Assembly: GCA_024195265.1 (NCBI GenBank)
Contig: JAJLRJ010000013.1
Span: 4,231,075-4,295,074 of the forward strand
Source of the DNA: Dendrophyllia cribrosa
Lineage: Eukaryota > Cnidaria > Anthozoa > Scleractinia > Dendrophylliidae
DNA: 64,000 nt
Reading direction: 5' to 3'
Below the pieces are notes generated by a model, which did no database searches, was not told the origin of the DNA, and saw nothing but the letters and a program-made list of their open reading frames with translations. The position numbers and the translations under genes are program-made. Below are positions 1-64,000 of this stretch, piece by piece (position 1 is the stretch's first letter; each line of letters starts with the position of its first letter).

Positions 1-2870
1 ATTTTCTGAAATTAAAGGATAAAGCTACTCTTACTTCATCGTACACAGCTCTCCACTTATGTCAACTTGTCAGTTAGTTTGTGTTTTTTAATTTGTTGTG
101 TTACATAATCAAAAAGTTCACTATTACCACTACTATTCCAAATTGTTTCTGCGAAAGGTATTATCTCGAAAACGCGATAAATCGAAATAGAACACAATTC
201 AAATTGACGGAAATACGGCCGGTTTGTACTTTTAATAAATGCCGATTACCTTTCTAATTCTCGGAAATCTATTTCTGACCGCGTTAATGACAAGCAGTAC
301 TATTGTCTACTGAGACGATCCAGCCATCGAAACGTTCGATGAACTGGAGTTCACTAGTTATCCCAAGGCAGAATAACTACACTAAAGCAATGCAAATTCA
401 CGAAAAACAGCGTTTAGTTCAAGTTAGCGAATTGTCGAGCGACCGAGGGTTTAAGTTTTTTAATATCAAATGACTGTTCCGACTTCTTTCTTATGAGCTG
501 CGCCACAAGCCGAGACAACGGCAGACATGAATATCAGCGCGATTTACTTTGCAGAGGACGGCGATAACTTTAGCGATGTTTCGGTCAAGGTGAAAATACA
601 GAAGAGATTGCGATTTTTGAACAATTTAGAGTAATATGTGGTCTAAACATATCCAGTGAAAAATGCGGCCCTCGTGTGAGCTAACTGCTATCCTGCTAGG
701 ATGGTAGAAGGCGGAAGTTTTCTATCTTCTCCAGTGTCGTTTGCATTTAATTTGGCAATGCGTTCGAAGCTTTCCTTATTGCAGTGTCCCCTTCGATCTT
801 CGGAATATCGAGGAAGACTCTATTTGTAGGGTAGTTCGCAGCTGTCTTCTAGCACTTTCTGACTTCCAAGAAAACAAACAACCAGCGCGAAAAGTTAGCC
901 GCGAACAGACTGAAAATGCAAACAGAAAGAAGATGAGAAACCTCTCAGTACTAGCAGGGTTGCTGACTCAGTGCTTGCTCTATGCTTGGCTACGTTCTGA
1001 TGGGTAATCGTTTTGTAAGGAACCAAGCACGTCTTTGATGAAACCATTTAGTCTTGCTTGCAAGTAAATAGAGAGATTAAGCATTGATGTGTTCTACGGC
1101 AAACGGCGAACGCAAGCTTGTTCGGTTTGTGGTCTGCTATGAAATCATGACTCGCAAATTGCTGCATAAGCTTTAGATAAACAGTCAGGAACAGAAACAA
1201 AAAATAGAAACAGCCAGCACGAAAAGATAGACGGGAACAGACTGCGGAATGCAATGAAGACCAACAAAAATAGAATGAAAACCTCCTCTAGCGCAGGCTA
1301 GCCGACTCAGTCCTCTACGCTTGCCTACGTACTGAAAAAACACAATTTCATTGCTTTGTCACTGTTTTGTCCAAGATGTCTCAAAAACGTTTATCACTGG
1401 CCCACAAAAGCGGGATAAACCGTATAAAAACAGCGTACAAATTGATAGATCTGCAATGATTATTGTCGACTAGCTAGTCACTTTGTTTCACAATAAGGCA
1501 ACTATCGGAAACTGATTTCTCTGAGTCAGATTTCTGCTCATTGTAGAATGGTTATGATATGAGTTATTGCGATTAATTAGCAAGTTTGAATTAACAAGAA
1601 ATTGCTGTCCAAAAAGAGTTTTGTTCGATTCATCAACGAAAATTTCAAGTAACTGGAGTTCCAGTTCAGCTATTGAAGTTATCGGGAATTGCATTATTTC
1701 CGCTAGAGTGAAGCAAATCTAAGAAAAATGGCCAGTATTAAAAGTTCGAGTTACCGAAAAACTTCCCGAGCGATCGAAGGTTGGAGTTAACGATTCTATT
1801 GGACTCAGTCTCTTCTGAATCGGTACTGCATCACCATCAATGTGCTATTAAACCACCTATGAAAATCAACGCAATTAACTTCCCCTGAGGATAGTGTTAA
1901 ATTGCGCAGTTCTCCGAGCAAGTAACATAGATGACGATAATATCGTCGATGTTTTGTCAAGGTGCAAAAGTAAATCAGATGAGAGATTTTTCAATGATCC
2001 ACGAGCGATGAGTGTTCTAAACATATCCAGATCGAGCTATCGCGCTCAAAATCAAATGAAATCCTAAATTAAAAGAGGTGAATCGTTTCTACTTACGATT
2101 CACAACGTCGCTGGAACCTGCTAATAGTGTTGAACTTCTGTACTTGGCTACGCACTCCGAAAATTTTGCCTTTCTTTTCTTTGCTAAAGGTGGGGTGTTA
2201 CATTTAAAGAGTTGATATTGCGTCAGAAATCATGTGACAATCCGATGGCATCAACTTCCTGTGCATGTTCTGATTGGTTCAAATGGGTAAATATTGTTTT
2301 CCAAGAAATCAAGAACGTTCTCGATTCGAGTTGTTTTTTACTTCTTGCTCGCTAGTAATAACTACACACAGCAAATAAGCAGTACAGAGTGGGGGGGGGG
2401 GGGGGGGGGTGGCTGACTGAGTACTTACTCTATGCTTAGCTACGTACGTTCTGATGGGTAAATATCTTTTTCTAAGAAACCAAGCACGTCCTCGATTAAA
2501 GCCATTTTCTCTTTCTCGCAAGTGAATAGAGAGATTAAGCGTAGTGCTTACAAATTGCCGCATAAGCTTCAGATAAACAGCCAGACACAAAATCAAACAA
2601 TAGAAACTGAGCCAGCGCGAAAAGGTAGTCGTGTCGAGCCTGCGCGCTAGTGGTATGATGTATCACGGTCCGCGCTTCAAGTAGTACGCTTTCGATCGAT
2701 TTTCGACCCGTTCAGTGGAGGTGACGTTTCAGTTTCGCCCCTTCCACTCCCCCTTGTGGCGGTTGACGCAGCACCCTTACACCGCGCGCTCAGCACGCCT
2801 ATTGCCCCAGCAGTCGCGGTATCCTCCCATAACTCAGCTTCCTGTGACGGGGTAATAGGTGTGCAGTGAA
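1..2870. other. Gene-free region with diverged internal duplication
   Basis: I see no convincing gene here. Short open frames lack domain signals. Two stretches, about 988-1230 and 2440-2630, are diverged copies of each other in the same orientation. Parts of about 540-660 and 1920-2030 also match each other, ending in the same word CTAAACATATCCAG, so the region looks like an old tandem duplication of about 1.4 kb. A run of 19 G occupies 2391-2409 and may be unstable or misassembled. Confidence 0.5.
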
Positions 2871-2875
2871 GATAT

Positions 2876-4135
2876 ATTACTGTTAATTGCAGTCTAATTA
2901 CCCCTCTAGTTGGAGGTGTTGTAAAAGCATGATCTCGCGTATTTGTGTTCAAAACGGTTGTATAACATTACCCATCCGGGATATTCGTATGTCTTATTAT
3001 CGCCATTGCATTGTGGATCAGCGATCGTTTTTCGAGTGATGCAAGCGAATATGGACAGTTTACAAGCCATCGCCATTCTTGGAATAATTCACGGCGCTGC
3101 AGAAGTCATGTAATATATCAAACACGAGGAACAGTGTTTCATCAGATATCCAAACACGGCGGCGAAGTGGGTTGAAAAACGAGGCGCAGCCGAGTTTATT
3201 TAACTCCATTTTTGAGTTCCTGAACCTGGGGTGAGGCACAATGTACCCCCCTCCCCTCCCCTCGTAACTTCAAGAACATTAAGGCATGTACATAGTACGT
3301 CCAAAACTGTCTCCTTTGCGGTTCGCATAATGGAACGATGATGTCATATGACGTAGTTATTAGGTAATTAGTTTTACGGCCGCCATCTTGGATCCACCAT
3401 CTTGGATTTCTGAAATTTAACAAAACCTCTTAAAAACCGTCCAATTTGACTTAAAATTAATCAAAACCAATAAATAAACGCTAAATGACGTAAAAATAAA
3501 AAAGTTATACCAATAAACATTGCTTTTCTTCATTCAAAGGTAAAAGTATGCAAATTTCAAAAAACATGGCTGCCAAAATCTTGTTGCCATGGAAACATCA
3601 AGTCACGTGATCAATAAAATGTCATATGAAATTGTTGCCAGATAAATTTTAGGAAAAGTCACACAGTTTGATTGCGTTTGAATACATATTAAAGAAGTTA
3701 TGAATGTTAAAATTTAGCGCGGGCACTTTGTGCTCCCCCCCCCCCCCCCGCCCCCAGGCAAAATAGGGTTAACCCAGTTTGAGGTGTTTGGATACCTGAT
3801 GAAACACTCTTTCGAGTGTTTGATAAAGCTTCTCAAACTGATCGTAAAATGCGGAGTAAACGAAGAAATAAAATCGCCAAAATCCATGCAAATTTAAAGA
3901 CAGGATATCATCGGGATACTTTTGTGTTCTAGTCATGAATTTTTAATGAGTATGAGAAAGAACGAAGCACAATGGTTGTGATTGATCACATTTGTCATGT
4001 AGTCTGGAAAAGAAGATCAGCTCCTTGTCCTCGTTGTGAGAGACTCATGGCTGATATCGCTATCATGAGCATGCTGTTTGAATCAACTGCTGTTGTGCCT
4101 GTAAATGGATTCTTGTACTTTGGTTTGGCCCCAGC
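2876..4135 (+). pseudogene. Fragment of membrane-protein family gene, split by an insertion
   Basis: Two pieces match the second half of the intact gene at 4851-6473. The first (about 2881-3109) corresponds to the region around residues 305-381. The second (about 3959-4125) corresponds to residues 382-437. An 849-bp insertion separates them exactly where the intact gene is continuous. Frameshifts and missing bases are present in both pieces, for example the loss of codons between the SAP and PRR parts of the loop. The piece sits upstream of the intact + strand copy, separated by a spacer that is shared with the other units of the array. Its residue choices (MVVID, AIMSML) group it with the copies at 4.85 kb and 13.0 kb. 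Confidence 0.85.
3116..3825. mobile_element. Non-autonomous DNA element with 42-bp TIRs
   Basis: The ends form an imperfect inverted repeat of about 42 bp starting TATCAAACAC and containing AGTGTTTCATCAG. It lies inside a broken copy of the membrane-protein gene, and the intact paralogue at 4.85 kb shows the uninterrupted sequence. No transposase frame is visible. A C-rich run lies near 3737-3758. About 130 bp of extra, unexplained sequence (3826-3958) follows before the gene fragment resumes, so the insertion may be composite. I could not define a clear target duplication. Confidence 0.7.
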
Positions 4136-4806
4136 GTGTCACTAGCGTGTAGACTTTCTCAAAGTCCGTTTTTCGTTTTCTCGTTTTGGGTGGTCGGGCG
4201 GAGAATCCGACAATGACGATTTAGCAAAGAATCAGGGGTATGGCAAAATCTGAGCACCAGATTGCTTTCAGGCACCCAAGATTTTTCTGGAAGTTACAAA
4301 CTTCAATCGCCACGAAGTTTACAAATTACGTTTTATATTTCGCAAATAATTTTATAATTGGTAATTGATTAGAAATTGTCATGTTTTTGTCTTCCGAGGT
4401 CTTTTTTATTGACAGCTGTTTCGGTAGTCTCAGCACCGCCATGTGGATTATCACACAACATTTCATTTTTGAACAGAAATGTGTTTGTGTTTGTGTTAGG
4501 TAACAATTGTCCATGTGCCATATAAAAAGGGCTTTAAAATGTTAATCCAGAGACGTTTCGGGAATAACCCTTTCATCAGTGTTTTGGTAATATGACGAAC
4601 AAGAGGCGTTAAACCGTCATAACTTCACTAGCAGTTTCCGAAACACTGATGAAGGGGTTAAACACCGAAACGTTTGTGGATTGACATTTGCGCTCTTTCA
4701 TTTCACTGATATGAACAATTGTTAACATTTCAGTTTTGCCTTGTGCGTTACAGAGTTTAACTTAACTTCGTGTTGCAACTCGATATATATTCTGATTCAA
4801 GTGAGA
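4136..4806. repeat. Shared 5' spacer of the gene array, + copy
   Basis: This spacer recurs in reverse orientation at 12339-13020 and 24539-25177, each time between an intact or nearly intact gene copy and a degraded copy upstream of it. Recognisable shared words are AAACGTTTCGGTGATAAC-like hairpin ends around 4540-4680 and the GAAATGAAAGAGCGC-type word. It probably contains the promoter of the gene that follows. Confidence 0.75.
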
Positions 4807-4812
4807 TATAAA
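4807..4812 (+). promoter_or_regulatory. TATA box of the 4.85-kb gene
   Basis: TATAAA lies 44 bases before the start codon at 4851. The same box at the same spacing precedes the copies at 10.7 kb (12367-12372) and 22.9 kb (24567-24572) on the other strand. Conservation in three diverged copies supports a core promoter. Confidence 0.6.
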
Positions 4813-4850
4813 TTGTGGCTTTACTAATCAAGTAAACAAAATGAGTAGCA

Positions 4851-6473
4851 ATGACCAGCAATACAATCATAGAGGTTTTTGGTCACATGGTGTTCAGTTT
4901 TACACAAGGCGTAACAGAGCACTACAACCCAGAAGAACCTGAATTCATGGCAGAGTCTTTTGGTTACAATCCTCTGGACAGCACAGGACGAGAATGGAAT
5001 TGCCACCCGGTTGATGAGCTTATTTACCAAGAATACAGCAACAGAGAAGCTACAATCTTTGACTACCTAGCATCCAGCAGTCTTGATGTTAAAGTTGTTG
5101 ATGCATGCTCATGCTCAACAGAGGGAAACGAAGAAACACAGGAAGATCATCAAGATCAAGAGAAAGCCATGGCTTGGAAGCGACTGAGACCATCCGCTCT
5201 CCGCACAGTTTGTAAATCAATGTACTTTGGAGCTTTGATTTCGCTTCTAAGCGCTCTCCTCATAGGGACAATATATATGCTGGTCTCTTATCTCTCGTTT
5301 AAGACTGTACAGGATTGTCAGTTTCACCCTATGAACTCAACTTCAGTACAAATGCAGTGGATAAGATCAATGTCTGATGTAGTTTCTTGTAGTTTTCTTT
5401 ATATTTGGTTTTTTGTGCTTACGCTGTTTCTTTTTCGTCCCTTTCAGTTAATTGGAGTTAAAAGAAAACTGCTCCTAGTGTGTTTAATTACATATTTTTT
5501 GGACACTCTTTATCGTGTTCTCCTACAAGCTCTTGGTATATCTCATTCAAACATTTCTAATCTACTAAAGGTTCCCCTTAACGCTTGTTTCCTTATCAAT
5601 CAATGTCTGCAAATTTATGTTTTAACGAATTATTTCTGCCGAAGTTCAAGACAGAAGCTGAATTTGTTCTTTCATATGGTAATACCAAGCTGTTTTGGCA
5701 TGTTCACCTTTTTTCTCGTAGCGTCCTTAATTTATCCAGCATACAACAAAGAAAAATATGAAGATGGAAAGCTGTTAATTGCAGTCTTCGCTCCACTCGT
5801 CGGAGTTGTTGTAAAAGTAACCTCGCGTATTTGTGTGCAGAAGTTGCATAACATTACCCATCCAGGATATTCGTATGTCTTATTATCGCCGTTGTATTGT
5901 GGCTCAGCGATCGTTTTTCGAGTAATGCAAGCGGATCTGGACAGTTTACAAGCCATCGCCATTCTTGGAATTATTCACGGCGCTGCAGAAGTCATAGAAC
6001 GAAGCACAATGGTCGTGATTGACCACATTTGTCATCTGGTCTGGAAAAGAAGATCAGCTCCTTGGGGAAATTTTCGTACTCCTCGTCGTGAGAGACTCAT
6101 GGCTGATATCGCTATCATGAGCATGCTGTTTGAATCAACTGCTATTGTGTCTGTGAATGGATATTTATACTTGTATCAATTCATATACTTAAAGAAGGAG
6201 TCCTTCATTAATTTGCTTCAATCATTTGCAATTCATACAGCAGTTTCGCTTGCGATTGAGTGGGTCTTTATCAGCACGTCTCTAGCGATTGAAACTCGTT
6301 ATCAGAATATGCCTGTCATGGCTGTTTGGCAAAGACGATGGAAAAGACACATTTTAGTGGCGATTGTAAATGCGATACCAATGGCTTTGTGGACTAGCAC
6401 TAACCTCTTAGGCATTGTACATGGACGTTTTACTGAAACGTCAACTGAGCCGTGTAAAATGCCGTTTACTTAA
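4851..6473 (+). CDS. Multi-pass membrane protein, unknown family (copy A)
   Basis: I do not recognise the family. The 540-residue product has an acidic cytosol-like N-terminal region of about 120 residues with the conserved words GREWNCHPVDELIYQEYS and AMAWKRLRPSALRTVCKSMY. About ten hydrophobic segments follow (roughly 125-148, 178-197, 206-226, 241-262, 273-294, 306-323, 341-379, 420-447, 457-480, 499-523). A basic loop near residues 398-416 (WKRRSAP, PRRERLMAD) is the best conserved part of the array. The gene has no introns. The start is unusual: a 10-bp insertion relative to paralogues puts the older ATG (4841) out of frame as a short overlapping reading frame, and the ATG at 4851 now opens the gene. 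A TATA box lies at 4807 and an AATAAA at about 6728. It is the only intact + strand copy. Confidence 0.85.
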   Translation: MTSNTIIEVFGHMVFSFTQGVTEHYNPEEPEFMAESFGYNPLDSTGREWNCHPVDELIYQEYSNREATIFDYLASSSLDVKVVDACSCSTEGNEETQEDHQDQEKAMAWKRLRPSALRTVCKSMYFGALISLLSALLIGTIYMLVSYLSFKTVQDCQFHPMNSTSVQMQWIRSMSDVVSCSFLYIWFFVLTLFLFRPFQLIGVKRKLLLVCLITYFLDTLYRVLLQALGISHSNISNLLKVPLNACFLINQCLQIYVLTNYFCRSSRQKLNLFFHMVIPSCFGMFTFFLVASLIYPAYNKEKYEDGKLLIAVFAPLVGVVVKVTSRICVQKLHNITHPGYSYVLLSPLYCGSAIVFRVMQADLDSLQAIAILGIIHGAAEVIERSTMVVIDHICHLVWKRRSAPWGNFRTPRRERLMADIAIMSMLFESTAIVSVNGYLYLYQFIYLKKESFINLLQSFAIHTAVSLAIEWVFISTSLAIETRYQNMPVMAVWQRRWKRHILVAIVNAIPMALWTSTNLLGIVHGRFTETSTEPCKMPFT

Positions 6474-7369
6474 GAATTGAGAGTTCCACTTATGGAGCTT
6501 TGTTAAAAAAAACTTGGAGGCACTTGCAATTGCTTCCCAACATTAAAATGGGTATAGAACTAACTCCAAATCAAAACTAAAGTTATTATATATTTTATAT
6601 TCATTCAGATCAAGCGCTCTTTAAGCATTTATTCTATATAATGTAAACAGTACGCCTATTTGCAATATGTGTGTGTTAGATTAATGTCGCATTATTGTAT
6701 ATATAAAATATAATATACAAAAAGTGAAATAAATTATTGAAATAGTTTAAACATGGAGTAATTGTAAGTCCAGTTTGTATGCGATACGATTTCGCCGAAC
6801 GAAAGGCTAATCAGTTGACTTTATATTCCATGACTCTTTTTCTTTCGTTCTTTCACGTGATTATGATAAACCCCGCCAACTGTCCGAAAATCTGGGGGCG
6901 CTTTAATTGTACCAGGGGAGAGCGGGGCTGATATTTTCTTTTTGTGAGTACAAGTATTGCATTTAATATTCCTCTCGGAGAAATATTACATTTATTTTTT
7001 AAAAGCATAACGCACTGCGCCCCTCAGTATCCTCAGTATCTTCTGAACAAATAAAACCTGTCACTTGATAAGACGTCAAATGAGCCATATGTTTTTCTCC
7101 ATAAAGAGTTTCCTTAAAATACGCCCATATTTTCCAAGTTTTAAGCTATTTTTCTTAACCGATATTCAGTAGCAATTACTGAGAAGGACGATAGATAAAG
7201 CTTTTATCAACGTTTGTATGAAATTATCATTAAATTTAGGTAGCGACTTTCGAAAGTTAGGTAGTAGCAACTTATTGTTCCTCGGTATCTTCTTCTCAGT
7301 ATCTTCAAGTTCTTCTCAGTATCTTTATGGCTCAGTCGATTCTAGCCTGTTCCAGGCTCCGAGATCCGT
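6474..7369. other. 3' flank of copy A, no gene seen
   Basis: This holds the presumed 3' UTR with AATAAA near 6728, then AT-rich sequence. An open frame around 7218-7442 has no recognisable features and partly overlaps a repeat, so I do not call it a gene. Confidence 0.5.
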
Positions 7370-8200
7370 GACCAGTCCGACAATGCACCCGCCTCCCCCA
7401 GCTCTGGTATTCTTAGGGCATTTTTCAACTTATGGCGGCTGACGACAACAAAGGCAATCTTGTCCCCTTAACAACTAGACAAGACTGCCGAAATACGTGG
7501 AGTATTTTTTCGAGTCACATGGTGAAATGTCTTCTTCGGAGGTTCTTTCTTGCAAATGACAGCCATATTTGTTTTCTTACAATCTCTTAATTCACGAAGG
7601 AGGGGGAGGGGGGGGGGATATTTCCTCATGTGTCACGTGACATTTCAGAAGCTTTAGTTGATCAGAGCTATCTCCGCGCCACCAATTTGAAGGTGGAGTA
7701 GGCCCTGGGAACAAGCTTGCCACAAGGCATACCTCGTGTTAAAGTGACAGTGTCCCGGATGAAATATCGTGTATTCATGATTATGGTCAGGAAATTGCTA
7801 TAAGCTTACTTTGTTACCTTGAAATAGGAAGTAAAATTCACCAAAAGGATGAAAACAAAGAAATATTAACTAAAGTGACAAAATTACGGCAAAAATATTC
7901 AAAATTCCACAAGATGACAATTTTGATTTCTTGACCGCCTGTCATGAAAACAAATTTGATGAACTGTAATCCACTTCCATCAATGCAATCCTGCACGTTA
8001 TCTCCAAACTACTGCTTTTGTTTTGCTCTATAGAATCTTTTTCTCCAGTTAAGTTGTATATTTGGTGGTATTTAGCGATATAACGTGGAAATAAGGTGAG
8101 CGAATTTATGTTATTTCGGCGTAACGGTGGCCCGTAAAGTACCAAACATTTTTTCCCAATGACATACAATTTTGCATGGTATTGCAAAGAAAGGATCGCA
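7370..8200. repeat. Array flank repeat, matches 14707-15475 and 25475-25960
   Basis: About 700 bp match the stretch upstream of the degraded copy at 13.0-14.7 kb, including the words CCCGCCTCCCCCAGCTCTG and ACAACAAAGGCA and a G-rich run before a ..CACGTGACATTT.. word. A third partial copy lies at 25475-25960. No coding potential was seen. Confidence 0.7.
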
Positions 8201-8502
8201 GGGCCGCACGGTTCATATGATAATAGTATACATGCAAAAATCCTGCATTCTGATTGGCTGAAGGAATGTCAATTAATTCCAATCAGTGCAGAAAGTTGAA
8301 ATTGCTGAGTGAAAAAGTTGAAATTAAAAATGATTGACAGTTATGATCATAGCTACTCGATTCTCGAGTTATGCAGAAACAAAATGGCGGACATAACTTA
8401 AACAAGATTGAAACAGTACAACGGAATTTTAACTTTAATCGTATCAATAACAAAATTCTCGATTGTGATTGGTCATCCACGCGCCTATTTCTTACGTAAT
8501 TG

Positions 8503-8580
8503 GCGCGCGGTCACGTGGGTGTCCAATTACAGCTATCCAATTACAACCTTTTGTAATTGGACACCTACGTTGTGCGCGCG
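8503..8580. repeat. Hairpin repeat
   Basis: GTGTCCAATTACA and its inverse complement face each other (arms about 8515-8531 and 8552-8568), flanked by GCGCGC words on both sides. It is probably a small foldback element. Confidence 0.55.
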
Positions 8581-8732
8581 TCAATCAGGTGCACTTAAAT
8601 GGGTTCTTTTTTTCGCGGCTGTTTCCTCCTGCTTTCAAACTGATAGAAAATATCCTTGACGTTTTGAGTACAAAAAACTCCACATACTGGATAGAGTTTT
8701 TAATCACGAATTTTGTTATTGATTCGATTAAT

Positions 8733-8827
8733 TAGTAATTGAACTTCGTGTCGTACAATTCAGGGGTAATCGTGCTCGTAATTTCAAATTACTCAAATCG
8801 TCCTCGCGCTACGCGCTCGGCCGATTT

Positions 8828-8868
<41 letters not shown>

Positions 8869-8881
8869 AGTCCAATTACTA
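8733..8881. repeat. Foldback element, about 149 bp
   Basis: The outer arms TAGTAATTG / CAATTACTA and the inner arms GTACAATTCAGGGGTAATCG / CGATTACTCCCTGAATTGTA pair around a GC-rich centre (CTCGCGCTACGCGCTCGG). It is too regular to be chance and carries no open frame of note. Confidence 0.65.
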
Positions 8882-9419
8882 TTACAAATTCTTCAAGGAA
8901 AATTCAGACTACAAAAACGGTAGTTTCTTGGTGTTGCGGATGGTGTGATCACCAAATGACGTAAAACAAAAGATTCAAAAGACACTGAACAATACCCACA
9001 CTACAACACAAAAGCTAACCAACAATGGCTTCCTCAACACCAAGAAAAAACCCACAAAAACAGACAAAAATTCAAATAACTGAAAAATTATACTAGGAGA
9101 TAAGAGAAAAATGGACACGAGCACTGACAACAAAGACGGACAACGAATCGGAGAATCTATGAGAGGATCAATGGTCAGATTTTCAAAAATTTACTCGACA
9201 GTACTTATTTATCCGAAATTGCACCCGAAATCATGTGATTACCTGTACAAATGAGCACTCATACATTTTTCAAGTATGTTTTGTTGTAAAAATGGTTACA
9301 AAAAAGAGTATTTGGTTCACAAAATTGCAAAATTGTGACCTCAAGGCTCGTACAACCGGCTAGTTCAGTATGTTTTTTTTTTCAGTGTTTCATAACGTTA
9401 AAGTGCATTTTGTTGTCAA

Positions 9420-9735
9420 GTATCAGTGAATGATGGATAAAATATGAGCGGCTGATCCGTATTTACCATTATAAAATTCATTGATTTAATAATTCATAAG
9501 GAAAATACCAAATGAATGACATTCAAATGACCGTCTGCAAATCTCTGTACAGATCAGTTATATTGTATCGTTAATACAGAATAGAATAGAATAGAATAGA
9601 ATAACCTTATCAGTTCTCTATATATTTTTTACATAACTTCCACCATGAATTCTTAATACAATTTACATGGTGCGGGACAACACAACAGAGCCCGGCTCTA
9701 ACTAAAGTGCACTCTTAAAAGTTTTCTTAAAAAGG
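9420..9735. repeat. 3' unit repeat R1, copy 1
   Basis: About 300 bp shared with 16683-16975, 21425-21712 and 44013-44630. It runs from a GATGGATAAAATATGAGCGG-like start to an ACATGGTGCGGGACAAC-like word. This copy carries a short GAATA microsatellite at about 9580-9602. Each R1 copy lies 0.3-1.2 kb beyond the 3' end of one membrane-protein gene, so R1 travels with the duplicated unit. Confidence 0.7.
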
Positions 9736-9963
9736 TACCATGTAACTGAATAATTAAATATATGAACAATTATATAAAATTGAAATGTATGCATAAAGTT
9801 CAGCACGCGTGATAAAATACTAAAAATTTAAAAAATTGAATATCATATAGTTAATAGCAACATGACGGAGAAATCGAGGAAATATCACGAGGCACGCAAG
9901 ATTTAGGGCAAATCGTTTCAGTGTCAGGTGTGACCACTGTCAGGATCGAAAGCACGCCAAGTA

Positions 9964-10170
9964 AAGCAGTACTCTCAGAGTCAGTTATGGAGACATGTAG
10001 TGAAGTTCTAACTTTTTAGTCTGTGGACGAAATCCTATGCTGTGACCATTCAAATAAAACCTCTTCGGCAGTACTTTTGCATGGTACCATTTTTTTTATA
10101 TATTTTACAAAATGAAATTTGGGATTTGTTTTTAATTTTGTTCTTTGGCACTCTCTCTCCTAGGGTTTTA
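9964..10170. mobile_element. piggyBac-like MITE, copy 1
   Basis: About 200 bp shared with 13737-13951 and 22106-22312. Better-preserved copies end in CTCCCAGAG and GGGAGTTAAAGGG words and sit at TTAA, which is the piggyBac target. Here the right end is degraded (CTCTCTCTCCTAGGG). No coding capacity. Confidence 0.6.
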
Positions 10171-10722
10171 AAATATAAAAATGATTTGAACTGATTAGGT
10201 GAGCTATAGAGCTTCTGATTGTATTATATAGGTAGTTCAAGAGCTCATTAATAGGAGTAAAATAGCTAGATTGGAAAGGTTTGGCGCGGCATTTAGGTAG
10301 CAAAAAATCTATAGTTGTACTACGATTCGATCTGATAATATTTGTAGGTTTTACATAGCATTCGATAGGGATTGTATAAGTAACCTTTACGACATTTCAA
10401 TCGGTGATAAATTTGATGCGATGAGACGCTCGCGGTAGATAACCAGCTAACAAAAGTTAGGAATACTAATACGCGTTTTGCTATTGTTCTTTTATAAGTG
10501 AGATTAACTGAATATAATAAGCCTGCGGCTCGCCATTGTCAATATTTCACGATGATATAAATAACCATTACAAATAAATATGTCAAACATTCAGGAATAA
10601 ATGCAGAATTGTGCTTAAATTTTTAAAGTAGTTTTAGTTTTTATTTTATTGTCTTTAACGTTTTTGAAGAGTTTTAAAAAGAATTTCGCACAATAGTAGC
10701 GTCAGATAGCCCCTCATAATTC

Positions 10723-12338
10723 TCAAGTAAACGGCATTTTGCAGGGCTCATTCGGCGTTTCGCTAAAACGTCCATGTACAATGCCTAAGAGGTAAGTGCT
10801 AGTCCACAGTGCTATTGGTACTGCATTTACAATCGCCACTAAAATGTATCTTTTCCATCGTTTTCGCCAAACAGCCATGACAGCCATATTCTGATAATGA
10901 GTCTCGATCGCTAGAGACACGCTGGTGAAAAACCACTCAATCACCAGCTGAACTGAAGTACGTATGGCAAAAGCTTGTAGTAAATTCAAAAGTTGCTTGT
11001 CTTGTAAGTAAACAAATTGATACATGTAGAAGTATCCGTTCACAGACACAATAGCAGTTGATTCAAACAACATGCTATTGATAGCGATATCAGCCATTAA
11101 TCTCTCACGACGAGGAGTACGCAAACTTCCCCAAGGTGCCGATCTTCTTTTCCAAACCACATGACAAATGTGATCAATGAAAACCACAGTGCTCCGTTCT
11201 ATGACTTCTGCAGCGCCGTGAATAATTCCAAGAATGGCGATGGATTGTAAACTTCAAGATCCGCTTGTAAAATTCGAAACATAACCGCCGACCCAAAATA
11301 GAAAGGCGACAACAAGACATGGGAATATCCTGGATGGGTAATGTTATACAACTGCTGAACACAAACTCGCAAGATAACCTTAACCACAACGCCAGTGAGA
11401 GGAGCGAACACTGCGATCACGAGTTTGCCTTCTTTCTTTTGTTTGTTATATGCTGGATAGATTAGTGATGCTACCATAATATAAATTAAAAAACCCAAAC
11501 AGCCTGGTGATATCAGTTTGCAGAAGAAAGTCAACTTCTCTCTCCTTGAACTCTTACAGAAATGATTCGTAACAACATAGACTTGCAAGCATGTACTTGT
11601 AAGAAACAGAACGTTGAGAGGTATCTTCTGTGTTATGGAAATGTATGAATGAGACATCCCAAGGAGTTGAAGAGCAACACGATAAAGTGCATCCAAGCAG
11701 TAAACAAGGCAGCAAACCAGAAACAGTTTTCCTTTCACCCCATTTAACTGAAATGGGCGAAAAAGCAAAAGCAGAAGTGAAAAGAACCAACTGTATATAA
11801 AAGAACACGATATTGCGTCCGAAATAGTTCTTACCCACTGCACTTGTAATGAAACTGAGTTGTATGAATGAAACTCACAATCCTGTACAGTCTTTAACGA
11901 GAGATAAGAGACCAGCGTATATATTGTCCCTATAAAGAGAGCGGTTAGAAGCGAAATCAAAGCTCCAAAGTACATTGATTTACAAACTGTGCGGAGAGCG
12001 GATGGTCTCAGTCGCTTCCAAGCCATGGCTTTGTCTTCATGTTGCTGGTCTTCCTGTGTTTCTTCGTTTTCCCCAATCGTGGACGCATTTGTAACAGTTA
12101 CGGTAAGATATCTCGATGCTAGATGGTCAAACTTTGTGGCTTCTCTGTCGCTGTATTCTTGGTAAATAAGCTCATCAACAGGATGGCAATACCATTCACG
12201 TCCTGTGCTTTGCAAAGGATTGTAACCAAAAGACTCTGCCGTGAATTCAGGTTCTTTTGGATTGTAGTGTTCTGTTACGCCTTTTGTAAAACTAAACACC
12301 ATGTGACCAAAAACCTCTATTAGTGTATTGCTATTCAT
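10723..12338 (-). pseudogene. Membrane-protein family copy B, 1-nt frameshift
   Basis: The first 360 or so codons (from 12338) read as the family protein with an N-terminus starting MNSNTLIEVFGH. The frame is then lost where this copy has one T fewer in a TTT run near 11252-11254 compared with the copy at 17.4 kb. The family sequence resumes in another frame from MVFIDHICH to the normal C-terminus PCKMPFT at 10723. No other disabling change was noticed, so the loss is recent or could be an assembly error. TATAAA is kept at 12367-12372 (minus strand) and AATAAA (minus strand) lies at 10640-10645. Confidence 0.85.
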
Positions 12339-12366
12339 TTTGTTTACTTAATAAGTAAAGCCACAC

Positions 12367-12372
12367 TTTATA
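12367..12372 (-). promoter_or_regulatory. TATA box of copy B
   Basis: TATAAA on the minus strand, 29 bases from the start codon, in a block conserved with copies A and E. Confidence 0.5.
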
Positions 12373-13020
12373 TCTCACTTGAATTATGATATAGAGCTGT
12401 AAGCTGACTCTGAAACGCGCAAGGCAAAACTGAAATGTTAACAATTGTTCATATCAGTGAAATGAAAGAGCGCTTAAAAATGTCAATCCACAAACGTTTC
12501 GGTGATAACGTCCCTTTCATCAGGTTGTCTGTAACAGCTAGTGAAGTTACGGCGGTTTAGTGCCTTTTATTGGCGATATTTCCTAAACGCTATTGATGGG
12601 GTTATTCCCAAAACGTCTCTAGATTAACATTTTTAAACCTTTTTGATTTCGCACATGAACAATTGTTACCTAACACAAACACATTTTTGTCCAAAATTGA
12701 AATGTTGTTGATCATCCACATGGCCGTGCCAGAAACCGAAACAGTTGTCAATACGAAAGTCCTCTTAAGACGAAAACAAGACAATTCCTAATCAATTACC
12801 TAATTAATTTGCGAAACATAGAACGTAATTTGTAAACTTCGTGGCGCGTGATTGAAGTTTGTAACTTCCAGAAAAATCGTGGGTGCCTAAAAACCATTTG
12901 ATGCGTCAGATTTTGCTACACCTGAAAATTTGCTCAATTGTCGTTGTTGCAAAACCACCTGCTTCCGAGGTTCACGATTTGTGTAACTGACAACGCACTA
13001 GCGGCACGCTAGTGACACAC
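12373..13020. repeat. Shared 5' spacer of the gene array, - copy
   Basis: Inverse-oriented counterpart of 4136-4806 and near-identical to 24573-25177. Together with copies B and C it mirrors the 2.9-6.5 kb block, which indicates an inverted segmental duplication. Confidence 0.75.
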
Positions 13021-14686
13021 AAGTGACACGCTTGGGAAAAAGCCACTCACTCACCACCTGAACTGAAAAAAAGTATGAATGGCAATTGACTGTAATAAAT
13101 TTAACATGGACCTATTTTGTAAGTAAAGAAGTATATACAAGCATAAATATCCATTAACAGACACAATAGCAGTTGATTCAACTAGCATGCTCATAATAGC
13201 GATATCAGCCATTAATCTCTCACGACGAGGAGTACGAAAACGTCCCGGCCCCAAGGAGCTGATTTTTTTCCAGTCCACATGACAAATGAGATCAATCACA
13301 ACCATTGTGCTTCGTAGTGTGACTTCTGCAGCGACGTGAATAATTCCAAGAATAATGGTGATGGCTTGTAAACTGTCCTGATCCGCTTGCATCTCTCGAA
13401 AAACGATCGCTGAGCCACAATACAACGGCGATAGTAAGACATAAGACAGTATCCCGGATGGGTAATCTTTTGCAACTTCTGCACACAAATACGCGAGGTT
13501 ACCGTTACAACAACTCCGACGAAAGGGGCAAAGACTGCAATAAACAGTTTCCCATTTTTATTTTCTTTGTTGTATGCTGGATAAATTTAGGACGCTACGA
13601 GAAAAAAGGTGAACATATCAAAACAGCTTGGGTATTACCATATGAAAGAACAAATTCAGCTTCTTTCTTGAACTTCGACAGAAGTAATTCGTTAAAACAA
13701 ACATTTACAGACTTTGATTGATAAGGAAACAAGCGTTAATCCTTTCACTCCCAGAGTCAGTTATGGAGACATGTAGTGTAGTTCTAACTTTTCAGTCTGT
13801 TGACCAAGTCCTATGGTGTGACCATTGAAATGAAACCTCTTTGGCAGTACTTTTGAATGGTACCATTTGTTTTTCAATATTTTACAAAACAAAATTTGCA
13901 ATTATTTTTTAATTTTGATGTTTGGCACTATTGGGAGTTAAAGGGTTTGGCCCTTTAGTAGATTAGAAATGTTTGAATGAGATATACCAAGAGCTTGTAA
14001 GAGAACACGATAAAGAGTGTCCAAAGAATACGTAATAAAACACACTATAGGAGCAGATTTATTTTAACTCCGATTAACTGAAAGCGAGGGACGAAAAAGA
14101 AACTGCGAGTAAGCACAAAGAACCAAATATAAAGAAAATTACAAGAAACGTACCCCATCAGACATTAATCGTTGACATCTTATCTACTGCATTTGTACTG
14201 AAGTTGAGTTCATAGGGTAAAACTGACAATCCTGTACAGTGTTAAAAGAGAGATAAGTCCAGCATGAAGAGAGCGGTGAGAAGCGAAATCAAAGCTCCAA
14301 TGTACATTGATTTACAAACTTAAAATGTGCGGAGAGCGGATGGTCTCAGTTGCTTCCAAGCCATGGCTCTGTACATGTCTTCATATTGCTGATCTTCCTC
14401 GGTGTTTCCTCGTTTTCCACAATTGAGGACGTATTTGTAACAACTACGTTAAGATGCCTTGATGCTAGATAGTCAAAGCTTGTGGCGGCTTCTTTGTCGC
14501 TATATTTTAGTAAACAAGCTCATCAACAGGATGGTAATACCATTCTCGTCCTGTGCTTTGAAGAGGATTGTAACCAGAAGACTCTGCCGTGAATTCAGGT
14601 TCTTCTAGATTGTAGTGTTCTGTTACACTTCGTGTAAATTTAAACGCAATGTGTCCAAACACTTTTATCAGTGTACTACTACTCAT
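13021..14686 (-). pseudogene. Membrane-protein family copy C, degraded
   Basis: The N-terminal part (MSSSTLIKVFGH, from 14686) and parts of the middle and C-terminal half are recognisable, spread over several frames with small insertions and deletions. The frame is cut near the end (about 13050), where the family's last two membrane segments are missing. A piggyBac-like MITE (13737-13951) is inserted in the region matching residues around 240. The N-terminus resembles the copies at 17.4/44.9/49.8 kb, while the C-terminal half (MVVID, AIMSML) resembles copy A, so this copy is mosaic. Confidence 0.85.
13737..13951. mobile_element. piggyBac-like MITE, copy 2, inside copy C
   Basis: The left end sits directly after TTAA and reads TCCTTTCACTCCCAGAG. 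The right end reads GGCACTATTGGGAGTTAAAGGG, so the ends are imperfect inverted repeats. Copy A has an uninterrupted TTAA at the matching gene position (about 5578-5581), which gives the empty site. Confidence 0.7.
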
Positions 14687-14706
14687 TTTAGTTTGATGTA
14701 ACAGTC

Positions 14707-15660
14707 CGAAGGCACCCGCCTCCCCCAGCTCTGTTATTCTTAGAGCATTTTTCAACTAATGATGGCTGGCGACAACAAAGGCACCCTTGTCCCCTCAACC
14801 ACTAGACAAGACTGCCCAAATACTTCAAAAAACAAAACGTGGAGTATTTTTTCGAGTCACATGTTCATGAAATGTCTTCTTCGGAAGTTATTTCTTGCCA
14901 TATTTGTTTTCTTTCAATCTCTTATTTCACGAAGGAGGAGGGGAGGGGGGGGGGGGGGGGGGGGTATTTCGTCATGTAGATGTAACACGTGACATTTTAG
15001 AAAACAATTAACTTTATTTAAACACGGTAAAACGGCTCAGTAAAACTGTTTTTCAGACTTAGTTGATCTGGGGCTTCTCCGCGCCACCAATCTGAAGGAG
15101 GATTAGGCCCTGGGGACAAGCTTGCAACAAGGCATACCTGGTATTAAAGTGACAGTGTTTCAACTGATATATCGTGTTTTCACGATTATGGTCAGGAAAT
15201 TGCTATAAGCTTTCTTTGTTACCTTGAAATAGGAAGTAAAATTCACCAAAAGGATAAAAGCAAAGAAATATTAACTAAAGTGACACAATTACGACTAAAA
15301 AATTCAAAATTTCACAAGACGACAATTTTGATTTCTTGACCGCCTGTCACGAAAACAAATTTGATGAACTGTAATCCACTTCCATCGATGCAATCCTGGA
15401 CTTTATCTCCAAACTACTGCTTCTGTTTTGCTCTCTATAGAATCTTTTTATCCAGTTAAGTTGTATAGTTGTTGATATTTAAACTTTGCAGTCTTGAAGA
15501 CTTACATCTAGACCGTATAAGCGGCATACAGTCGTTTTATTAAAAGTTTAGGTCTAGATGTTGAAAAAATTACTAATATACAAAAGCCATGACGTCATCA
15601 GATCGTTGTTACGGTAACACCGATGTCAATCAAATCTACTTCTGTGGAAAGTTTATTTCA
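14707..15660. repeat. Array flank repeat, matches 7370-8080 and 25475-26108
   Basis: This sits upstream of copy C. The first 770 bp match 7370-8080, and the last 650 bp match the Polinton's left flank at 25475-26108. It contains a run of 20 G (14945-14964) and a small inverted pair CATCTAGACC / GGTCTAGATG near 15507-15560. It includes the Polinton empty-site sequence at 15629-15634. No gene seen. Confidence 0.7.
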
Positions 15661-15685
15661 ACTCTAGTATATGTCCAGGCTTAAC

Positions 15686-15905
15686 TAATCAATGACATCA
15701 ATGAGTAATCAATAGGTAGTCAATGAGTAATCAATAGGTAATCAATGAGTAATCAATAGGTAATCAATGAGTAATCAATTGATTACTCATCGAGTATTGT
15801 CAGTACTCAATGAGTACTCAATGACTAATCATTGACCCACGAAATTTTTGGTCATTGATTAGTCATTGATTAGTCATTGATGTCATTAATTAGTCATTGA
15901 TTTGC
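15686..15905. repeat. Tandem and mirrored ATCAATGAGTA-type repeats
   Basis: Units of about 22 bp (AATCAATGAGTAATCAATAGGT) repeat several times, then turn into the inverse orientation (ATTGATTAGTC). A related block lies at 16434-16573 at the other end of the same element. Confidence 0.65.
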
Positions 15906-15984
15906 ATGAAAACAGGTGTTGACAGGCCAGAGGCCCGTCAGACACGACTCATAAGCTTATGATAACGTGGAACGTGACCATTAG

Positions 15985-16436
15985 AGTTTTGCTCTAGCAA
16001 GTATATCCCCCCGGGATATCCCCCAAGGATTTCCCTTTTTTTGTATGAGGTAAGGGGAGGCTTTTTATATTTCTCTTAGCAATGGTTGGCTCTGAATTAA
16101 ATGCCATTTGCTGATTAAGATGTTTTTAAAACTAGGCAACGCCGGGTGGTACGTTGTTACGAAAGGCAGAATTCTTTTTCGCACGTTCTCCTTTTGCTGC
16201 AAAGATGACTTCCGTTCATTGAATTTTACCTCGGAAATTATTTTCTCAATGAGATTGTGAGTGTAGCCTCTAGCACGGAGGCGTGCTTTGAAGTTGTTGA
16301 TATTCTCACTGAATGATTTCGCGGAGGAATTTGTTTTTAAAAAGTCTCAGGGCTTCACCTTTTCTGAGCCCTTTTCTGAACCTGGTGGGTGGCAGGAAGT
16401 GAAATGGGTGTACTGGAAGGTCTCTGTTGGTTTAAA
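15985..16436 (-). pseudogene. Penelope-like retroelement RT C-terminal fragment
   Basis: Read on the minus strand, pieces of a known cnidarian retroelement protein appear across several frames: FRKGLRKGEALRLFKNKFLR, then KWHLIQSQPLLREI and a KKGKSL word. From memory of such proteins these belong to the region after the reverse transcriptase core of Penelope-like elements. Stops and frameshifts make it non-functional. It lies wholly inside the TIR element at 15674-16580. Family assignment rests on recall, not on a search. Confidence 0.5.
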
Positions 16437-16682
16437 ATGAGTAATCAATGACCCACAAAATTTTTTGGGTTCGATCAATCATTGATTACTCATTAAGTAT
16501 TGGCAATACTCAATGATTAATCAATTGATTTCCCATTGATTACTCATTGATGTCATTGATCATTGTTTAGTTATGCCTGGTATATGTGTGAAGCAGCTTG
16601 CCTGACCGAGCTCAGACAGTGAAGAATCAGCCGTTCAAAGTTGGGATGCTATGTCGCCAAAAAACCCAGTCGAGCCTCCTTA

Positions 16683-16975
16683 AGTGATGGATAAAATACG
16701 AGCGGAGATGCGTATTTACCATTATAAAATTCATTTATTTAATAATTCAGAAGGAAAATACAAAATGAATGAAATTTGAGTGACTGTCTGCAAATCTCTG
16801 TACAGTTCAGCTATATTGTCGCTATCATTAATACAGAATCGAATAGTAATGAGCCTTATCCGTTCTTTTTTTATTATCATTACATAACTTCCACCATGAA
16901 TTCTTAAAACAATTTACATGGTGCGGGACAACTCAACAGAGCCCGGCTCTAACTAAAGTGCACCCTTAAGAAAGT
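16683..16975. repeat. 3' unit repeat R1, copy 2
   Basis: Same repeat as at 9420-9735, lying 386 bp from the 3' end of copy D. The GAATA microsatellite is shorter here. Confidence 0.7.
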
Positions 16976-17360
16976 TTGAATTTTTAAGAACACGAGAGAA
17001 GTGCTTCTCGCAATTCTCGAGTGTTCTTAAAAATTCTCAAGTGCTTATCTAACCCAACAATACACAAGGAACAAGTTTTTTTTATTTCTTTTATAAAATA
17101 AAAACGGTTATTATGAACCCTTACGTACGCGTCACGCGTGTGCTTTATCCAATTATAATGAACTCGGTTTAACCAATCATAGCGCGCGCATGTCATTAAG
17201 CATTTTATAAAACGGATTCAGGAATACTGAAATGCATGATTGTGCTTAAATTATTTGAATTAGGAGGTAGTTTTTATTTTACTGTCCTCAACGTTTTTTG
17301 TCGAGTTCTACAAAGAATGTCGCGCAATAAAAGCGTGAAATAGCCCCTCATTTTAAATTC

Positions 17361-18977
17361 TCAAGTAAACGGCATTTGGCAGGGCTCTTTTGACGTTTCG
17401 TTAAAGCGACCATGCAAAATAACCAGAAGGTTAGAGTTTCCCCACATAGCCATTGGTACTACATTTACAATCGCCACTAAAATGTATCTTTTCCATCGTT
17501 TTCGCCAAACAGCCATGACAGCCATATTCTGATAATGAGTCTCGATCGCTAGAGACACGCTAGTGAAAAACCACTCAATCACCAGCTGAACTGAAGTATG
17601 TATGGCAAAAGCTTGTAGTAAATTCAAAAGTTGCTTGTCTTGTAAGTAAACAAATTGATACATGTATAAGTATCCATTCACAGACACAACAGCAGTTGAT
17701 TCAAACAACATGCTGTTGATAACGAGATCAGCCATTAATCTCTCACGACGAGGAGTACGCAAACTTCCCCAAGGTGCCGATCTTCTTTTCCAAACCACAT
17801 GACAAATGTGATCAATGAAAACCATAGTGCTCCGTTCTATGACTTCTGCAGCGCCGTGAATTATTCCAAGAATGGCGATGGATTGTAAACTTTCAAGATC
17901 CGCTTGTAAAATTCGAAACATAACCGCCGACCCAAAATAGAAAGGCGACAACAAGACATGGGAATAACCTGGATGGGTAATGTTATACAACTGCTGAACA
18001 CAAACTCGCGAGATAACCTTAACCACAACGCCAGTGAGGGGAGCGAACACTGCGATAACGAGTTTGCCTTCTTTGTTTTGTTTGTTATATGCTGGATAGA
18101 TGAATAATGCTACCATAATATAAATTAAAAATCCCAAGCAGCCCGGTAATATCAGTTTGAAGAAGAAAGGCAACTTGTCTCTCCTTGAACTCGTGCAGAA
18201 ATGATTCGTAACAACATAGACTTGCAAGCAGGAACTCGTAAGAAACAAAATGTTCAGAGGTATCTTCTGCGGTATGGAAATGTATGAATGAGACATCCCA
18301 AGGAGTTGAAGAGCAACACGATAAAGTGCATCCAAGCAGTAAACAAGGCAACAAACCAGGAACAGTTTTCCTCTCACCCCATTTAACTGAAATGGGCGAA
18401 AAAGCAAAAGCAGAAGTGAAAAGAACCAACTGTATATAAACAAACACGATATTGCATCCGAAATAGTTCTTATCCACTGCACTTGTATTGAAACTGAGTT
18501 GTATGAATGAAACTCACAATCCTGTACAGTCTTTAACGAGAGATAAGAGACCAGCGTATATATTGTCCCTATAAAAAGAGCGGTTAGAAGCGAAATCAAA
18601 GCTCCAAAGTACATTGATTTACAAACTGTGCGGAGAGCGGATGGTCTTAGTCGCTTCCAAGCCATGGCTCTGTCTTCATCTTGCTGGTCTTCCTGTATTT
18701 CTTCGTTTTCCCCAATTGAGGACGCATTTGTAACAATTACGTTAAGAGACTTTGACGCTAGAAAGTCAAAGCTTGTGGCTTCTCTGTCGCTGTATTCTTG
18801 GTAAATAAGCTCATCGACAGTATGACAATACCATTCTCGACCTGTGCTTTCCAGAGGATTGTAACCGAAAGACTCTGCTGTGAATTCAGGTTCTTCTGGA
18901 TTATAGTGCTCTGTTATACTTCGTGTAAATTTAAACACAATGTGTCCAAATATTTCTATCAGTGTACTACTACTCAT
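17361..18977 (-). CDS. Multi-pass membrane protein, unknown family (copy D)
   Basis: An intact 538-residue member of the array, starting MSSSTLIEIFGH and ending PCQMPFT. All the hydrophobic segments described for copy A are kept. It belongs to the subfamily with the C-terminal word NLLVILHGRF, shared with copies F, G and H, where A, B and E have LLGIVHGRF. A distinctive change is MWGNSNLL near residue 515. An AATAAA (minus strand) lies about 80 bases after the stop. The upstream sequence is shared with F and G for only about 60 bases and then diverges, so the TATAAAAG box of F and G is not seen here. This copy may lack its original promoter. Confidence 0.85.
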   Translation of the reverse strand: MSSSTLIEIFGHIVFKFTRSITEHYNPEEPEFTAESFGYNPLESTGREWYCHTVDELIYQEYSDREATSFDFLASKSLNVIVTNASSIGENEEIQEDQQDEDRAMAWKRLRPSALRTVCKSMYFGALISLLTALFIGTIYTLVSYLSLKTVQDCEFHSYNSVSIQVQWIRTISDAISCLFIYSWFFSLLLLLFRPFQLNGVRGKLFLVCCLVYCLDALYRVALQLLGMSHSYISIPQKIPLNILFLTSSCLQVYVVTNHFCTSSRRDKLPFFFKLILPGCLGFLIYIMVALFIYPAYNKQNKEGKLVIAVFAPLTGVVVKVISRVCVQQLYNITHPGYSHVLLSPFYFGSAVMFRILQADLESLQSIAILGIIHGAAEVIERSTMVFIDHICHVVWKRRSAPWGSLRTPRRERLMADLVINSMLFESTAVVSVNGYLYMYQFVYLQDKQLLNLLQAFAIHTSVQLVIEWFFTSVSLAIETHYQNMAVMAVWRKRWKRYILVAIVNVVPMAMWGNSNLLVILHGRFNETSKEPCQMPFT

Positions 18978-19793
18978 TTTAGTTCGATGTTATAGTCCGA
19001 AGGCACGATTATCGCATAAGCCAATACATTTGTTTTGCACACATAACGAGCCAGAGATAAGCGGAAGTTCTAGAATTCATACAGTCTGGTTGCTTTGTAG
19101 TGACGTCATAGTTAAGCTCAATAGCTATCATCGGATTTGATTTGCGGTTTCACCGCTGCTGCACTCTCTGTCACTTTATGAGATTATGTACAAACTCCCG
19201 TGGAGTCAAGCCTGTTTATTTTAGGGGGCTGGATTGATCTTTTGACATTTTATGAGCGAGGTTTTATATTATGAGCGGGCCGTCAGTGGAAAGATTTCCT
19301 ACCGAATTTGCTAGGATTCATCCTGCAGACCTACAACACGGCGGGCTTTTTGATCGGCGATTATCCAAAGAAGAGTTACCCATTGCCTCCACGTTCGGCG
19401 TCGTTTCCGCCATTATTCGTCAAAAATTTAAAGCAGACGAAAAGGACAAATTCGTCTGGTTGGCGGATGAAAAAATTACCTGAAGATCGGTGACCAAACA
19501 GTGCAGCCTGCAGATAATTCAAGATCAATCTTACATGTAAGCTTACAGGATATTCAAAATATTCAAGAGCAAAACTTAAAGCTTAAACTCTTTTAAATTT
19601 AAAGGTCATAACATCGGTCACTGGTGAACGATAATATGAAAATTCTCGCAAAAATTTGCGTTACATTCGATTCCCTCCAAATTTTGAACAAAACGTGACA
19701 GCGTTCTAAGCCAATCACTGAGCGAGTTTAAACTGGACAGCTCGCGATTTGACAAGATGACGTGTTTTCAAAACCCTGAAAACACTATTCAAG
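18978..19793. other. Upstream of copy D, no certain gene
   Basis: The first 60 bases match the upstream regions of F and G, then the sequence diverges. A 70-codon open frame at 19271-19483 (+) has no recognisable motif. It is GC-richer than its surroundings and could be an exon or chance. Confidence 0.4.
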
Positions 19794-19963
19794 ATGGTTT
19801 CCGCCGCGAAGAGATCTAGACTGTATCTAGAAGCCCGAGTTTGAGTCCAGAGGAAGTTTTGCAACGGATATTTACAGAAGGAAGTGACAATAAAGGAATG
19901 TGTAGTGGTGAAGAGTCAGAAATTGATCGGCAACTAGCGGATTCGAGCGAAGAATCAAGTTAA
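19794..19963 (+). pseudogene. Possible piggyBac transposase N-terminal remnant
   Basis: After an ATG and 16 codons ending in TGA, another frame reads SPEEVLQRIF, then an acidic tract with SGEESEIDRQL and SSEESS. This looks like the acidic N-terminus of piggyBac-type transposases. About 200 bp downstream (20165-20200) a GGCACTCTTGGCAGTTAAAG word resembles a piggyBac terminal repeat. Assignment is by pattern recall only. Confidence 0.4.
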
Positions 19964-20209
19964 GAAACTTTTAAGAGTTGAGTCGAGTTTAGCACGCGGT
20001 CGAATACTCGTGTCGCAGGTGGTTTGAAAGGCAATTAAATGATATTTTGATGTGCGATTTACATTTAAAACCTTGCTTATTGCTTGGAATTCATATCTCG
20101 ATTTACTTTTGGAAAGATATCTGGATGATAAAGTGGTTTTTGTAACGACAGGAAAAACAAATTCGAGGGACGTTTGGCACTCTTGGCAGTTAAAGAGTTA
20201 TTAGGGACA

Positions 20210-21424
20210 ATGTTTTTGGTCAAAACTACAGACACAGTAGGAAGTACTCGTAAAAAAATACACAATGTATCAGTCCAATGTTTTCAAATTGCAAATGATT
20301 TCCATTCTGGCCATATGCAGATAAAAACACTTCTTTATATAGTTTTAGATTAATAGTATAGTAATTGTTAACAAATTATATTTTTGGTTTCCGTTGGTAC
20401 AAATATGCTTTTGGTTTCTCTTAGCGATTTGAAAATGCGCGACATTGCCCTAGCCTTTAAAGGGGCAATGTCGCCATTTTTGGTGCTATTTCAAAAGCTA
20501 GGTCTGTTAATCTACACAGTTTCCCTAACCCCCATTTAAAAGCTACATTATAAATCGAAAGACACAGAAAACGGCACATTTTTGCGAAAAATATTGTTGA
20601 AATTTCTCATTTGAGACCTAATTTTGAAAAGACTTATTAATTCGGTAGGCTCGTGCAATTTGTAGTCTTTGAAAAATTTACTTGTGCTCATTTATTCCAA
20701 ATCGCACTCGAAATCATGTGATTACCTATACTAATTAAAGGTTGTGACTACTAGAATGGATACTCCAAAATTAGGTTTGGCCAGCGGTTTCAGTGAAAAC
20801 ATTGGTTTGGTGGGGGGTTCTCATTCTCGCGGGCCCAGGAACCTGCACAAATTCCTGCATTCTGATTGGCTGAAAGAATGTCAATTAATTCCAATCAGTG
20901 CAGAAAGTTGAAATTGAGTGCAAAAAGTTGAAAATAAAAATGATTGACAGTTATGCTCATAGCTAAACAGACTCGATTCTCGAGCTACGCAGAAACAAAA
21001 TGGCGGACATAACTTAAACAAGATTGAAACGGTATCAAGGAATTTTGGCTAAAAAGTCTTAAAGGAAAATTCAAACTACAAAAACAGACAAAAATTCTAA
21101 TAACTGGGAAATTATATTAGGAGATATGGGGAAAAAGGTCACGAACATTGACAACCAAAAGACGGACAATGAATGGAATAATCTATTAATCGGAAAATCA
21201 ATGGTTAGATTTTCAAAAATTTACTCGACAGTCAGTCATTTATTCCAAATTGCACTCGTAAATTTTTCAAATATTTTTTGGTGAAAAGGGTTACAAAAAA
21301 GTATTTGTTTTGCAAAATTGCAAACTTGTGACCGCAAGGCTCGTACGATTAACTTTGCTCATTCTGTTTTCTTTTTTTCAGTGTTTCCTAACGTTAAAGT
21401 GCATTTTGTTTTTCAAGATCAGTA
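20210..21424. other. Gene-free repeat-rich stretch
   Basis: About 20840-21400 shares segments with 8220-8450 and 9060-9420 (for example CTGCATTCTGATTGGCTGAA), so it belongs to the duplicated units. No gene seen. Confidence 0.5.
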
Positions 21425-21712
21425 AGTTATGGATAAAATATGAGCGGCAGATCTGTATTTACCATTACAGAATTCATTTATTTAATAATTCAAAAGGTAA
21501 ATACACAAATGAAATTTTAGTGACTATCTGCAAATCTCTGTACAGTTCAGCTATATTGTATTGTTAATACAGAATAGAATAGCAATAAGCCTTATCAGTT
21601 CTATTTTTTTATTATTTACATAACTTCCACCATGAATTCTTAATACAATTTACATGGTGCGGGACAATACAACAGAGCCCGGCTGTAACTAAAGTGTACC
21701 CTTAAGAAAATT
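21425..21712. repeat. 3' unit repeat R1, copy 3
   Basis: Matches 9420-9735. The stretch from here to 22790 follows 9736-10590 closely, so the whole 3' flank is duplicated. Confidence 0.7.
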
Positions 21713-22105
21713 TTTAAAAAGGTACTATGTAACTGAATAATTAAATAATTAAATGTATGAACAATTATATAAAATTGAAATGCATGCATAAAGTTGAGCA
21801 TGTGATTAATCGTGAAATGCTAAAAATTCAAAAAATTGAATATCATGGAGTTAAAAGCAACATGGCGGAGAAATCCAGGGGCGTAGCTACCTGTACGCAC
21901 GTACGCGATGCGCACCTGAAAAAGACGAAAAAAAAAAAGAAAAATACGATTTCTGTCAAGATTTGGGACTTGAGGGATGGGGAGCGGGAGTAGGTACGAG
22001 GGGGCGGGAAAAATCGAGAAAATATCACGAGGCAAGCAACATTTATGGCAAATCGTTCCAGTGTCACGTGTGACCACCGTCAGGATCGAAAACACTATAA
22101 GTAAA

Positions 22106-22312
22106 GCAGCACTCTCAGAGTGAGTTATCGAGACATGTAGTGTTGTTCTAACTTTTGAGTCTGTGGACGAAATCCTATGCTGTGACCATTCAAATGAAAC
22201 CTCTTTGGCTGTACTTTTACATGGTACCATTTGTTTTTCTAATATTTTACAAAATGAAATTTGGGATTTTTTTTAATTTTGTTCTTTGGCACTCTTGGGA
22301 GTTAAAGGGTTT
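22106..22312. mobile_element. piggyBac-like MITE, copy 3
   Basis: Matches the copy at 9964-10170 in the same relative place, so it was duplicated with the unit. The right end GGCACTCTTGGGAGTTAAAGGG is well kept. Confidence 0.6.
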
Positions 22313-22921
22313 TACTGATATAAGAATGATTTGAACTGATTAGGTGAGCTAGAGCTTCTGATTGTACCATAAAGGTAGTTCAAGAGTTTTGTAATACGAG
22401 TAACATAGCTAGATTGGAAAAGGTTGGTGCGGTATTTAGTACAAGAACATCTATAGTTGTACTACGATTCGATCTGATAATATTTGTAGGTTTAACATAG
22501 TATTCGATAGGAATTGTATAAGTAACCTTTACGACATTTCAACTAGAAGACATGATTTTTGATCTCATGCTAGTAAGAAATCGGTGATAAATTTGATGTG
22601 ATGAGACGCTCGCGGCAGATAGCCAGCTAACAAAAGTTAGGAATACTAATAAGCTTTATTGCTATTAATTGTTCTTTTATAAGTTGGATTAACTGAATAT
22701 AATAAGCCTGCGGCTCGCCATTGTCAATGTTCTTAAGGAGGTACTCTCGATGATATAAATAACCATTACATATAAATGTGTTAAGCATTCAGAAATAAAT
22801 GTAGAATTGTGCTTAAATTATTTGAAGTAGAGTTTCAGTTTTTATTTTAGTGTCTTAAACGTTTTTTGTTGAGTTTTAGAAATAATTTCGCACAATATTA
22901 GCGTCAGGCCCCTCGTAATTC

Positions 22922-24538
22922 TCAAATAAACGGCATTTTGCAGGGCTCATTCGACTTTTCGCTAAAACGTCCATGTACAATGCCTAAAAGGAAACTGCTA
23001 GTCCACAAAGCCATTGGTACCGCATTTACAATCGCTACTAAAATGTATCTTTTCCATCGTTTTCGCCAAACAGCCATGACAGCCATATTCTGATAATGAG
23101 TCTCGATCGCTAGAGACACGCTAGTGAAAAACCACTCAATCACCAGCTGAACTGAAGTACGTATGGCAAAAGCTTGTAGTAAATTCAAAAGTTGCTTGTC
23201 TTGTAAGTAAACAAATTGATACATGTAGAAGTATCCGTTCACAGACACAATAGCAGTTGATTCAAACAACATGCTATTGATAGCGATATCAGCCATTAAT
23301 CTCTCACGACGAGGAGTACGCAAACTTCCCCAAGGTGCCGATCTTCTTTTCCAAACCACATGACAAATGTGATCAATGAAAACCATAGTGCTTCGTTCTA
23401 TGACTTCTGCAGCGCCGTGAATTATTCCAAGAATGGCGATGGATTGTAAACTTTCAAGATCCGCTTGTAAAATTCGAAACATAACCGCCGACCCAAAATA
23501 GAAAGGCGACAACAAGACATGGGAATATCCTGGATGGGTAATGTTATACAACTACTGAACACAAACTCGCAAGATAACCCTAACCACAACGCCGGTGAGA
23601 GGAGCGAACACTGCGATCACGAGTTTGCCTTCTTTGTTTTGTTTGTTATATGCTGGATAGATGAATGATGCTACCATAATATAAATTAAAAAACCCAAAC
23701 AGCCTGGTAATATCAGTTTGCAGAAGAAAGTCAACTTCTCTCTCCTTGAACTCGTACAGAAATGATTCGTTACAACATAGACTTGCAAGCATGTACTTGT
23801 AAGAAACAGAACGTTGAGAGGTATCTTCTGTGGTATGGAAATGTATGAATGAGACATCCCAAGGAGTTGAAGAGCAACACGATAAAGTGCATCCAAGCAG
23901 TAAACAAGGCAACAAACCAGAAACAGTTTTCCTTTCACCCCATTTAACTGAAATGGGCGAAAAAGCAAAAGCAGAAGTGAAAAGAACCAACTGTATATAA
24001 ACAAACACGATATTGCATCCGAAATAGTTCTTACCCACTGCACTTGTATTGAAACTGAGTTGTATGGATGAAACTGACAATCCTGTACAGTCTTTAACGA
24101 GAGATAAGAGACCAGTATATATATTGCCCCTATAAAGAGAGCGGTTAGAAGCGAAATCAAAGCTCCAAAGTACATTGATTTACAAACTGTGCGGAGAGCG
24201 GATGGTCTCAGTCGCTTCCAAGCCATGGTTCTGTCTTCATCTTGCTGGTCTTCCTGTGTTTCTTCGTTTTCCCCAGTTGAGGACGCGTTTGTAACAGTTA
24301 CGTTAAGATATCTCGATGCTAGATGGTCAAACTTTGTGGCTTCTCTGTCGCTGTATTCTTGGTAAATAAGCTCATCAACAGGATGGCAATACCATTCACG
24401 TCCTGTGCTTTGCAAAGGATTGTAACCAAAAGACTCTGCCGTGAATTCAGGTTCTTTTGGATTGTAGTGTTCTGTTACGCCTTTTGTAAAACTAAACACC
24501 ATGTGACCAAAAACCTCTATTAGTGTATTGCTATTCAT
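22922..24538 (-). pseudogene. Membrane-protein family copy E, single premature TAG
   Basis: The frame is open for 328 codons from 24538 (MNSNTLIEVFGH). It meets TAG at 23552-23554 where the other copies have CAG (second Q of CVQQLYN), then continues in the same frame to the normal end at 22922. No other break was noticed. It is nearly identical to copy B, whose lesion lies elsewhere, so B and E were inactivated separately after duplication. RNA editing, stop readthrough or an allelic variant cannot be excluded. Confidence 0.85.
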
Positions 24539-24566
24539 TTTGTTTACTTAATAAGTAAAGCCACAC

Positions 24567-24572
24567 TTTATA
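24567..24572 (-). promoter_or_regulatory. TATA box of copy E
   Basis: TATAAA on the minus strand, in the promoter block shared with copies A and B. Confidence 0.5.
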
Positions 24573-25177
24573 TCTCACTTGAATTATGATATAGAGCTGT
24601 AAGCTGACTCTGAAACGCGCAAGGCAAAACTGAAATGTTAACCCATTGTTTATATCAGTGAAATGAAAGAGCGCTTAAAAATGTCAATCCACAAACGTTT
24701 CTGTGATAACGTCCCTTTCATCAGTTGGTCTAGTGACAGCTAGTGAAGTTACGGCGGTTTAATGCCTTTTATTGGCCATATTTCCTAAACGCTATTGATG
24801 GGGTCTCGAAACGTCTCTAGCCCTTTCTTATTTCGCACGTAAACAATATGTTACCTAACACAAACACATTTTTGTCCAAAATTGAAATGTTGTTGATCAT
24901 GCACATGGCCGTGCCAGAAACCGAAAAGTTGTCAATACAAAAGTCGTCTTAAGACGAAAACAAGACAATTCCTAATCAATTACCTAATTAATTTGCGAAA
25001 CAAAAAACGTAATTTGTAAACTTCGTGGCGATTGAAGTTTGTAACTTCCAGAAAAATCGTGGGTGCCTGAAAACCATTTGATGGTCAGATTTTGCTACAC
25101 CTGAAAATTTGCTTCCGAGGTTCACGGCGATTTGTGTAACTGACAACGCACTAGTGGCACGCTAGTTACACGCAAGT
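24573..25177. repeat. Shared 5' spacer of the gene array, third copy
   Basis: Follows 12373-13020 nearly base for base, with a few short deletions. Confidence 0.75.
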
Positions 25178-25471
25178 GACACGCTTGGGAAAAGCCACTC
25201 ACTTACCACCTAAACTGAAGATGGACTTGTTTTGTAATTAAACAAGTGTACACAAGCATAAATATCCATTAACAAGCACAATAGCATATAGTTGATTCAA
25301 ACAGCATGCTCATGATAGCGATATCAGCATTAGTCTTTCACGACAAAGAGTACGCAAACTTCCCCAAGGAACTGATCTTCTTTTCCAGACCAGATGACAA
25401 TTTCTATGACTTCTGCAGCGCCATGAATAATTCCGAGAATGGCGATGGCTTGTAAACTGTCCAGATCCATT
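25178..25471 (-). pseudogene. Membrane-protein family fragment
   Basis: Remains of the region around residues 365-480 of the family (words matching GIIHGAAEVI, GSLRTP, AIMSMLFE), with internal deletions and frameshifts. It occupies the same place relative to copy E that copy C does relative to copy B. Confidence 0.7.
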
Positions 25472-26108
25472 AACTTTATTTAAACACGGGAAAACGGCTC
25501 AGTAAAACTGTTTTTCAGACTTAGTTGATCTGGGGTTTCTCCGCGCCACCAATCTGAAGAAGGATTAGGCCCTGGGGACGAGCTTGCAACAAGGCATGCC
25601 TGCTGGCATGCCTGGTATTAAAGTGACAGTGTTTCAGCTGATATATCGTGTTTTCACGATTATGGTCAGGAAATTGCTATAAGCTTACTTTGTTACCTTG
25701 AAATAAAAAGTAAAATTCACCAAAAGGATGGAAACAAAGAAATATTAACTAAAGTGACAAAATTACGGCTAAAAAATTCAAAATTCCACAAGATGACAAT
25801 TTTGATTTCTTGACCGCCTGTCATGAAATCAAATTTGATGAACTGTAATCCACTTCCATCCTTGTAATCCTGGACTTTATCTCCAAACTACTGCTTCTGC
25901 TTTGCTCTCTATAGAATCTGTTTATCCAGTTAAGTTGTATAGTTGTTGATATTCAAACTTTGCAGTCTTGAAGACTTACGTCTAGACCGTATAAGCGGCA
26001 TACAGTCGTTTTATTAAAAGTTTAGGTCTAGATGTTGAAAAAATTACTAATATGCAAAAGCCATGACGTCATCAGATCGTTGTTATGGTAACACCGATGT
26101 CAATCAAA
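25472..26108. repeat. Array flank repeat, left flank of the Polinton
   Basis: Matches about 15000-15634 and ends in the target hexamer ATCAAA at 26103-26108. No gene seen. Confidence 0.75.
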
Positions 26109-26501
26109 AGTAGATAGGAAAGAAGGGTTCTGGCACACTCTTCAACCGCCCCTTTTTAACACAATTTCTAATTCTTTTCACTTTTCTCCTACTTTCATCA
26201 CTAACTCTGAATTTGCATGCGATCGCATGAAAATTGTTCCAAATTTACATATCATGACTCATAAAAATTAACAAAATCATCAAAAAAAAGCTGCTAAATT
26301 TTCAGCATTTTATAAATTCTCTGCAAAAAATCATCGTACAATTATTTAAAAATCAACAAAATCCATCTTGTTCACCAAAAAATTCTCATAAAATCAAACA
26401 GATACATTCATTAATGAAAAATTCTCATAAAATCAAACAAATCCATCAGTTCCCCTAAAATCCCACAAAATTCATCAGAAATGAATTTTGTTTGAAAAAC
26501 A

Positions 26502-26542
26502 GCGGTTGAAGAGTTTGCCAGAACCCTTCTTTCCTATCTACT
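26502..26542. repeat. Subterminal inverted copy of the Polinton terminus (left)
   Basis: These 41 bases are the reverse complement of the first 41 bases of the element (26109-26149) with one mismatch. The outermost 434 bp can therefore fold into a stem-loop with a 41-bp stem, or look like a mini-element with AG...CT ends of its own. Confidence 0.9.
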
Positions 26543-26686
26543 TCAGGTAGGGAATAAAAAAAGATAAAATTTATTCCCCAGAAAACTTTTTTGGAATAAA
26601 AAAATTTTCCCCAGAAAACTTTATGGGAATAAAAAATTTATCCCCAGAAAACTTGGGAATAAAATCAATTTCATTTTGGAAAACTC

Positions 26687-26767
26687 AAATCAAAACTTTT
26701 ATTGGAAAGAAAAAATAAAAATTCATTTGTTTTTTTATTTCTTTCTTTCCAATAAAAGTTTTGATTT
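26687..26767. repeat. Perfect 26-bp-arm hairpin in left TIR
   Basis: Arms 26687-26712 and 26742-26767 are exact reverse complements (core CAAAACTTTTATTGGAAAG). The loop is AT-rich and partly self-complementary. It is mirrored at 43212-43292. Confidence 0.85.
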
Positions 26768-27001
26768 GGAAAAGATTTTTCTCCAAATTAATTTCATTTA
26801 GGGGAAGATCTCCTTCAAAATAAATTTCATTTTTTTTTTTTCTAACTAAAATCTATTTTTTCATGAAGTTTTATGTTGAAGATAGGCTTATCTCTCTTTT
26901 TCCCCCTCTGTTTATTTCCTATAATTTAGTCCACTCTTTTCAGGAAATAAATATATAAAATCATATTTTTGTTTTTTATTTCGTTTTTATATTTAACTAA
27001 A

Positions 27002-27583
27002 ATGGCGAAACAAACAGACAAACATTTTACAATTTCAGATGGAAAAAAAACCAAAACATTCACCTCTATCAATTCTGCTGCTAAAGAATTTAACATTTCA
27101 AATTGTGCAATTACAAATGCTCTGAAAAAAGGAAACACATCTATCACCAGAAGATCGGATAAGAAAAAATTCTTTCTCGGAGAACCAAAACCAAAATCAA
27201 AACAAACAGATACAGAATTTTCTTCACTTCCAATGGATGAGGAATGGTTTGATAAATTCAAGATAATAGTTCCAAACATGGATGAGTTTGGTAAAGGGAT
27301 TGTTAATATATTATTTATGGATGAGGACATCGCATTTGATTGGAAAAAAAGAGAAATTTTATATAATGAGGAAACTGTTTCATTTTTCAAGATTATCTCC
27401 GTTATCTGTAAAGTGGCATTTCCGATTAACAGAGATTATTGTTTGGAAGAACAGAATAAAAAATTATCTGTTGGGGAAAAAAATGCAATTGACTTGAAAC
27501 GATTGAATTTCATTTCCAAAATGAGGAAAAATGAAAGAACCTTTCAAGTGGATTTATTCAATAAAATCAAGAAATATAAATGA
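27002..27583 (+). CDS. TIR-encoded HTH-like protein, left copy
   Basis: A 193-residue protein of unknown function, encoded wholly within the TIR and so present twice. Residues about 20-45 (SINSAAKEFNISNCAITNAL) look like a helix-turn-helix of the NUMOD1/MerR sort, followed by a basic word RRSDKKKFFLGE. The rest has no motif I recognise. The 160-residue protein encoded at 31468 has the same N-terminal layout (EAS..TGIPNSTIWR, then RKSDKKVFF), so the two are paralogues. I chose the ATG at 27002, 11 codons inside the longest frame, because it sits in the CTAAAATGG context used by most genes of the element. Binding to element DNA is inference. Confidence 0.7.
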   Translation: MAKQTDKHFTISDGKKTKTFTSINSAAKEFNISNCAITNALKKGNTSITRRSDKKKFFLGEPKPKSKQTDTEFSSLPMDEEWFDKFKIIVPNMDEFGKGIVNILFMDEDIAFDWKKREILYNEETVSFFKIISVICKVAFPINRDYCLEEQNKKLSVGEKNAIDLKRLNFISKMRKNERTFQVDLFNKIKKYK

Positions 27584-27634
27584 AATATTTCACAGCTGAA
27601 AATCAATGACTAATAGCTAAAGTTTTCCAGAAAA

Positions 27635-27660
27635 AAAACTTTTTCTCCTGAAAAAGTTTT
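27635..27660. terminator. Hairpin between convergent genes (TIR/polB)
   Basis: An 11-bp perfect stem (27635-27645 with 27650-27660, loop TCCT) lies between the stops of the TIR gene and polB, and the sequence continues in Ts on one strand. Mirrored in the right TIR at 42319-42344. Similar hairpins mark the other two convergent junctions of the element. Confidence 0.55.
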
Positions 27661-27690
27661 TTATTTCAAATTTGCTTCATCAACCACTTT

Positions 27691-30600
27691 TTATCCTTTT
27701 GGAGGAGAAGACAATCTCCAATGACCAATAGCCAAAGTGTTCACTCCATCATCCATTACAACTCTCTTATCATCATAAGCACTCAAAGCCACTTTCAAAA
27801 TCTGCTCAGTGAAAATCTCATGCAGATGTGATCGGAGAGAAACATTTTTCATTGGGGGAAATTTTTCACCATGAAGAACACGCATAAAATCTTCATGTGA
27901 AATCTTATTCCTGACAACATTCTTTTTTGTTCCCTTTGCTTTCTTGATTCCTTTTCCTTCATCCATCTTTATGGAATAACATTTTGCTCTCAATCCAGCA
28001 AATTCACGAATGATTTTTCCTCCAGCTTCATCTTTAAACATTCCTAAAATTTTCTTGTTTTTCCCAACAGGAAAACCATTTTTCACAGCGAAATGATCTT
28101 TCGGATATCCAGATGTATCAAACCATTTCTCAACATCCCCAGCAGTATCAGCAAAGAAATCATCCGTTTCAATCTCCAGAATCAAAGAATCTGTATCAGA
28201 ATAAAGAACTTTCACATTCTCCCACTTTTTTTTCACATATCCATAATGAAATTTGAACATATGAATTTTGGAGAGATCAAGAATGGCTGCTCCAACAAAG
28301 ATTGGTTTATTCAAAACGACTTTTGTTTTCCTCATATGAACAGCAGCCACTTTATCTCCAAACTTAGCCGCGTGTTTAAAGTTGATTTTTTTCACCAAGT
28401 TTGCTTTTTTCTTCCTATCATTTACCAGTTTCATATCAATTCTATTCCTAACATTTTCCATGGTTTTCCCGTAAACAGCATTGCTTGCCAGTTTGAAAAG
28501 ATCTTTCTCAAAATCATTTTTGGCTGCTGTTCTCAGTTTCGTATTCCATTCAATGAAAGGTTTCATGAAAGCTTCATTTCTGAATCCAATTCCTCTCCAA
28601 ATCTTTTTCAGTTTCATTCCTAAGGAAAGAAAGAGTCTCAGACTCCTTCCATCCAAAACCATTTTTTCCTTATCCATCAAGTTGGGAATTAACTTTTTGA
28701 ATCCCCCAACTTCCAGGAGTTCAGGCGCTAAAGGAAAATCATTATGGAAATCATGATTTTCTTTTGGATATTCCAAGTCAACTTCCAAAACACATCCATA
28801 ACCTTTCTCATCAACAATCTTCTCCCATTTCTTCAAAACCCCTTCACTCAACCATTCAAATCCTCCCACAGGGAGTGGTTGCACCATCGCAGTTGGATAA
28901 AGGGAATTTGCATCGAGATAAACGATAAACTTTGATGGTTGGGAAGGATCAAAATCTTCCATAAATTTGTTGTTTGCCTGAGAAAATCTGTGAAAGACTG
29001 TGGAAACTCCTCCACGAATTTGCCTTTCAAAAAACCGAAACATTTCCACATCTCCTTCACAAATCAATTCCAACTCAACTCCTGTCATTTTCAACATAGC
29101 ATCCCAAAAGAAAGAGGGGGCAGTCAAAAACCATGCGGGGTCCAACAGATAGTTTTCCAACAAAACTTTCCTAAAATTTTCCACCACATCTGTCAGGAGA
29201 AAAACATCCGTCTTCAAATAGAGATCATGATATTCTCCCATGTTAGACATCCCAAATTTTCTCCAGACATTTTCAGCATGAGCAAAATCTTCATCTGAAA
29301 TTCCTTCTCCAGACAACTGGGAGAAAAAAGCATCTTTCCCAGGAAGTTCACAATTAAATTTCTCAAATGAATCCATGAATTCATAGGGAAAAACTCCTTT
29401 TCTGGAAAGCAAATCAACTTCATCATCATTTGGGAAAAATCTTTTTAAGCAATGTAAATCATTTTTTCCCAAATTTCCAACAAGATTTGCCAAAGAAGAA
29501 TTCATAAATTTCAGGGAGTCAACAAAGCGAATCTCATGTTTTAAATCATGTTTTTTCCCCTCTTCATCTTCAAATGTTCCCCAAACAATTTTCAGTGAGA
29601 AAGAAATATATTTTTCGTCATTGTTTGGGATTGCATCAATCTCTCCAAATTCATTTCCCATGTTTTTGATGAAAAGATGGGAATCATATCCATCTAAATT
29701 GTGAATGAAGACTGGAGTGAAATCTGGCACTTTCGCTTGCAAATTACAATATTCATGAGCAGCTCCGCGAAATTCTCCAGTCAGATGACAATGATCAGCA
29801 ACTTTTTTTTCCTCAATCTTTTTCCTGCAAAGCCAACAAATATCAGTTTTCTGGAATGCTTCCTTTTCTCCTTTCTTCCAAAGAATTCTCTTCCAATTTT
29901 TTCTCAGCATTGGTCTTCGCACATCATTCAGAATCCATTTCACCTGATCAACAAGTTTCACCAGAAACTCTCTCCCAACATCATCTCCTTCTTTTCCACG
30001 AAAGAAAACTGGGGAGAAATCAACCCCAACTTGGCTCACAGGAAGAAAACAAAAGCTGCAGGGAACATGATGCTGAATTTGCTCTGTTTTTTCCCCAATT
30101 TTCTTTTCTGTTTTCTCCAAAATCGACTCAAAATCAGCGTAGATGACAAAGGGAACGGTTGTTGCGCATTGAACTTTCTTGAATTTCATGATTGATTTTT
30201 CTGGAGGGAGAACAGCTTTCACTCCATCATCCATACAAAATTCTTGATGAACATCAAGTGTTTTTTTAGAGTTAAATGAATTGAGACAACCATCACAAAC
30301 ATGCCTTTGGTTTTTATTTTTTGAATCTTCTCCAAACCACAATCGATTCAAATTCTTCACCAAAGTGAAATGTTCATTTTCTCCGCTTTTCAGTTTGAAA
30401 AGAATCACATGATTCTCTTTCTTTTCCCTTGTTTTTCTCAAAGTTACGATTTGTTTCCCCTCAACAATCCCCAAGACATTCACAGAAATGTTATTTTGTC
30501 TTTCAAATCTGTCAATGTCTCTCCATGAAATGGGGAATGAAATTCCTTCCCAATTGAATTCCTCGCATTGTTTTCTCAACAAAGGAGTGATTCTTTGTGG

Positions 30601-31431
30601 ATTTTTCTCCACTGGATTTTTCCATCTTCCAATGCACCACTTGAAGCACTCATCATCATTTTCATTTTTCATGTTTGTTAAAGCTTTTTTTGCAGCAAGC
30701 CAATCAGGAAGAGGAATGAATTTTCCAACAGTTATTTCATCCAGATGAATTTCCAATCTTTCAACTCGTAAGAATCTCCAGTTGCTTCTTCCCCTTTGGA
30801 AATTCCGCATGTTTTCCAACATTCTCTCATTCATTTCTCTCAGCAATTTTTCCAAGTCAGTTCCCTCAAAAACTTCTTCAACCAGGGAAGAAAAGAAGGC
30901 ATCATTTTCAATGGTTGTTCCCTGCGCTAAATCATGAGAAATCATTCTGCAAACCAAAACCATTTTCACTTTGAACCCAAAATGTTTCTTCAGAATTTCA
31001 ATCATATTTCCTTTCACATTCTTCAAGAATCCTTCTGCGGAATATCCTTCTTTTCCATTTATAATAAAAGTCGATCCACCCAACCCCGGTTTTTCTTCAA
31101 TATCAAACTCAGGTCTCTTCAGCATTTCTCCAATCTTCGTGTTCAACTTCAAAAGTTTTTCCCGGGCTTTTTCCTTCAAATTCCAATCAACTCTTTTTTT
31201 TATCTTTCCAAACCAGGAATTCATTGAATCAATTGATGACTCAATAATGTTTGGCACTCTTTCTGGAAGAACTTTTTGTTCAGTTGATTTCACTTCAGGA
31301 AAAGATGTTTTCTTGATGATTTTTCTCTGTGGGTTTTGCAACTCTTTTTCCAAATCAGCTTTTTTCATCCTGGAGAATCCAATCATTCCTTCCGAACGTG
31401 CACGATCTTTCAATTCTTTTAAAGTTGTCAT
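27691..31431 (-). CDS. polB: Protein-primed family B DNA polymerase (Polinton pPolB)
   Basis: Replicates the element by protein priming. The 1246 residues show a SAP-like N-terminus (about 1-31) and a C2H2 finger (about 377-400). The 3'-5' exonuclease motifs are ADFE (about 432), HNLDGYDSH (about 582) and YLKTDVFLL (about 740). The polymerase motifs are A DANSLYP (about 840), B KLASNAVYGK (about 985) and C YSDTDS (about 1077). Between the first two exonuclease motifs lies a CxxC...DHCHLTG.FRGAAH..CN block (about 533-565) that resembles the zinc/HNH region of phage T4 endonuclease VII. Frame and catalytic residues are intact. It is divergent from the 31468 gene with 36 bp between starts (TTCAAAATG). 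The last seven codons lie within the TIR. Confidence 0.95.
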   Translation of the reverse strand: MTTLKELKDRARSEGMIGFSRMKKADLEKELQNPQRKIIKKTSFPEVKSTEQKVLPERVPNIIESSIDSMNSWFGKIKKRVDWNLKEKAREKLLKLNTKIGEMLKRPEFDIEEKPGLGGSTFIINGKEGYSAEGFLKNVKGNMIEILKKHFGFKVKMVLVCRMISHDLAQGTTIENDAFFSSLVEEVFEGTDLEKLLREMNERMLENMRNFQRGRSNWRFLRVERLEIHLDEITVGKFIPLPDWLAAKKALTNMKNENDDECFKWCIGRWKNPVEKNPQRITPLLRKQCEEFNWEGISFPISWRDIDRFERQNNISVNVLGIVEGKQIVTLRKTREKKENHVILFKLKSGENEHFTLVKNLNRLWFGEDSKNKNQRHVCDGCLNSFNSKKTLDVHQEFCMDDGVKAVLPPEKSIMKFKKVQCATTVPFVIYADFESILEKTEKKIGEKTEQIQHHVPCSFCFLPVSQVGVDFSPVFFRGKEGDDVGREFLVKLVDQVKWILNDVRRPMLRKNWKRILWKKGEKEAFQKTDICWLCRKKIEEKKVADHCHLTGEFRGAAHEYCNLQAKVPDFTPVFIHNLDGYDSHLFIKNMGNEFGEIDAIPNNDEKYISFSLKIVWGTFEDEEGKKHDLKHEIRFVDSLKFMNSSLANLVGNLGKNDLHCLKRFFPNDDEVDLLSRKGVFPYEFMDSFEKFNCELPGKDAFFSQLSGEGISDEDFAHAENVWRKFGMSNMGEYHDLYLKTDVFLLTDVVENFRKVLLENYLLDPAWFLTAPSFFWDAMLKMTGVELELICEGDVEMFRFFERQIRGGVSTVFHRFSQANNKFMEDFDPSQPSKFIVYLDANSLYPTAMVQPLPVGGFEWLSEGVLKKWEKIVDEKGYGCVLEVDLEYPKENHDFHNDFPLAPELLEVGGFKKLIPNLMDKEKMVLDGRSLRLFLSLGMKLKKIWRGIGFRNEAFMKPFIEWNTKLRTAAKNDFEKDLFKLASNAVYGKTMENVRNRIDMKLVNDRKKKANLVKKINFKHAAKFGDKVAAVHMRKTKVVLNKPIFVGAAILDLSKIHMFKFHYGYVKKKWENVKVLYSDTDSLILEIETDDFFADTAGDVEKWFDTSGYPKDHFAVKNGFPVGKNKKILGMFKDEAGGKIIREFAGLRAKCYSIKMDEGKGIKKAKGTKKNVVRNKISHEDFMRVLHGEKFPPMKNVSLRSHLHEIFTEQILKVALSAYDDKRVVMDDGVNTLAIGHWRLSSPPKG

Positions 31432-31467
31432 TTTGAATGAAAAATAAAAAAAATGTTTTCATTTAAA

Positions 31468-31950
31468 ATGAAGTTTTCAATCCAAGAAGAAGGAAAAGAA
31501 AAGCAGATTTTTTTCACATTCAAAGAAGCATCAGAAAAAACTGGTATTCCAAATTCCACCATTTGGAGGTTCATCAAAAACAATTCAGAAAACAAAAAGT
31601 TCACCAGAAAATCAGACAAAAAAGTTTTCTTCATTCAGGAAGAAATAACAGATAAACCTTTTCTCCAAGTTGATGGAGAAGATATTTTTGATTGTGATGA
31701 AATAGAAAAGTTTGGAATTTCAAACACAGTTTTTTTCAATCAAATTCTCAGGAAGAAAAACCATTTCCTTGATTCAGAGGAGATCTCTCACCACATCACA
31801 TGGAAATCTCCTGAATTTGATTTCCTTATTGATAGATTGAGGGAAAATCAAAGGGATGCAAAAATCATTCAAAAGGCTAAAAAGAAATCATGGCCAAAAT
31901 CAACCATAAATCACGCTTTAGTTTTTGTAAATGATAAAGACCATATTTAA
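31468..31950 (+). CDS. HTH-like protein, paralogue of the TIR gene
   Basis: 160 residues, function unknown. The N-terminal FTFKEASEKTGIPNSTIWRF segment resembles a NUMOD1-type DNA-binding module and is followed by FTRKSDKKVFF, the same layout as the TIR-encoded protein. The C-terminus is basic. The start at 31468 (TTTAAAATGA) is preferred to the in-frame ATG at 31453 because it fits the context of the other genes. It is divergent from polB, so the two share a short AT-rich promoter region. Confidence 0.7.
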   Translation: MKFSIQEEGKEKQIFFTFKEASEKTGIPNSTIWRFIKNNSENKKFTRKSDKKVFFIQEEITDKPFLQVDGEDIFDCDEIEKFGISNTVFFNQILRKKNHFLDSEEISHHITWKSPEFDFLIDRLRENQRDAKIIQKAKKKSWPKSTINHALVFVNDKDHI

Positions 31951-32012
31951 AAAGTTTGAATTTTCATTTCCAAGAAATGAAAAAAAAATTTTTTTTTTTT
32001 TCTCCAAAGAAA

Positions 32013-32267
32013 ATGAATGTCGAAGATTTTGAAAGAATGATGGAAGATAGTGATTATATTATAGAATTGATGAATCTCGGATTTTTGGATGATTTGGCGA
32101 TAGAAATTATTCTAGAAATCCGAGAAAGAGGTGAACACCCAGAGGACTTAATTGATATGTTTATTGAATATGATTTTAATGGAGATGATTTTGAATACGA
32201 TGAGTTCTCAGCATCAGAAATTGTTGAACTGTTTATGGAACCCTCATCACTTGAGAATGTGATATGA
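32013..32267 (+). CDS. Small acidic protein, unknown
   Basis: 84 residues, rich in D and E, with no cysteine and no recognised domain. The start at 32013 (AAGAAAATGA) is chosen over upstream ATGs that would add a low-complexity lysine/phenylalanine stretch. It follows the HTH-like gene after 62 bp and ends 2 bp short of the opposing gene's stop. Another acidic protein lies at the far end of the element (41922-42203). Confidence 0.5.
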   Translation: MNVEDFERMMEDSDYIIELMNLGFLDDLAIEIILEIRERGEHPEDLIDMFIEYDFNGDDFEYDEFSASEIVELFMEPSSLENVI

Positions 32268-32277
32268 GATCACTCAA
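32256..32277. terminator. Hairpin at the convergent stops, 32.27 kb
   Basis: GTGAT (32259-32263) pairs with ATCAC (32269-32273), with a weaker outer TTGA/TCAA pair (32251-32254, 32274-32277). Both opposing stop codons lie within it. Imperfect, so less certain than the other two. Confidence 0.35.
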
Positions 32278-32794
32278 ACAACAAATCATATTTCTTCTCA
32301 AACTTCTCCAAATCCAATCCTAAATCAATCACAATTCCATCAACCACCTCCATTGCTGGAAGGAATTCATTTCGAATGAATTTTCCACTTCTCAAAGCAA
32401 AACGTAAATAAGTCAATGTTTTCTCGTAAGTTGTGAACGCGAACTTTGTCATTTCAATTTTGTTTCCATATTTCTTCATTTCATTCCCTGTTTTGACAAC
32501 CAATCCTGCACCGGAAATCACTCCCAAAACGATGGGATTCATTGTCACTCCCCCCGCAATTGCGCCAATCGCAACAAGAGCGGAAGATGTTAAATTCACA
32601 AACAAATTCATTCGCTTGAAATGTTTGTGAGCTCTTTTCAAACACCAAAATCTTTTGTGATAGAATCGGAAGAGTTGCTTGATCTCTTCCAGTTCTTCTT
32701 TCTTAATGTTGGGGTCAATGTGGTTGAAATTGAAGATGCTCTGCCTGCGCTGATCACGGCTTGGTTGTAAAGATTTAATTCTTTTGATGCTCAT
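32270..32794 (-). CDS. Conserved Polinton protein with glycine-rich hydrophobic segment
   Basis: 174 residues. A basic N-terminal 60 residues precedes a hydrophobic Gly/Ala-rich stretch at about 63-100 (AIGAIAGGVTMNPIVLG, GAGLVVK) and a mixed C-terminus. The hydrophobic part could insert in a membrane or pack as a helical hairpin. I recall similar proteins from cnidarian Polintons but no function. It is the last gene of a tight minus-strand set ATPase, fibre-like, this gene; its ATG follows the fibre stop by 3 bases. Confidence 0.7.
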   Translation of the reverse strand: MSIKRIKSLQPSRDQRRQSIFNFNHIDPNIKKEELEEIKQLFRFYHKRFWCLKRAHKHFKRMNLFVNLTSSALVAIGAIAGGVTMNPIVLGVISGAGLVVKTGNEMKKYGNKIEMTKFAFTTYEKTLTYLRFALRSGKFIRNEFLPAMEVVDGIVIDLGLDLEKFEKKYDLLFE

Positions 32795-32797
32795 TTT

Positions 32798-34609
32798 TTA
32801 GACTTCAAACAATAAAGAAACCCGGTAACTAAAAGCTGTGGAAGGGTTTGTGGTGAAGGGTCTGACCTGAATAGAATCCAATGCCTTCAATGGGAGATTA
32901 ATCTGTATGGTTTGTGTTCTACCGTCTTTGGGTGATGTGAAGGTTCTTTTTACAATTTCAACGCTGATGGGTGGATAACCTGGGTAGCCTCGATGCGTAG
33001 CATAAGTAACAATTGACTTTAAGGTACAATCAATGGGAATCAACAAATCATCATCATCCCCATTAAATTTGATATATAATGCTGGCTGACCCAGATGCCC
33101 ACTCAACAAAAAAGATGATTTATTTCCGATTAGTTGATGACCATTCATATCTAAATCAGTTTGCATAGTCATCGTCTGATTTTCATAAACGAAAGGAGCA
33201 TCATAAACAGAACTTGGTACATCTGATTGAGAACCTTTTACACCATAAATAATCAGATTTGCTGGGCCTTGAGAAGCTGATGATGCTGTTCCTTGCCATT
33301 TCAAATCCAGATAGATAAATTCCGGTGGAGAAATCTGCCATTTATGCATGTGAATGATTGATCGAGAATAGTTGGAAAACTTCTTCGTTGATTGTTGATT
33401 GATATTCAAGCTGGTCGAAACAACGTCAACGCTCACACCCGTCATGGAAGCGGGGAAGAATTCAATGCAAATCGTATATTCCCCTTCTGGAAGCTTCAGC
33501 ATATTGAAACCAAGTCGCCCAGAGTATTCATTAAAAACATCTTTTGTTATTTTCAAATTGAAAGCTTTTTTATTAATTTGATGGGGTGAACTTGTAAAAT
33601 CAGATAAACCAGTCACTGTCATATTATGTTCAGCTCTGGATTCATCCACATCCTCCATCAAATACCGGAATTCATCCTTCAAGTGGGAGGTTGAAGATAT
33701 ATGCGATTCATTGACATATTTTTTAAGGTCAGCTTCTGTTTTAATCAGTTCCTCTGCCAGAGCTACTGTCTTGTTATTTAGCTGTGTGTCAACATATTGT
33801 TTTGATGTTGCTTCATTGGATGTTTTTGGATCGGGAAGACCAATGATTTTCTCCGATCCCATATCAAGTTGTCCAGTCATTGTTCCACCTGATAAAGAAA
33901 GTTTATTAGCTGCCAGCCCGGAGACTGCCGTGTCCACATATTTTTTGTTGACTGCTTGATCGATTGCTGTTGGATCTTTCACGTTGAAGATGAAATTCGT
34001 TCCCATATCCAAGCTTGTTTCCATTGGAAATGTTTCTTTTCTGCTGACAAAAACATTCTTTGCATCGTCATAGGAGATCAGATTGTTATAGTTTGCGGAA
34101 AGATCCTCATAAGTCTGCTGTTTTGATTGTGTGACATGAAACAGTCCTTTCAAATCGATGTCTTTCGTCACTTCATGCGTGTGAGCAGGTGCAGCTGGGT
34201 GATATTTTTTCAGCGTTACCATATTCACAGCAGAAAGATCATTGGATTCATCTGTATCCAGATTTGTGATCAGTTTCCGATCCATGTCAATCTCTCCAGG
34301 AAGAATCAGTTTCTTTCCCCTGAGGTCCAAATCTCCAGTCATATGGGAGGATCCATCAACCTGTAAAGAATCTGCTCTCAGTTGAATCAGTTTGGTTTCC
34401 ACACTTCTGTCTAGCGTGTCAACTTGATGTTTTGTGACTGCATCACCATTTGTTGTTCCTTCAGCGACATTGACTAGTTTTCTGTTTGACATATCATAAT
34501 CCCCTGTGGGTGTCAGTTTAAAACCAACTCCTGGCAATCCATCTCTTCCATCTCGACCCCCTCGGGAAGTGCTTGTTGTTTCAGAAAGCAATCCATTTGA
34601 ATAGCTCAT
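32798..34609 (-). CDS. Fibre-like protein with phage tail-fibre repeats
   Basis: 603 residues. After a short collagen-like stretch (GRDGRDGLPG, residues about 18-27) come four or five repeats of the type D(L)DM..KLI.N..DP...DAV.KKYVDT at about 37-66, 107-136, 199-228, 248-275 and a shorter one near 476. Such repeats are typical of trimeric phage tail fibres. The remaining C-terminal half is beta-rich and unlike known families to my eye, as receptor-binding heads often are. Inference: a trimeric virion spike or attachment protein. The start at 34609 is taken because the stop of the ATPase gene and this ATG form TAAAATG; the longer frame would overlap the ATPase by about 150 bases. Confidence 0.75.
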   Translation of the reverse strand: MSYSNGLLSETTSTSRGGRDGRDGLPGVGFKLTPTGDYDMSNRKLVNVAEGTTNGDAVTKHQVDTLDRSVETKLIQLRADSLQVDGSSHMTGDLDLRGKKLILPGEIDMDRKLITNLDTDESNDLSAVNMVTLKKYHPAAPAHTHEVTKDIDLKGLFHVTQSKQQTYEDLSANYNNLISYDDAKNVFVSRKETFPMETSLDMGTNFIFNVKDPTAIDQAVNKKYVDTAVSGLAANKLSLSGGTMTGQLDMGSEKIIGLPDPKTSNEATSKQYVDTQLNNKTVALAEELIKTEADLKKYVNESHISSTSHLKDEFRYLMEDVDESRAEHNMTVTGLSDFTSSPHQINKKAFNLKITKDVFNEYSGRLGFNMLKLPEGEYTICIEFFPASMTGVSVDVVSTSLNINQQSTKKFSNYSRSIIHMHKWQISPPEFIYLDLKWQGTASSASQGPANLIIYGVKGSQSDVPSSVYDAPFVYENQTMTMQTDLDMNGHQLIGNKSSFLLSGHLGQPALYIKFNGDDDDLLIPIDCTLKSIVTYATHRGYPGYPPISVEIVKRTFTSPKDGRTQTIQINLPLKALDSIQVRPFTTNPSTAFSYRVSLLFEV

Positions 34610-34610
34610 T

Positions 34611-35243
34611 TTAAAGTCTTTCATCAAAGTTTTTAGCAATGAATTTCCTCGGCTTATCCACATAGAGGAAAGAGAATGGATCATGCGTTGCTTTCTTATA
34701 ATCTTCTTTGCTGACTTGTGTCTCCCTACAAAGTAGGGAAACTTCATTGTTGCTGGGGAATTCAAAGATGCAAAAATGAGAACAATTCAGGCGGATATCT
34801 TTTGGTGTTTGGAAATAACTTTGTGAAAGATAAATCATAGAACAATTCTTATGCCTACCTTGGATAAAATAATCAATTAGGGGTTTTTGATTCTTTTCGC
34901 AAACAAAATCATCGAAAACAACCAGTTTTTGATTCTCCCCTGACAATTCAGAAACTGGGATGATTTCATTCGGTGATGCCTCCACAACATCATACCCAGC
35001 TTCTTTGTTGATTGGGTGAAATGTTTTCAGAAGATGTTGATATTTAGCTTGGTTAAGATTTTTCGCATAGAGATAAATTTTATCATAATACAACAATCTC
35101 AAAATCATATCCAGGAGAACATTTGTTTTCCCTGATCCTGAAGGGCCGCAGATCAACATTCTGAAAGCTTGATCAGGCATGAAAGGATGGAGCTGTCGAA
35201 AATTTGTAATTGGATCCTGACAATCATAATTTGGAATCTTCAT
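34611..35243 (-). CDS. A32-like FtsK/HerA packaging ATPase
   Basis: Genome-packaging ATPase of Polintons. In 210 residues it shows Walker A GPSGSGKT (33-40), Walker B LVVFDD (107-112) and a downstream SQSYFQTPKDIRLN sensor-like region. The length is normal for the family. It opens the minus-strand late-type set, divergent from the 35339 gene across a 12-bp tandem repeat. Start context ATAAAATGA. Confidence 0.95.
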   Translation of the reverse strand: MKIPNYDCQDPITNFRQLHPFMPDQAFRMLICGPSGSGKTNVLLDMILRLLYYDKIYLYAKNLNQAKYQHLLKTFHPINKEAGYDVVEASPNEIIPVSELSGENQKLVVFDDFVCEKNQKPLIDYFIQGRHKNCSMIYLSQSYFQTPKDIRLNCSHFCIFEFPSNNEVSLLCRETQVSKEDYKKATHDPFSFLYVDKPRKFIAKNFDERL

Positions 35244-35250
35244 TTTATTA

Positions 35251-35322
35251 TATTCAACATCATATTCAACATCATATTCAACATCATATTCAACATCATA
35301 TTCAACATCATATTCAACATCA
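35251..35322. repeat. 12-bp x 6 tandem repeat between divergent genes
   Basis: Six exact units of TATTCAACATCA fill the gap between the divergent starts at 35243 (-) and 35339 (+). If read through on the + strand they would code for repeated HHIQ, which I take as non-coding. They could be binding sites for a regulator or simply a slippage product. Confidence 0.9.
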
Positions 35323-35338
35323 TATTTTTGGATTTAAA

Positions 35339-36373
35339 ATGAGTTTATTGAAATGGAATGAAATGGCTAAAAGCAAATCTGCTTTGGGTCAAAAAATCAA
35401 CTTTATTCATGATGTCATCACCCAGAAAAAGTTGGGTAAAGAAACAAGTCAAATCGGATTTGAAAAAATGTTCAAACCCATCACATCGAAACTGGATGAT
35501 GTTATTGCATCGAATTTAAGACCACTTCCCCGGAAAAAGAAAGTTGGAAAAGCCAAACCCACGTACATTGATTATTATCCTGAAGTCGATCCATTTGAAG
35601 AGAAGGAAGTTGAAGGTTTGATTGATGATGATGAGATTGTATCACCACAAACAGCTAAGCAAATTCCAATAAGACCACCAACATACGAAGAAGTACTGGA
35701 AGAGTTAGAAGGTGAATCTCCTGTATATAAATCAACCGTTCCTGATTATGAAGTGGAAGAAGAGGAAGAGGAAGAGGAAGAGGAAGAGGAAGAGGAAGAG
35801 GAACTTAAAGGATGGGAAGAAGCTCAAGAAGATATTATTGAAGAAGAAGATAAAATTAATGAAATGCTAGATAAGATGGGTTTATCAAATTATAGCAAAA
35901 CAGATAAAGTCTTAGCTCAACCAAATGTTCCAGTAGAAAAGAAAAAAAATTTAATTGCAAACAGCATTATAATGCCAGCTCATAATATAAGAGCACAACT
36001 GAACAACCGTAACAGTTATATAAACAAAAAATTCAATGAAGGTAGAATAACTAAAAATCAAAGGGATATAGAATGGCAGGCTATAAAAGAAAAAAGAAAA
36101 GTACTGAATGACTACATGAAGTATTATAAAAACAAACTCAAGTCATTTGAAGGCTCTGGAGCCCGAAAACGATACGGACGTGGCATCTCATTTTTCAACG
36201 ATCCAAAAGATCTTCTCCAGAAACTTGAAGTCATTATCGGCTCTATCCTTGCTGGAAACACTAACATCGACGTGAGAAATGAAGGAGTTGCAATTCTCGA
36301 TATTCTCCTGAAAGAGTCAGTGATTAACAGGCCTCAGCATGAAAAGCTGTACAAAACCTATTTCAAAACATAA
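35339..36373 (+). CDS. Conserved Polinton protein, acidic middle
   Basis: 344 residues. A lysine-rich N-terminus is followed by PxYEEVLEE-like words, a run of about 18 glutamates near residue 145-160, then a basic region and a C-terminal block (RYGRGISFFNDPKDLL, HEKLYKTYF) that I recall as well conserved in cnidarian Polintons. Function unknown; position before penton and capsid genes suggests a virion or assembly role. The start at 35339 (TTTAAAATGA) excludes the upstream frame through the tandem repeat. It ends TAA, followed after one base by the next ATG. Confidence 0.75.
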   Translation: MSLLKWNEMAKSKSALGQKINFIHDVITQKKLGKETSQIGFEKMFKPITSKLDDVIASNLRPLPRKKKVGKAKPTYIDYYPEVDPFEEKEVEGLIDDDEIVSPQTAKQIPIRPPTYEEVLEELEGESPVYKSTVPDYEVEEEEEEEEEEEEEEEELKGWEEAQEDIIEEEDKINEMLDKMGLSNYSKTDKVLAQPNVPVEKKKNLIANSIIMPAHNIRAQLNNRNSYINKKFNEGRITKNQRDIEWQAIKEKRKVLNDYMKYYKNKLKSFEGSGARKRYGRGISFFNDPKDLLQKLEVIIGSILAGNTNIDVRNEGVAILDILLKESVINRPQHEKLYKTYFKT

Positions 36374-36374
36374 A

Positions 36375-37133
36375 ATGGAAAGAGAAATCGTCCTGTCATC
36401 TTACGCTGTTAAGAACAGACAAAACAAACCTGCAGATTTCATAACAAAATTTAATCGTCCAATTATTCTTGATTTGAATGAACAATATGTTGTTGGGTTG
36501 AAACGAATCATCAATATGAGTTTTACATGGTATAACATCAATCCGCAATATGAAAATCAACTGATTAGATTTTCCTCCGATGGTGGGAAAACATTTTCCG
36601 ATATTGCTTTTCCTGCTGGAGTTTGGGAGTATTCTGGGATAAATGATTTCATTCGGAAAGCAACAGTGGTGAAAGAATCTGGGAAAAAAGATGTTTTTCC
36701 AATCAATCTTGCTTTCAGCAATGAAACTTTCAGAGTGACAGTTTCACTGGCTGAAAATTATCAACTGGATTTCACCCAATCGAATTTCCATGATCTTGTG
36801 GGGTTTGATAAAAAGATTCTGAAGGAGAAAGTTAATGTTGGCCCTAAAGTTCCAAATCTCAGTCAAGATACTGATATGTTGAACATTCATTGTGATTTGA
36901 CAAATGACTCACTTGTGGATGGGGAAGAGACTGATATCATCTATTCCTTTTCCACATCTGTTCTGCAGGCATCATATAGTTTTGAGCGTGAACCCATAAA
37001 AATAGCATTCTGCCCTGTGAATAAAAACACGATCAGCTCAATTCGGATGTATATCACAGACGGGAAAAGAAGAATTGTTAACCTGAATGGGGCAGACACA
37101 GCATTCTCGTTGATATTAAAAAAAAGACTATAA
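36375..37133 (+). CDS. Penton (minor capsid) protein
   Basis: 252 residues, beginning MEREIVLSSYAVKN. Length, the beta-rich character and the place just upstream of the major capsid gene fit the single jelly-roll penton protein of Polintons. The start at 36375 forms ATAAAATGG with the previous stop; the longer in-frame start at 36339 would overlap the upstream gene. No jelly-roll motif can be proved by eye, so the call leans on context and on recall of the family's N-terminus. Confidence 0.8.
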   Translation: MEREIVLSSYAVKNRQNKPADFITKFNRPIILDLNEQYVVGLKRIINMSFTWYNINPQYENQLIRFSSDGGKTFSDIAFPAGVWEYSGINDFIRKATVVKESGKKDVFPINLAFSNETFRVTVSLAENYQLDFTQSNFHDLVGFDKKILKEKVNVGPKVPNLSQDTDMLNIHCDLTNDSLVDGEETDIIYSFSTSVLQASYSFEREPIKIAFCPVNKNTISSIRMYITDGKRRIVNLNGADTAFSLILKKRL

Positions 37134-37134
37134 A

Positions 37135-37569
37135 ATGAAAGCATATGAATTTTCTCGTTATTACCACCCCAAACTGGGGAAGTTTGTTTATAAGCATAAA
37201 GGAACAGGAATCATTTTTGATTCCATCTTCAAACCACTGAAAAAGATGGTAGGACCAGCCATGAAAGGAATTCTCAAGAAAGTTGCGAAACCATTTGCGA
37301 AAAAAGCTTTGGACGCAGGAATTTCTCACGCTGGAGAAAAAGTGGGTAAAATGGCAGTTGAAAAATCAGGTGATTTGATTATGAAAAAACTGGGAAACAT
37401 GAAGATTGGAAAACCATCTGTGAAACGAGGAAAAAAACCACAATCACACCCTTCAATCAAGGTCGCTTCGCTCCCTGCTTCACTCCCAACGAAACAACCA
37501 CAGAGAGCGAAGCCGATAGAAAGTGCAAATGATATCTTGAATAGACTTATCAGTGGTCAAGGAATTTAA
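37135..37569 (+). CDS. Small basic protein of the capsid cluster
   Basis: 144 residues, strongly basic, with an amphipathic lysine-rich helix-forming centre (about 40-100: KKVAKPFAKKAL, GEKVGKMAVEKSGD) and a C-terminal NDILNRLI word. It lies between penton and major capsid genes and could be a DNA-condensing or membrane-active minor capsid protein comparable in role to adenovirus pVI or pVII; that comparison is inference from charge and position only. The start forms ATAAAATGA with the previous stop. Confidence 0.7.
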   Translation: MKAYEFSRYYHPKLGKFVYKHKGTGIIFDSIFKPLKKMVGPAMKGILKKVAKPFAKKALDAGISHAGEKVGKMAVEKSGDLIMKKLGNMKIGKPSVKRGKKPQSHPSIKVASLPASLPTKQPQRAKPIESANDILNRLISGQGI

Positions 37570-37583
37570 AATAATCTATTAAA

Positions 37584-38870
37584 ATGGCTTTTCGATCGAA
37601 TGAATATCTCCAAAGAAATGAATTAGTAAGATTCCAGTTGGATGATGTACTCAGAGCCCCAGCAAATGGGCAAGCACAAACAAAAAATGGTTATAAATTC
37701 ACCATCAATGACAGATCAGCGTTCTATGACTGGCATAACGCTTATTTTGAAGTGCAATTTCAACTCCAGAAATTAGCAAATGGTGCTGGATATGCTGCTG
37801 CTGATAGGATAACAGTGATAAATGGCTCACATTCCCTGATAAAACACATGACCATCAGATCTGCAGGGAAGATTGTTTACGAACCTGACAATCTGCATAA
37901 AGTTACTTTTGTTAAAAATCTATTGGAATACTCAGATGACTTCAGCAGATCAGTTGCAAAAAACAGTTTCTGGTATTTGGATACGAATGCAACAACAGCT
38001 GCGAATAACATAGGATTTGAAGCGAGACGACTACAAACTCAAGCAGTTAACGATGATGGAACTGGAGGGGCAAAAGATGTTAATTGCATTATCCCCTTGA
38101 ATCGTTTCTCCTTTTTCGAGGAACTGGAAGGCAGGATGTTGGTCCCAATGCAGTTGCAATTCGAAATTAATCTTCAACAGGATGGTGAATTGATTCATAA
38201 GGCTGCTGCTGCTGCTGCCGGAAGAGTTGTCATCAACAGATTTTTGCTTTGGGTGCCAAGACTGTCTCCCAAAGATTCTCTTTATGATAAATTTATCAGT
38301 TCATTCCTGAAAGAAACACAATGGAAGTATCTGAGGGAGACATATGATCAATCAGCTCCCGCAACATCATCAGGATTCTTCCAGATTTCAGCGAGCATTG
38401 ATAATGTAAAGCATATTTTTGTCTGGCTGAAAAGATCCGCTCCACCCCATGATATCCCTGCAGAAGACTCTCCATATCTCTTTGACACTTTCAAGCTGAA
38501 TGCAGCAAATGCAAACTCATCCTTGTCAACTTGCAGATTGGAGTATGGAAATGGAGTGTTTTATCCTGAAACTGACTATGACACAGAATCAAAAGTCAGA
38601 ATCTTCAATGATGTTATGGCTTATGCAATGAGGAAAAATGACTTCAACACTGGGACTCAGTTGAATTTGGCTAACTTTCAATCACTTTATGGTCTCATTT
38701 ATTTCAATTTGTCTTACCAAGCTGAAAAACCAACAAGAGATCCCAAGCAGTTGATATTTCGATATACGCTGAATGCCAATGCAGCTGCAGCCTTCAATGT
38801 GCATGCAGTGGTTCTTTATGAGGAAACAGCTAAGATTAATAAAGTTGGTAATGAGTTGGTCATTGCCTAA
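37584..38870 (+). CDS. Major capsid protein (double jelly roll)
   Basis: 428 residues beginning MAFRSNEYLQRNEL. Length, position and conserved words such as RITVINGSHSLIKHM, FSFFEELEGRMLVPMQ and GKIVYEP fit the double jelly-roll major capsid protein of Polintons, which forms the hexons of an icosahedral shell. An alanine run near residue 205-212 (HKAAAAAAG) probably sits in a loop. Frame intact. Start context TTAAAATGG, 14 bp after the previous stop. Confidence 0.92.
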   Translation: MAFRSNEYLQRNELVRFQLDDVLRAPANGQAQTKNGYKFTINDRSAFYDWHNAYFEVQFQLQKLANGAGYAAADRITVINGSHSLIKHMTIRSAGKIVYEPDNLHKVTFVKNLLEYSDDFSRSVAKNSFWYLDTNATTAANNIGFEARRLQTQAVNDDGTGGAKDVNCIIPLNRFSFFEELEGRMLVPMQLQFEINLQQDGELIHKAAAAAAGRVVINRFLLWVPRLSPKDSLYDKFISSFLKETQWKYLRETYDQSAPATSSGFFQISASIDNVKHIFVWLKRSAPPHDIPAEDSPYLFDTFKLNAANANSSLSTCRLEYGNGVFYPETDYDTESKVRIFNDVMAYAMRKNDFNTGTQLNLANFQSLYGLIYFNLSYQAEKPTRDPKQLIFRYTLNANAAAAFNVHAVVLYEETAKINKVGNELVIA

Positions 38871-38902
38871 AGCGAAGTAAAAAACATATGTTATCATTAA
38901 AA

Positions 38903-39703
38903 ATGACAACATATCACCCATATAAAATAAATTTGTCTAAAGGACAAAAAGAAAAGCTTGGAAGAGCATTCAGAACAAACACTCCAGTCACCCTGAGATT
39001 GGGTAGTAATCAAACAAGTGGAAATGATGAACTGATGCTGACAACTAATCAAATTAAAAGAATCACAAAAGCAAAATCTCTGGGAAAAGGAGTTGAGATA
39101 AAGATATCAAAAACACAAATTAGAAAAGTAATGAAACAAGGTGGAAGTCTATTTTCTGCTATTATTCCTTTAGCTAAAACATTGATACCCACCCTGGGTA
39201 AAACACTTGGGTTGTCAGCACTGGCTGGTTTAGCGAGTGAAGGAGCAAGTCAAGTCGTCAAAGCAATAAGTGGAAAAGGTGGTGGTCAGGTGGGTGGATT
39301 TCTCATCCCCCAAAATAAAATTCAGAAACTGATTGACAATAAACATTTATTGACAAATAAACAGAAACAAGACATTTTGGTTGCCCTGCAATCAGGAGGA
39401 CAGTTGGTGATGAAACCATCCGTAAAACAGTCTGGTGGATTGTTAGGAAGTGTGTTGGCATCCATTGGAATCCCATTAGCACTTGACATGGTAAAGAATT
39501 TGTTTGGGAAAGGTGCTCCTAGAGTTGGACGACCAAAAGGAAAAGGAGCTCCAAGATTGGGAGCGTATCCTCCCCCATTTATTGGTAACTGGAGACGAAA
39601 CCCTGTTGGGATGGGTAAAAAAAAATCAAAAAAGGGCAAAGGACTTCTGCTGGGGACGAACAGCCCATTCAACAACATCCCAATTCTCGGGGAAATATTG
39701 TGA
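38903..39703 (+). CDS. Conserved Polinton minor virion protein, Gly-rich
   Basis: 266 residues, basic, with GG words at several places (KQGGS, GKGGGQVGG, LQSGGQ, KQSGGLLG) and a conserved C-terminal LLLGTNSPFNNIPILG. Cysteine proteases of the adenovirus type cut next to GG, so these may be maturation sites; this is inference. A hydrophobic segment spans about 85-115. The start at 38903 (TTAAAAATGA) is five codons inside the longest frame. Its last four bases overlap the protease frame, and an A9 run at 39617-39625 lies in phase for a -1 shift into that frame. Confidence 0.75.
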   Translation: MTTYHPYKINLSKGQKEKLGRAFRTNTPVTLRLGSNQTSGNDELMLTTNQIKRITKAKSLGKGVEIKISKTQIRKVMKQGGSLFSAIIPLAKTLIPTLGKTLGLSALAGLASEGASQVVKAISGKGGGQVGGFLIPQNKIQKLIDNKHLLTNKQKQDILVALQSGGQLVMKPSVKQSGGLLGSVLASIGIPLALDMVKNLFGKGAPRVGRPKGKGAPRLGAYPPPFIGNWRRNPVGMGKKKSKKGKGLLLGTNSPFNNIPILGEIL

Positions 39704-40134
39704 GGCCTAAATTTGTAATTAAACCGCTGTCAAATATTGATCTGTTGAAGTGGATTGAATATCTGAGGATTCCCAATTTCAAAGGGATCTTTGCGAGAGA
39801 TCAATTCATGCCACAAAAACACACTCCCTGCATCATCAATCTTGATTCACTTGAAAATGCAGGAACTCATTGGGTTTGTTGCGCTCCGGGGAAAAAATTC
39901 ACGTGGTATTTTGACTCTTTTGGAATGGGATTTCCCAAAGAATTCAAAAGTTCCAAACCAGTGATTTGGAACAGCAGTCAGTATCAAAACATAAACAGTG
40001 TTCTTTGCGGGTATTATTGCCTTTATTTCCTCCATCAATGGTCGCAGGGGAAAGATTTCTATGATATTCTCCAACCTCTCAGTTTGACTGATACAATGCA
40101 AAATGAAAGATTCATAAAAGAATATTTCGATTGA
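39700..40134 (+). CDS. Adenovirus/Ulp1-type cysteine protease
   Basis: Capsid maturation protease of Polintons. Counting from 39700, the catalytic residues are His57 (GTHWVC), Asp72 (WYFDSFG), Gln96 (SSQYQ) and Cys103 (VLCGYYC), all present in the right order. Length is normal. The odd point is the start: there is no ATG before residue 37. The frame opens after a stop at 39616-39618 and the first conserved codon is preceded by GTG at 39700, overlapping the TGA of the upstream gene. Expression could be by -1 frameshifting from that gene, by reinitiation at a non-AUG codon, or the start may have been lost. Confidence 0.9.
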   Translation: MRPKFVIKPLSNIDLLKWIEYLRIPNFKGIFARDQFMPQKHTPCIINLDSLENAGTHWVCCAPGKKFTWYFDSFGMGFPKEFKSSKPVIWNSSQYQNINSVLCGYYCLYFLHQWSQGKDFYDILQPLSLTDTMQNERFIKEYFD

Positions 40135-40136
40135 AA

Positions 40137-40295
40137 ATGAAGTCATATTGTGTGAAGGAGAAAAAACAAACTGAATGTGTTGAGCCATCTGGAACCATGA
40201 CCGCAAAAAATGGAAGAAAGATGTGGTTTTGCCATTGCGCTTCCTGTGGAATCAAAAAGACAAGATTTGTGAAGGCAAAGCCCTCGGGAAACTAA
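40137..40295 (+). CDS. Zn-ribbon-like N-terminal domain, ends at a frameshift signal
   Basis: 52 codons from an ATG in TTGAAAATGA context, three bases after the protease stop. Cysteines at 5, 14, 32, 34 and 37 (YCVKEKKQTEC; FCHCASCG) suggest a zinc ribbon like those found at the start of this protein family in other cnidarian Polintons, as I remember them. The frame stops at TAA 40293-40295. The bases just before it, GGGAAAC (40286-40292), are a slippery heptamer in the right phase. The continuation in the -1 frame is the PLA2-like gene. The frame is too short to be a typical gene on its own. Confidence 0.75.
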   Translation: MKSYCVKEKKQTECVEPSGTMTAKNGRKMWFCHCASCGIKKTRFVKAKPSGN

Positions 40296-40951
40296 GTCTG
40301 CCCTCACAAGGTGGGGGCTTTGGTGAATTAGCATTGACTGGCGTTGCTCATGCTCTTCCCTGGCTCGGGAAAAAAACAGTTGAAATGGGGAGATATGGAG
40401 CTAGTGAATTGTTGCGAAATAAGAACACTCAGAAAAAAGCATTAGATTTTGCTTTAGATAAGATGAAACCATTTCTTGCCAAAACCTCTTCCGATATGCT
40501 GAATCAACTATCCACAACGATTAGACCAAACATAAAATATAAGACAGATCGAGCTGATTTGGATGGAAGAGGATTGGATATTCATAACTTGATTGGGAAA
40601 CTACCAAAGCCAAAGAAAGGTTTCACTCTTCCCGGACATAACTTCACTGGCCCGTATAACCCTTTGGAAAAACAAGTCAGATTTGATGATACTGGAAAGA
40701 TTCTTGAAATCTGGCAACAACCCACAGGAAAAACAGACGCAGTTGCTATGCAGCATGATGTGGATTATTCAGTTTGCGCAAAACAAACAGATCCACGCAA
40801 ATGTAAAAATAAAGCAGACAGAAAAATGGTTGCCGCTTTGGATTCCATTCCCTGGAAAGAAAGACAGTGGGGTCATGCTTTGGCGAGAAATACCATTGAT
40901 GTAAAACAAAAACTTGGTCTCGGCGTTCCAAAAAACGGGAAAAGATTTTGA
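40223..40951 (+). CDS. PLA2-like (parvovirus VP1-type) protein, entered by -1 shift
   Basis: Coordinates follow the open frame from its first near-cognate codon (GTG); by the frameshift model translation enters at 40292. Counted from 40223, residues 138-185 hold GHNFTGPYNPL (a Ca-loop-like motif) and the catalytic-type dyad in AVAMQHDVDYSVC (His178-Asp179), the hallmarks of the phospholipase A2 domain in parvovirus VP1. There it breaches the endosome membrane; a similar entry role here is inference. No ATG precedes the domain's conserved N-terminal part. A second slippery site, AAAAAAC (40930-40936), lies near its 3' end and leads into the integrase frame. Confidence 0.85.
   Translation: MVLPLRFLWNQKDKICEGKALGKLSLPSQGGGFGELALTGVAHALPWLGKKTVEMGRYGASELLRNKNTQKKALDFALDKMKPFLAKTSSDMLNQLSTTIRPNIKYKTDRADLDGRGLDIHNLIGKLPKPKKGFTLPGHNFTGPYNPLEKQVRFDDTGKILEIWQQPTGKTDAVAMQHDVDYSVCAKQTDPRKCKNKADRKMVAALDSIPWKERQWGHALARNTIDVKQKLGLGVPKNGKRF
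40286..40318 (+). promoter_or_regulatory. Putative -1 ribosomal frameshift signal (Zn ribbon to PLA2-like)
   Basis: Slippery heptamer G GGA AAC at 40286-40292, read in phase by the upstream frame and followed at once by UAA. After a 7-nt spacer (40293-40299) comes a hairpin with an 8-bp stem (GCCCTCAC 40300-40307 with GTGGGGGC 40311-40318, one G-U pair, loop AAG). The downstream gene is in the -1 frame. Spacer and stem match known -1 signals. The alternative is a chance 1-nt indel at a G/A run. Confidence 0.65.
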
Positions 40952-40973
40952 GTGAAGGCTGGACTCAAAATCT
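40930..40973 (+). promoter_or_regulatory. Putative -1 ribosomal frameshift signal (PLA2-like to integrase)
   Basis: Slippery heptamer A AAA AAC at 40930-40936, in phase with the PLA2-like frame, one of the most efficient eukaryotic slippery sequences (used by mouse mammary tumour virus gag-pro). A 6-nt spacer (40937-40942) is followed by a perfect 11-bp stem, AGATTTTGAGT (40943-40953) with ACTCAAAATCT (40963-40973), loop of 9 nt. The integrase frame is -1 and is open from 40900, so the overlap is only 52 nt and this is the only heptamer of this kind I see in it. Confidence 0.75.
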
Positions 40974-41892
40974 AGCAAATGAACTTCACCAGCCAATCAG
41001 GAGAAGATTTCCAAAGAGAAGAGTTATTGCATATGGTGTTGACAAAATTTGGGCGGCTGATCTGGTTGAGATGGGGAAATTTTCAAAGTGGAATAAAGGA
41101 ATAAGATATCTCCTGATGGTGATCGATGTTTTCTCAAAGTTCGGTTGGATTCGCCCTCTGAAAGATAAGCGAGGACAAACAGTAGCCGATGCTTTCCAAT
41201 CCATATTCAGGGAGCGAAAACCAAAGATGCTTTGGACTGACAAAGGAAGTGAATTTTTCAATGGAACTATGAAGGATCTCCTGAATAAGAATGGGATAAA
41301 ATTGTATACCACAGAGAACGAAGAAAAGTCATCTGTGGTTGAACGTTGGAATAGGACTATGAAGGAGAAACTCTTCCGGATGTTTTCTGCTAACAATAAT
41401 ACAGTGTTTTTTGATAAACTAGATGAGTTAGTAGATCAATATAATCACCATTTTCATTCGAGCATTCGGATGACCCCAACGCAGGCTAGCGAACGGAAAA
41501 ATGAGAAAAAGGTTTTCGCTAATCTTTTTGGAGATATGATTTATGCAAAACACAACCCATCAAAATTCAAGATCGGTGACAGGGTTAGAATATCAAAATA
41601 CAAACGAAAGATATTCGATAAAGGTTTCACCCCGAACTGGACAGAGGAGATATTTGTTATCGATGAAGTTTTAAACACAAATCCTGTAACGTATAGGTTA
41701 GTCGATCTGTTGGGAGAAAAAATAACTGGATCATTTTATGAAGCAGAACTCCAAAGGACAACACAAAGCGTATTTCGCATTGAAAATGTTATTCACCTCG
41801 ATCAGAAGAAAAAGGAAGCCTTGGTTAAATGGAAAGGATATCCTGATAAATTCAATTCCTGGGTTCCACTGAGTGATATGGAAAATCTCTGA
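40948..41892 (+). CDS. Retroviral-type integrase with chromodomain
   Basis: Integrates the element. Counting from 40948, the catalytic triad is Asp38 (WAADL), Asp98 (WTDKGSEFFN) and Glu132 (SSVVERWN), a D,D(33)E spacing. A chromodomain fills the last 40 residues (ALVKWKGYP, FNSWVP), which in other integrases guides target choice to modified chromatin. The N-terminal HHCC zinc region is absent or very short. The first codon of the listed frame is TTG and the first in-frame ATG comes after Asp38, so a normal start would lose the active site. The gene overlaps the PLA2-like stop and is best explained as a -1 frameshift extension. Confidence 0.93.
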   Translation: MSEGWTQNLANELHQPIRRRFPKRRVIAYGVDKIWAADLVEMGKFSKWNKGIRYLLMVIDVFSKFGWIRPLKDKRGQTVADAFQSIFRERKPKMLWTDKGSEFFNGTMKDLLNKNGIKLYTTENEEKSSVVERWNRTMKEKLFRMFSANNNTVFFDKLDELVDQYNHHFHSSIRMTPTQASERKNEKKVFANLFGDMIYAKHNPSKFKIGDRVRISKYKRKIFDKGFTPNWTEEIFVIDEVLNTNPVTYRLVDLLGEKITGSFYEAELQRTTQSVFRIENVIHLDQKKKEALVKWKGYPDKFNSWVPLSDMENL

Positions 41893-41897
41893 GACAG

Positions 41898-41922
41898 AAT
41901 ATGAATGTTTCACATTCATATT
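41898..41922. terminator. Hairpin between convergent integrase and acidic gene
   Basis: Perfect 11-bp stem AATATGAATGT / ACATTCATATT with a 3-nt loop, directly after the integrase stop and reaching the stop of the opposing gene. Confidence 0.5.
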
Positions 41923-42203
41923 TATGAAATAACACCTCTTTCTTTCAATTCCCGGTGGATTTTCCAGAGGAGATCACTTTGTTTTTGGAGTTCATTTTTA
42001 TGAATCTTGTATTCCTCTTGGAGATTGATAAATGATTCAAAGAGGAGTTCTATCATGTCTTCCTCTTCTTCATTTTGCTCTGCTTCTTCCATCTCTGAAT
42101 CAGAGACAATAAATTCCTCATCAGATGTTGTTGGGGTTTCATCTTCACTCATTGATTCATCCTCTGAGCAGGTGAGGTCGCTTCGCTCGCTTTCATCATC
42201 CAT
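41922..42203 (-). CDS. Acidic coiled-coil protein, unknown
   Basis: 93 residues: the first 55 are dominated by D, E and S with SEDE/SDEE words that look like CK2 sites, the last 35 (FINLQEEYKIHKNELQK) could form a coiled coil. Start context CTCAAAATGG fits the element's other genes. It converges on the integrase and lies against the right TIR. Confidence 0.55.
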   Translation of the reverse strand: MDDESERSDLTCSEDESMSEDETPTTSDEEFIVSDSEMEEAEQNEEEEDMIELLFESFINLQEEYKIHKNELQKQSDLLWKIHRELKERGVIS

Positions 42204-42395
42204 TTTGAGTTACAAGATTAAAATGTTTAATAGATATCACTCCCTTGTGGAAAAATGAATTTTGTCTTCTTCTCCTCCAAAAGGATAAAAAGTGGTTGAT
42301 GAAGCAAATTTGAAATAAAAAACTTTTTCAGGAGAAAAAGTTTTTTTTCTGGAAAACTTTAGCTATTAGTCATTGATTTTCAGCTGTGAAATATT

Positions 42396-42977
42396 TCATT
42401 TATATTTCTTGATTTTATTGAATAAATCCACTTGAAAGGTTCTTTCATTTTTCCTCATTTTGGAAATGAAATTCAATCGTTTCAAGTCAATTGCATTTTT
42501 TTCCCCAACAGATAATTTTTTATTCTGTTCTTCCAAACAATAATCTCTGTTAATCGGAAATGCCACTTTACAGATAACGGAGATAATCTTGAAAAATGAA
42601 ACAGTTTCCTCATTATATAAAATTTCTCTTTTTTTCCAATCAAATGCGATGTCCTCATCCATAAATAATATATTAACAATCCCTTTACCAAACTCATCCA
42701 TGTTTGGAACTATTATCTTGAATTTATCAAACCATTCCTCATCCATTGGAAGTGAAGAAAATTCTGTATCTGTTTGTTTTGATTTTGGTTTTGGTTCTCC
42801 GAGAAAGAATTTTTTCTTATCCGATCTTCTGGTGATAGATGTGTTTCCTTTTTTCAGAGCATTTGTAATTGCACAATTTGAAATGTTAAATTCTTTAGCA
42901 GCAGAATTGATAGAGGTGAATGTTTTGGTTTTTTTTCCATCTGAAATTGTAAAATGTTTGTCTGTTTGTTTCGCCAT
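42396..42977 (-). CDS. TIR-encoded HTH-like protein, right copy
   Basis: Identical at protein level to the left-TIR copy at 27002-27583. Having two copies doubles the dose and places one copy near each end of the element. Confidence 0.7.
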   Translation of the reverse strand: MAKQTDKHFTISDGKKTKTFTSINSAAKEFNISNCAITNALKKGNTSITRRSDKKKFFLGEPKPKSKQTDTEFSSLPMDEEWFDKFKIIVPNMDEFGKGIVNILFMDEDIAFDWKKREILYNEETVSFFKIISVICKVAFPINRDYCLEEQNKKLSVGEKNAIDLKRLNFISKMRKNERTFQVDLFNKIKKYK

Positions 42978-43436
42978 TTTAGTTAAATATAAAAACGAAA
43001 TAAAAAACAAAAATATGATTTTATATATTTATTTCCTGAAAAGAGTGGACTAAATTATAGGAAATAAACAGAGGGGGAAAAAGAGAGATAAGCCTATCTT
43101 CAACATAAAACTTCATGAAAAAATAGATTTTAGTTAGAAAAAAAAAAAATGAAATTTATTTTGAAGGAGATCTTCCCCTAAATGAAATTAATTTGGAGAA
43201 AAATCTTTTCCAAATCAAAACTTTTATTGGAAAGAAAGAAATAAAAAAACAAATGAATTTTTATTTTTTCTTTCCAATAAAAGTTTTGATTTGAGTTTTC
43301 CAAAATGAAATTGATTTTATTCCCAAGTTTTCTGGGGATAAATTTTTTATTCCCATAAAGTTTTCTGGGGAAAATTTTTTTATTCCAAAAAAGTTTTCTG
43401 GGGAATAAATTTTATCTTTCTTTATTCCCTACCTGA

Positions 43437-43477
43437 AGTAGATAGGAAAGAAGGGTTCTGGCAAACTCTTCAACCGC
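43437..43477. repeat. Subterminal inverted copy of the Polinton terminus (right)
   Basis: Mirror of 26502-26542; pairs with the outermost 43830-43870. Confidence 0.9.
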
Positions 43478-43870
43478 TGTTTTTCAAACAAAATTCATTT
43501 CTGATGAATTTTGTGGGATTTTAGGGGAACTGATGGATTTGTTTGATTTTATGAGAATTTTTCATTAATGAATGTATCTGTTTGATTTTATGAGAATTTT
43601 TTGGTGAACAAGATGGATTTTGTTGATTTTTAAATAATTGTACGATGATTTTTTGCAGAGAATTTATAAAATGCTGAAAATTTAGCAGCTTTTTTTTGAT
43701 GATTTTGTTAATTTTTATGAGTCATGATATGTAAATTTGGAACAATTTTCATGCGATCGCATGCAAATTCAGAGTTAGTGATGAAAGTAGGAGAAAAGTG
43801 AAAAGAATTAGAAATTGTGTTAAAAAGGGGCGGTTGAAGAGTGTGCCAGAACCCTTCTTTCCTATCTACT

Positions 43871-44012
43871 ATCAAATCTATTTTTTTGGAAAGTATATTT
43901 CATGTCTAGTATGTGTGAAGCAGCTTGCCTGACCGAGCTCAGACAGTGAAGTATCAACGTTCAAAGTTGGAAAGCTATGTCGCCAAAAAAAAAAACAATT
44001 CGAGCCTCCTTA
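43871..44012. repeat. Right flank of Polinton, continues the array unit
   Basis: Begins with the second ATCAAA and continues with sequence matching 15635-15667 and 16587-16680, interrupted in that other copy by the TATATG-flanked element. Confidence 0.75.
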
Positions 44013-44630
44013 AGTGATGGGTAAAATATGAGCGGCAGATCTGTATTTACCATTATAAAATTCATTTATTTAATAATTCAGAAGGAAAATACAAAATAAA
44101 TGAAATTTGAGTGACTGTCTGCAAATCTCTGTACAGTTCAGCTATTGTCACTATATCGTTAATACAGAATAGAATAGTAATAAGCCTTATTATATAAACA
44201 CCAATGAAATACCAGGTGAGCTTTCGCGCGTAAACATCATATCTTCACACGTGAGAATAACATGTTATCTTCACACGTGAAAAGATCACCGTTGCTACGT
44301 TGTTCTACTTTAGGACTACAAAAAATATAAAAGTGAAATGGCTTGATTTCATTGGTGTTTATATAATAAACAGAACATTACATGGCCGCTTGAAGATACG
44401 AAATTTCTCTTCTCGTGTTGAAAAATATTTCACTCGTTCGCTGCGCTCACTCGTGAAATATTTTTCAACACTCGAAGAGAAATTTCGTATCTTCGCGCGG
44501 CCATGTAATATCCTCTATTTATCCGTTCTTTTTTTAGTATTTACATAACTAATTAATTCTTAATACAATTTACATGGTGCGGGACAACTCAACAGAGCCC
44601 GGCTCTAACTAAAGTACACCCTTAAAAACG
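44013..44630. repeat. 3' unit repeat R1, copy 4, interrupted
   Basis: Same repeat as at 16683-16975 but split by about 330 bp at 44188-44520. Confidence 0.65.
44188..44520. mobile_element. Foldback insertion in R1
   Basis: Two nested hairpins. TTATATAAACACCAATGAAAT pairs with its inverse near 44350-44370. The long arms GAAGATACGAAATTTCTCTT and inverse, centred on GCTGCGCTCACTCG, span 44377-44512. The other R1 copies lack the whole block. Confidence 0.6.
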
Positions 44631-44935
44631 CGAGAATTTTTAAGAACACGAGAGAAGGGTGTTCTTAAAAATTCCCAAGTGCTTATCTAACTCAACAATA
44701 CACAAGGAACTTACGTACGCGTCACGCGCGTGCTTTATCCAATTATAATGAGCTTTGTTTAACCAATCATAGCGCGCGAATGTCATTAAGCATTTTATAA
44801 AACGGATTCAGGAATAAATGCATAATGGTGCTTAAATTATTTGAATTAGGAGGTGAATTATATTTTAGTGTCTTTAAAGTTTTTTGTCGAGTTTTACAAA
44901 GAATTTCGCGTCAGATAGCCCCTCATCTTAAATTC

Positions 44936-46552
44936 TTAAGTAAACGGCATTTTACAGAGCTCTTTTGACGTTTCGTTAAAGCGCCCATGTAAAATAACCA
45001 GAAGGTTAGAGCTTCCCCATATAGCCATTGGCACTGCATTTACAATCGCCACTAAAATGTATCTTTTCCATTGTTTTAGCCAAATAGCCATGACAGCCAT
45101 ATTCTGATAACGAGTCTCGATAGCTAAAGACACGCTGGTGAAAAACCATTCAATCACCAACTGAACTGAAGTATATTTGGCAAAAGCTTGTAGTAAATTC
45201 AAAGGTTGCTTGCCCTTTAAGTAAACAAATTGATACATGTAAAAGAATCCATTCACAGACACAATAGCAGTTGATTCAAACAACATGCTATTGATAGCGA
45301 TATCAGCCATTAATCTCTCGCGGCGAGGAGTACGCAAACTTCCCCAAGGTGCCGATCTTCTTTTCCAAACCACATGACAAATGTGATCAATGAAAACCAT
45401 AGTGCTTCGTTCTATGACTTCTGCAGCGCCGTGAATTATTCCAAGAATGGCGATGTATTTTAAACTTTCAAGATCCGCTTGTAAAATTCTAAACATAACA
45501 GCCGACCCAAAATAGAAAGGCGACAACAAGACATGGGAATATCCTGGATGGGTAATGTTATACAACTGCTGAACACAAACTCGCGAGATAACCTTAACCA
45601 CAACGCCAGTGAGTGGAGCGAACACTGCGATCACGACTTTGCCTTCGTTCTTTTGTTTGTTGTATGCTGGATAGATGAATAATGCTACCATAATATAAAT
45701 TAAAAAACCCAAGCAGCCCGGTAATATCAGTTTGATGAAGAAAGTTAACTTCTCTCTCCTTGATCTCGTGCAGAAATGATTCGTAACAACATAGACTTGC
45801 AAGCATGAACTTGTAAGAAACAAAACGATGAGGGGTATCTTGTGCGGTATGGAAATGTATGAATGAGACATCCCAAGGAGTTGAAGAGCAACACGATAAA
45901 GTGTATCCAAGCAGTAAACAAGGCAACAAACCAGAAACAGTTTTCCTTTCACCCCATTTAACTGAAATGGGCGAAAAAGCAAAAGCAGAAGCGAAAAGAA
46001 CCAACTGTATATAAACAAACACGATATTGCGTCCGAAATAGTTCTTACCCACTGCACTTGTAATAAAACTGAGTTGTTTGAATGAAACTGACAATCCTGT
46101 ACAGTCTTTAACGAGAGATAAGAGACCAGCGTATATATTGTCCCTATAAAGAGAGCGGTTAGAAGCGAAATCAAAGCTCCAAAGTACATTGATTTACAAA
46201 CTGTGCGGAGAGTGGATGGTCTTAGTCGCTTCCAAGCCATGGCTCTGTCTTCATCCTGCTGGTCTTCCTGCATTTCTTCGTTTTCCGCAATTGAGGACGC
46301 ATTTGTAATAATTACGTTAAGAGACCTTGACGCTAGAAAGTCAAAGCTTGTGGCTTCTCTGTCGCTGTATTCTTGGTAAATAAGCTCATCGACAGTATGA
46401 CAATACCATTCTCGACCTGTGCTTTCCAGTGGATTGTAACCAAAAGACTCTGCCGTGAATTCAGGTTCTTCTGGATTGTAGTGCTCTGTTACACTTTGTG
46501 TAAATTTAAACACAATGTGTCCAAACGCTTCTATCAGTGTACTACTACTCAT
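44936..46552 (-). CDS. Multi-pass membrane protein, unknown family (copy F)
   Basis: Intact, 538 residues, starting MSSSTLIEAFGH, in the NLLVILHGRF subfamily. It differs from D and G at scattered places, for example ESLKYIAILG where others have ESLQSIAILG, YLKGKQPLNLL, and KELCKMPFT at the end. A CTATAAAAG-type TATA box lies at 46620-46627 (minus strand), conserved with copy G. It lies just right of the Polinton. Confidence 0.85.
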   Translation of the reverse strand: MSSSTLIEAFGHIVFKFTQSVTEHYNPEEPEFTAESFGYNPLESTGREWYCHTVDELIYQEYSDREATSFDFLASRSLNVIITNASSIAENEEMQEDQQDEDRAMAWKRLRPSTLRTVCKSMYFGALISLLTALFIGTIYTLVSYLSLKTVQDCQFHSNNSVLLQVQWVRTISDAISCLFIYSWFFSLLLLLFRPFQLNGVKGKLFLVCCLVYCLDTLYRVALQLLGMSHSYISIPHKIPLIVLFLTSSCLQVYVVTNHFCTRSRREKLTFFIKLILPGCLGFLIYIMVALFIYPAYNKQKNEGKVVIAVFAPLTGVVVKVISRVCVQQLYNITHPGYSHVLLSPFYFGSAVMFRILQADLESLKYIAILGIIHGAAEVIERSTMVFIDHICHVVWKRRSAPWGSLRTPRRERLMADIAINSMLFESTAIVSVNGFFYMYQFVYLKGKQPLNLLQAFAKYTSVQLVIEWFFTSVSLAIETRYQNMAVMAIWLKQWKRYILVAIVNAVPMAIWGSSNLLVILHGRFNETSKELCKMPFT

Positions 46553-46619
46553 TTTAGTTCCATGTAATAGTCCGAAGGCACGATTATCGTATAAACCAAG
46601 ACATTAGTTATGCATACGC

Positions 46620-46627
46620 TTTTATAG
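46620..46627 (-). promoter_or_regulatory. TATA box of copy F
   Basis: CTATAAAA on the minus strand, 68 bases before the start codon. The same block stands at 51512-51519 before copy G. Confidence 0.5.
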
Positions 46628-46654
46628 ACTGAAATAAATGTCAAAACAATGGAT

Positions 46655-47000
46655 CGCGCCTATGTATGATATAATTAATCAGCATGGGGTTATACGGCAA
46701 TCTTGTTCTATATCAGTGTTGCTGAAATCTCAGGAGCAGGTCACAGTTGAATCTTATTCGAGCCTGCCTGAACATTGCGAGTAGATGGCAAAATTATGGG
46801 CTAAATTTTTCAGGCAAAAATTACGAATTTAGTCGATTTTCTGCTTCAGTCCATTCCGCTCTAATTTTATCTCGCTGCCTCGGGGCTTTTCAGGCCAATT
46901 TAAAAAAATTCGAATTCTATATATAAACAAAAATGTACTATAAATAGAATATCTACAAAATAATCATTTAAAATGTTATCTGAAATGTCACGTCGAAGTT
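46655..47000. repeat. 5' unit repeat shared with 58267-58580
   Basis: Contains CAGCATGGGGTTATACGGCA and TATAGAATATCTAC-like words in both copies. At 51535 the corresponding site of copy G is split by the DNA element plus LINE and resumes at 58267. Confidence 0.7.
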
Positions 47001-48107
47001 AAAAATTGTTCCAAAGGATATATTTTAAAATCCCTCTTGAAGTGTTCAATACTGATGCGACTGCTTGGCAAGGAGTTCCATATTCTTTACGGTCGAGCGC
47101 GGCAGAGGCTTCTTGCTATAAATACAATTCTTGATGTATGTACATACGAATCGTGATGTATACATTTCAATCTTGGTGTATATACATGTATTAGAATCTT
47201 GATGTACATATTGATGTAATCATTTTGTTTTTTAGAAAGAGAAATTTAGCACTGAACTAGTAATAATAATAATAACTTTATTGTCGATGTATTTAGCTAC
47301 AAAAAGAGCTTATATTGGGGACACTATAACATAAATCCTACAAAGTAAAACAAATATATCTATCTACAGCTGTAATGTACGAATCTAGAATTTTTATTTG
47401 TAAAATGTAAAATAAAACTATTATCGATATTTGAAAAACTATAAAATTATATACTATCTATCTTGTGTGTACTGAATGTACTGTTTTTCTTTCTGGAATT
47501 GCATCACTGTTGATGATTGACAACATTTCAGTTTTGCTTCACTCAGCACAGGTCGAGAAACATCAATGGAATCACATCGGTTGGTGCACCAGCAACGATC
47601 TTTCAGCAGGTCTCGCCACACCTGCTGCACGAAAACTTGCAGCGTGTAACTGACCGCCATAAGCCCCGAAAATTATGGTGTTCGATATTGTTTATGGCTT
47701 ATTTGCTTGATGACGTAGGTGGTGCGGCGCACATCAACCTTGAGCCATTTGACTCGAAAATTTTAAAATGCAACTGGGCGAAGTATAATTAATAATGAAT
47801 TGTTTCTAGTTACAATACGTTTAAAAACCGGTGGTTCCCGTGGTTTTTTTTTTGCATGAATAGGTCCTTAGAACAAAATGCCAACGACAAAGCTAAAGAC
47901 GAGCTATGTTATGGAGACATGTATATTGACATATTTGACATTTTTGGTTGAAAACTGCCCCATATGCCAAAACCAAGTATACCTTTGTTATACAAGAAAT
48001 ACTTATAGAACACTAAGAGGAAGATATCAAATGAAGCGGCTCGTGATATTTGGGACAATTTTGAAATATTACTCGAGGTATTTATCCCAAATAATTAACT
48101 AAACGAA

Positions 48108-48138
<31 letters not shown>

Positions 48139-49500
48139 GTTAGTATCACAAAGTGAACTGCATTTTGTGGGAATCGATTTTATTGCACTTCTATTACAAC
48201 ATCAAAACACAAAATTTATTTCCAACATTTTCTCCCATGTTTACTTTCATGCGCGAGAGAACTGATTGTTATTTTCAGAAACTTACAAATACGCTTTGCT
48301 GCAAGCTCGTCATGTGTATCAGCTGCTAACTCGCAATGAAATGTTCTGTTCGTCTGTTCTTAGCCAGAAATCAACGACACACTACATCAAAACAAACAGT
48401 TGGAGTTTCTTTGCTGCTTGTTCTTCATCAGTCATCGATACTTCTGAGCTGGAACATAGACTTTCTTTCTCCCTCTCCTGTCATTTTGCGCTGTAAATGT
48501 CTTTAAAAGACAAAACGAATTCCACGTGTACATAAAATACTTCCCTCGTACAGTAGCTATCTATTTGGTTTAGGGGCGAGGGAAGATTGGGTACGAAAGA
48601 AGTCAGGCGCGCGGGGTGTTATGGTCTTGTTTACCCATAACATCCTGCGCGCCTGGCTTAACTGCAATGATTCGCCCCTTCACCCATTATCAAACAAAAA
48701 GCGACTGAATTGGAGTCAGTAACACGAAAAAGGTAAAAAATGACTATTGCTTTTACTCTGATTACAAGTATTCTTACCACAAAACTAAACAAATATTACA
48801 ACAGCAGCAGCCAACAAAATAGTCGTTTGGGTGGAAATTTAAATCTGTCCAAAATGCCTCAGTTATCTCAAAAATTCGTAAAAGATTAGACTTAAAACTA
48901 GCTTTTTTCTTTAACACAGTGTCGCCTCAAGCTTTTGTAACATTGAGAAACTTAACGCCTTTTGATTTCCAAGGGAAAAAATGTCGTGTTTACAACGAAA
49001 TAAGGCCAGCTAGGATTTTCGGAAAGGTGAAAGCAGCTCACAAAATTCGGGGATAAAGATTCCTTTCCCTACATTTTCCTGTTGCTGAAATATTCAGCTA
49101 AAAGAACCGGAAAACTCAAATTGTATCAGCTTTTACGCAGTCTCCTTTAAAATCACTAAAATGATATGGAAAAACAGAACAACGACATTCCAAGCGTTGG
49201 GTGCTCCTGTTGCAATAGTTAACAATTATTCACCGAACTGGAGGTAGCCGAGTGGTGGATATTTACCGAGCCGCAAATATCCTCCACTGGCCACCGAACC
49301 TGAGGTGAATAGTTGTTTCAGTATATACTAAAACAGTGAGATGATATAGGACGAAAATGTAATTTTTAACTCATCTGTTCCAGTCAACGGTTACAATTTA
49401 TTTTCGCGCGCAAATTGCTTGGAGGTGAATAGCACTTGCCGGCTATCCCGAGTTTGAGTAGCCAATCAGAGTGCGCCAATTTTATTTTATGTGACTTACA
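47001..49500. other. Gene-free region with small repeats
   Basis: No convincing gene. Visible items are a TAATAATAATAACTTTATTG word typical of retroposon tails (about 47262-47285), an (AAAT)n tract at 48106-48138, a hairpin at 48600-48659 (GGCGCGCGGGGTGTTATGG and inverse) and a GAGGTAGCCGAGTGGTGGAT-like inverted pair near 49236-49310. Short open frames near 47.5 kb on both strands overlap each other and show no domain. Confidence 0.45.
48600..48659. repeat. GC-rich hairpin
   Basis: Arms of about 25 bp with few mismatches around TCTTGTTTA. Confidence 0.55.
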
Positions 49501-49828
49501 TAATTAAAGAAACTGTACACAAAACTATAAAACTGGTAGCCAGCTAACAAACCTTAGGAATACTAACAAGCTTTATTGCTATTGTCCATTTGTAAGTTAG
49601 ATTAACTGAATAATATATGAGCCTTCGGCTCGCTTTTTGTCAATATCCTTATGTGGTACTCTCTATGAAATATAAAAGAAATAAATGTGTTAAGCATTCA
49701 TGAATAAACACAAAAATGTGCTTGACTTATTTGAAGTAGTTTTTATTTTAGTGACTTTAACATTTTTTGTCGAGTTTTATAAAGAATTTCGCGCAATATA
49801 AATAGCGTCAGATAGCCCGTCATAATTC

Positions 49829-51445
49829 TCAAGTAAACGGCATTTTGCAGGGCTCATTGGACGTTTCGCTAAAGCGCCCATGTAAAATAACTAGAAGGTT
49901 AGAGCTGCCCGATAAAGCCATTGGCACTGCATTTACAATTGCCACTAAAATGTATCTTTTCCATTGTTTTCGCCAAACAGCCATGACAGCCATATTCTGA
50001 TAATGAGTCTCGATCGCTAGAGACGCGCTGGTGAAAAACCACTCAATCACCAGCTGAACTGAAGTATGTATGGCAAAAGCTTGTAGTAAATTCAAAAGTT
50101 GCTTGTCTTGTAAGTAAACAAATTGATACATGTATAACAATCCATTCACAGACACAATAGCAGTTGATTCAAACAACATGCTATTGATTGCAATATCAGC
50201 CATTAGTCTTTCACGGCGAGGAGTACGAAAACTTCCCCAAGGTGCCGATCTTCTTTTACAAACCATATGACTAATGTGATCAATGAAAACCATAGTGCTT
50301 CGTTCTATGACTTCTGCAGCTCCGTGAATTATTCCAAGAATGGCGATGGATTGTAAACATTCAAGATCCGCTTGTAAAATTCGAAACATAACCGCTGACC
50401 CAAAATAGAAAGGCGACAACAAGACATGGGAATATCCTGGATGTGTAATGTTATACAACTGCTGAACACAAACTCGCAAGATAACCTTAACCACAACGCC
50501 AGTGAGAGGAGCGAACACTGCGATCACGAGTTTGCCTTCTTTCTTTTGTTTGTTATATGCTGGATAGATGAATGATTCTATCATATGATAAATTAAAAAA
50601 CCCAAACAGCCTGGCAATATCAGTTGGAAGAAGAAAGTCAACTTCGCTCTCCTTGAACTCGTGCAGAAATGATTCGTTACAACATAGACTTGCAAGCATG
50701 TATTTGTAAGAAACAGAACGTTGAGAGGTATCTTCTGCGGTATGGAAATGTATGAATGAGACATACCAAAGAGTTGAAGAGCAACACGATAAAGTGCATC
50801 CAAGCAGTAAACAACGCAACAAACCAGAAACAGTTTTCCTTTCACCCCATTTAACTGAAATGGGCGAAAAAGCAAACGCAGAAGTGAAAAGAACCAACTG
50901 TATATAAACAAACACGATATTGCGCCCGAAATAGTTCTTACCCACTGCACTTGTATTGAAACTGAGTTGTATGAATGAAACTGACAATCCTGTACAGTCT
51001 TTAACGAGAGATAAGAGACCAGCATATATATTGTCCCTATAAAGAGAGCGGTTAGAAGCGAAATCAAAGCTCCAAAGTACATTGATTTACAAACTGTGCG
51101 GAGAGCGGATGGTCTCAGTCGCTTCCAAGCCATGGCTCTGTCTTCATCTTGCTGGTCTTCCTGTGTTTCTTCGTTTTCCCCAATCGAGGACGCATTTGTA
51201 ACAGTTACGTTAAGATATCTTGATGCAAGATAGTCAAAGCTTGTGGCTTCTCTGTCGCTGTATTCTTGGTAAATAAGCTCATCGACAGTATGACAATACC
51301 ATTCTCGACCTGTGCTTTCCAGTGGATTGTAACCAAAAGACTCTGCCGTGAATTCAGGTTCTTCTGGATTGTAGTGCTCTGTTACACTTTGTGTAAATTT
51401 AAACACAATGTGTCCAAACGTTTCTATCAGCGTACTACTACTCAT
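49829..51445 (-). CDS. Multi-pass membrane protein, unknown family (copy G)
   Basis: Intact, 538 residues, starting MSSSTLIETFGH. It carries changes at otherwise constant sites: HISHMVCKRRSAPW where other copies have HICHVVWKRRSAPW, and YHMIESFIYPAYN in the fifth membrane segment. This suggests relaxed or shifted constraint. AATAAA (minus strand) lies at 49742-49747, 82 bases after the stop. TATA box at 51512. Confidence 0.85.
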   Translation of the reverse strand: MSSSTLIETFGHIVFKFTQSVTEHYNPEEPEFTAESFGYNPLESTGREWYCHTVDELIYQEYSDREATSFDYLASRYLNVTVTNASSIGENEETQEDQQDEDRAMAWKRLRPSALRTVCKSMYFGALISLLTALFIGTIYMLVSYLSLKTVQDCQFHSYNSVSIQVQWVRTISGAISCLFIYSWFFSLLRLLFRPFQLNGVKGKLFLVCCVVYCLDALYRVALQLFGMSHSYISIPQKIPLNVLFLTNTCLQVYVVTNHFCTSSRRAKLTFFFQLILPGCLGFLIYHMIESFIYPAYNKQKKEGKLVIAVFAPLTGVVVKVILRVCVQQLYNITHPGYSHVLLSPFYFGSAVMFRILQADLECLQSIAILGIIHGAAEVIERSTMVFIDHISHMVCKRRSAPWGSFRTPRRERLMADIAINSMLFESTAIVSVNGLLYMYQFVYLQDKQLLNLLQAFAIHTSVQLVIEWFFTSASLAIETHYQNMAVMAVWRKQWKRYILVAIVNAVPMALSGSSNLLVILHGRFSETSNEPCKMPFT

Positions 51446-51511
51446 TTTAGTTCGATGTAATAGTCCGAAGGCACAATTATCGCATAAGCCAAGACATTAG
51501 TTATGCATACG

Positions 51512-51519
51512 CTTTTATA
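51512..51519 (-). promoter_or_regulatory. TATA box of copy G
   Basis: TATAAAAG on the minus strand, in the same block as for copy F. Confidence 0.5.
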
Positions 51520-51699
51520 GACTGAAATAAATGCCAAAACAATAGGGGAATCTTTGTTTACCATTTTCAGTTGCCTCATTAGCATATGCGCCTCGTTCTC
51601 CAACCTTCCCACAAAAAAATCAACTTTGAATATTAAAAGTGGAAACAGTCTTACTCCCCGGCGAGTATATCGGATAAGTCATACAGCGACGACGAAGTA

Positions 51700-52461
51700 A
51701 TGGAGGCGCTAAACCTTGCAGACAGCGTAACCGATAAATTAGATCTTATCCTGTCAAAACTGAGTAGCTTAGATTCAAGGATGGAAGAACTAAACCAGAC
51801 AGTGAAAGGAATACAGGATAAGGTCTGCAATCTGGAGACAGAAATTGCTTCTGTTCAAGACAAGCAGAAAACTCTCGACGATAAATTCTCACACGTGGAA
51901 GAGAATGCCAAATTTGTGGATCAACAAATTTTAGAGCTTCAGACAAGCACGGAGGAGAGAAAGAATGAGGTTAGTGAATGCCGCAAGCAAATCCTTTATC
52001 TCGAGGCCTATAGTCGCAGAGAGAACCTTAAGTTTGAGGGCATACCAGAAATAGCAGTACTTCCCGGTCAACAAAATACAAATACAAATACAACTTCGAA
52101 CGAAGACACGAGGCAAGTACTGGCAGACTTCATGGAAAATATCCTGGGAATCGAAGACGCGGAAAATATCGAATTTCAGCGTGTGCATAGGATGGGAAAA
52201 CCAAGGAAGGATGGTCACGGCAGTCGCACAATCATAGCCCGTTTTCTCAGATTTCCAGATAGAGAGCGAGTATTTAAATGCGGTCGAAAACTTAAAGACA
52301 CCGATTATAAGATGTTTGAGGACATTCCTAAGGAGCTGCACGAATTGAGGAAAAAGCAAATGGATAAATTGAAGCAAGCAAGAAGAGATGGAAAACGCGC
52401 GTTCTTCAGTAAAACCGAGCTGGATAAGCTCTATATTGACGGGAAATATGTTAAGTTATAA
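51700..52461 (+). CDS. ORF1: LINE ORF1 (L1-type RNA-binding protein)
   Basis: 253 residues. Residues about 10-105 form a coiled coil (KLDLILSKLSSLDSRMEEL and heptads that follow). After YSRRENLKFEGIPE comes an RRM-like part with RVHRMGK and a basic C-terminal region, the layout of L1 ORF1p (Transposase_22). It binds and packages the element's RNA as a trimer in known L1s. Confidence 0.85.
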   Translation: MEALNLADSVTDKLDLILSKLSSLDSRMEELNQTVKGIQDKVCNLETEIASVQDKQKTLDDKFSHVEENAKFVDQQILELQTSTEERKNEVSECRKQILYLEAYSRRENLKFEGIPEIAVLPGQQNTNTNTTSNEDTRQVLADFMENILGIEDAENIEFQRVHRMGKPRKDGHGSRTIIARFLRFPDRERVFKCGRKLKDTDYKMFEDIPKELHELRKKQMDKLKQARRDGKRAFFSKTELDKLYIDGKYVKL

Positions 52462-53005
52462 TATTTCTATTAGTACTGAGCCATGCTTCTTTATTTCTCG
52501 ACATCTACATATAATTTTGAAGGAAGTAAAGTTTCTGAATTTACCAGTCCATTGTCACTTTTCCTTCCATTTTGAACGCTGTATTCATAAATTACGGTGA
52601 AGGAGCTGAGGGCTGAGTGATAAGTTGGAAGTTACGGAGGGTATTTTTTTTTCTGGATGAAGGATCGATTATATTTCGTTTTGGAGCACAAGGTAAGGGT
52701 TTCAATTATGTATCTCCCACTTTTTTGTTTAGTGTTTTTATTGTGGATTAGTATTCGTTTTCCGTCCTTTAAGGTGTTTAAAGGTTTTTTGGCTCATTGT
52801 TATCTAATTAAGCTACTATTTACTAACTTTGACTTGTTATACTTTCAAACTAGTACGTGTAATGTTATTTATATCTCTTTTGTCTTCGATTTCAGGAGCA
52901 AAGCCCAAATCACGGCCCAATTTGTAGAGATGTATTGTTTACTTTTGTCCACCTTTCTGATAAAACTTCTGCAATCTCGGTTATTTGAGGTCTACTGGGA
53001 TTTAG
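52462..53005 (+). other. LINE inter-ORF region with intron-like sequence
   Basis: 544 bases between ORF1 and ORF2, long for an L1. It contains a good donor AAG/GTAAGG (intron start 52693) and a pyrimidine-containing acceptor TTTCAG (ending 52895). Splicing would remove 203 bases. No frame of note. Confidence 0.4.
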
Positions 53006-56000
53006 ATGATATTGGATACATGTAAATTGGTCTCCTTGAATGTGAGGGGCATTAACAACTTTCGAAAAAGGAGAATGATTTATACTTGGTGTCGAAAACA
53101 AAAGGCAGATTTCATATTTTTGCAGGAAACTCATTCAAAAAAAGATACCGAAAGACAGTGGAAAAATGAATGGGGAGGTGAGATAATTATGTCACACGGT
53201 AGTCCAAATTCACGCGGAGTTGCCATTCTTTTTAGGAAGGGTGTTGACTGTGTTATCCATTCAAAAATCTTAGATCCTTTAGGACGCTATGTTATCCTGA
53301 AGGCGGAGATTAAAGATAAAATGTATGTATTGATCAATATTTATGCACCAAATAAGGATACATATATTATTGATTTCTTAAATAATTTACAAACTATTCT
53401 ACAAAAGGAGAATTTGGACGAGGAAGAAAATATAATTCTTGGAGGGGACTTTAATTGCCCAATTAATCCGGTGCTAGACAAGAAAGGAGGCATACTTTTA
53501 CCGAGGAAATCGGTCATATCAACCATTGATTGTTTATGTGATGATCTTGACTTGATTGATATTTGGAGAGTGAAAAATCCCACCACAAAAAGCTTTACGT
53601 GGAGTCAAAACTCGCCAATGATTCTGTGCCGCTTAGACTACTGGCTTATTTCAAATAACTTACAAGATTTAGTTACAACGACGGATATTACTCCAGCCAT
53701 AAAAACTGACCATGCAGCCATTTCTATAGAGTTCTGTATCAGTGATAAAAATATCAAAGGTCCCGGCCATTGGAAAATGAACTGCTCGCTTTTGGAAGAT
53801 GAAGACTATGTTAGAGAAGTAACAGCTAAAATACCTATGTGGCTGAGAGAAGGTCGTAATGAATTGACAGATAATAGAAGTATCTGGGATTGGACTAAGT
53901 ATAATATCCGAGTTCACGCAATTCAGCATTCAAAACGAAAAGCAATGGAAAGAAAAGAAAAAGAGATGAAACTTCAAAAGGAATTTGATAAAGCAAAGAA
54001 AATATTTGATTCCGACCCTAATGACAACAATGCAAACGTTCTCAATTCGGCTAAAGAAAAATTAGAACTTCTTTATGAAGAAAAACTTCAAGGTATTATT
54101 ATTCGCGCACGCGCGCGTTGGTGGGAACATGGTGAAAAGAGTACAAAATATTTTCTTAATTTGGAGAAAAGAAACCATGTTAAAAAACATGTGCGAAAAT
54201 TGAAAACTAGTGGTGCGATTGTCACAGATCCCTTTAATATACTCTCCGAACAAAAACGTTTTTACCAAGAATTATACACAAGCAAGAATAAGAATGCAGA
54301 TAACACGCAAGCGACGGAATTTTTCTTGAACAATTTAAACATTCCTACACTTACAGAACAACAAACGTTATCGTGTGAGGGCAAAATAACTCCAGAAGAA
54401 TGTGCTAAGGTTCTGGAAAGTTTTCCAAGTAACAAATCCCCGGGAAATGACGGAATTCCAGTTGAATTCTATAATACATTTTGGCCACTTATTAGCGAAC
54501 CTTTCATTCATTGTGCGAATGAGTGTTTTGAAAAAGGCGAAATGTCGTGTTCCCAGAAACAAGCAGTAATTACTCTTATCGAAAAAAAAGGTAAGGATCG
54601 TTCTTTTTTAGAAAATTGGAGACCAATCTCCCTTGTTAACGTAGATGCAAAAATTATGTCTAAGGTCTTAGCGACCAGGATAAAAAATGTTCTTCCAAAT
54701 ATTATCCATCACAACCAAAGTGGCTTCGTTAAAGATCGCTATATAGGTGAAACTGTACGTTCGATCTTCGATTTAATGGATTTTACTCTTAAAGAAAACA
54801 TCCCAGGTCTCATGATTTTTATAGACTTTCATAAAGCATTTGATAGCGTAGAGTGGAATTATCTTGTTAGCTGTTTGGAGGCATTTCGGTTTGGTCCTGA
54901 TTTTATCCGATGGGTTAAGACACTGTATAAAAATATACAAAGCTGTGTTATTAATAATGGTCTTACAACAGACTATTTTGCTCTGGAACGAGGAGTAAGA
55001 CAGGGTGATCCCCTCTCTCCATATCTATTCGTGGTTGTAGTTGAAACTCTTGCTATAGCAATTCGACAAAATATAGCGATAAAAGGCATTGCAATTGGCA
55101 AAGAAGAAACAAAGCTTCTCCAATACGCTGACGATACAACAGCAGTTTTGTCAGACACAGAATCGGCACGCGTTCTTTTCAAACTTTTAGATGTTTTCAG
55201 AAAATTGTCAGGACTCAGGATCAATACATCCAAAACTGAGGGTATGTGGGTAGGATCTTCCAGAAGTAACAAGTCAAAACCCTTCGGTATTAAGTGGCCT
55301 GACGAACCTATTAAAGCCCTCGGAGTTTATTATTCGTATGATATTAAATTGCTACACGAGAAAAATTTCATCGAGAGGTTAGATAGTGTTAAAAAACTTA
55401 TAAATATCTGGTCTTCCAGAGGTCTTTCTGTTTATGGCAAAGTGACAATTATCAAGTCATTACTTATTCCTAAATTTGTTTATATTCTGTCACTTCTGCC
55501 TGCCCCTAAGGAAATCGTTCAAGAGTTAAACCGATTATTATTTAAATTTTTATGGAAAGGAACGGATAAAGTAACAAGACTGTCCACGATAAATGAATAT
55601 GAGAACGGTGGATTAAAAATGATTGACCTTGAAAGTATGATCAAATCATTACGGCTAGCCTGGCTGAAAAGAATCTTTGGGAACAATGAGGGTCCTTGGA
55701 AAAACTATTTACGCGTGACATTGGAGCGTTTTGGAGGGCTTTTTTTATTTTATTGCAATTATGATATCAAAGATCTCGCTATTCCTTCCCAATTTTATTC
55801 CGAGCTTCTTCAGTGGTGGTCAGAATTCCGTGACGGTTTTGACACTGGAAAAGAATGGCAACTGGTAGTGTGGAACAACAAAGAAATACGTATAAACAAC
55901 AGGCCTATCTTTTATCGGAATTTTTTTGAAAACGGCATTATTTATGTAAAGGATCTTTTATTTGACACAGATACTTCAACCTCGCTTAAGATTATTTCGA

Positions 56001-56752
56001 GTAAAATCAGTAAAATTAATTTTTTAATTTGGGCAGGACTTCGTCATTCTGTACCACCACACTTAAAAACAAACAATGGGGCCAGTGCCCCTTCGGAAAT
56101 TTCACTATCTTTGACGATAGATAACAATGACTTTGACGTGTTAAAGAAGAAATCTAAGGATTACTATACATTAATCAAAAGGACAAAAGCCCAGTTCCCA
56201 AATTATTTTCAACATTTGAGACAAACTTTTAATTTATCAGAAGACGACTGGAAAAGTGTTTTTTGGTTGCCTCATAGGGTGTCCTTTGAACCATACTTAA
56301 AAGCATTTCAATACAAAGTCCTTAATTCAATATTATTTACCAATACAAAGTTGTGTAAGATAGGATACATCTTAGATGATAAATGTTCATTCTGTAAATC
56401 GGAACTGGAAACCCTCCACCACGTTCTTTTTGATTGTCGCCATGTACAACGCTTTTGGAAAGATTTTGAATACTATTTCTACTTTTTGACAAGAGAATTC
56501 TTCCATCTCACCCTGCAAGACGTTATAATTGGAATAATATACGCAAAGTGCCCTTTACTAAACTATCTGTTACTGAATGCTAAATTGTATATATGGGATT
56601 GCAGAAGAAATCAGACACTTCCTAGCATAACTGCCTTTAAACTAAAGGTTAAAACTAAGTATGAAACAGAAAAGTTTATATGTGTTAAAACTAATAGCAT
56701 GGATAAATTCAATAAAAAGTGGGCTCCGTGCATGGGCTTTGCACCCGTGTAA
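53006..56752 (+). CDS. ORF2: LINE ORF2 (APE endonuclease and reverse transcriptase)
   Basis: 1248 residues, frame intact. The N-terminal apurinic-type endonuclease shows LNVRGI, FLQETH, GGDFNCP and the terminal KTDHAAI. The reverse transcriptase shows NKSPGNDGIP, WRPISLVN, FIDFHKAFDS, RGVRQGDPLSPYLF and the active-site YADDT. Near the C-terminus is a CSFCKSELETLHHVLFDC zinc-knuckle-like motif common in this group. LNVRGI and the zf-RVT end fit the Tx1 branch of L1-like elements. Confidence 0.95.
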   Translation: MILDTCKLVSLNVRGINNFRKRRMIYTWCRKQKADFIFLQETHSKKDTERQWKNEWGGEIIMSHGSPNSRGVAILFRKGVDCVIHSKILDPLGRYVILKAEIKDKMYVLINIYAPNKDTYIIDFLNNLQTILQKENLDEEENIILGGDFNCPINPVLDKKGGILLPRKSVISTIDCLCDDLDLIDIWRVKNPTTKSFTWSQNSPMILCRLDYWLISNNLQDLVTTTDITPAIKTDHAAISIEFCISDKNIKGPGHWKMNCSLLEDEDYVREVTAKIPMWLREGRNELTDNRSIWDWTKYNIRVHAIQHSKRKAMERKEKEMKLQKEFDKAKKIFDSDPNDNNANVLNSAKEKLELLYEEKLQGIIIRARARWWEHGEKSTKYFLNLEKRNHVKKHVRKLKTSGAIVTDPFNILSEQKRFYQELYTSKNKNADNTQATEFFLNNLNIPTLTEQQTLSCEGKITPEECAKVLESFPSNKSPGNDGIPVEFYNTFWPLISEPFIHCANECFEKGEMSCSQKQAVITLIEKKGKDRSFLENWRPISLVNVDAKIMSKVLATRIKNVLPNIIHHNQSGFVKDRYIGETVRSIFDLMDFTLKENIPGLMIFIDFHKAFDSVEWNYLVSCLEAFRFGPDFIRWVKTLYKNIQSCVINNGLTTDYFALERGVRQGDPLSPYLFVVVVETLAIAIRQNIAIKGIAIGKEETKLLQYADDTTAVLSDTESARVLFKLLDVFRKLSGLRINTSKTEGMWVGSSRSNKSKPFGIKWPDEPIKALGVYYSYDIKLLHEKNFIERLDSVKKLINIWSSRGLSVYGKVTIIKSLLIPKFVYILSLLPAPKEIVQELNRLLFKFLWKGTDKVTRLSTINEYENGGLKMIDLESMIKSLRLAWLKRIFGNNEGPWKNYLRVTLERFGGLFLFYCNYDIKDLAIPSQFYSELLQWWSEFRDGFDTGKEWQLVVWNNKEIRINNRPIFYRNFFENGIIYVKDLLFDTDTSTSLKIISSKISKINFLIWAGLRHSVPPHLKTNNGASAPSEISLSLTIDNNDFDVLKKKSKDYYTLIKRTKAQFPNYFQHLRQTFNLSEDDWKSVFWLPHRVSFEPYLKAFQYKVLNSILFTNTKLCKIGYILDDKCSFCKSELETLHHVLFDCRHVQRFWKDFEYYFYFLTREFFHLTLQDVIIGIIYAKCPLLNYLLLNAKLYIWDCRRNQTLPSITAFKLKVKTKYETEKFICVKTNSMDKFNKKWAPCMGFAPV

Positions 56753-56937
56753 ATAGATCCTAGTAATGAGTTTGAATGGTGTGGATGTAATCTTTATTTT
56801 ATTTTAAGTATCGAAACTAATAGCAAGTAACTGGGTTAGTATTGTAAGTAGTTTTATTAGTATTGTAAATAGTGTAAGTAGCTTTAGTATTGTAAGTATC
56901 TGTCGTGATTGTTATTGTAAATAGTGTAAGTATCTTG

Positions 56938-57520
56938 AGTATGTAATTAGCTGTACTGTATTGTATGTAGTCATATTAGTATTGTGTAGTATGTAATTAG
57001 CTGTACTGTATTGTATGTAGTCATATTAGTATTGTGTAGTATGTAATTAGCTGTACTGTATTGTATGTAGTCATATTAGTATTGTGTAGTATGTAATTAG
57101 CTGTACTGTATTGTATGTAGTCATATTAGTATTGTGTAGTATGTAATTAGCTGTACTGTATTGTATGTAGTCATATTAGTATTGTGTAGTATGTAATTAG
57201 CTGTACTGTATTGTATGTAGTCATATTAGTATTGTGTAGTATGTAATTAGCTGTACTGTATTGTATGTAGTCATATTAGTATTGTGTAGTATGTAATTAG
57301 CTGTACTGTATTGTAAGTAGTCATATTAGTATTGTGTAGTATGTAATTAGCTGTACTGTATTGTATGTAGTCATATTAGTATTGTGTAGTATGTAATTAG
57401 CTGTACTGTATTGTATGTAGTCATATTAGTATTGTGTAGTATGTAATTAGCTGTACTGTATTGTATGTAGTCATATTAGTATTGTGTAGTATGTAATTAG
57501 CTGTACTGTATTGTAAGTAG
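56938..57520. repeat. 50-bp x about 12 minisatellite in LINE 3' UTR
   Basis: Exact 50-bp period: CTGTACTGTATTGTATGTAG recurs at 56951, 57001, 57051 and so on to 57501. Units differ by very few bases (TATG/TAAG). Shorter related words (TATTGTAAGTA) precede it from about 56840. Confidence 0.95.
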
Positions 57521-57555
57521 TCGCACTTTATTGTAAATAAAAATTGGCTGTTCAA

Positions 57556-57598
<43 letters not shown>

Positions 57599-57621
57599 TT
57601 GAATATTAAAAGAGCATAACA

Positions 57622-57813
57622 CAATAGACCAATTCGGCTAACGCATTGTTGTACCCAATTCAAACCTTCTGGGAATAAGTTTCTTTGTTCACAATATTTC
57701 CATATAATTTTCATGTCAATGCTTCATTGATATGGAAATATGACGAACAAAGAGTTCTAATCCCAAAAGGTTTGAATTGGGTACAACAATGCGTTAGCCG
57801 AATTTGTCTATTA
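57622..57813. mobile_element. Foldback MITE
   Basis: Almost the whole length is an inverted repeat (arms about 85 bp, AATAGAC..AATTCGGCTAACG to its inverse) around a short TCAATGCTTC loop. It sits inside the DNA element right of the LINE. Confidence 0.7.
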
Positions 57814-58266
57814 GGTTTGTCTGAAAATTTGAGCCCGATATACTAGATACACTTCATGCAATGCTGTATTAAAAACTCAAAATTTTACAAAGAATGTATG
57901 GCTCATTAGCGCTTTTGCCACCCAACAATTTTGCAGTTTTTGATAGCAGATATTTCCTTAAATATAGGTGGTTTTCATGTTACGTCATCGCCGCCATGCT
58001 GGTGGACATAAACAATAGTTCTCTCATTAGCTCCTTTTGTTCGTCCACCAGCATTTGTTCGTTTCACTATTGTTATCTATGTCTCTAGAGATCGATTGCA
58101 AACCACCTATTACATGAAAAATGCTGAAAATTGCATAGATTACTAAGTTTAACAAGCTCTTTCAACTTTTAAAGTCAATTCGTATTTAGCATGATGCTAT
58201 CTCTATGAAGATTCGTATGCTAATGATGCAAAATGTAAACAATGACGTCAGCAAAGATTCCCCTAT

Positions 58267-58580
58267 AGATCGCCTATGTATCAGCATGGGGTTATACGGC
58301 AATCTTGTTCCATGCCAGTGTTGCTGAAATCTTAAGAGCAGTTCACACCTGAATCTTTCAAAGCGGTCTGAACATTGCTGAGAAGATGGCAAAATTATGG
58401 GTTAAGTTTTCCAGGCGAAAATTACGAATTTATACGATTTTCTGCTTCAGTCCTTTCCGCCATAATTTTATCTAGGAACACTGCCTCGGGGCTTTTCAGG
58501 CCAATTTAAAAAATTTCGAATTCTATATATAAACAAAAACCCACTATAAATAGAATATCTACAGAATAATCATTTAAAAT
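58267..58580. repeat. 5' unit repeat, continuation of copy G upstream region
   Basis: Matches 46655-46985, see there. It is followed at about 58680 by a truncated gene copy. Confidence 0.7.
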
Positions 58581-58679
58581 GTCATCTAAAATGTTATAAT
58601 AACTTCTTCCATGGCATTTTAAACAGAGTTGAAGAAATGTTCCAAAATAGGTCGTTTTTGTAAGCTTTTTAGCCATATG

Positions 58680-59130
58680 GACCACCTTAAACGTTTTTTG
58701 TCGAGTTTTACAAACAATTTCGCGCAATAAAAGCGTGAAATAGCCTCTCATCTTAAATTCTCAAGTAAACGGCATTTTACAGGGCTCTTTTGACGTTTCG
58801 TTAAAGCGACCATGTAAAATAACCAGAAGGTTAGAGCTTCCCCACATAGCCATTGGTACTACATTTACAATCGCCACTAAAATGTATCTTTTCCATCGTC
58901 TTCGCCAAACAGTCATCACAGCCATATTCTGATAATGAGTCTCGATCGCTAGAGACACGCTAGTGAAGAACCACTCAGTCACCAGCTGAACTGAAGTATG
59001 AATAGCAAAAGCTTGTAGTAAATAATAAGTAAGTAATCCATAATAATAAGTATCCATTCACAGACACAATAGCAGTTGATTCAAACAACATGCTGTTGAT
59101 GGCGATATCAGCCATTAATCTCGCACAACA
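58680..59130 (-). pseudogene. Membrane-protein family copy H, 3' fragment
   Basis: Contains the 3' UTR with AACGTTTTTTGTCGAG, the normal end PCKMPFT at 58761 and the last ~130 residues back to MADIAINSM. A small rearrangement replaces the segment between the last two membrane regions. The copy is cut at about 59125 by unrelated recombinase sequence. Subfamily word NLLVILHGRF as in D, F and G. Confidence 0.8.
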
Positions 59131-59795
59131 CATCATGGTGAAACAGCTCCTTGAAGCTCCTGGGTACCTGTCCTAAAAACAGAAAAAAAAACCTCACAGC
59201 AACCCAAGTCAAGGAAGTGGTGCTGCAGTTTGGTCGACTCAGGAAACCTCAGCGAGTTTCAGATAGCGTGTCTCATCGCCCTAGGTTTCGCAGCATTCTT
59301 CGTTGGGATGATCTTAAGGATCTGAAATGACAGAATCTGCACATGACAAGCGATCATATGTCTATTACCCTAACCAAAAGGAAGAATGACCAGTTCAGAG
59401 AGGGTTCCTTAATCCTGGTAGCTCGCACAGGCTCTGATACATGTCCTGTATCCCTGACCGAAAGGTTCTTACTCCTTGGTCAACACAAGGTATCTGACTA
59501 CCTGTTCAGGAAGATTTGCCATACCAAGCATGGCTTCTCCTTTCGTCCGCAACAGTTGACTTACTCAAGGGCAACCGAGCTGTTTAAAAAGCAACTCCAA
59601 GTCATTGGGCTCGACCCCAGCCAATATGGCCTTCACAGTCTTAGGTCTGGCGGAGCGTCATCTGCAGCGGCCGCTGCCATCCCAGATAGACTTCTAATAC
59701 GTCATGGCGGCTGGCGTTCACAGACAGCTAAGAACATGTACATTAAGGAAACTAAGCAAGCCCTCCTCCAGGTTTCCAGAGCCCTCCGTTTGTGA
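59130..59795 (+). pseudogene. Tyrosine recombinase, broken
   Basis: The best frame, 59343-59795 (150 aa), shows the end of a tyrosine recombinase: GLHSLRSGGASSAA (HxxR box), IRHGGWRSQTAKNMYI (H/W and the nucleophile Tyr). An RWDDLKDL word with the first Arg lies upstream at about 59305-59327, followed by TGA at 59328-59330 in the same frame. Such recombinases in cnidarians come from DIRS/Ngaro- or Crypton-like elements. Without the upstream stop and frameshift the domain would be nearly complete. Confidence 0.75.
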
Positions 59796-60042
59796 GAGAG
59801 AGATGAACAGTTGTTATGTGGCTCACCCATAATTTTTGCATTTGAAAGACTTGAGAGATATTACACTATTTCTCAGACATTATTCAGAGTTTACATTAGA
59901 TTCGCTAATATTTCAATTGTTTCAAAGACGGTAGTGTTTCTGTTATAGCAAAATTTAGACGACTGAACTGTGAGGACTCCGTACTCAGTCGAGTTTTTCT
60001 CGATGTCAATCGTTATTTCCCCTGGCTCTATACTTTTTCATC

Positions 60043-60412
60043 TTGCAATAAAGTGCTGTTGCATTCTGTGGCAGACAAATGGCATTCAGTGTGTGAGAAA
60101 TGGTTTTCTTGCCGGCTGAGCTTGCGAAAGAGGCAAGAAATGAAGTTCTCACACACTAAATGGGGGTCTGGTACGAGTCGGGATATCAGGTGTCACGCTT
60201 TGACACGTGACTCAGTTTTTGTTTCTTGCCATACGTGCAACAGCTTTCCCACCCTCCCAGCCCTTGACATAAAGGTATTTAGGGTCATTGAAATTTTTTG
60301 GTTTTGTAAGAGCCAGGTTTCATACATACTCTGTAAGTGTTAGACGTTTTGCAATAAAGCAATAAAGTGCTGTTGCATTCAGTGGCAGACAAATGGCATT
60401 CAATGTGTGAGA
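60043..60412. repeat. Direct repeat pair of about 60 bp
   Basis: AAGTGCTGTTGCATTC..TGGCAGACAAATGGCATTCA and what follows occur at about 60048-60103 and 60364-60416. They lie 3' of the recombinase remnant. Elements with tyrosine recombinases often have split direct repeats at the end, so these could belong together. Confidence 0.5.
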
Positions 60413-60445
60413 ATTGATCTTTCCTCGTTGACTTTTTAACCTCGA

Positions 60446-60720
60446 TCAGTCTAAGTCTAAATGTTTACCCAGAGTAATAAGTTCATCCTTCAATAAACTA
60501 TCGAAACCCTCCTGACTAGTCTGACTAGGCGAATGCATAAATTCCTCTGGATCAAATTTCTGTGCCATGTTGTTTCTGAATGTCGCTGGATTCACCAAGC
60601 TAATAACCAAAACGACCAAAAGTACGAAGAACATCCGAAAAAACGTACGGCAAGTAAAGCTTCATAAAAAAGTTGCTTCCGAACAGGCCCCCAATTGTTA
60701 GGTCTTGTTACAGACGCAAA
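60446..60720 (-). pseudogene. Start of an LTR-retrotransposon gag-like frame
   Basis: On the minus strand a CCTAACA end is followed by TTGGGGGCCTGTTCGGAAGC, which looks like an LTR end plus primer site or leader. Then comes a short frame with FDPEEF and LLKDELITLGKHLDLD that ends in a stop. It resembles the start of gag-like proteins from cnidarian LTR elements. By recall only. Confidence 0.4.
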
Positions 60721-61022
60721 ACCGAAGCTCCGAAATAAAGAACGTGTCTGTATAAACAAACGGGACTCAGGCGACATTCACAACCGACTGGTAGTATAAA
60801 CAGGAACACAAACTCTATTGCGACAATGTACTACAAAACTACAGCTAACAACTAATAAAGTTAATTATAAAGTTCAGTTCACTTATCTGCCTGGATCCAA
60901 AAGGTCTTTAAGGTCCAAAAGCCAAGAAACGGAGCGAAGCGAAGCGAAGAAAAACTTCAATGATCGAGCGAACCCAATTATTTTACGCACTCAGCAAAAA
61001 CTAAAAACTGAAAACCATGTGC

Positions 61023-61449
61023 TTAAAGGAAACCTCCATTGTCAGAACAAATTGACGTTTAATTGTTGGAAATAAAGTCGAAATTTAAAATTTTTAAAAA
61101 GGAGGTGCAAATATAGTTTTAGAGTACAAATAAAATGGATATAAATATCGCTTGTTTTCGTTTTCAAATTTCCAGCGCGCCGCCATTTTGAATATTTGTG
61201 ACGTGTTACGGTTGCCGCTATTGTTAAGAATCGAAGTTCTTTTGTATGCTACAATAAGACAACCGTAACACGTCATAAATATTCAAAATGGCAGCGCGCG
61301 GGAAATTTAAAAGCGAAAATAGGCGATATTCATATCCATTTTTTTTACACTAAAATTATATTTGCACCTACTTTTTAAAAATTTTTAATTTAGACTTCAT
61401 TTCCAACAATTTAACGTCAATTTGTTATAACAATGGAGGTTCCCTTTAA
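61023..61449. mobile_element. Foldback element at TTAA, 427 bp
   Basis: TTAA flanks the element on both sides. Arms of about 190 bp (AAGGAAACCTCCATTGT; CAATTTAACGTC/GACGTTTAATTG; CGTAACACGTCA) fold back with some mismatches around 61235. piggyBac-like target, no coding. Confidence 0.75.
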
Positions 61450-61540
61450 TTCCCACATTTTCCATATATGGGCAATGAAAAGATTATATAACATATACGC
61501 GTGACTTGAACGCAACACGGGAGCGTGACCTTCATAACAA

Positions 61541-61960
61541 TAGCTAGATTGGAAAAGTTTGGTGCGATATTTAGACACGAGAACATCTATAGTTGTACTA
61601 TTACGATTCGATCTAATATTTGTAGGTTTTACATAGTATTCGATAGTTTGTATAAGTAGCCTTTACGACATTTCAAATAGAAGACATGATTCTTGATCTC
61701 ATGCTAGTAAGAAATCGGTGATAAATTTGATGTGATGAGACGCTCGCGGTAGATAGCCAGCTAACAAAAGTTAGGAATACTAAAAAGCTTTATTGCTATT
61801 ACTTCAATATTATTAAAAGAAATCGAACGAATTTGCTGTCTGATCAGCCTTGCATGTTAAAGTTTTTTATTGCTATTAACTGAATATAATAAGCCTGCGG
61901 CTCGCCATTGTCAATATTTAAAAGGAGGTACTCTCGATGATATAAATAACCATTACAAAC
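61541..61960. repeat. Orphan piece of the gene-array 3' flank
   Basis: Matches 10265-10575 and 22395-22770 (words AACATCTATAGTTGTACTA, GATGAGACGCTCGCGG) but no gene follows. Confidence 0.65.
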
Positions 61961-62322
61961 TAGTAGTTCCATATTGGAAGTGAAGTGCTGCCTCATTGTG
62001 AGATGCTGGTGAAGCTGGTTAAGAATCTTGAAAACGTCGGGTTGACATAAATCAAATTTACGCCATCGCCGTGGAATTGGGCAAACTCCTTCAGTTCTGT
62101 GCATTCCGAAAGGTCTTAGATTTTTCCCATAATCTACTTGTCTTGATTTCGTGCCGGTTTATATTTTTCCGATTCTCGAATCGTACGCCTCAGAATTAGA
62201 CGAATACATAACGTTTGTTTAATAAAAAGTGAACACTGGACAGCGAAGGAATAAATATAAGCGTGGTAGGAATCCCAATTAATTGTTTGCCTTCCATGAA
62301 TTTTTATTTCGTGAGGTTGGAG

Positions 62323-62741
62323 CACAGGGAGCCCAGACAATCTGTTTGTGTAACATGACCGTTTGTAATTTTATAGGAAATGTATGGGATTTACCTAAAT
62401 TTCATATTATAGCGACGTATCGCCAAATGTATGTACTGATTAACGCTAAATAAACGTTAAATTACCTAATTTGTTGTGTGTTGTCGTCCTTTTGCGGCAA
62501 AAGTGATATTTTGAGCGATTTTGAAGGATTCTGAGTTCGCCGTTGACTGTATGTCTTTCTCTTAGACGTACAGTCAACGACGACACACAACAAATAAGGT
62601 AATTTAACATTTATTTAGCGTTAATCAGTACATACATTTGACGATACGTCGCTATAATATGAAATTTAGGTAAATCCCATACATTTCCTATAAAATTACA
62701 AACGGTCATGTTACACAAACAGATTGTCTGGGCTTCCTGTG
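62323..62741. mobile_element. Near-perfect palindromic element, 419 bp
   Basis: Arms of about 200 bp run from CACAGG(G/A)AGCCCAGAC inward and are almost exact inverse complements (for example GGGATTTACCTAAATTTCAT with its inverse). The centre is TATGTCTTTCTCTTAGACGTA. No coding. Confidence 0.8.
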
Positions 62742-64000
62742 GTTGGAGGAACAAAACAGCCTCGGGAGCAAAAATTCACCGCCGAAGAAGATGTAAACAA
62801 TGAACGTGTCTTGCGATAAGTTTCTTGCGAGTTTCGCTTGCGCTAGTGAATGTTTCTCGGGCGAAAATAACCTGAAAGCGATCACTTTTTTCATTTAATT
62901 TTCTTTTTTATGTTTCGGATACAGAGGAATAAATATTGGATATATTTTCGTGTATGTGATTGCAAGATGCGTTATGCGTTTCTGGAAAGGTTTCAAATTA
63001 CTTTTCACATTATGCAAATTGAAACATTTTTACCTCAACTGAAAAAATATAGAAGGGGCTAAATTTGTTTCTTTCCTCCTAAATTATCACTTCTGTCGTT
63101 AACTTTGATTAGATTTATAAGTTTCATTCAAAATTTATTATAATCATGGCAGGAATACTTCCAGCAAAACTCTCAATTCGAAAAGTTGTTTTGACCCCGG
63201 TTCCAGACCAGACAAAATAAACTGAGATTCATGGCTTCGAAAGGCCACTTTGCGGCTACATTTTGCATTCACTTCAAATGTCGGAAACACGGACCAGCTA
63301 GTTACATAATTTAATAAAACCAGTAACAACCGTCAGGAAACTCTGATATACGGCCTTTTTTTCAACGGTAAGTGTAAAGTAGGCATCGATTTGTATTTTT
63401 TAGTACTCAAGCGGACGGGCGCTACTTAATTTGCGTGCGATCTGCTGTGTCTTCTTGTTTTAGAAGGTTAACGCGCTCACACTATTCCAATAATCCCTAT
63501 CATCAAATCGTGAACTAACGTGCATGCAGATTCCCAAGACATGTAAGCTTATTTTCCAATATGCCTAATACAACGATGCCCAAGTATACTCTCCCAGCGT
63601 CTTGTACCACTTGGCCCTGAGAAGAACCTTTGTCCATGTTCAACTGATTTCCAGCGTACTTTTGGACATCACCAAGTCGAACGGATAGCAGAGAAAGTTT
63701 GAAAAACAGTCAATAATGGCGCCGGTGGAAACAGAAACTGCTAAGTCGTGCATCTATGCATGCTCGAGTCGGCTTGTCATCACTTTGTTTTGATTGGATG
63801 CCGAGGCTCTCCCGAGACTGCCGACGGTCTCCGACGGTCTCGTAGCAGATCTTCTTCCGCTCTTGATTGCTTCTCAAACAATATTCATTGTTACTTTCGG
63901 AAAACCGAGACAGACAGAAGGACAGAAGGACAGAAGGACAGAATTCTCGATTCTCGATTCTACGCGATTAGTAGACTGCCTGCCGGCAGCAATAAATATG
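62742..64000. other. Gene-free right end
   Basis: No gene seen. A (GGACAGAA)n-type microsatellite lies at about 63911-63941, followed by TTCTCGA repeats to 63962. Confidence 0.5.

Follow-up and report, generated by a model that had tools for sequence, protein, structure and literature searches.

Retroviral gag-pro-pol genes, such as those of HTLV-1 and MMTV, are expressed through a double -1 frameshift. A well-known signal of the same general kind is that of infectious bronchitis virus, an H-type pseudoknot with an 11-bp stem 1, a 6-bp stem 2 and a spacer of about 6 nt. For adintoviruses, possible -1 frameshifting has been proposed with KnotInFrame for Penton and for Hexon-Adenain, according to the accessible part of a preprint (PMC11071296). 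In the accessible text on vertebrate Mavericks, integrase is listed as a gene of its own and the word frameshift denotes a mutation (PMC8097293); integrase frameshifting is not described in the accessible portions of that paper or of PMC10120064, PMC11071308, PMC12567637 and PMC3671162. A first-pass annotation of the locus studied here had claimed that integrase synthesis by -1 frameshifting is undescribed for Mavericks/Polintons. That claim agrees with our literature search, which found no description of an integrase made in this way, the founding adintovirus paper (Starrett 2021) and subscription journals being places that could mention it.

The window, meaning the whole 64,000-nt stretch of Dendrophyllia cribrosa DNA that was analysed, contains a recently inserted, intact-looking Polinton, with the terminal repeats, 6-bp duplication, polymerase, integrase and ATPase of a Maverick/Polinton:

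26109..43870, unstranded: Polinton/Maverick, intact-looking, 17,762 bp, delimited by inverted repeats and target duplication, with Pfam matches inside
26109..27711, plus strand: left terminal inverted repeat, 1603 nt, matching the right repeat at 100% identity
42268..43870, minus strand: right terminal inverted repeat, 1603 nt, 100% complementary to the left repeat

The target duplication ATCAAA stands at both ends of the element (26103-26108 and 43871-43876), and the complete identity of the two long repeats indicates that the insertion is recent. Pfam matches within it comprise a family B polymerase (PF03175, E 6.6e-23), an rve integrase (PF00665, E 1e-11) accompanied by a chromodomain, a Pox_A32 packaging ATPase (PF04665, E 1.4e-15) and an adenovirus-type protease that falls below the curated cut-off (PF00770, E 0.0066). 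A jelly-roll capsid protein was sought in ORF 37575-38870, which gave no Pfam match at E 0.01, and no reverse transcriptase was found among the 16 ORF frames scanned in the element. The inverted repeats are long enough to hold a gene, and ORF 42396-43028 within the right one has a sub-threshold NUMOD1 match. Outside the Polinton, the minus strand carries two closely similar open frames of 555 codons (44936-46603 and 49829-51496), apparently a duplication. Scans of viral contigs with the integrase and with two degenerate patterns returned no match.

Two -1 frameshifts, one after the other, are the most likely route to the integrase of this element, whose junctions very probably form a programmed -1 ribosomal frameshift cassette that works in two steps. 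The relevant features are as follows:

40137..40295, plus strand: DUF5679 0-frame ORF of 52 aa (PF18930, E 3.1e-8), ending GGA AAC TAA
40184..40951, plus strand: PLA2-like frame (PF08398, E 1.1e-8), -1 relative to the zinc-ribbon frame, with its stop UGA at 40949-40951
40286..40292, plus strand: predicted frameshift site 1, the slippery heptamer G GGA AAC in zinc-ribbon phase, with UAA 40293-40295 directly after it
40300..40318, plus strand: candidate stimulatory hairpin of site 1, 8 bp, GCCCUCAC/GUGGGGGC (40300-40307/40311-40318), spacer 7 nt
40900..41892, plus strand: integrase frame, -1 relative to PLA2, with rve integrase core and C-terminal chromodomain
40930..40936, plus strand: predicted frameshift site 2, the slippery heptamer A AAA AAC in PLA2 phase (codons CCA AAA AAC)
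40943..40973, plus strand: predicted pseudoknot stem 1, 11 bp, a perfect inverted repeat (40943-40953/40963-40973) after a 6-nt spacer (GGGAAA)
40957..40994, plus strand: predicted pseudoknot stem 2, 6 bp, GGCUGG 40957-40962 pairing with CCAGCC 40989-40994

The ATG of the DUF5679 ORF follows the protease stop by 2 nt, and the Cys pattern of its product suggests a zinc ribbon. The PLA2 domain itself occupies approximately 40616-40906, and the predicted coding part of its frame begins at site 1. Just upstream of the domain this frame encodes LDGRG, which resembles the adenovirus protease site [MIL]xGxG; other copies carry LDGSG or LSGRG at this position. The first-pass annotation had placed an in-phase A AAA AAC, a 6-nt spacer and a perfect 11-bp hairpin at the PLA2-integrase junction, with the integrase in the -1 frame, a 52-nt overlap of the two frames and no ATG ahead of the first catalytic Asp, and every one of these particulars is correct for the window. 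Two of its readings need enlarging: the hairpin proposed as the stimulatory structure is present and is also stem 1 of an H-type pseudoknot, while the proposed fusion of PLA2 to integrase, supported in the copies described below, is preceded by a further junction, PLA2 being itself the -1 frame of an upstream ORF.

Briefly, ribosomes would begin at the zinc-ribbon AUG, and the UAA that follows G GGA AAC would release most of them. Some, held up by the hairpin roadblock 7 nt downstream, would slip back one base at site 1 into the PLA2-like frame, whose UGA, past A AAA AAC, would in turn release most; some of those that reach site 2 would slip again there, with the H-type pseudoknot 6 nt downstream as roadblock, and continue in the integrase-chromodomain frame. 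The expected products are the zinc ribbon, the zinc ribbon-PLA2 fusion and the zinc ribbon-PLA2-integrase fusion, in descending order of abundance. What the sequences show is the arrangement, its conservation within this genome and the paired changes described below; from these we infer slippage and its efficiencies. By analogy, the fusion may further keep integrase scarce and tie it to a virion-type PLA2-like protein, with packaging as in retroviral Gag-Pro-Pol a possible consequence.

The pseudoknot at site 2 has a 6-nt spacer, S1 of 11 bp, L1 of 3 nt, S2 of 6 bp, L2 of 0 and L3 of 15 nt, and was equalled in none of 20,000 dinucleotide shuffles, 58 of which produced any pseudoknot by the same rules. 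Among the 1001 heptamers of the form XXXYYYZ on both strands of the window, nine are followed by any pseudoknot and only site 2 by one this strong. As expected of programmed -1 signals, both sites have an XXXYYYZ heptamer in 0-frame phase where two ORFs in -1 relation overlap, and a stable stem-loop or pseudoknot about 5-9 nt further on; the spacer of family D, described below, is 9-10 nt. The hairpin alone is less striking, since 18 of 200 shuffles of the 74-nt segment fold as well (z -1.42); as the best-placed stem in 120 nt it was matched by 4 of 2000 shuffles. A search with the Rfam frameshift families gave no match in 40000-41300, with two sub-threshold hits. Codon bias as the sole cause of the heptamer was considered and set aside on the codon use of these genes, in which the share of AAA among Lys codons is 0.66, that of AAC among Asn codons 0.50 and that of CCA among Pro codons 0.48.

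At site 1, 23 of 2000 shuffles gave a hairpin as good as that in the window. When the 40 nt after the heptamer were ranked among 2067 windows over 36000-42200, site 1 came within the lowest 0.53% and site 2 within the lowest 0.97%; the 78 nt after site 1, taken as a whole, fold no better than shuffles (z 0.22).

An integrase search of the host genome (627 Mb, 22 contigs) yielded 131 scored places among 2976 candidates, and all 131 junctions, every one from this single genome, were used for the comparison of site 2. To be counted as keeping the arrangement, a copy needed an in-phase slippery heptamer, a PLA2 frame open for 150 codons or more ahead of it, the PLA2-frame stop at an unchanged position and an integrase frame open through the heptamer; 120 of the 131 copies qualify. 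The eleven exceptions have stops, indels, the heptamer AAUAAAC or rearranged PLA2 genes. AAAAAAC is the heptamer in 119 copies, UUUAAAC in 10, AAUAAAC in one and AAAAAAA in one. Full pairing, with G-U counted, is found for stem 1 in 130 and for stem 2 in 129 of the 131, including seven copies in which U replaces C in stem 2 and a G-U pair is retained. Constraint on the protein is not enough to account for the heptamer pattern, since UUUAAAC changes the encoded residues. In a tree of the copies built with the junction columns left out the UUUAAAC copies are scattered, for which reason neither one origin nor several is claimed. Synonymous diversity is 0.048 over the pseudoknot; elsewhere in the sampled integrase it is 0.140, and in PLA2 0.223. 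The dip ranks third of 91 blocks, which is moderately favourable and not the main evidence.

The upstream junction recurs in the same copies. GGGAAAC stands directly before the zinc-ribbon stop in 123 of 131, preceded by a number of codons that varies between copies, and in 114 of the 123 it has the phase relative to integrase seen in the window. The complete two-site chain, defined as a zinc-ribbon ORF with ATG, site 1, an open PLA2 frame, site 2 and an integrase frame that stays open as far as it was sampled, is present in 105 of the 131.

Two further features of individual copies may be recorded here. In L077, L083 and L111 the linker between PLA2 and integrase carries a short GC-rich insert, similar in all three, that lies no more than about 90 nt ahead of integrase index 0. 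L062, L063 and L064 (G000:C1, 37.490-37.510 Mb) are identical from -660 to +300 of the junction and are spaced 9,806-9,808 bp apart; they probably represent tandem repeats of a Polinton-derived unit of 9.8 kb.

More distant relatives were sought with the PLA2 family, which gave 150 scored places in the host genome out of 971 candidates; from these, 28 were picked by hand for variety and not at random. Eight of the loci were covered over about 1 kb (four with integrase) and twenty more junctions over 191-241 nt. The other four of the eight (L132-L135) have PLA2-like genes with no integrase within the stretch covered. The 24 PLA2-integrase loci (L136-L159) include some nearly identical to each other and one, L159, from the window's family; compared over about 175 nt, the families are 63-73% identical in nucleotides, the exceptions being C and E (85%) and B and E (76%). 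A AAA AAC in PLA2 phase with integrase in the -1 frame is found in 22 of the 24. The first-pass annotation had looked to conservation of heptamer, phase and stem amid varying sequence, and to compensatory changes in the stem. With the 131 copies and these 24 junctions, all from the same genome, the former is borne out, the upstream sequence being the part that varies. The latter is borne out between families; within family A, that of the window, stem 1 is almost invariant, so that the support for pairing comes from comparison between families of one genome.

Family D retains a pseudoknot of its own, with S1 of 7-8 bp, a spacer of 9-10, L1 of 5, S2 of 7 bp (UGAUUGG/CCAAUCA) and L3 of 22-23. Its stem 2 is rebuilt from other bases, with the 3' arm a few nucleotides further down, and cannot be compared position by position with that of family A; in stem 1, one pair differs between A and D (U-A to G-C). 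Stem 1 of family D is weak, shuffles being as good in 98 of 2000 cases for L151 and 7 of 2000 for L152. Families B and C have instead a GC-rich stem of 12-14 bp (with one G-U in most), 7 nt downstream and with a loop of 52-62 nt, the stem of L142 having 9 bp and a loop of 68; for L140, L145 and L153 none of 2000 shuffles was as good. One pair differs between the B and C stems (A-U to G-C), and L153 has U-A in place of U-G. These paired changes were found by hand comparison between families of one genome, with no phylogenetic test.

Site 1 was followed through 22 loci of the divergent families (L136-L139 and L160-L177). An in-phase slippery heptamer, GGGAAAC, UUUAAAA or UUUAAAC, is present in 17 of them and, L166 apart, is followed directly by a stop. 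Among these 17, the upstream ORF is damaged or missing in L138, L162 and L171, and L137 has a PLA2-frame stop just after site 1. Of the other five, L175 is out of register there and four are in-frame copies, listed below. One class of hairpin, GCCAGUCA/UGGCUGGC, becomes GCCAGUCG/CGGCUGGC in L166 and GCCAGCCG/CGGCUGGC in L168, an in-frame copy, which amounts to the paired changes A-U to G-C in both loci and U-G to C-G in L168. The family B hairpin (L163) was matched by 87 of 2000 shuffles. Family B has, in place of the zinc ribbon, a homologue of the window ORF 38855-39703 as 0-frame partner, with 62 of 137 aligned columns identical between that ORF and the partner in L136 (E 2e-24).

Several other ways of joining these frames have to be weighed against the frameshift cassette. 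That integrase and PLA2 each start independently, at AUG or non-AUG codons in their own frames, is very unlikely, although it can draw on more than one observation. Near-cognate codons occur in the window. An in-frame integrase ATG ahead of the catalytic Asp, which the first-pass annotation had set against frameshifting, is absent from 97 of the 131 copies and present in 34; in 29 of these 34 it falls within the PLA2 ORF, ahead of the heptamer and preceded by other AUGs, four belong to in-frame fusions and one, in L101, lies at +36, with a further integrase-frame ATG at -54 in L106. The window has 13 such AUGs, counting all frames, at -620 to -41. For PLA2, an ATG between site 1 and the core is found in 94 of 129 family-A copies, including the window (40385), while in 26 of the 129 the frame is open and holds no ATG between the preceding stop and the PLA2 core; in three more the only PLA2 ATGs lie upstream of the site 1 heptamer. 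A PLA2 start at ATG 40385 was considered in its own right and dropped in view of the 26 open-frame copies that have no ATG ahead of the core.

Splicing of the RNA, which would join the frames with no need for frameshifting, we likewise regard as highly improbable. In the aligned copies there are 10 GT/AG pairs that would bring the PLA2 and integrase frames together and whose two sides each occur in at least 90% of copies. All five donors, however, lie inside the PLA2 domain (-314 to -161), part of which would be lost, and the acceptors are mostly purine-rich; with donors restricted to -150 to -41, 122 copies have no such pair. Nor does splicing account for heptamers that change to other slippery heptamers, or for the stems.

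Transcriptional slippage on the A-run, giving mixed mRNAs with no slippage by the ribosome, is extremely unlikely. The run of six or seven A at site 2 would suit it, as would the copies in which the length of the run differs and yields in-frame fusions, but UUUAAAC (10 copies at site 2, and found also at site 1) and GGGAAAC at site 1 contain no long run, so homopolymer slippage does not explain them, and stems at near-fixed spacing would not be expected. Decay into pseudogenes or assembly error can be given almost no weight, for despite stops and indels in some copies (L018, L038, L066, L111 and L175) the window insertion is recent, with identical 1603-nt repeats, and 105 of 131 copies share the same two -1 breaks in the same position, as 22 of 24 further loci share the site 2 break.

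Successive -1 frameshifting thus remains the preferred reading, alongside copies that link the frames without slippage, as the in-frame fusions indicate. PLA2 and integrase are fused in frame at site 2 in 4 of the 131 copies (L050, L077, L083 and L108, all among the eleven exceptions above) and 2 of the 24 further loci (L138 and L155), and zinc ribbon and PLA2 at site 1 in 4 of 22 (L167, L168, L172 and L174). Several of these fusions go back to a slight difference in length in the heptamer or next to it, and they could be real variants or homopolymer errors.

Frameshifting at both sites would explain the missing start codon of the integrase frame and, in many copies, of the PLA2 frame, and suggests a testable route for integrase into Polinton virions. 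Proteins expressed in this manner may also be truncated or missed by ORF callers.

Among the known systems, vertebrate Mavericks share with the window Polinton the element class and the integrase (PMC8097293, accessible text). Adintoviruses are related adenovirus-like/Polinton DNA viruses, and the proposal made for them differs in that it concerns other genes and alternative C-termini; the accessible part of that preprint does not name integrase or PLA2 in this connection and gives no copy-level conservation (PMC11071296). Bacterial elements of the IS1 and IS3 families are mobile DNA elements that make a DDE recombinase by -1 frameshifting; they differ from the Polinton in being bacterial and not virus-like, with two ORFs of one transposase. 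A paper on one such element, IS6110, is PMC5896891.

The Polinton pseudoknot has the same S1 and S2 lengths and the same spacer as that of infectious bronchitis virus, and some Polinton copies use UUUAAAC, as that virus does; the viral signal serves the replicase of an RNA virus and has a different sequence, and the Polinton signal matches no Rfam frameshift family. The likeness to retroviral gag-pro-pol is close: two successive -1 sites, heptamers of the same kinds, downstream structure, and an integrase predicted to appear only as the last part of a fusion, so that a low-abundance enzyme is tied to an upstream protein. To our knowledge, programmed frameshifting has not been reported before for a Polinton integrase, and the case here would be a double one, as in retroviruses. 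The Polinton differs in being a DNA element with a family B polymerase and no reverse transcriptase in the 16 ORF frames scanned, and in its order of zinc ribbon, PLA2 and integrase, and homology of the signals is not claimed. It is quite possible, if somewhat short of probable, that an independent Gag-Pro-Pol-like system operates in this eukaryotic DNA virus-like transposon, in which tandem -1 shifts would set the stoichiometry (zinc ribbon or core protein far above the PLA2 fusion, and this far above the integrase fusion) and integrase would enter virions as the C-terminal passenger of a PLA2-bearing virion protein, perhaps to be freed by the adenain-like protease. The homology of the family B 0-frame partner to ORF 38855-39703, whose product we would guess to be a virion core protein, fits such virion delivery. 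If gag-pol-like logic did arise independently in a DNA element, the Polinton and the retroviruses would offer a clear case of convergent gene-expression design.
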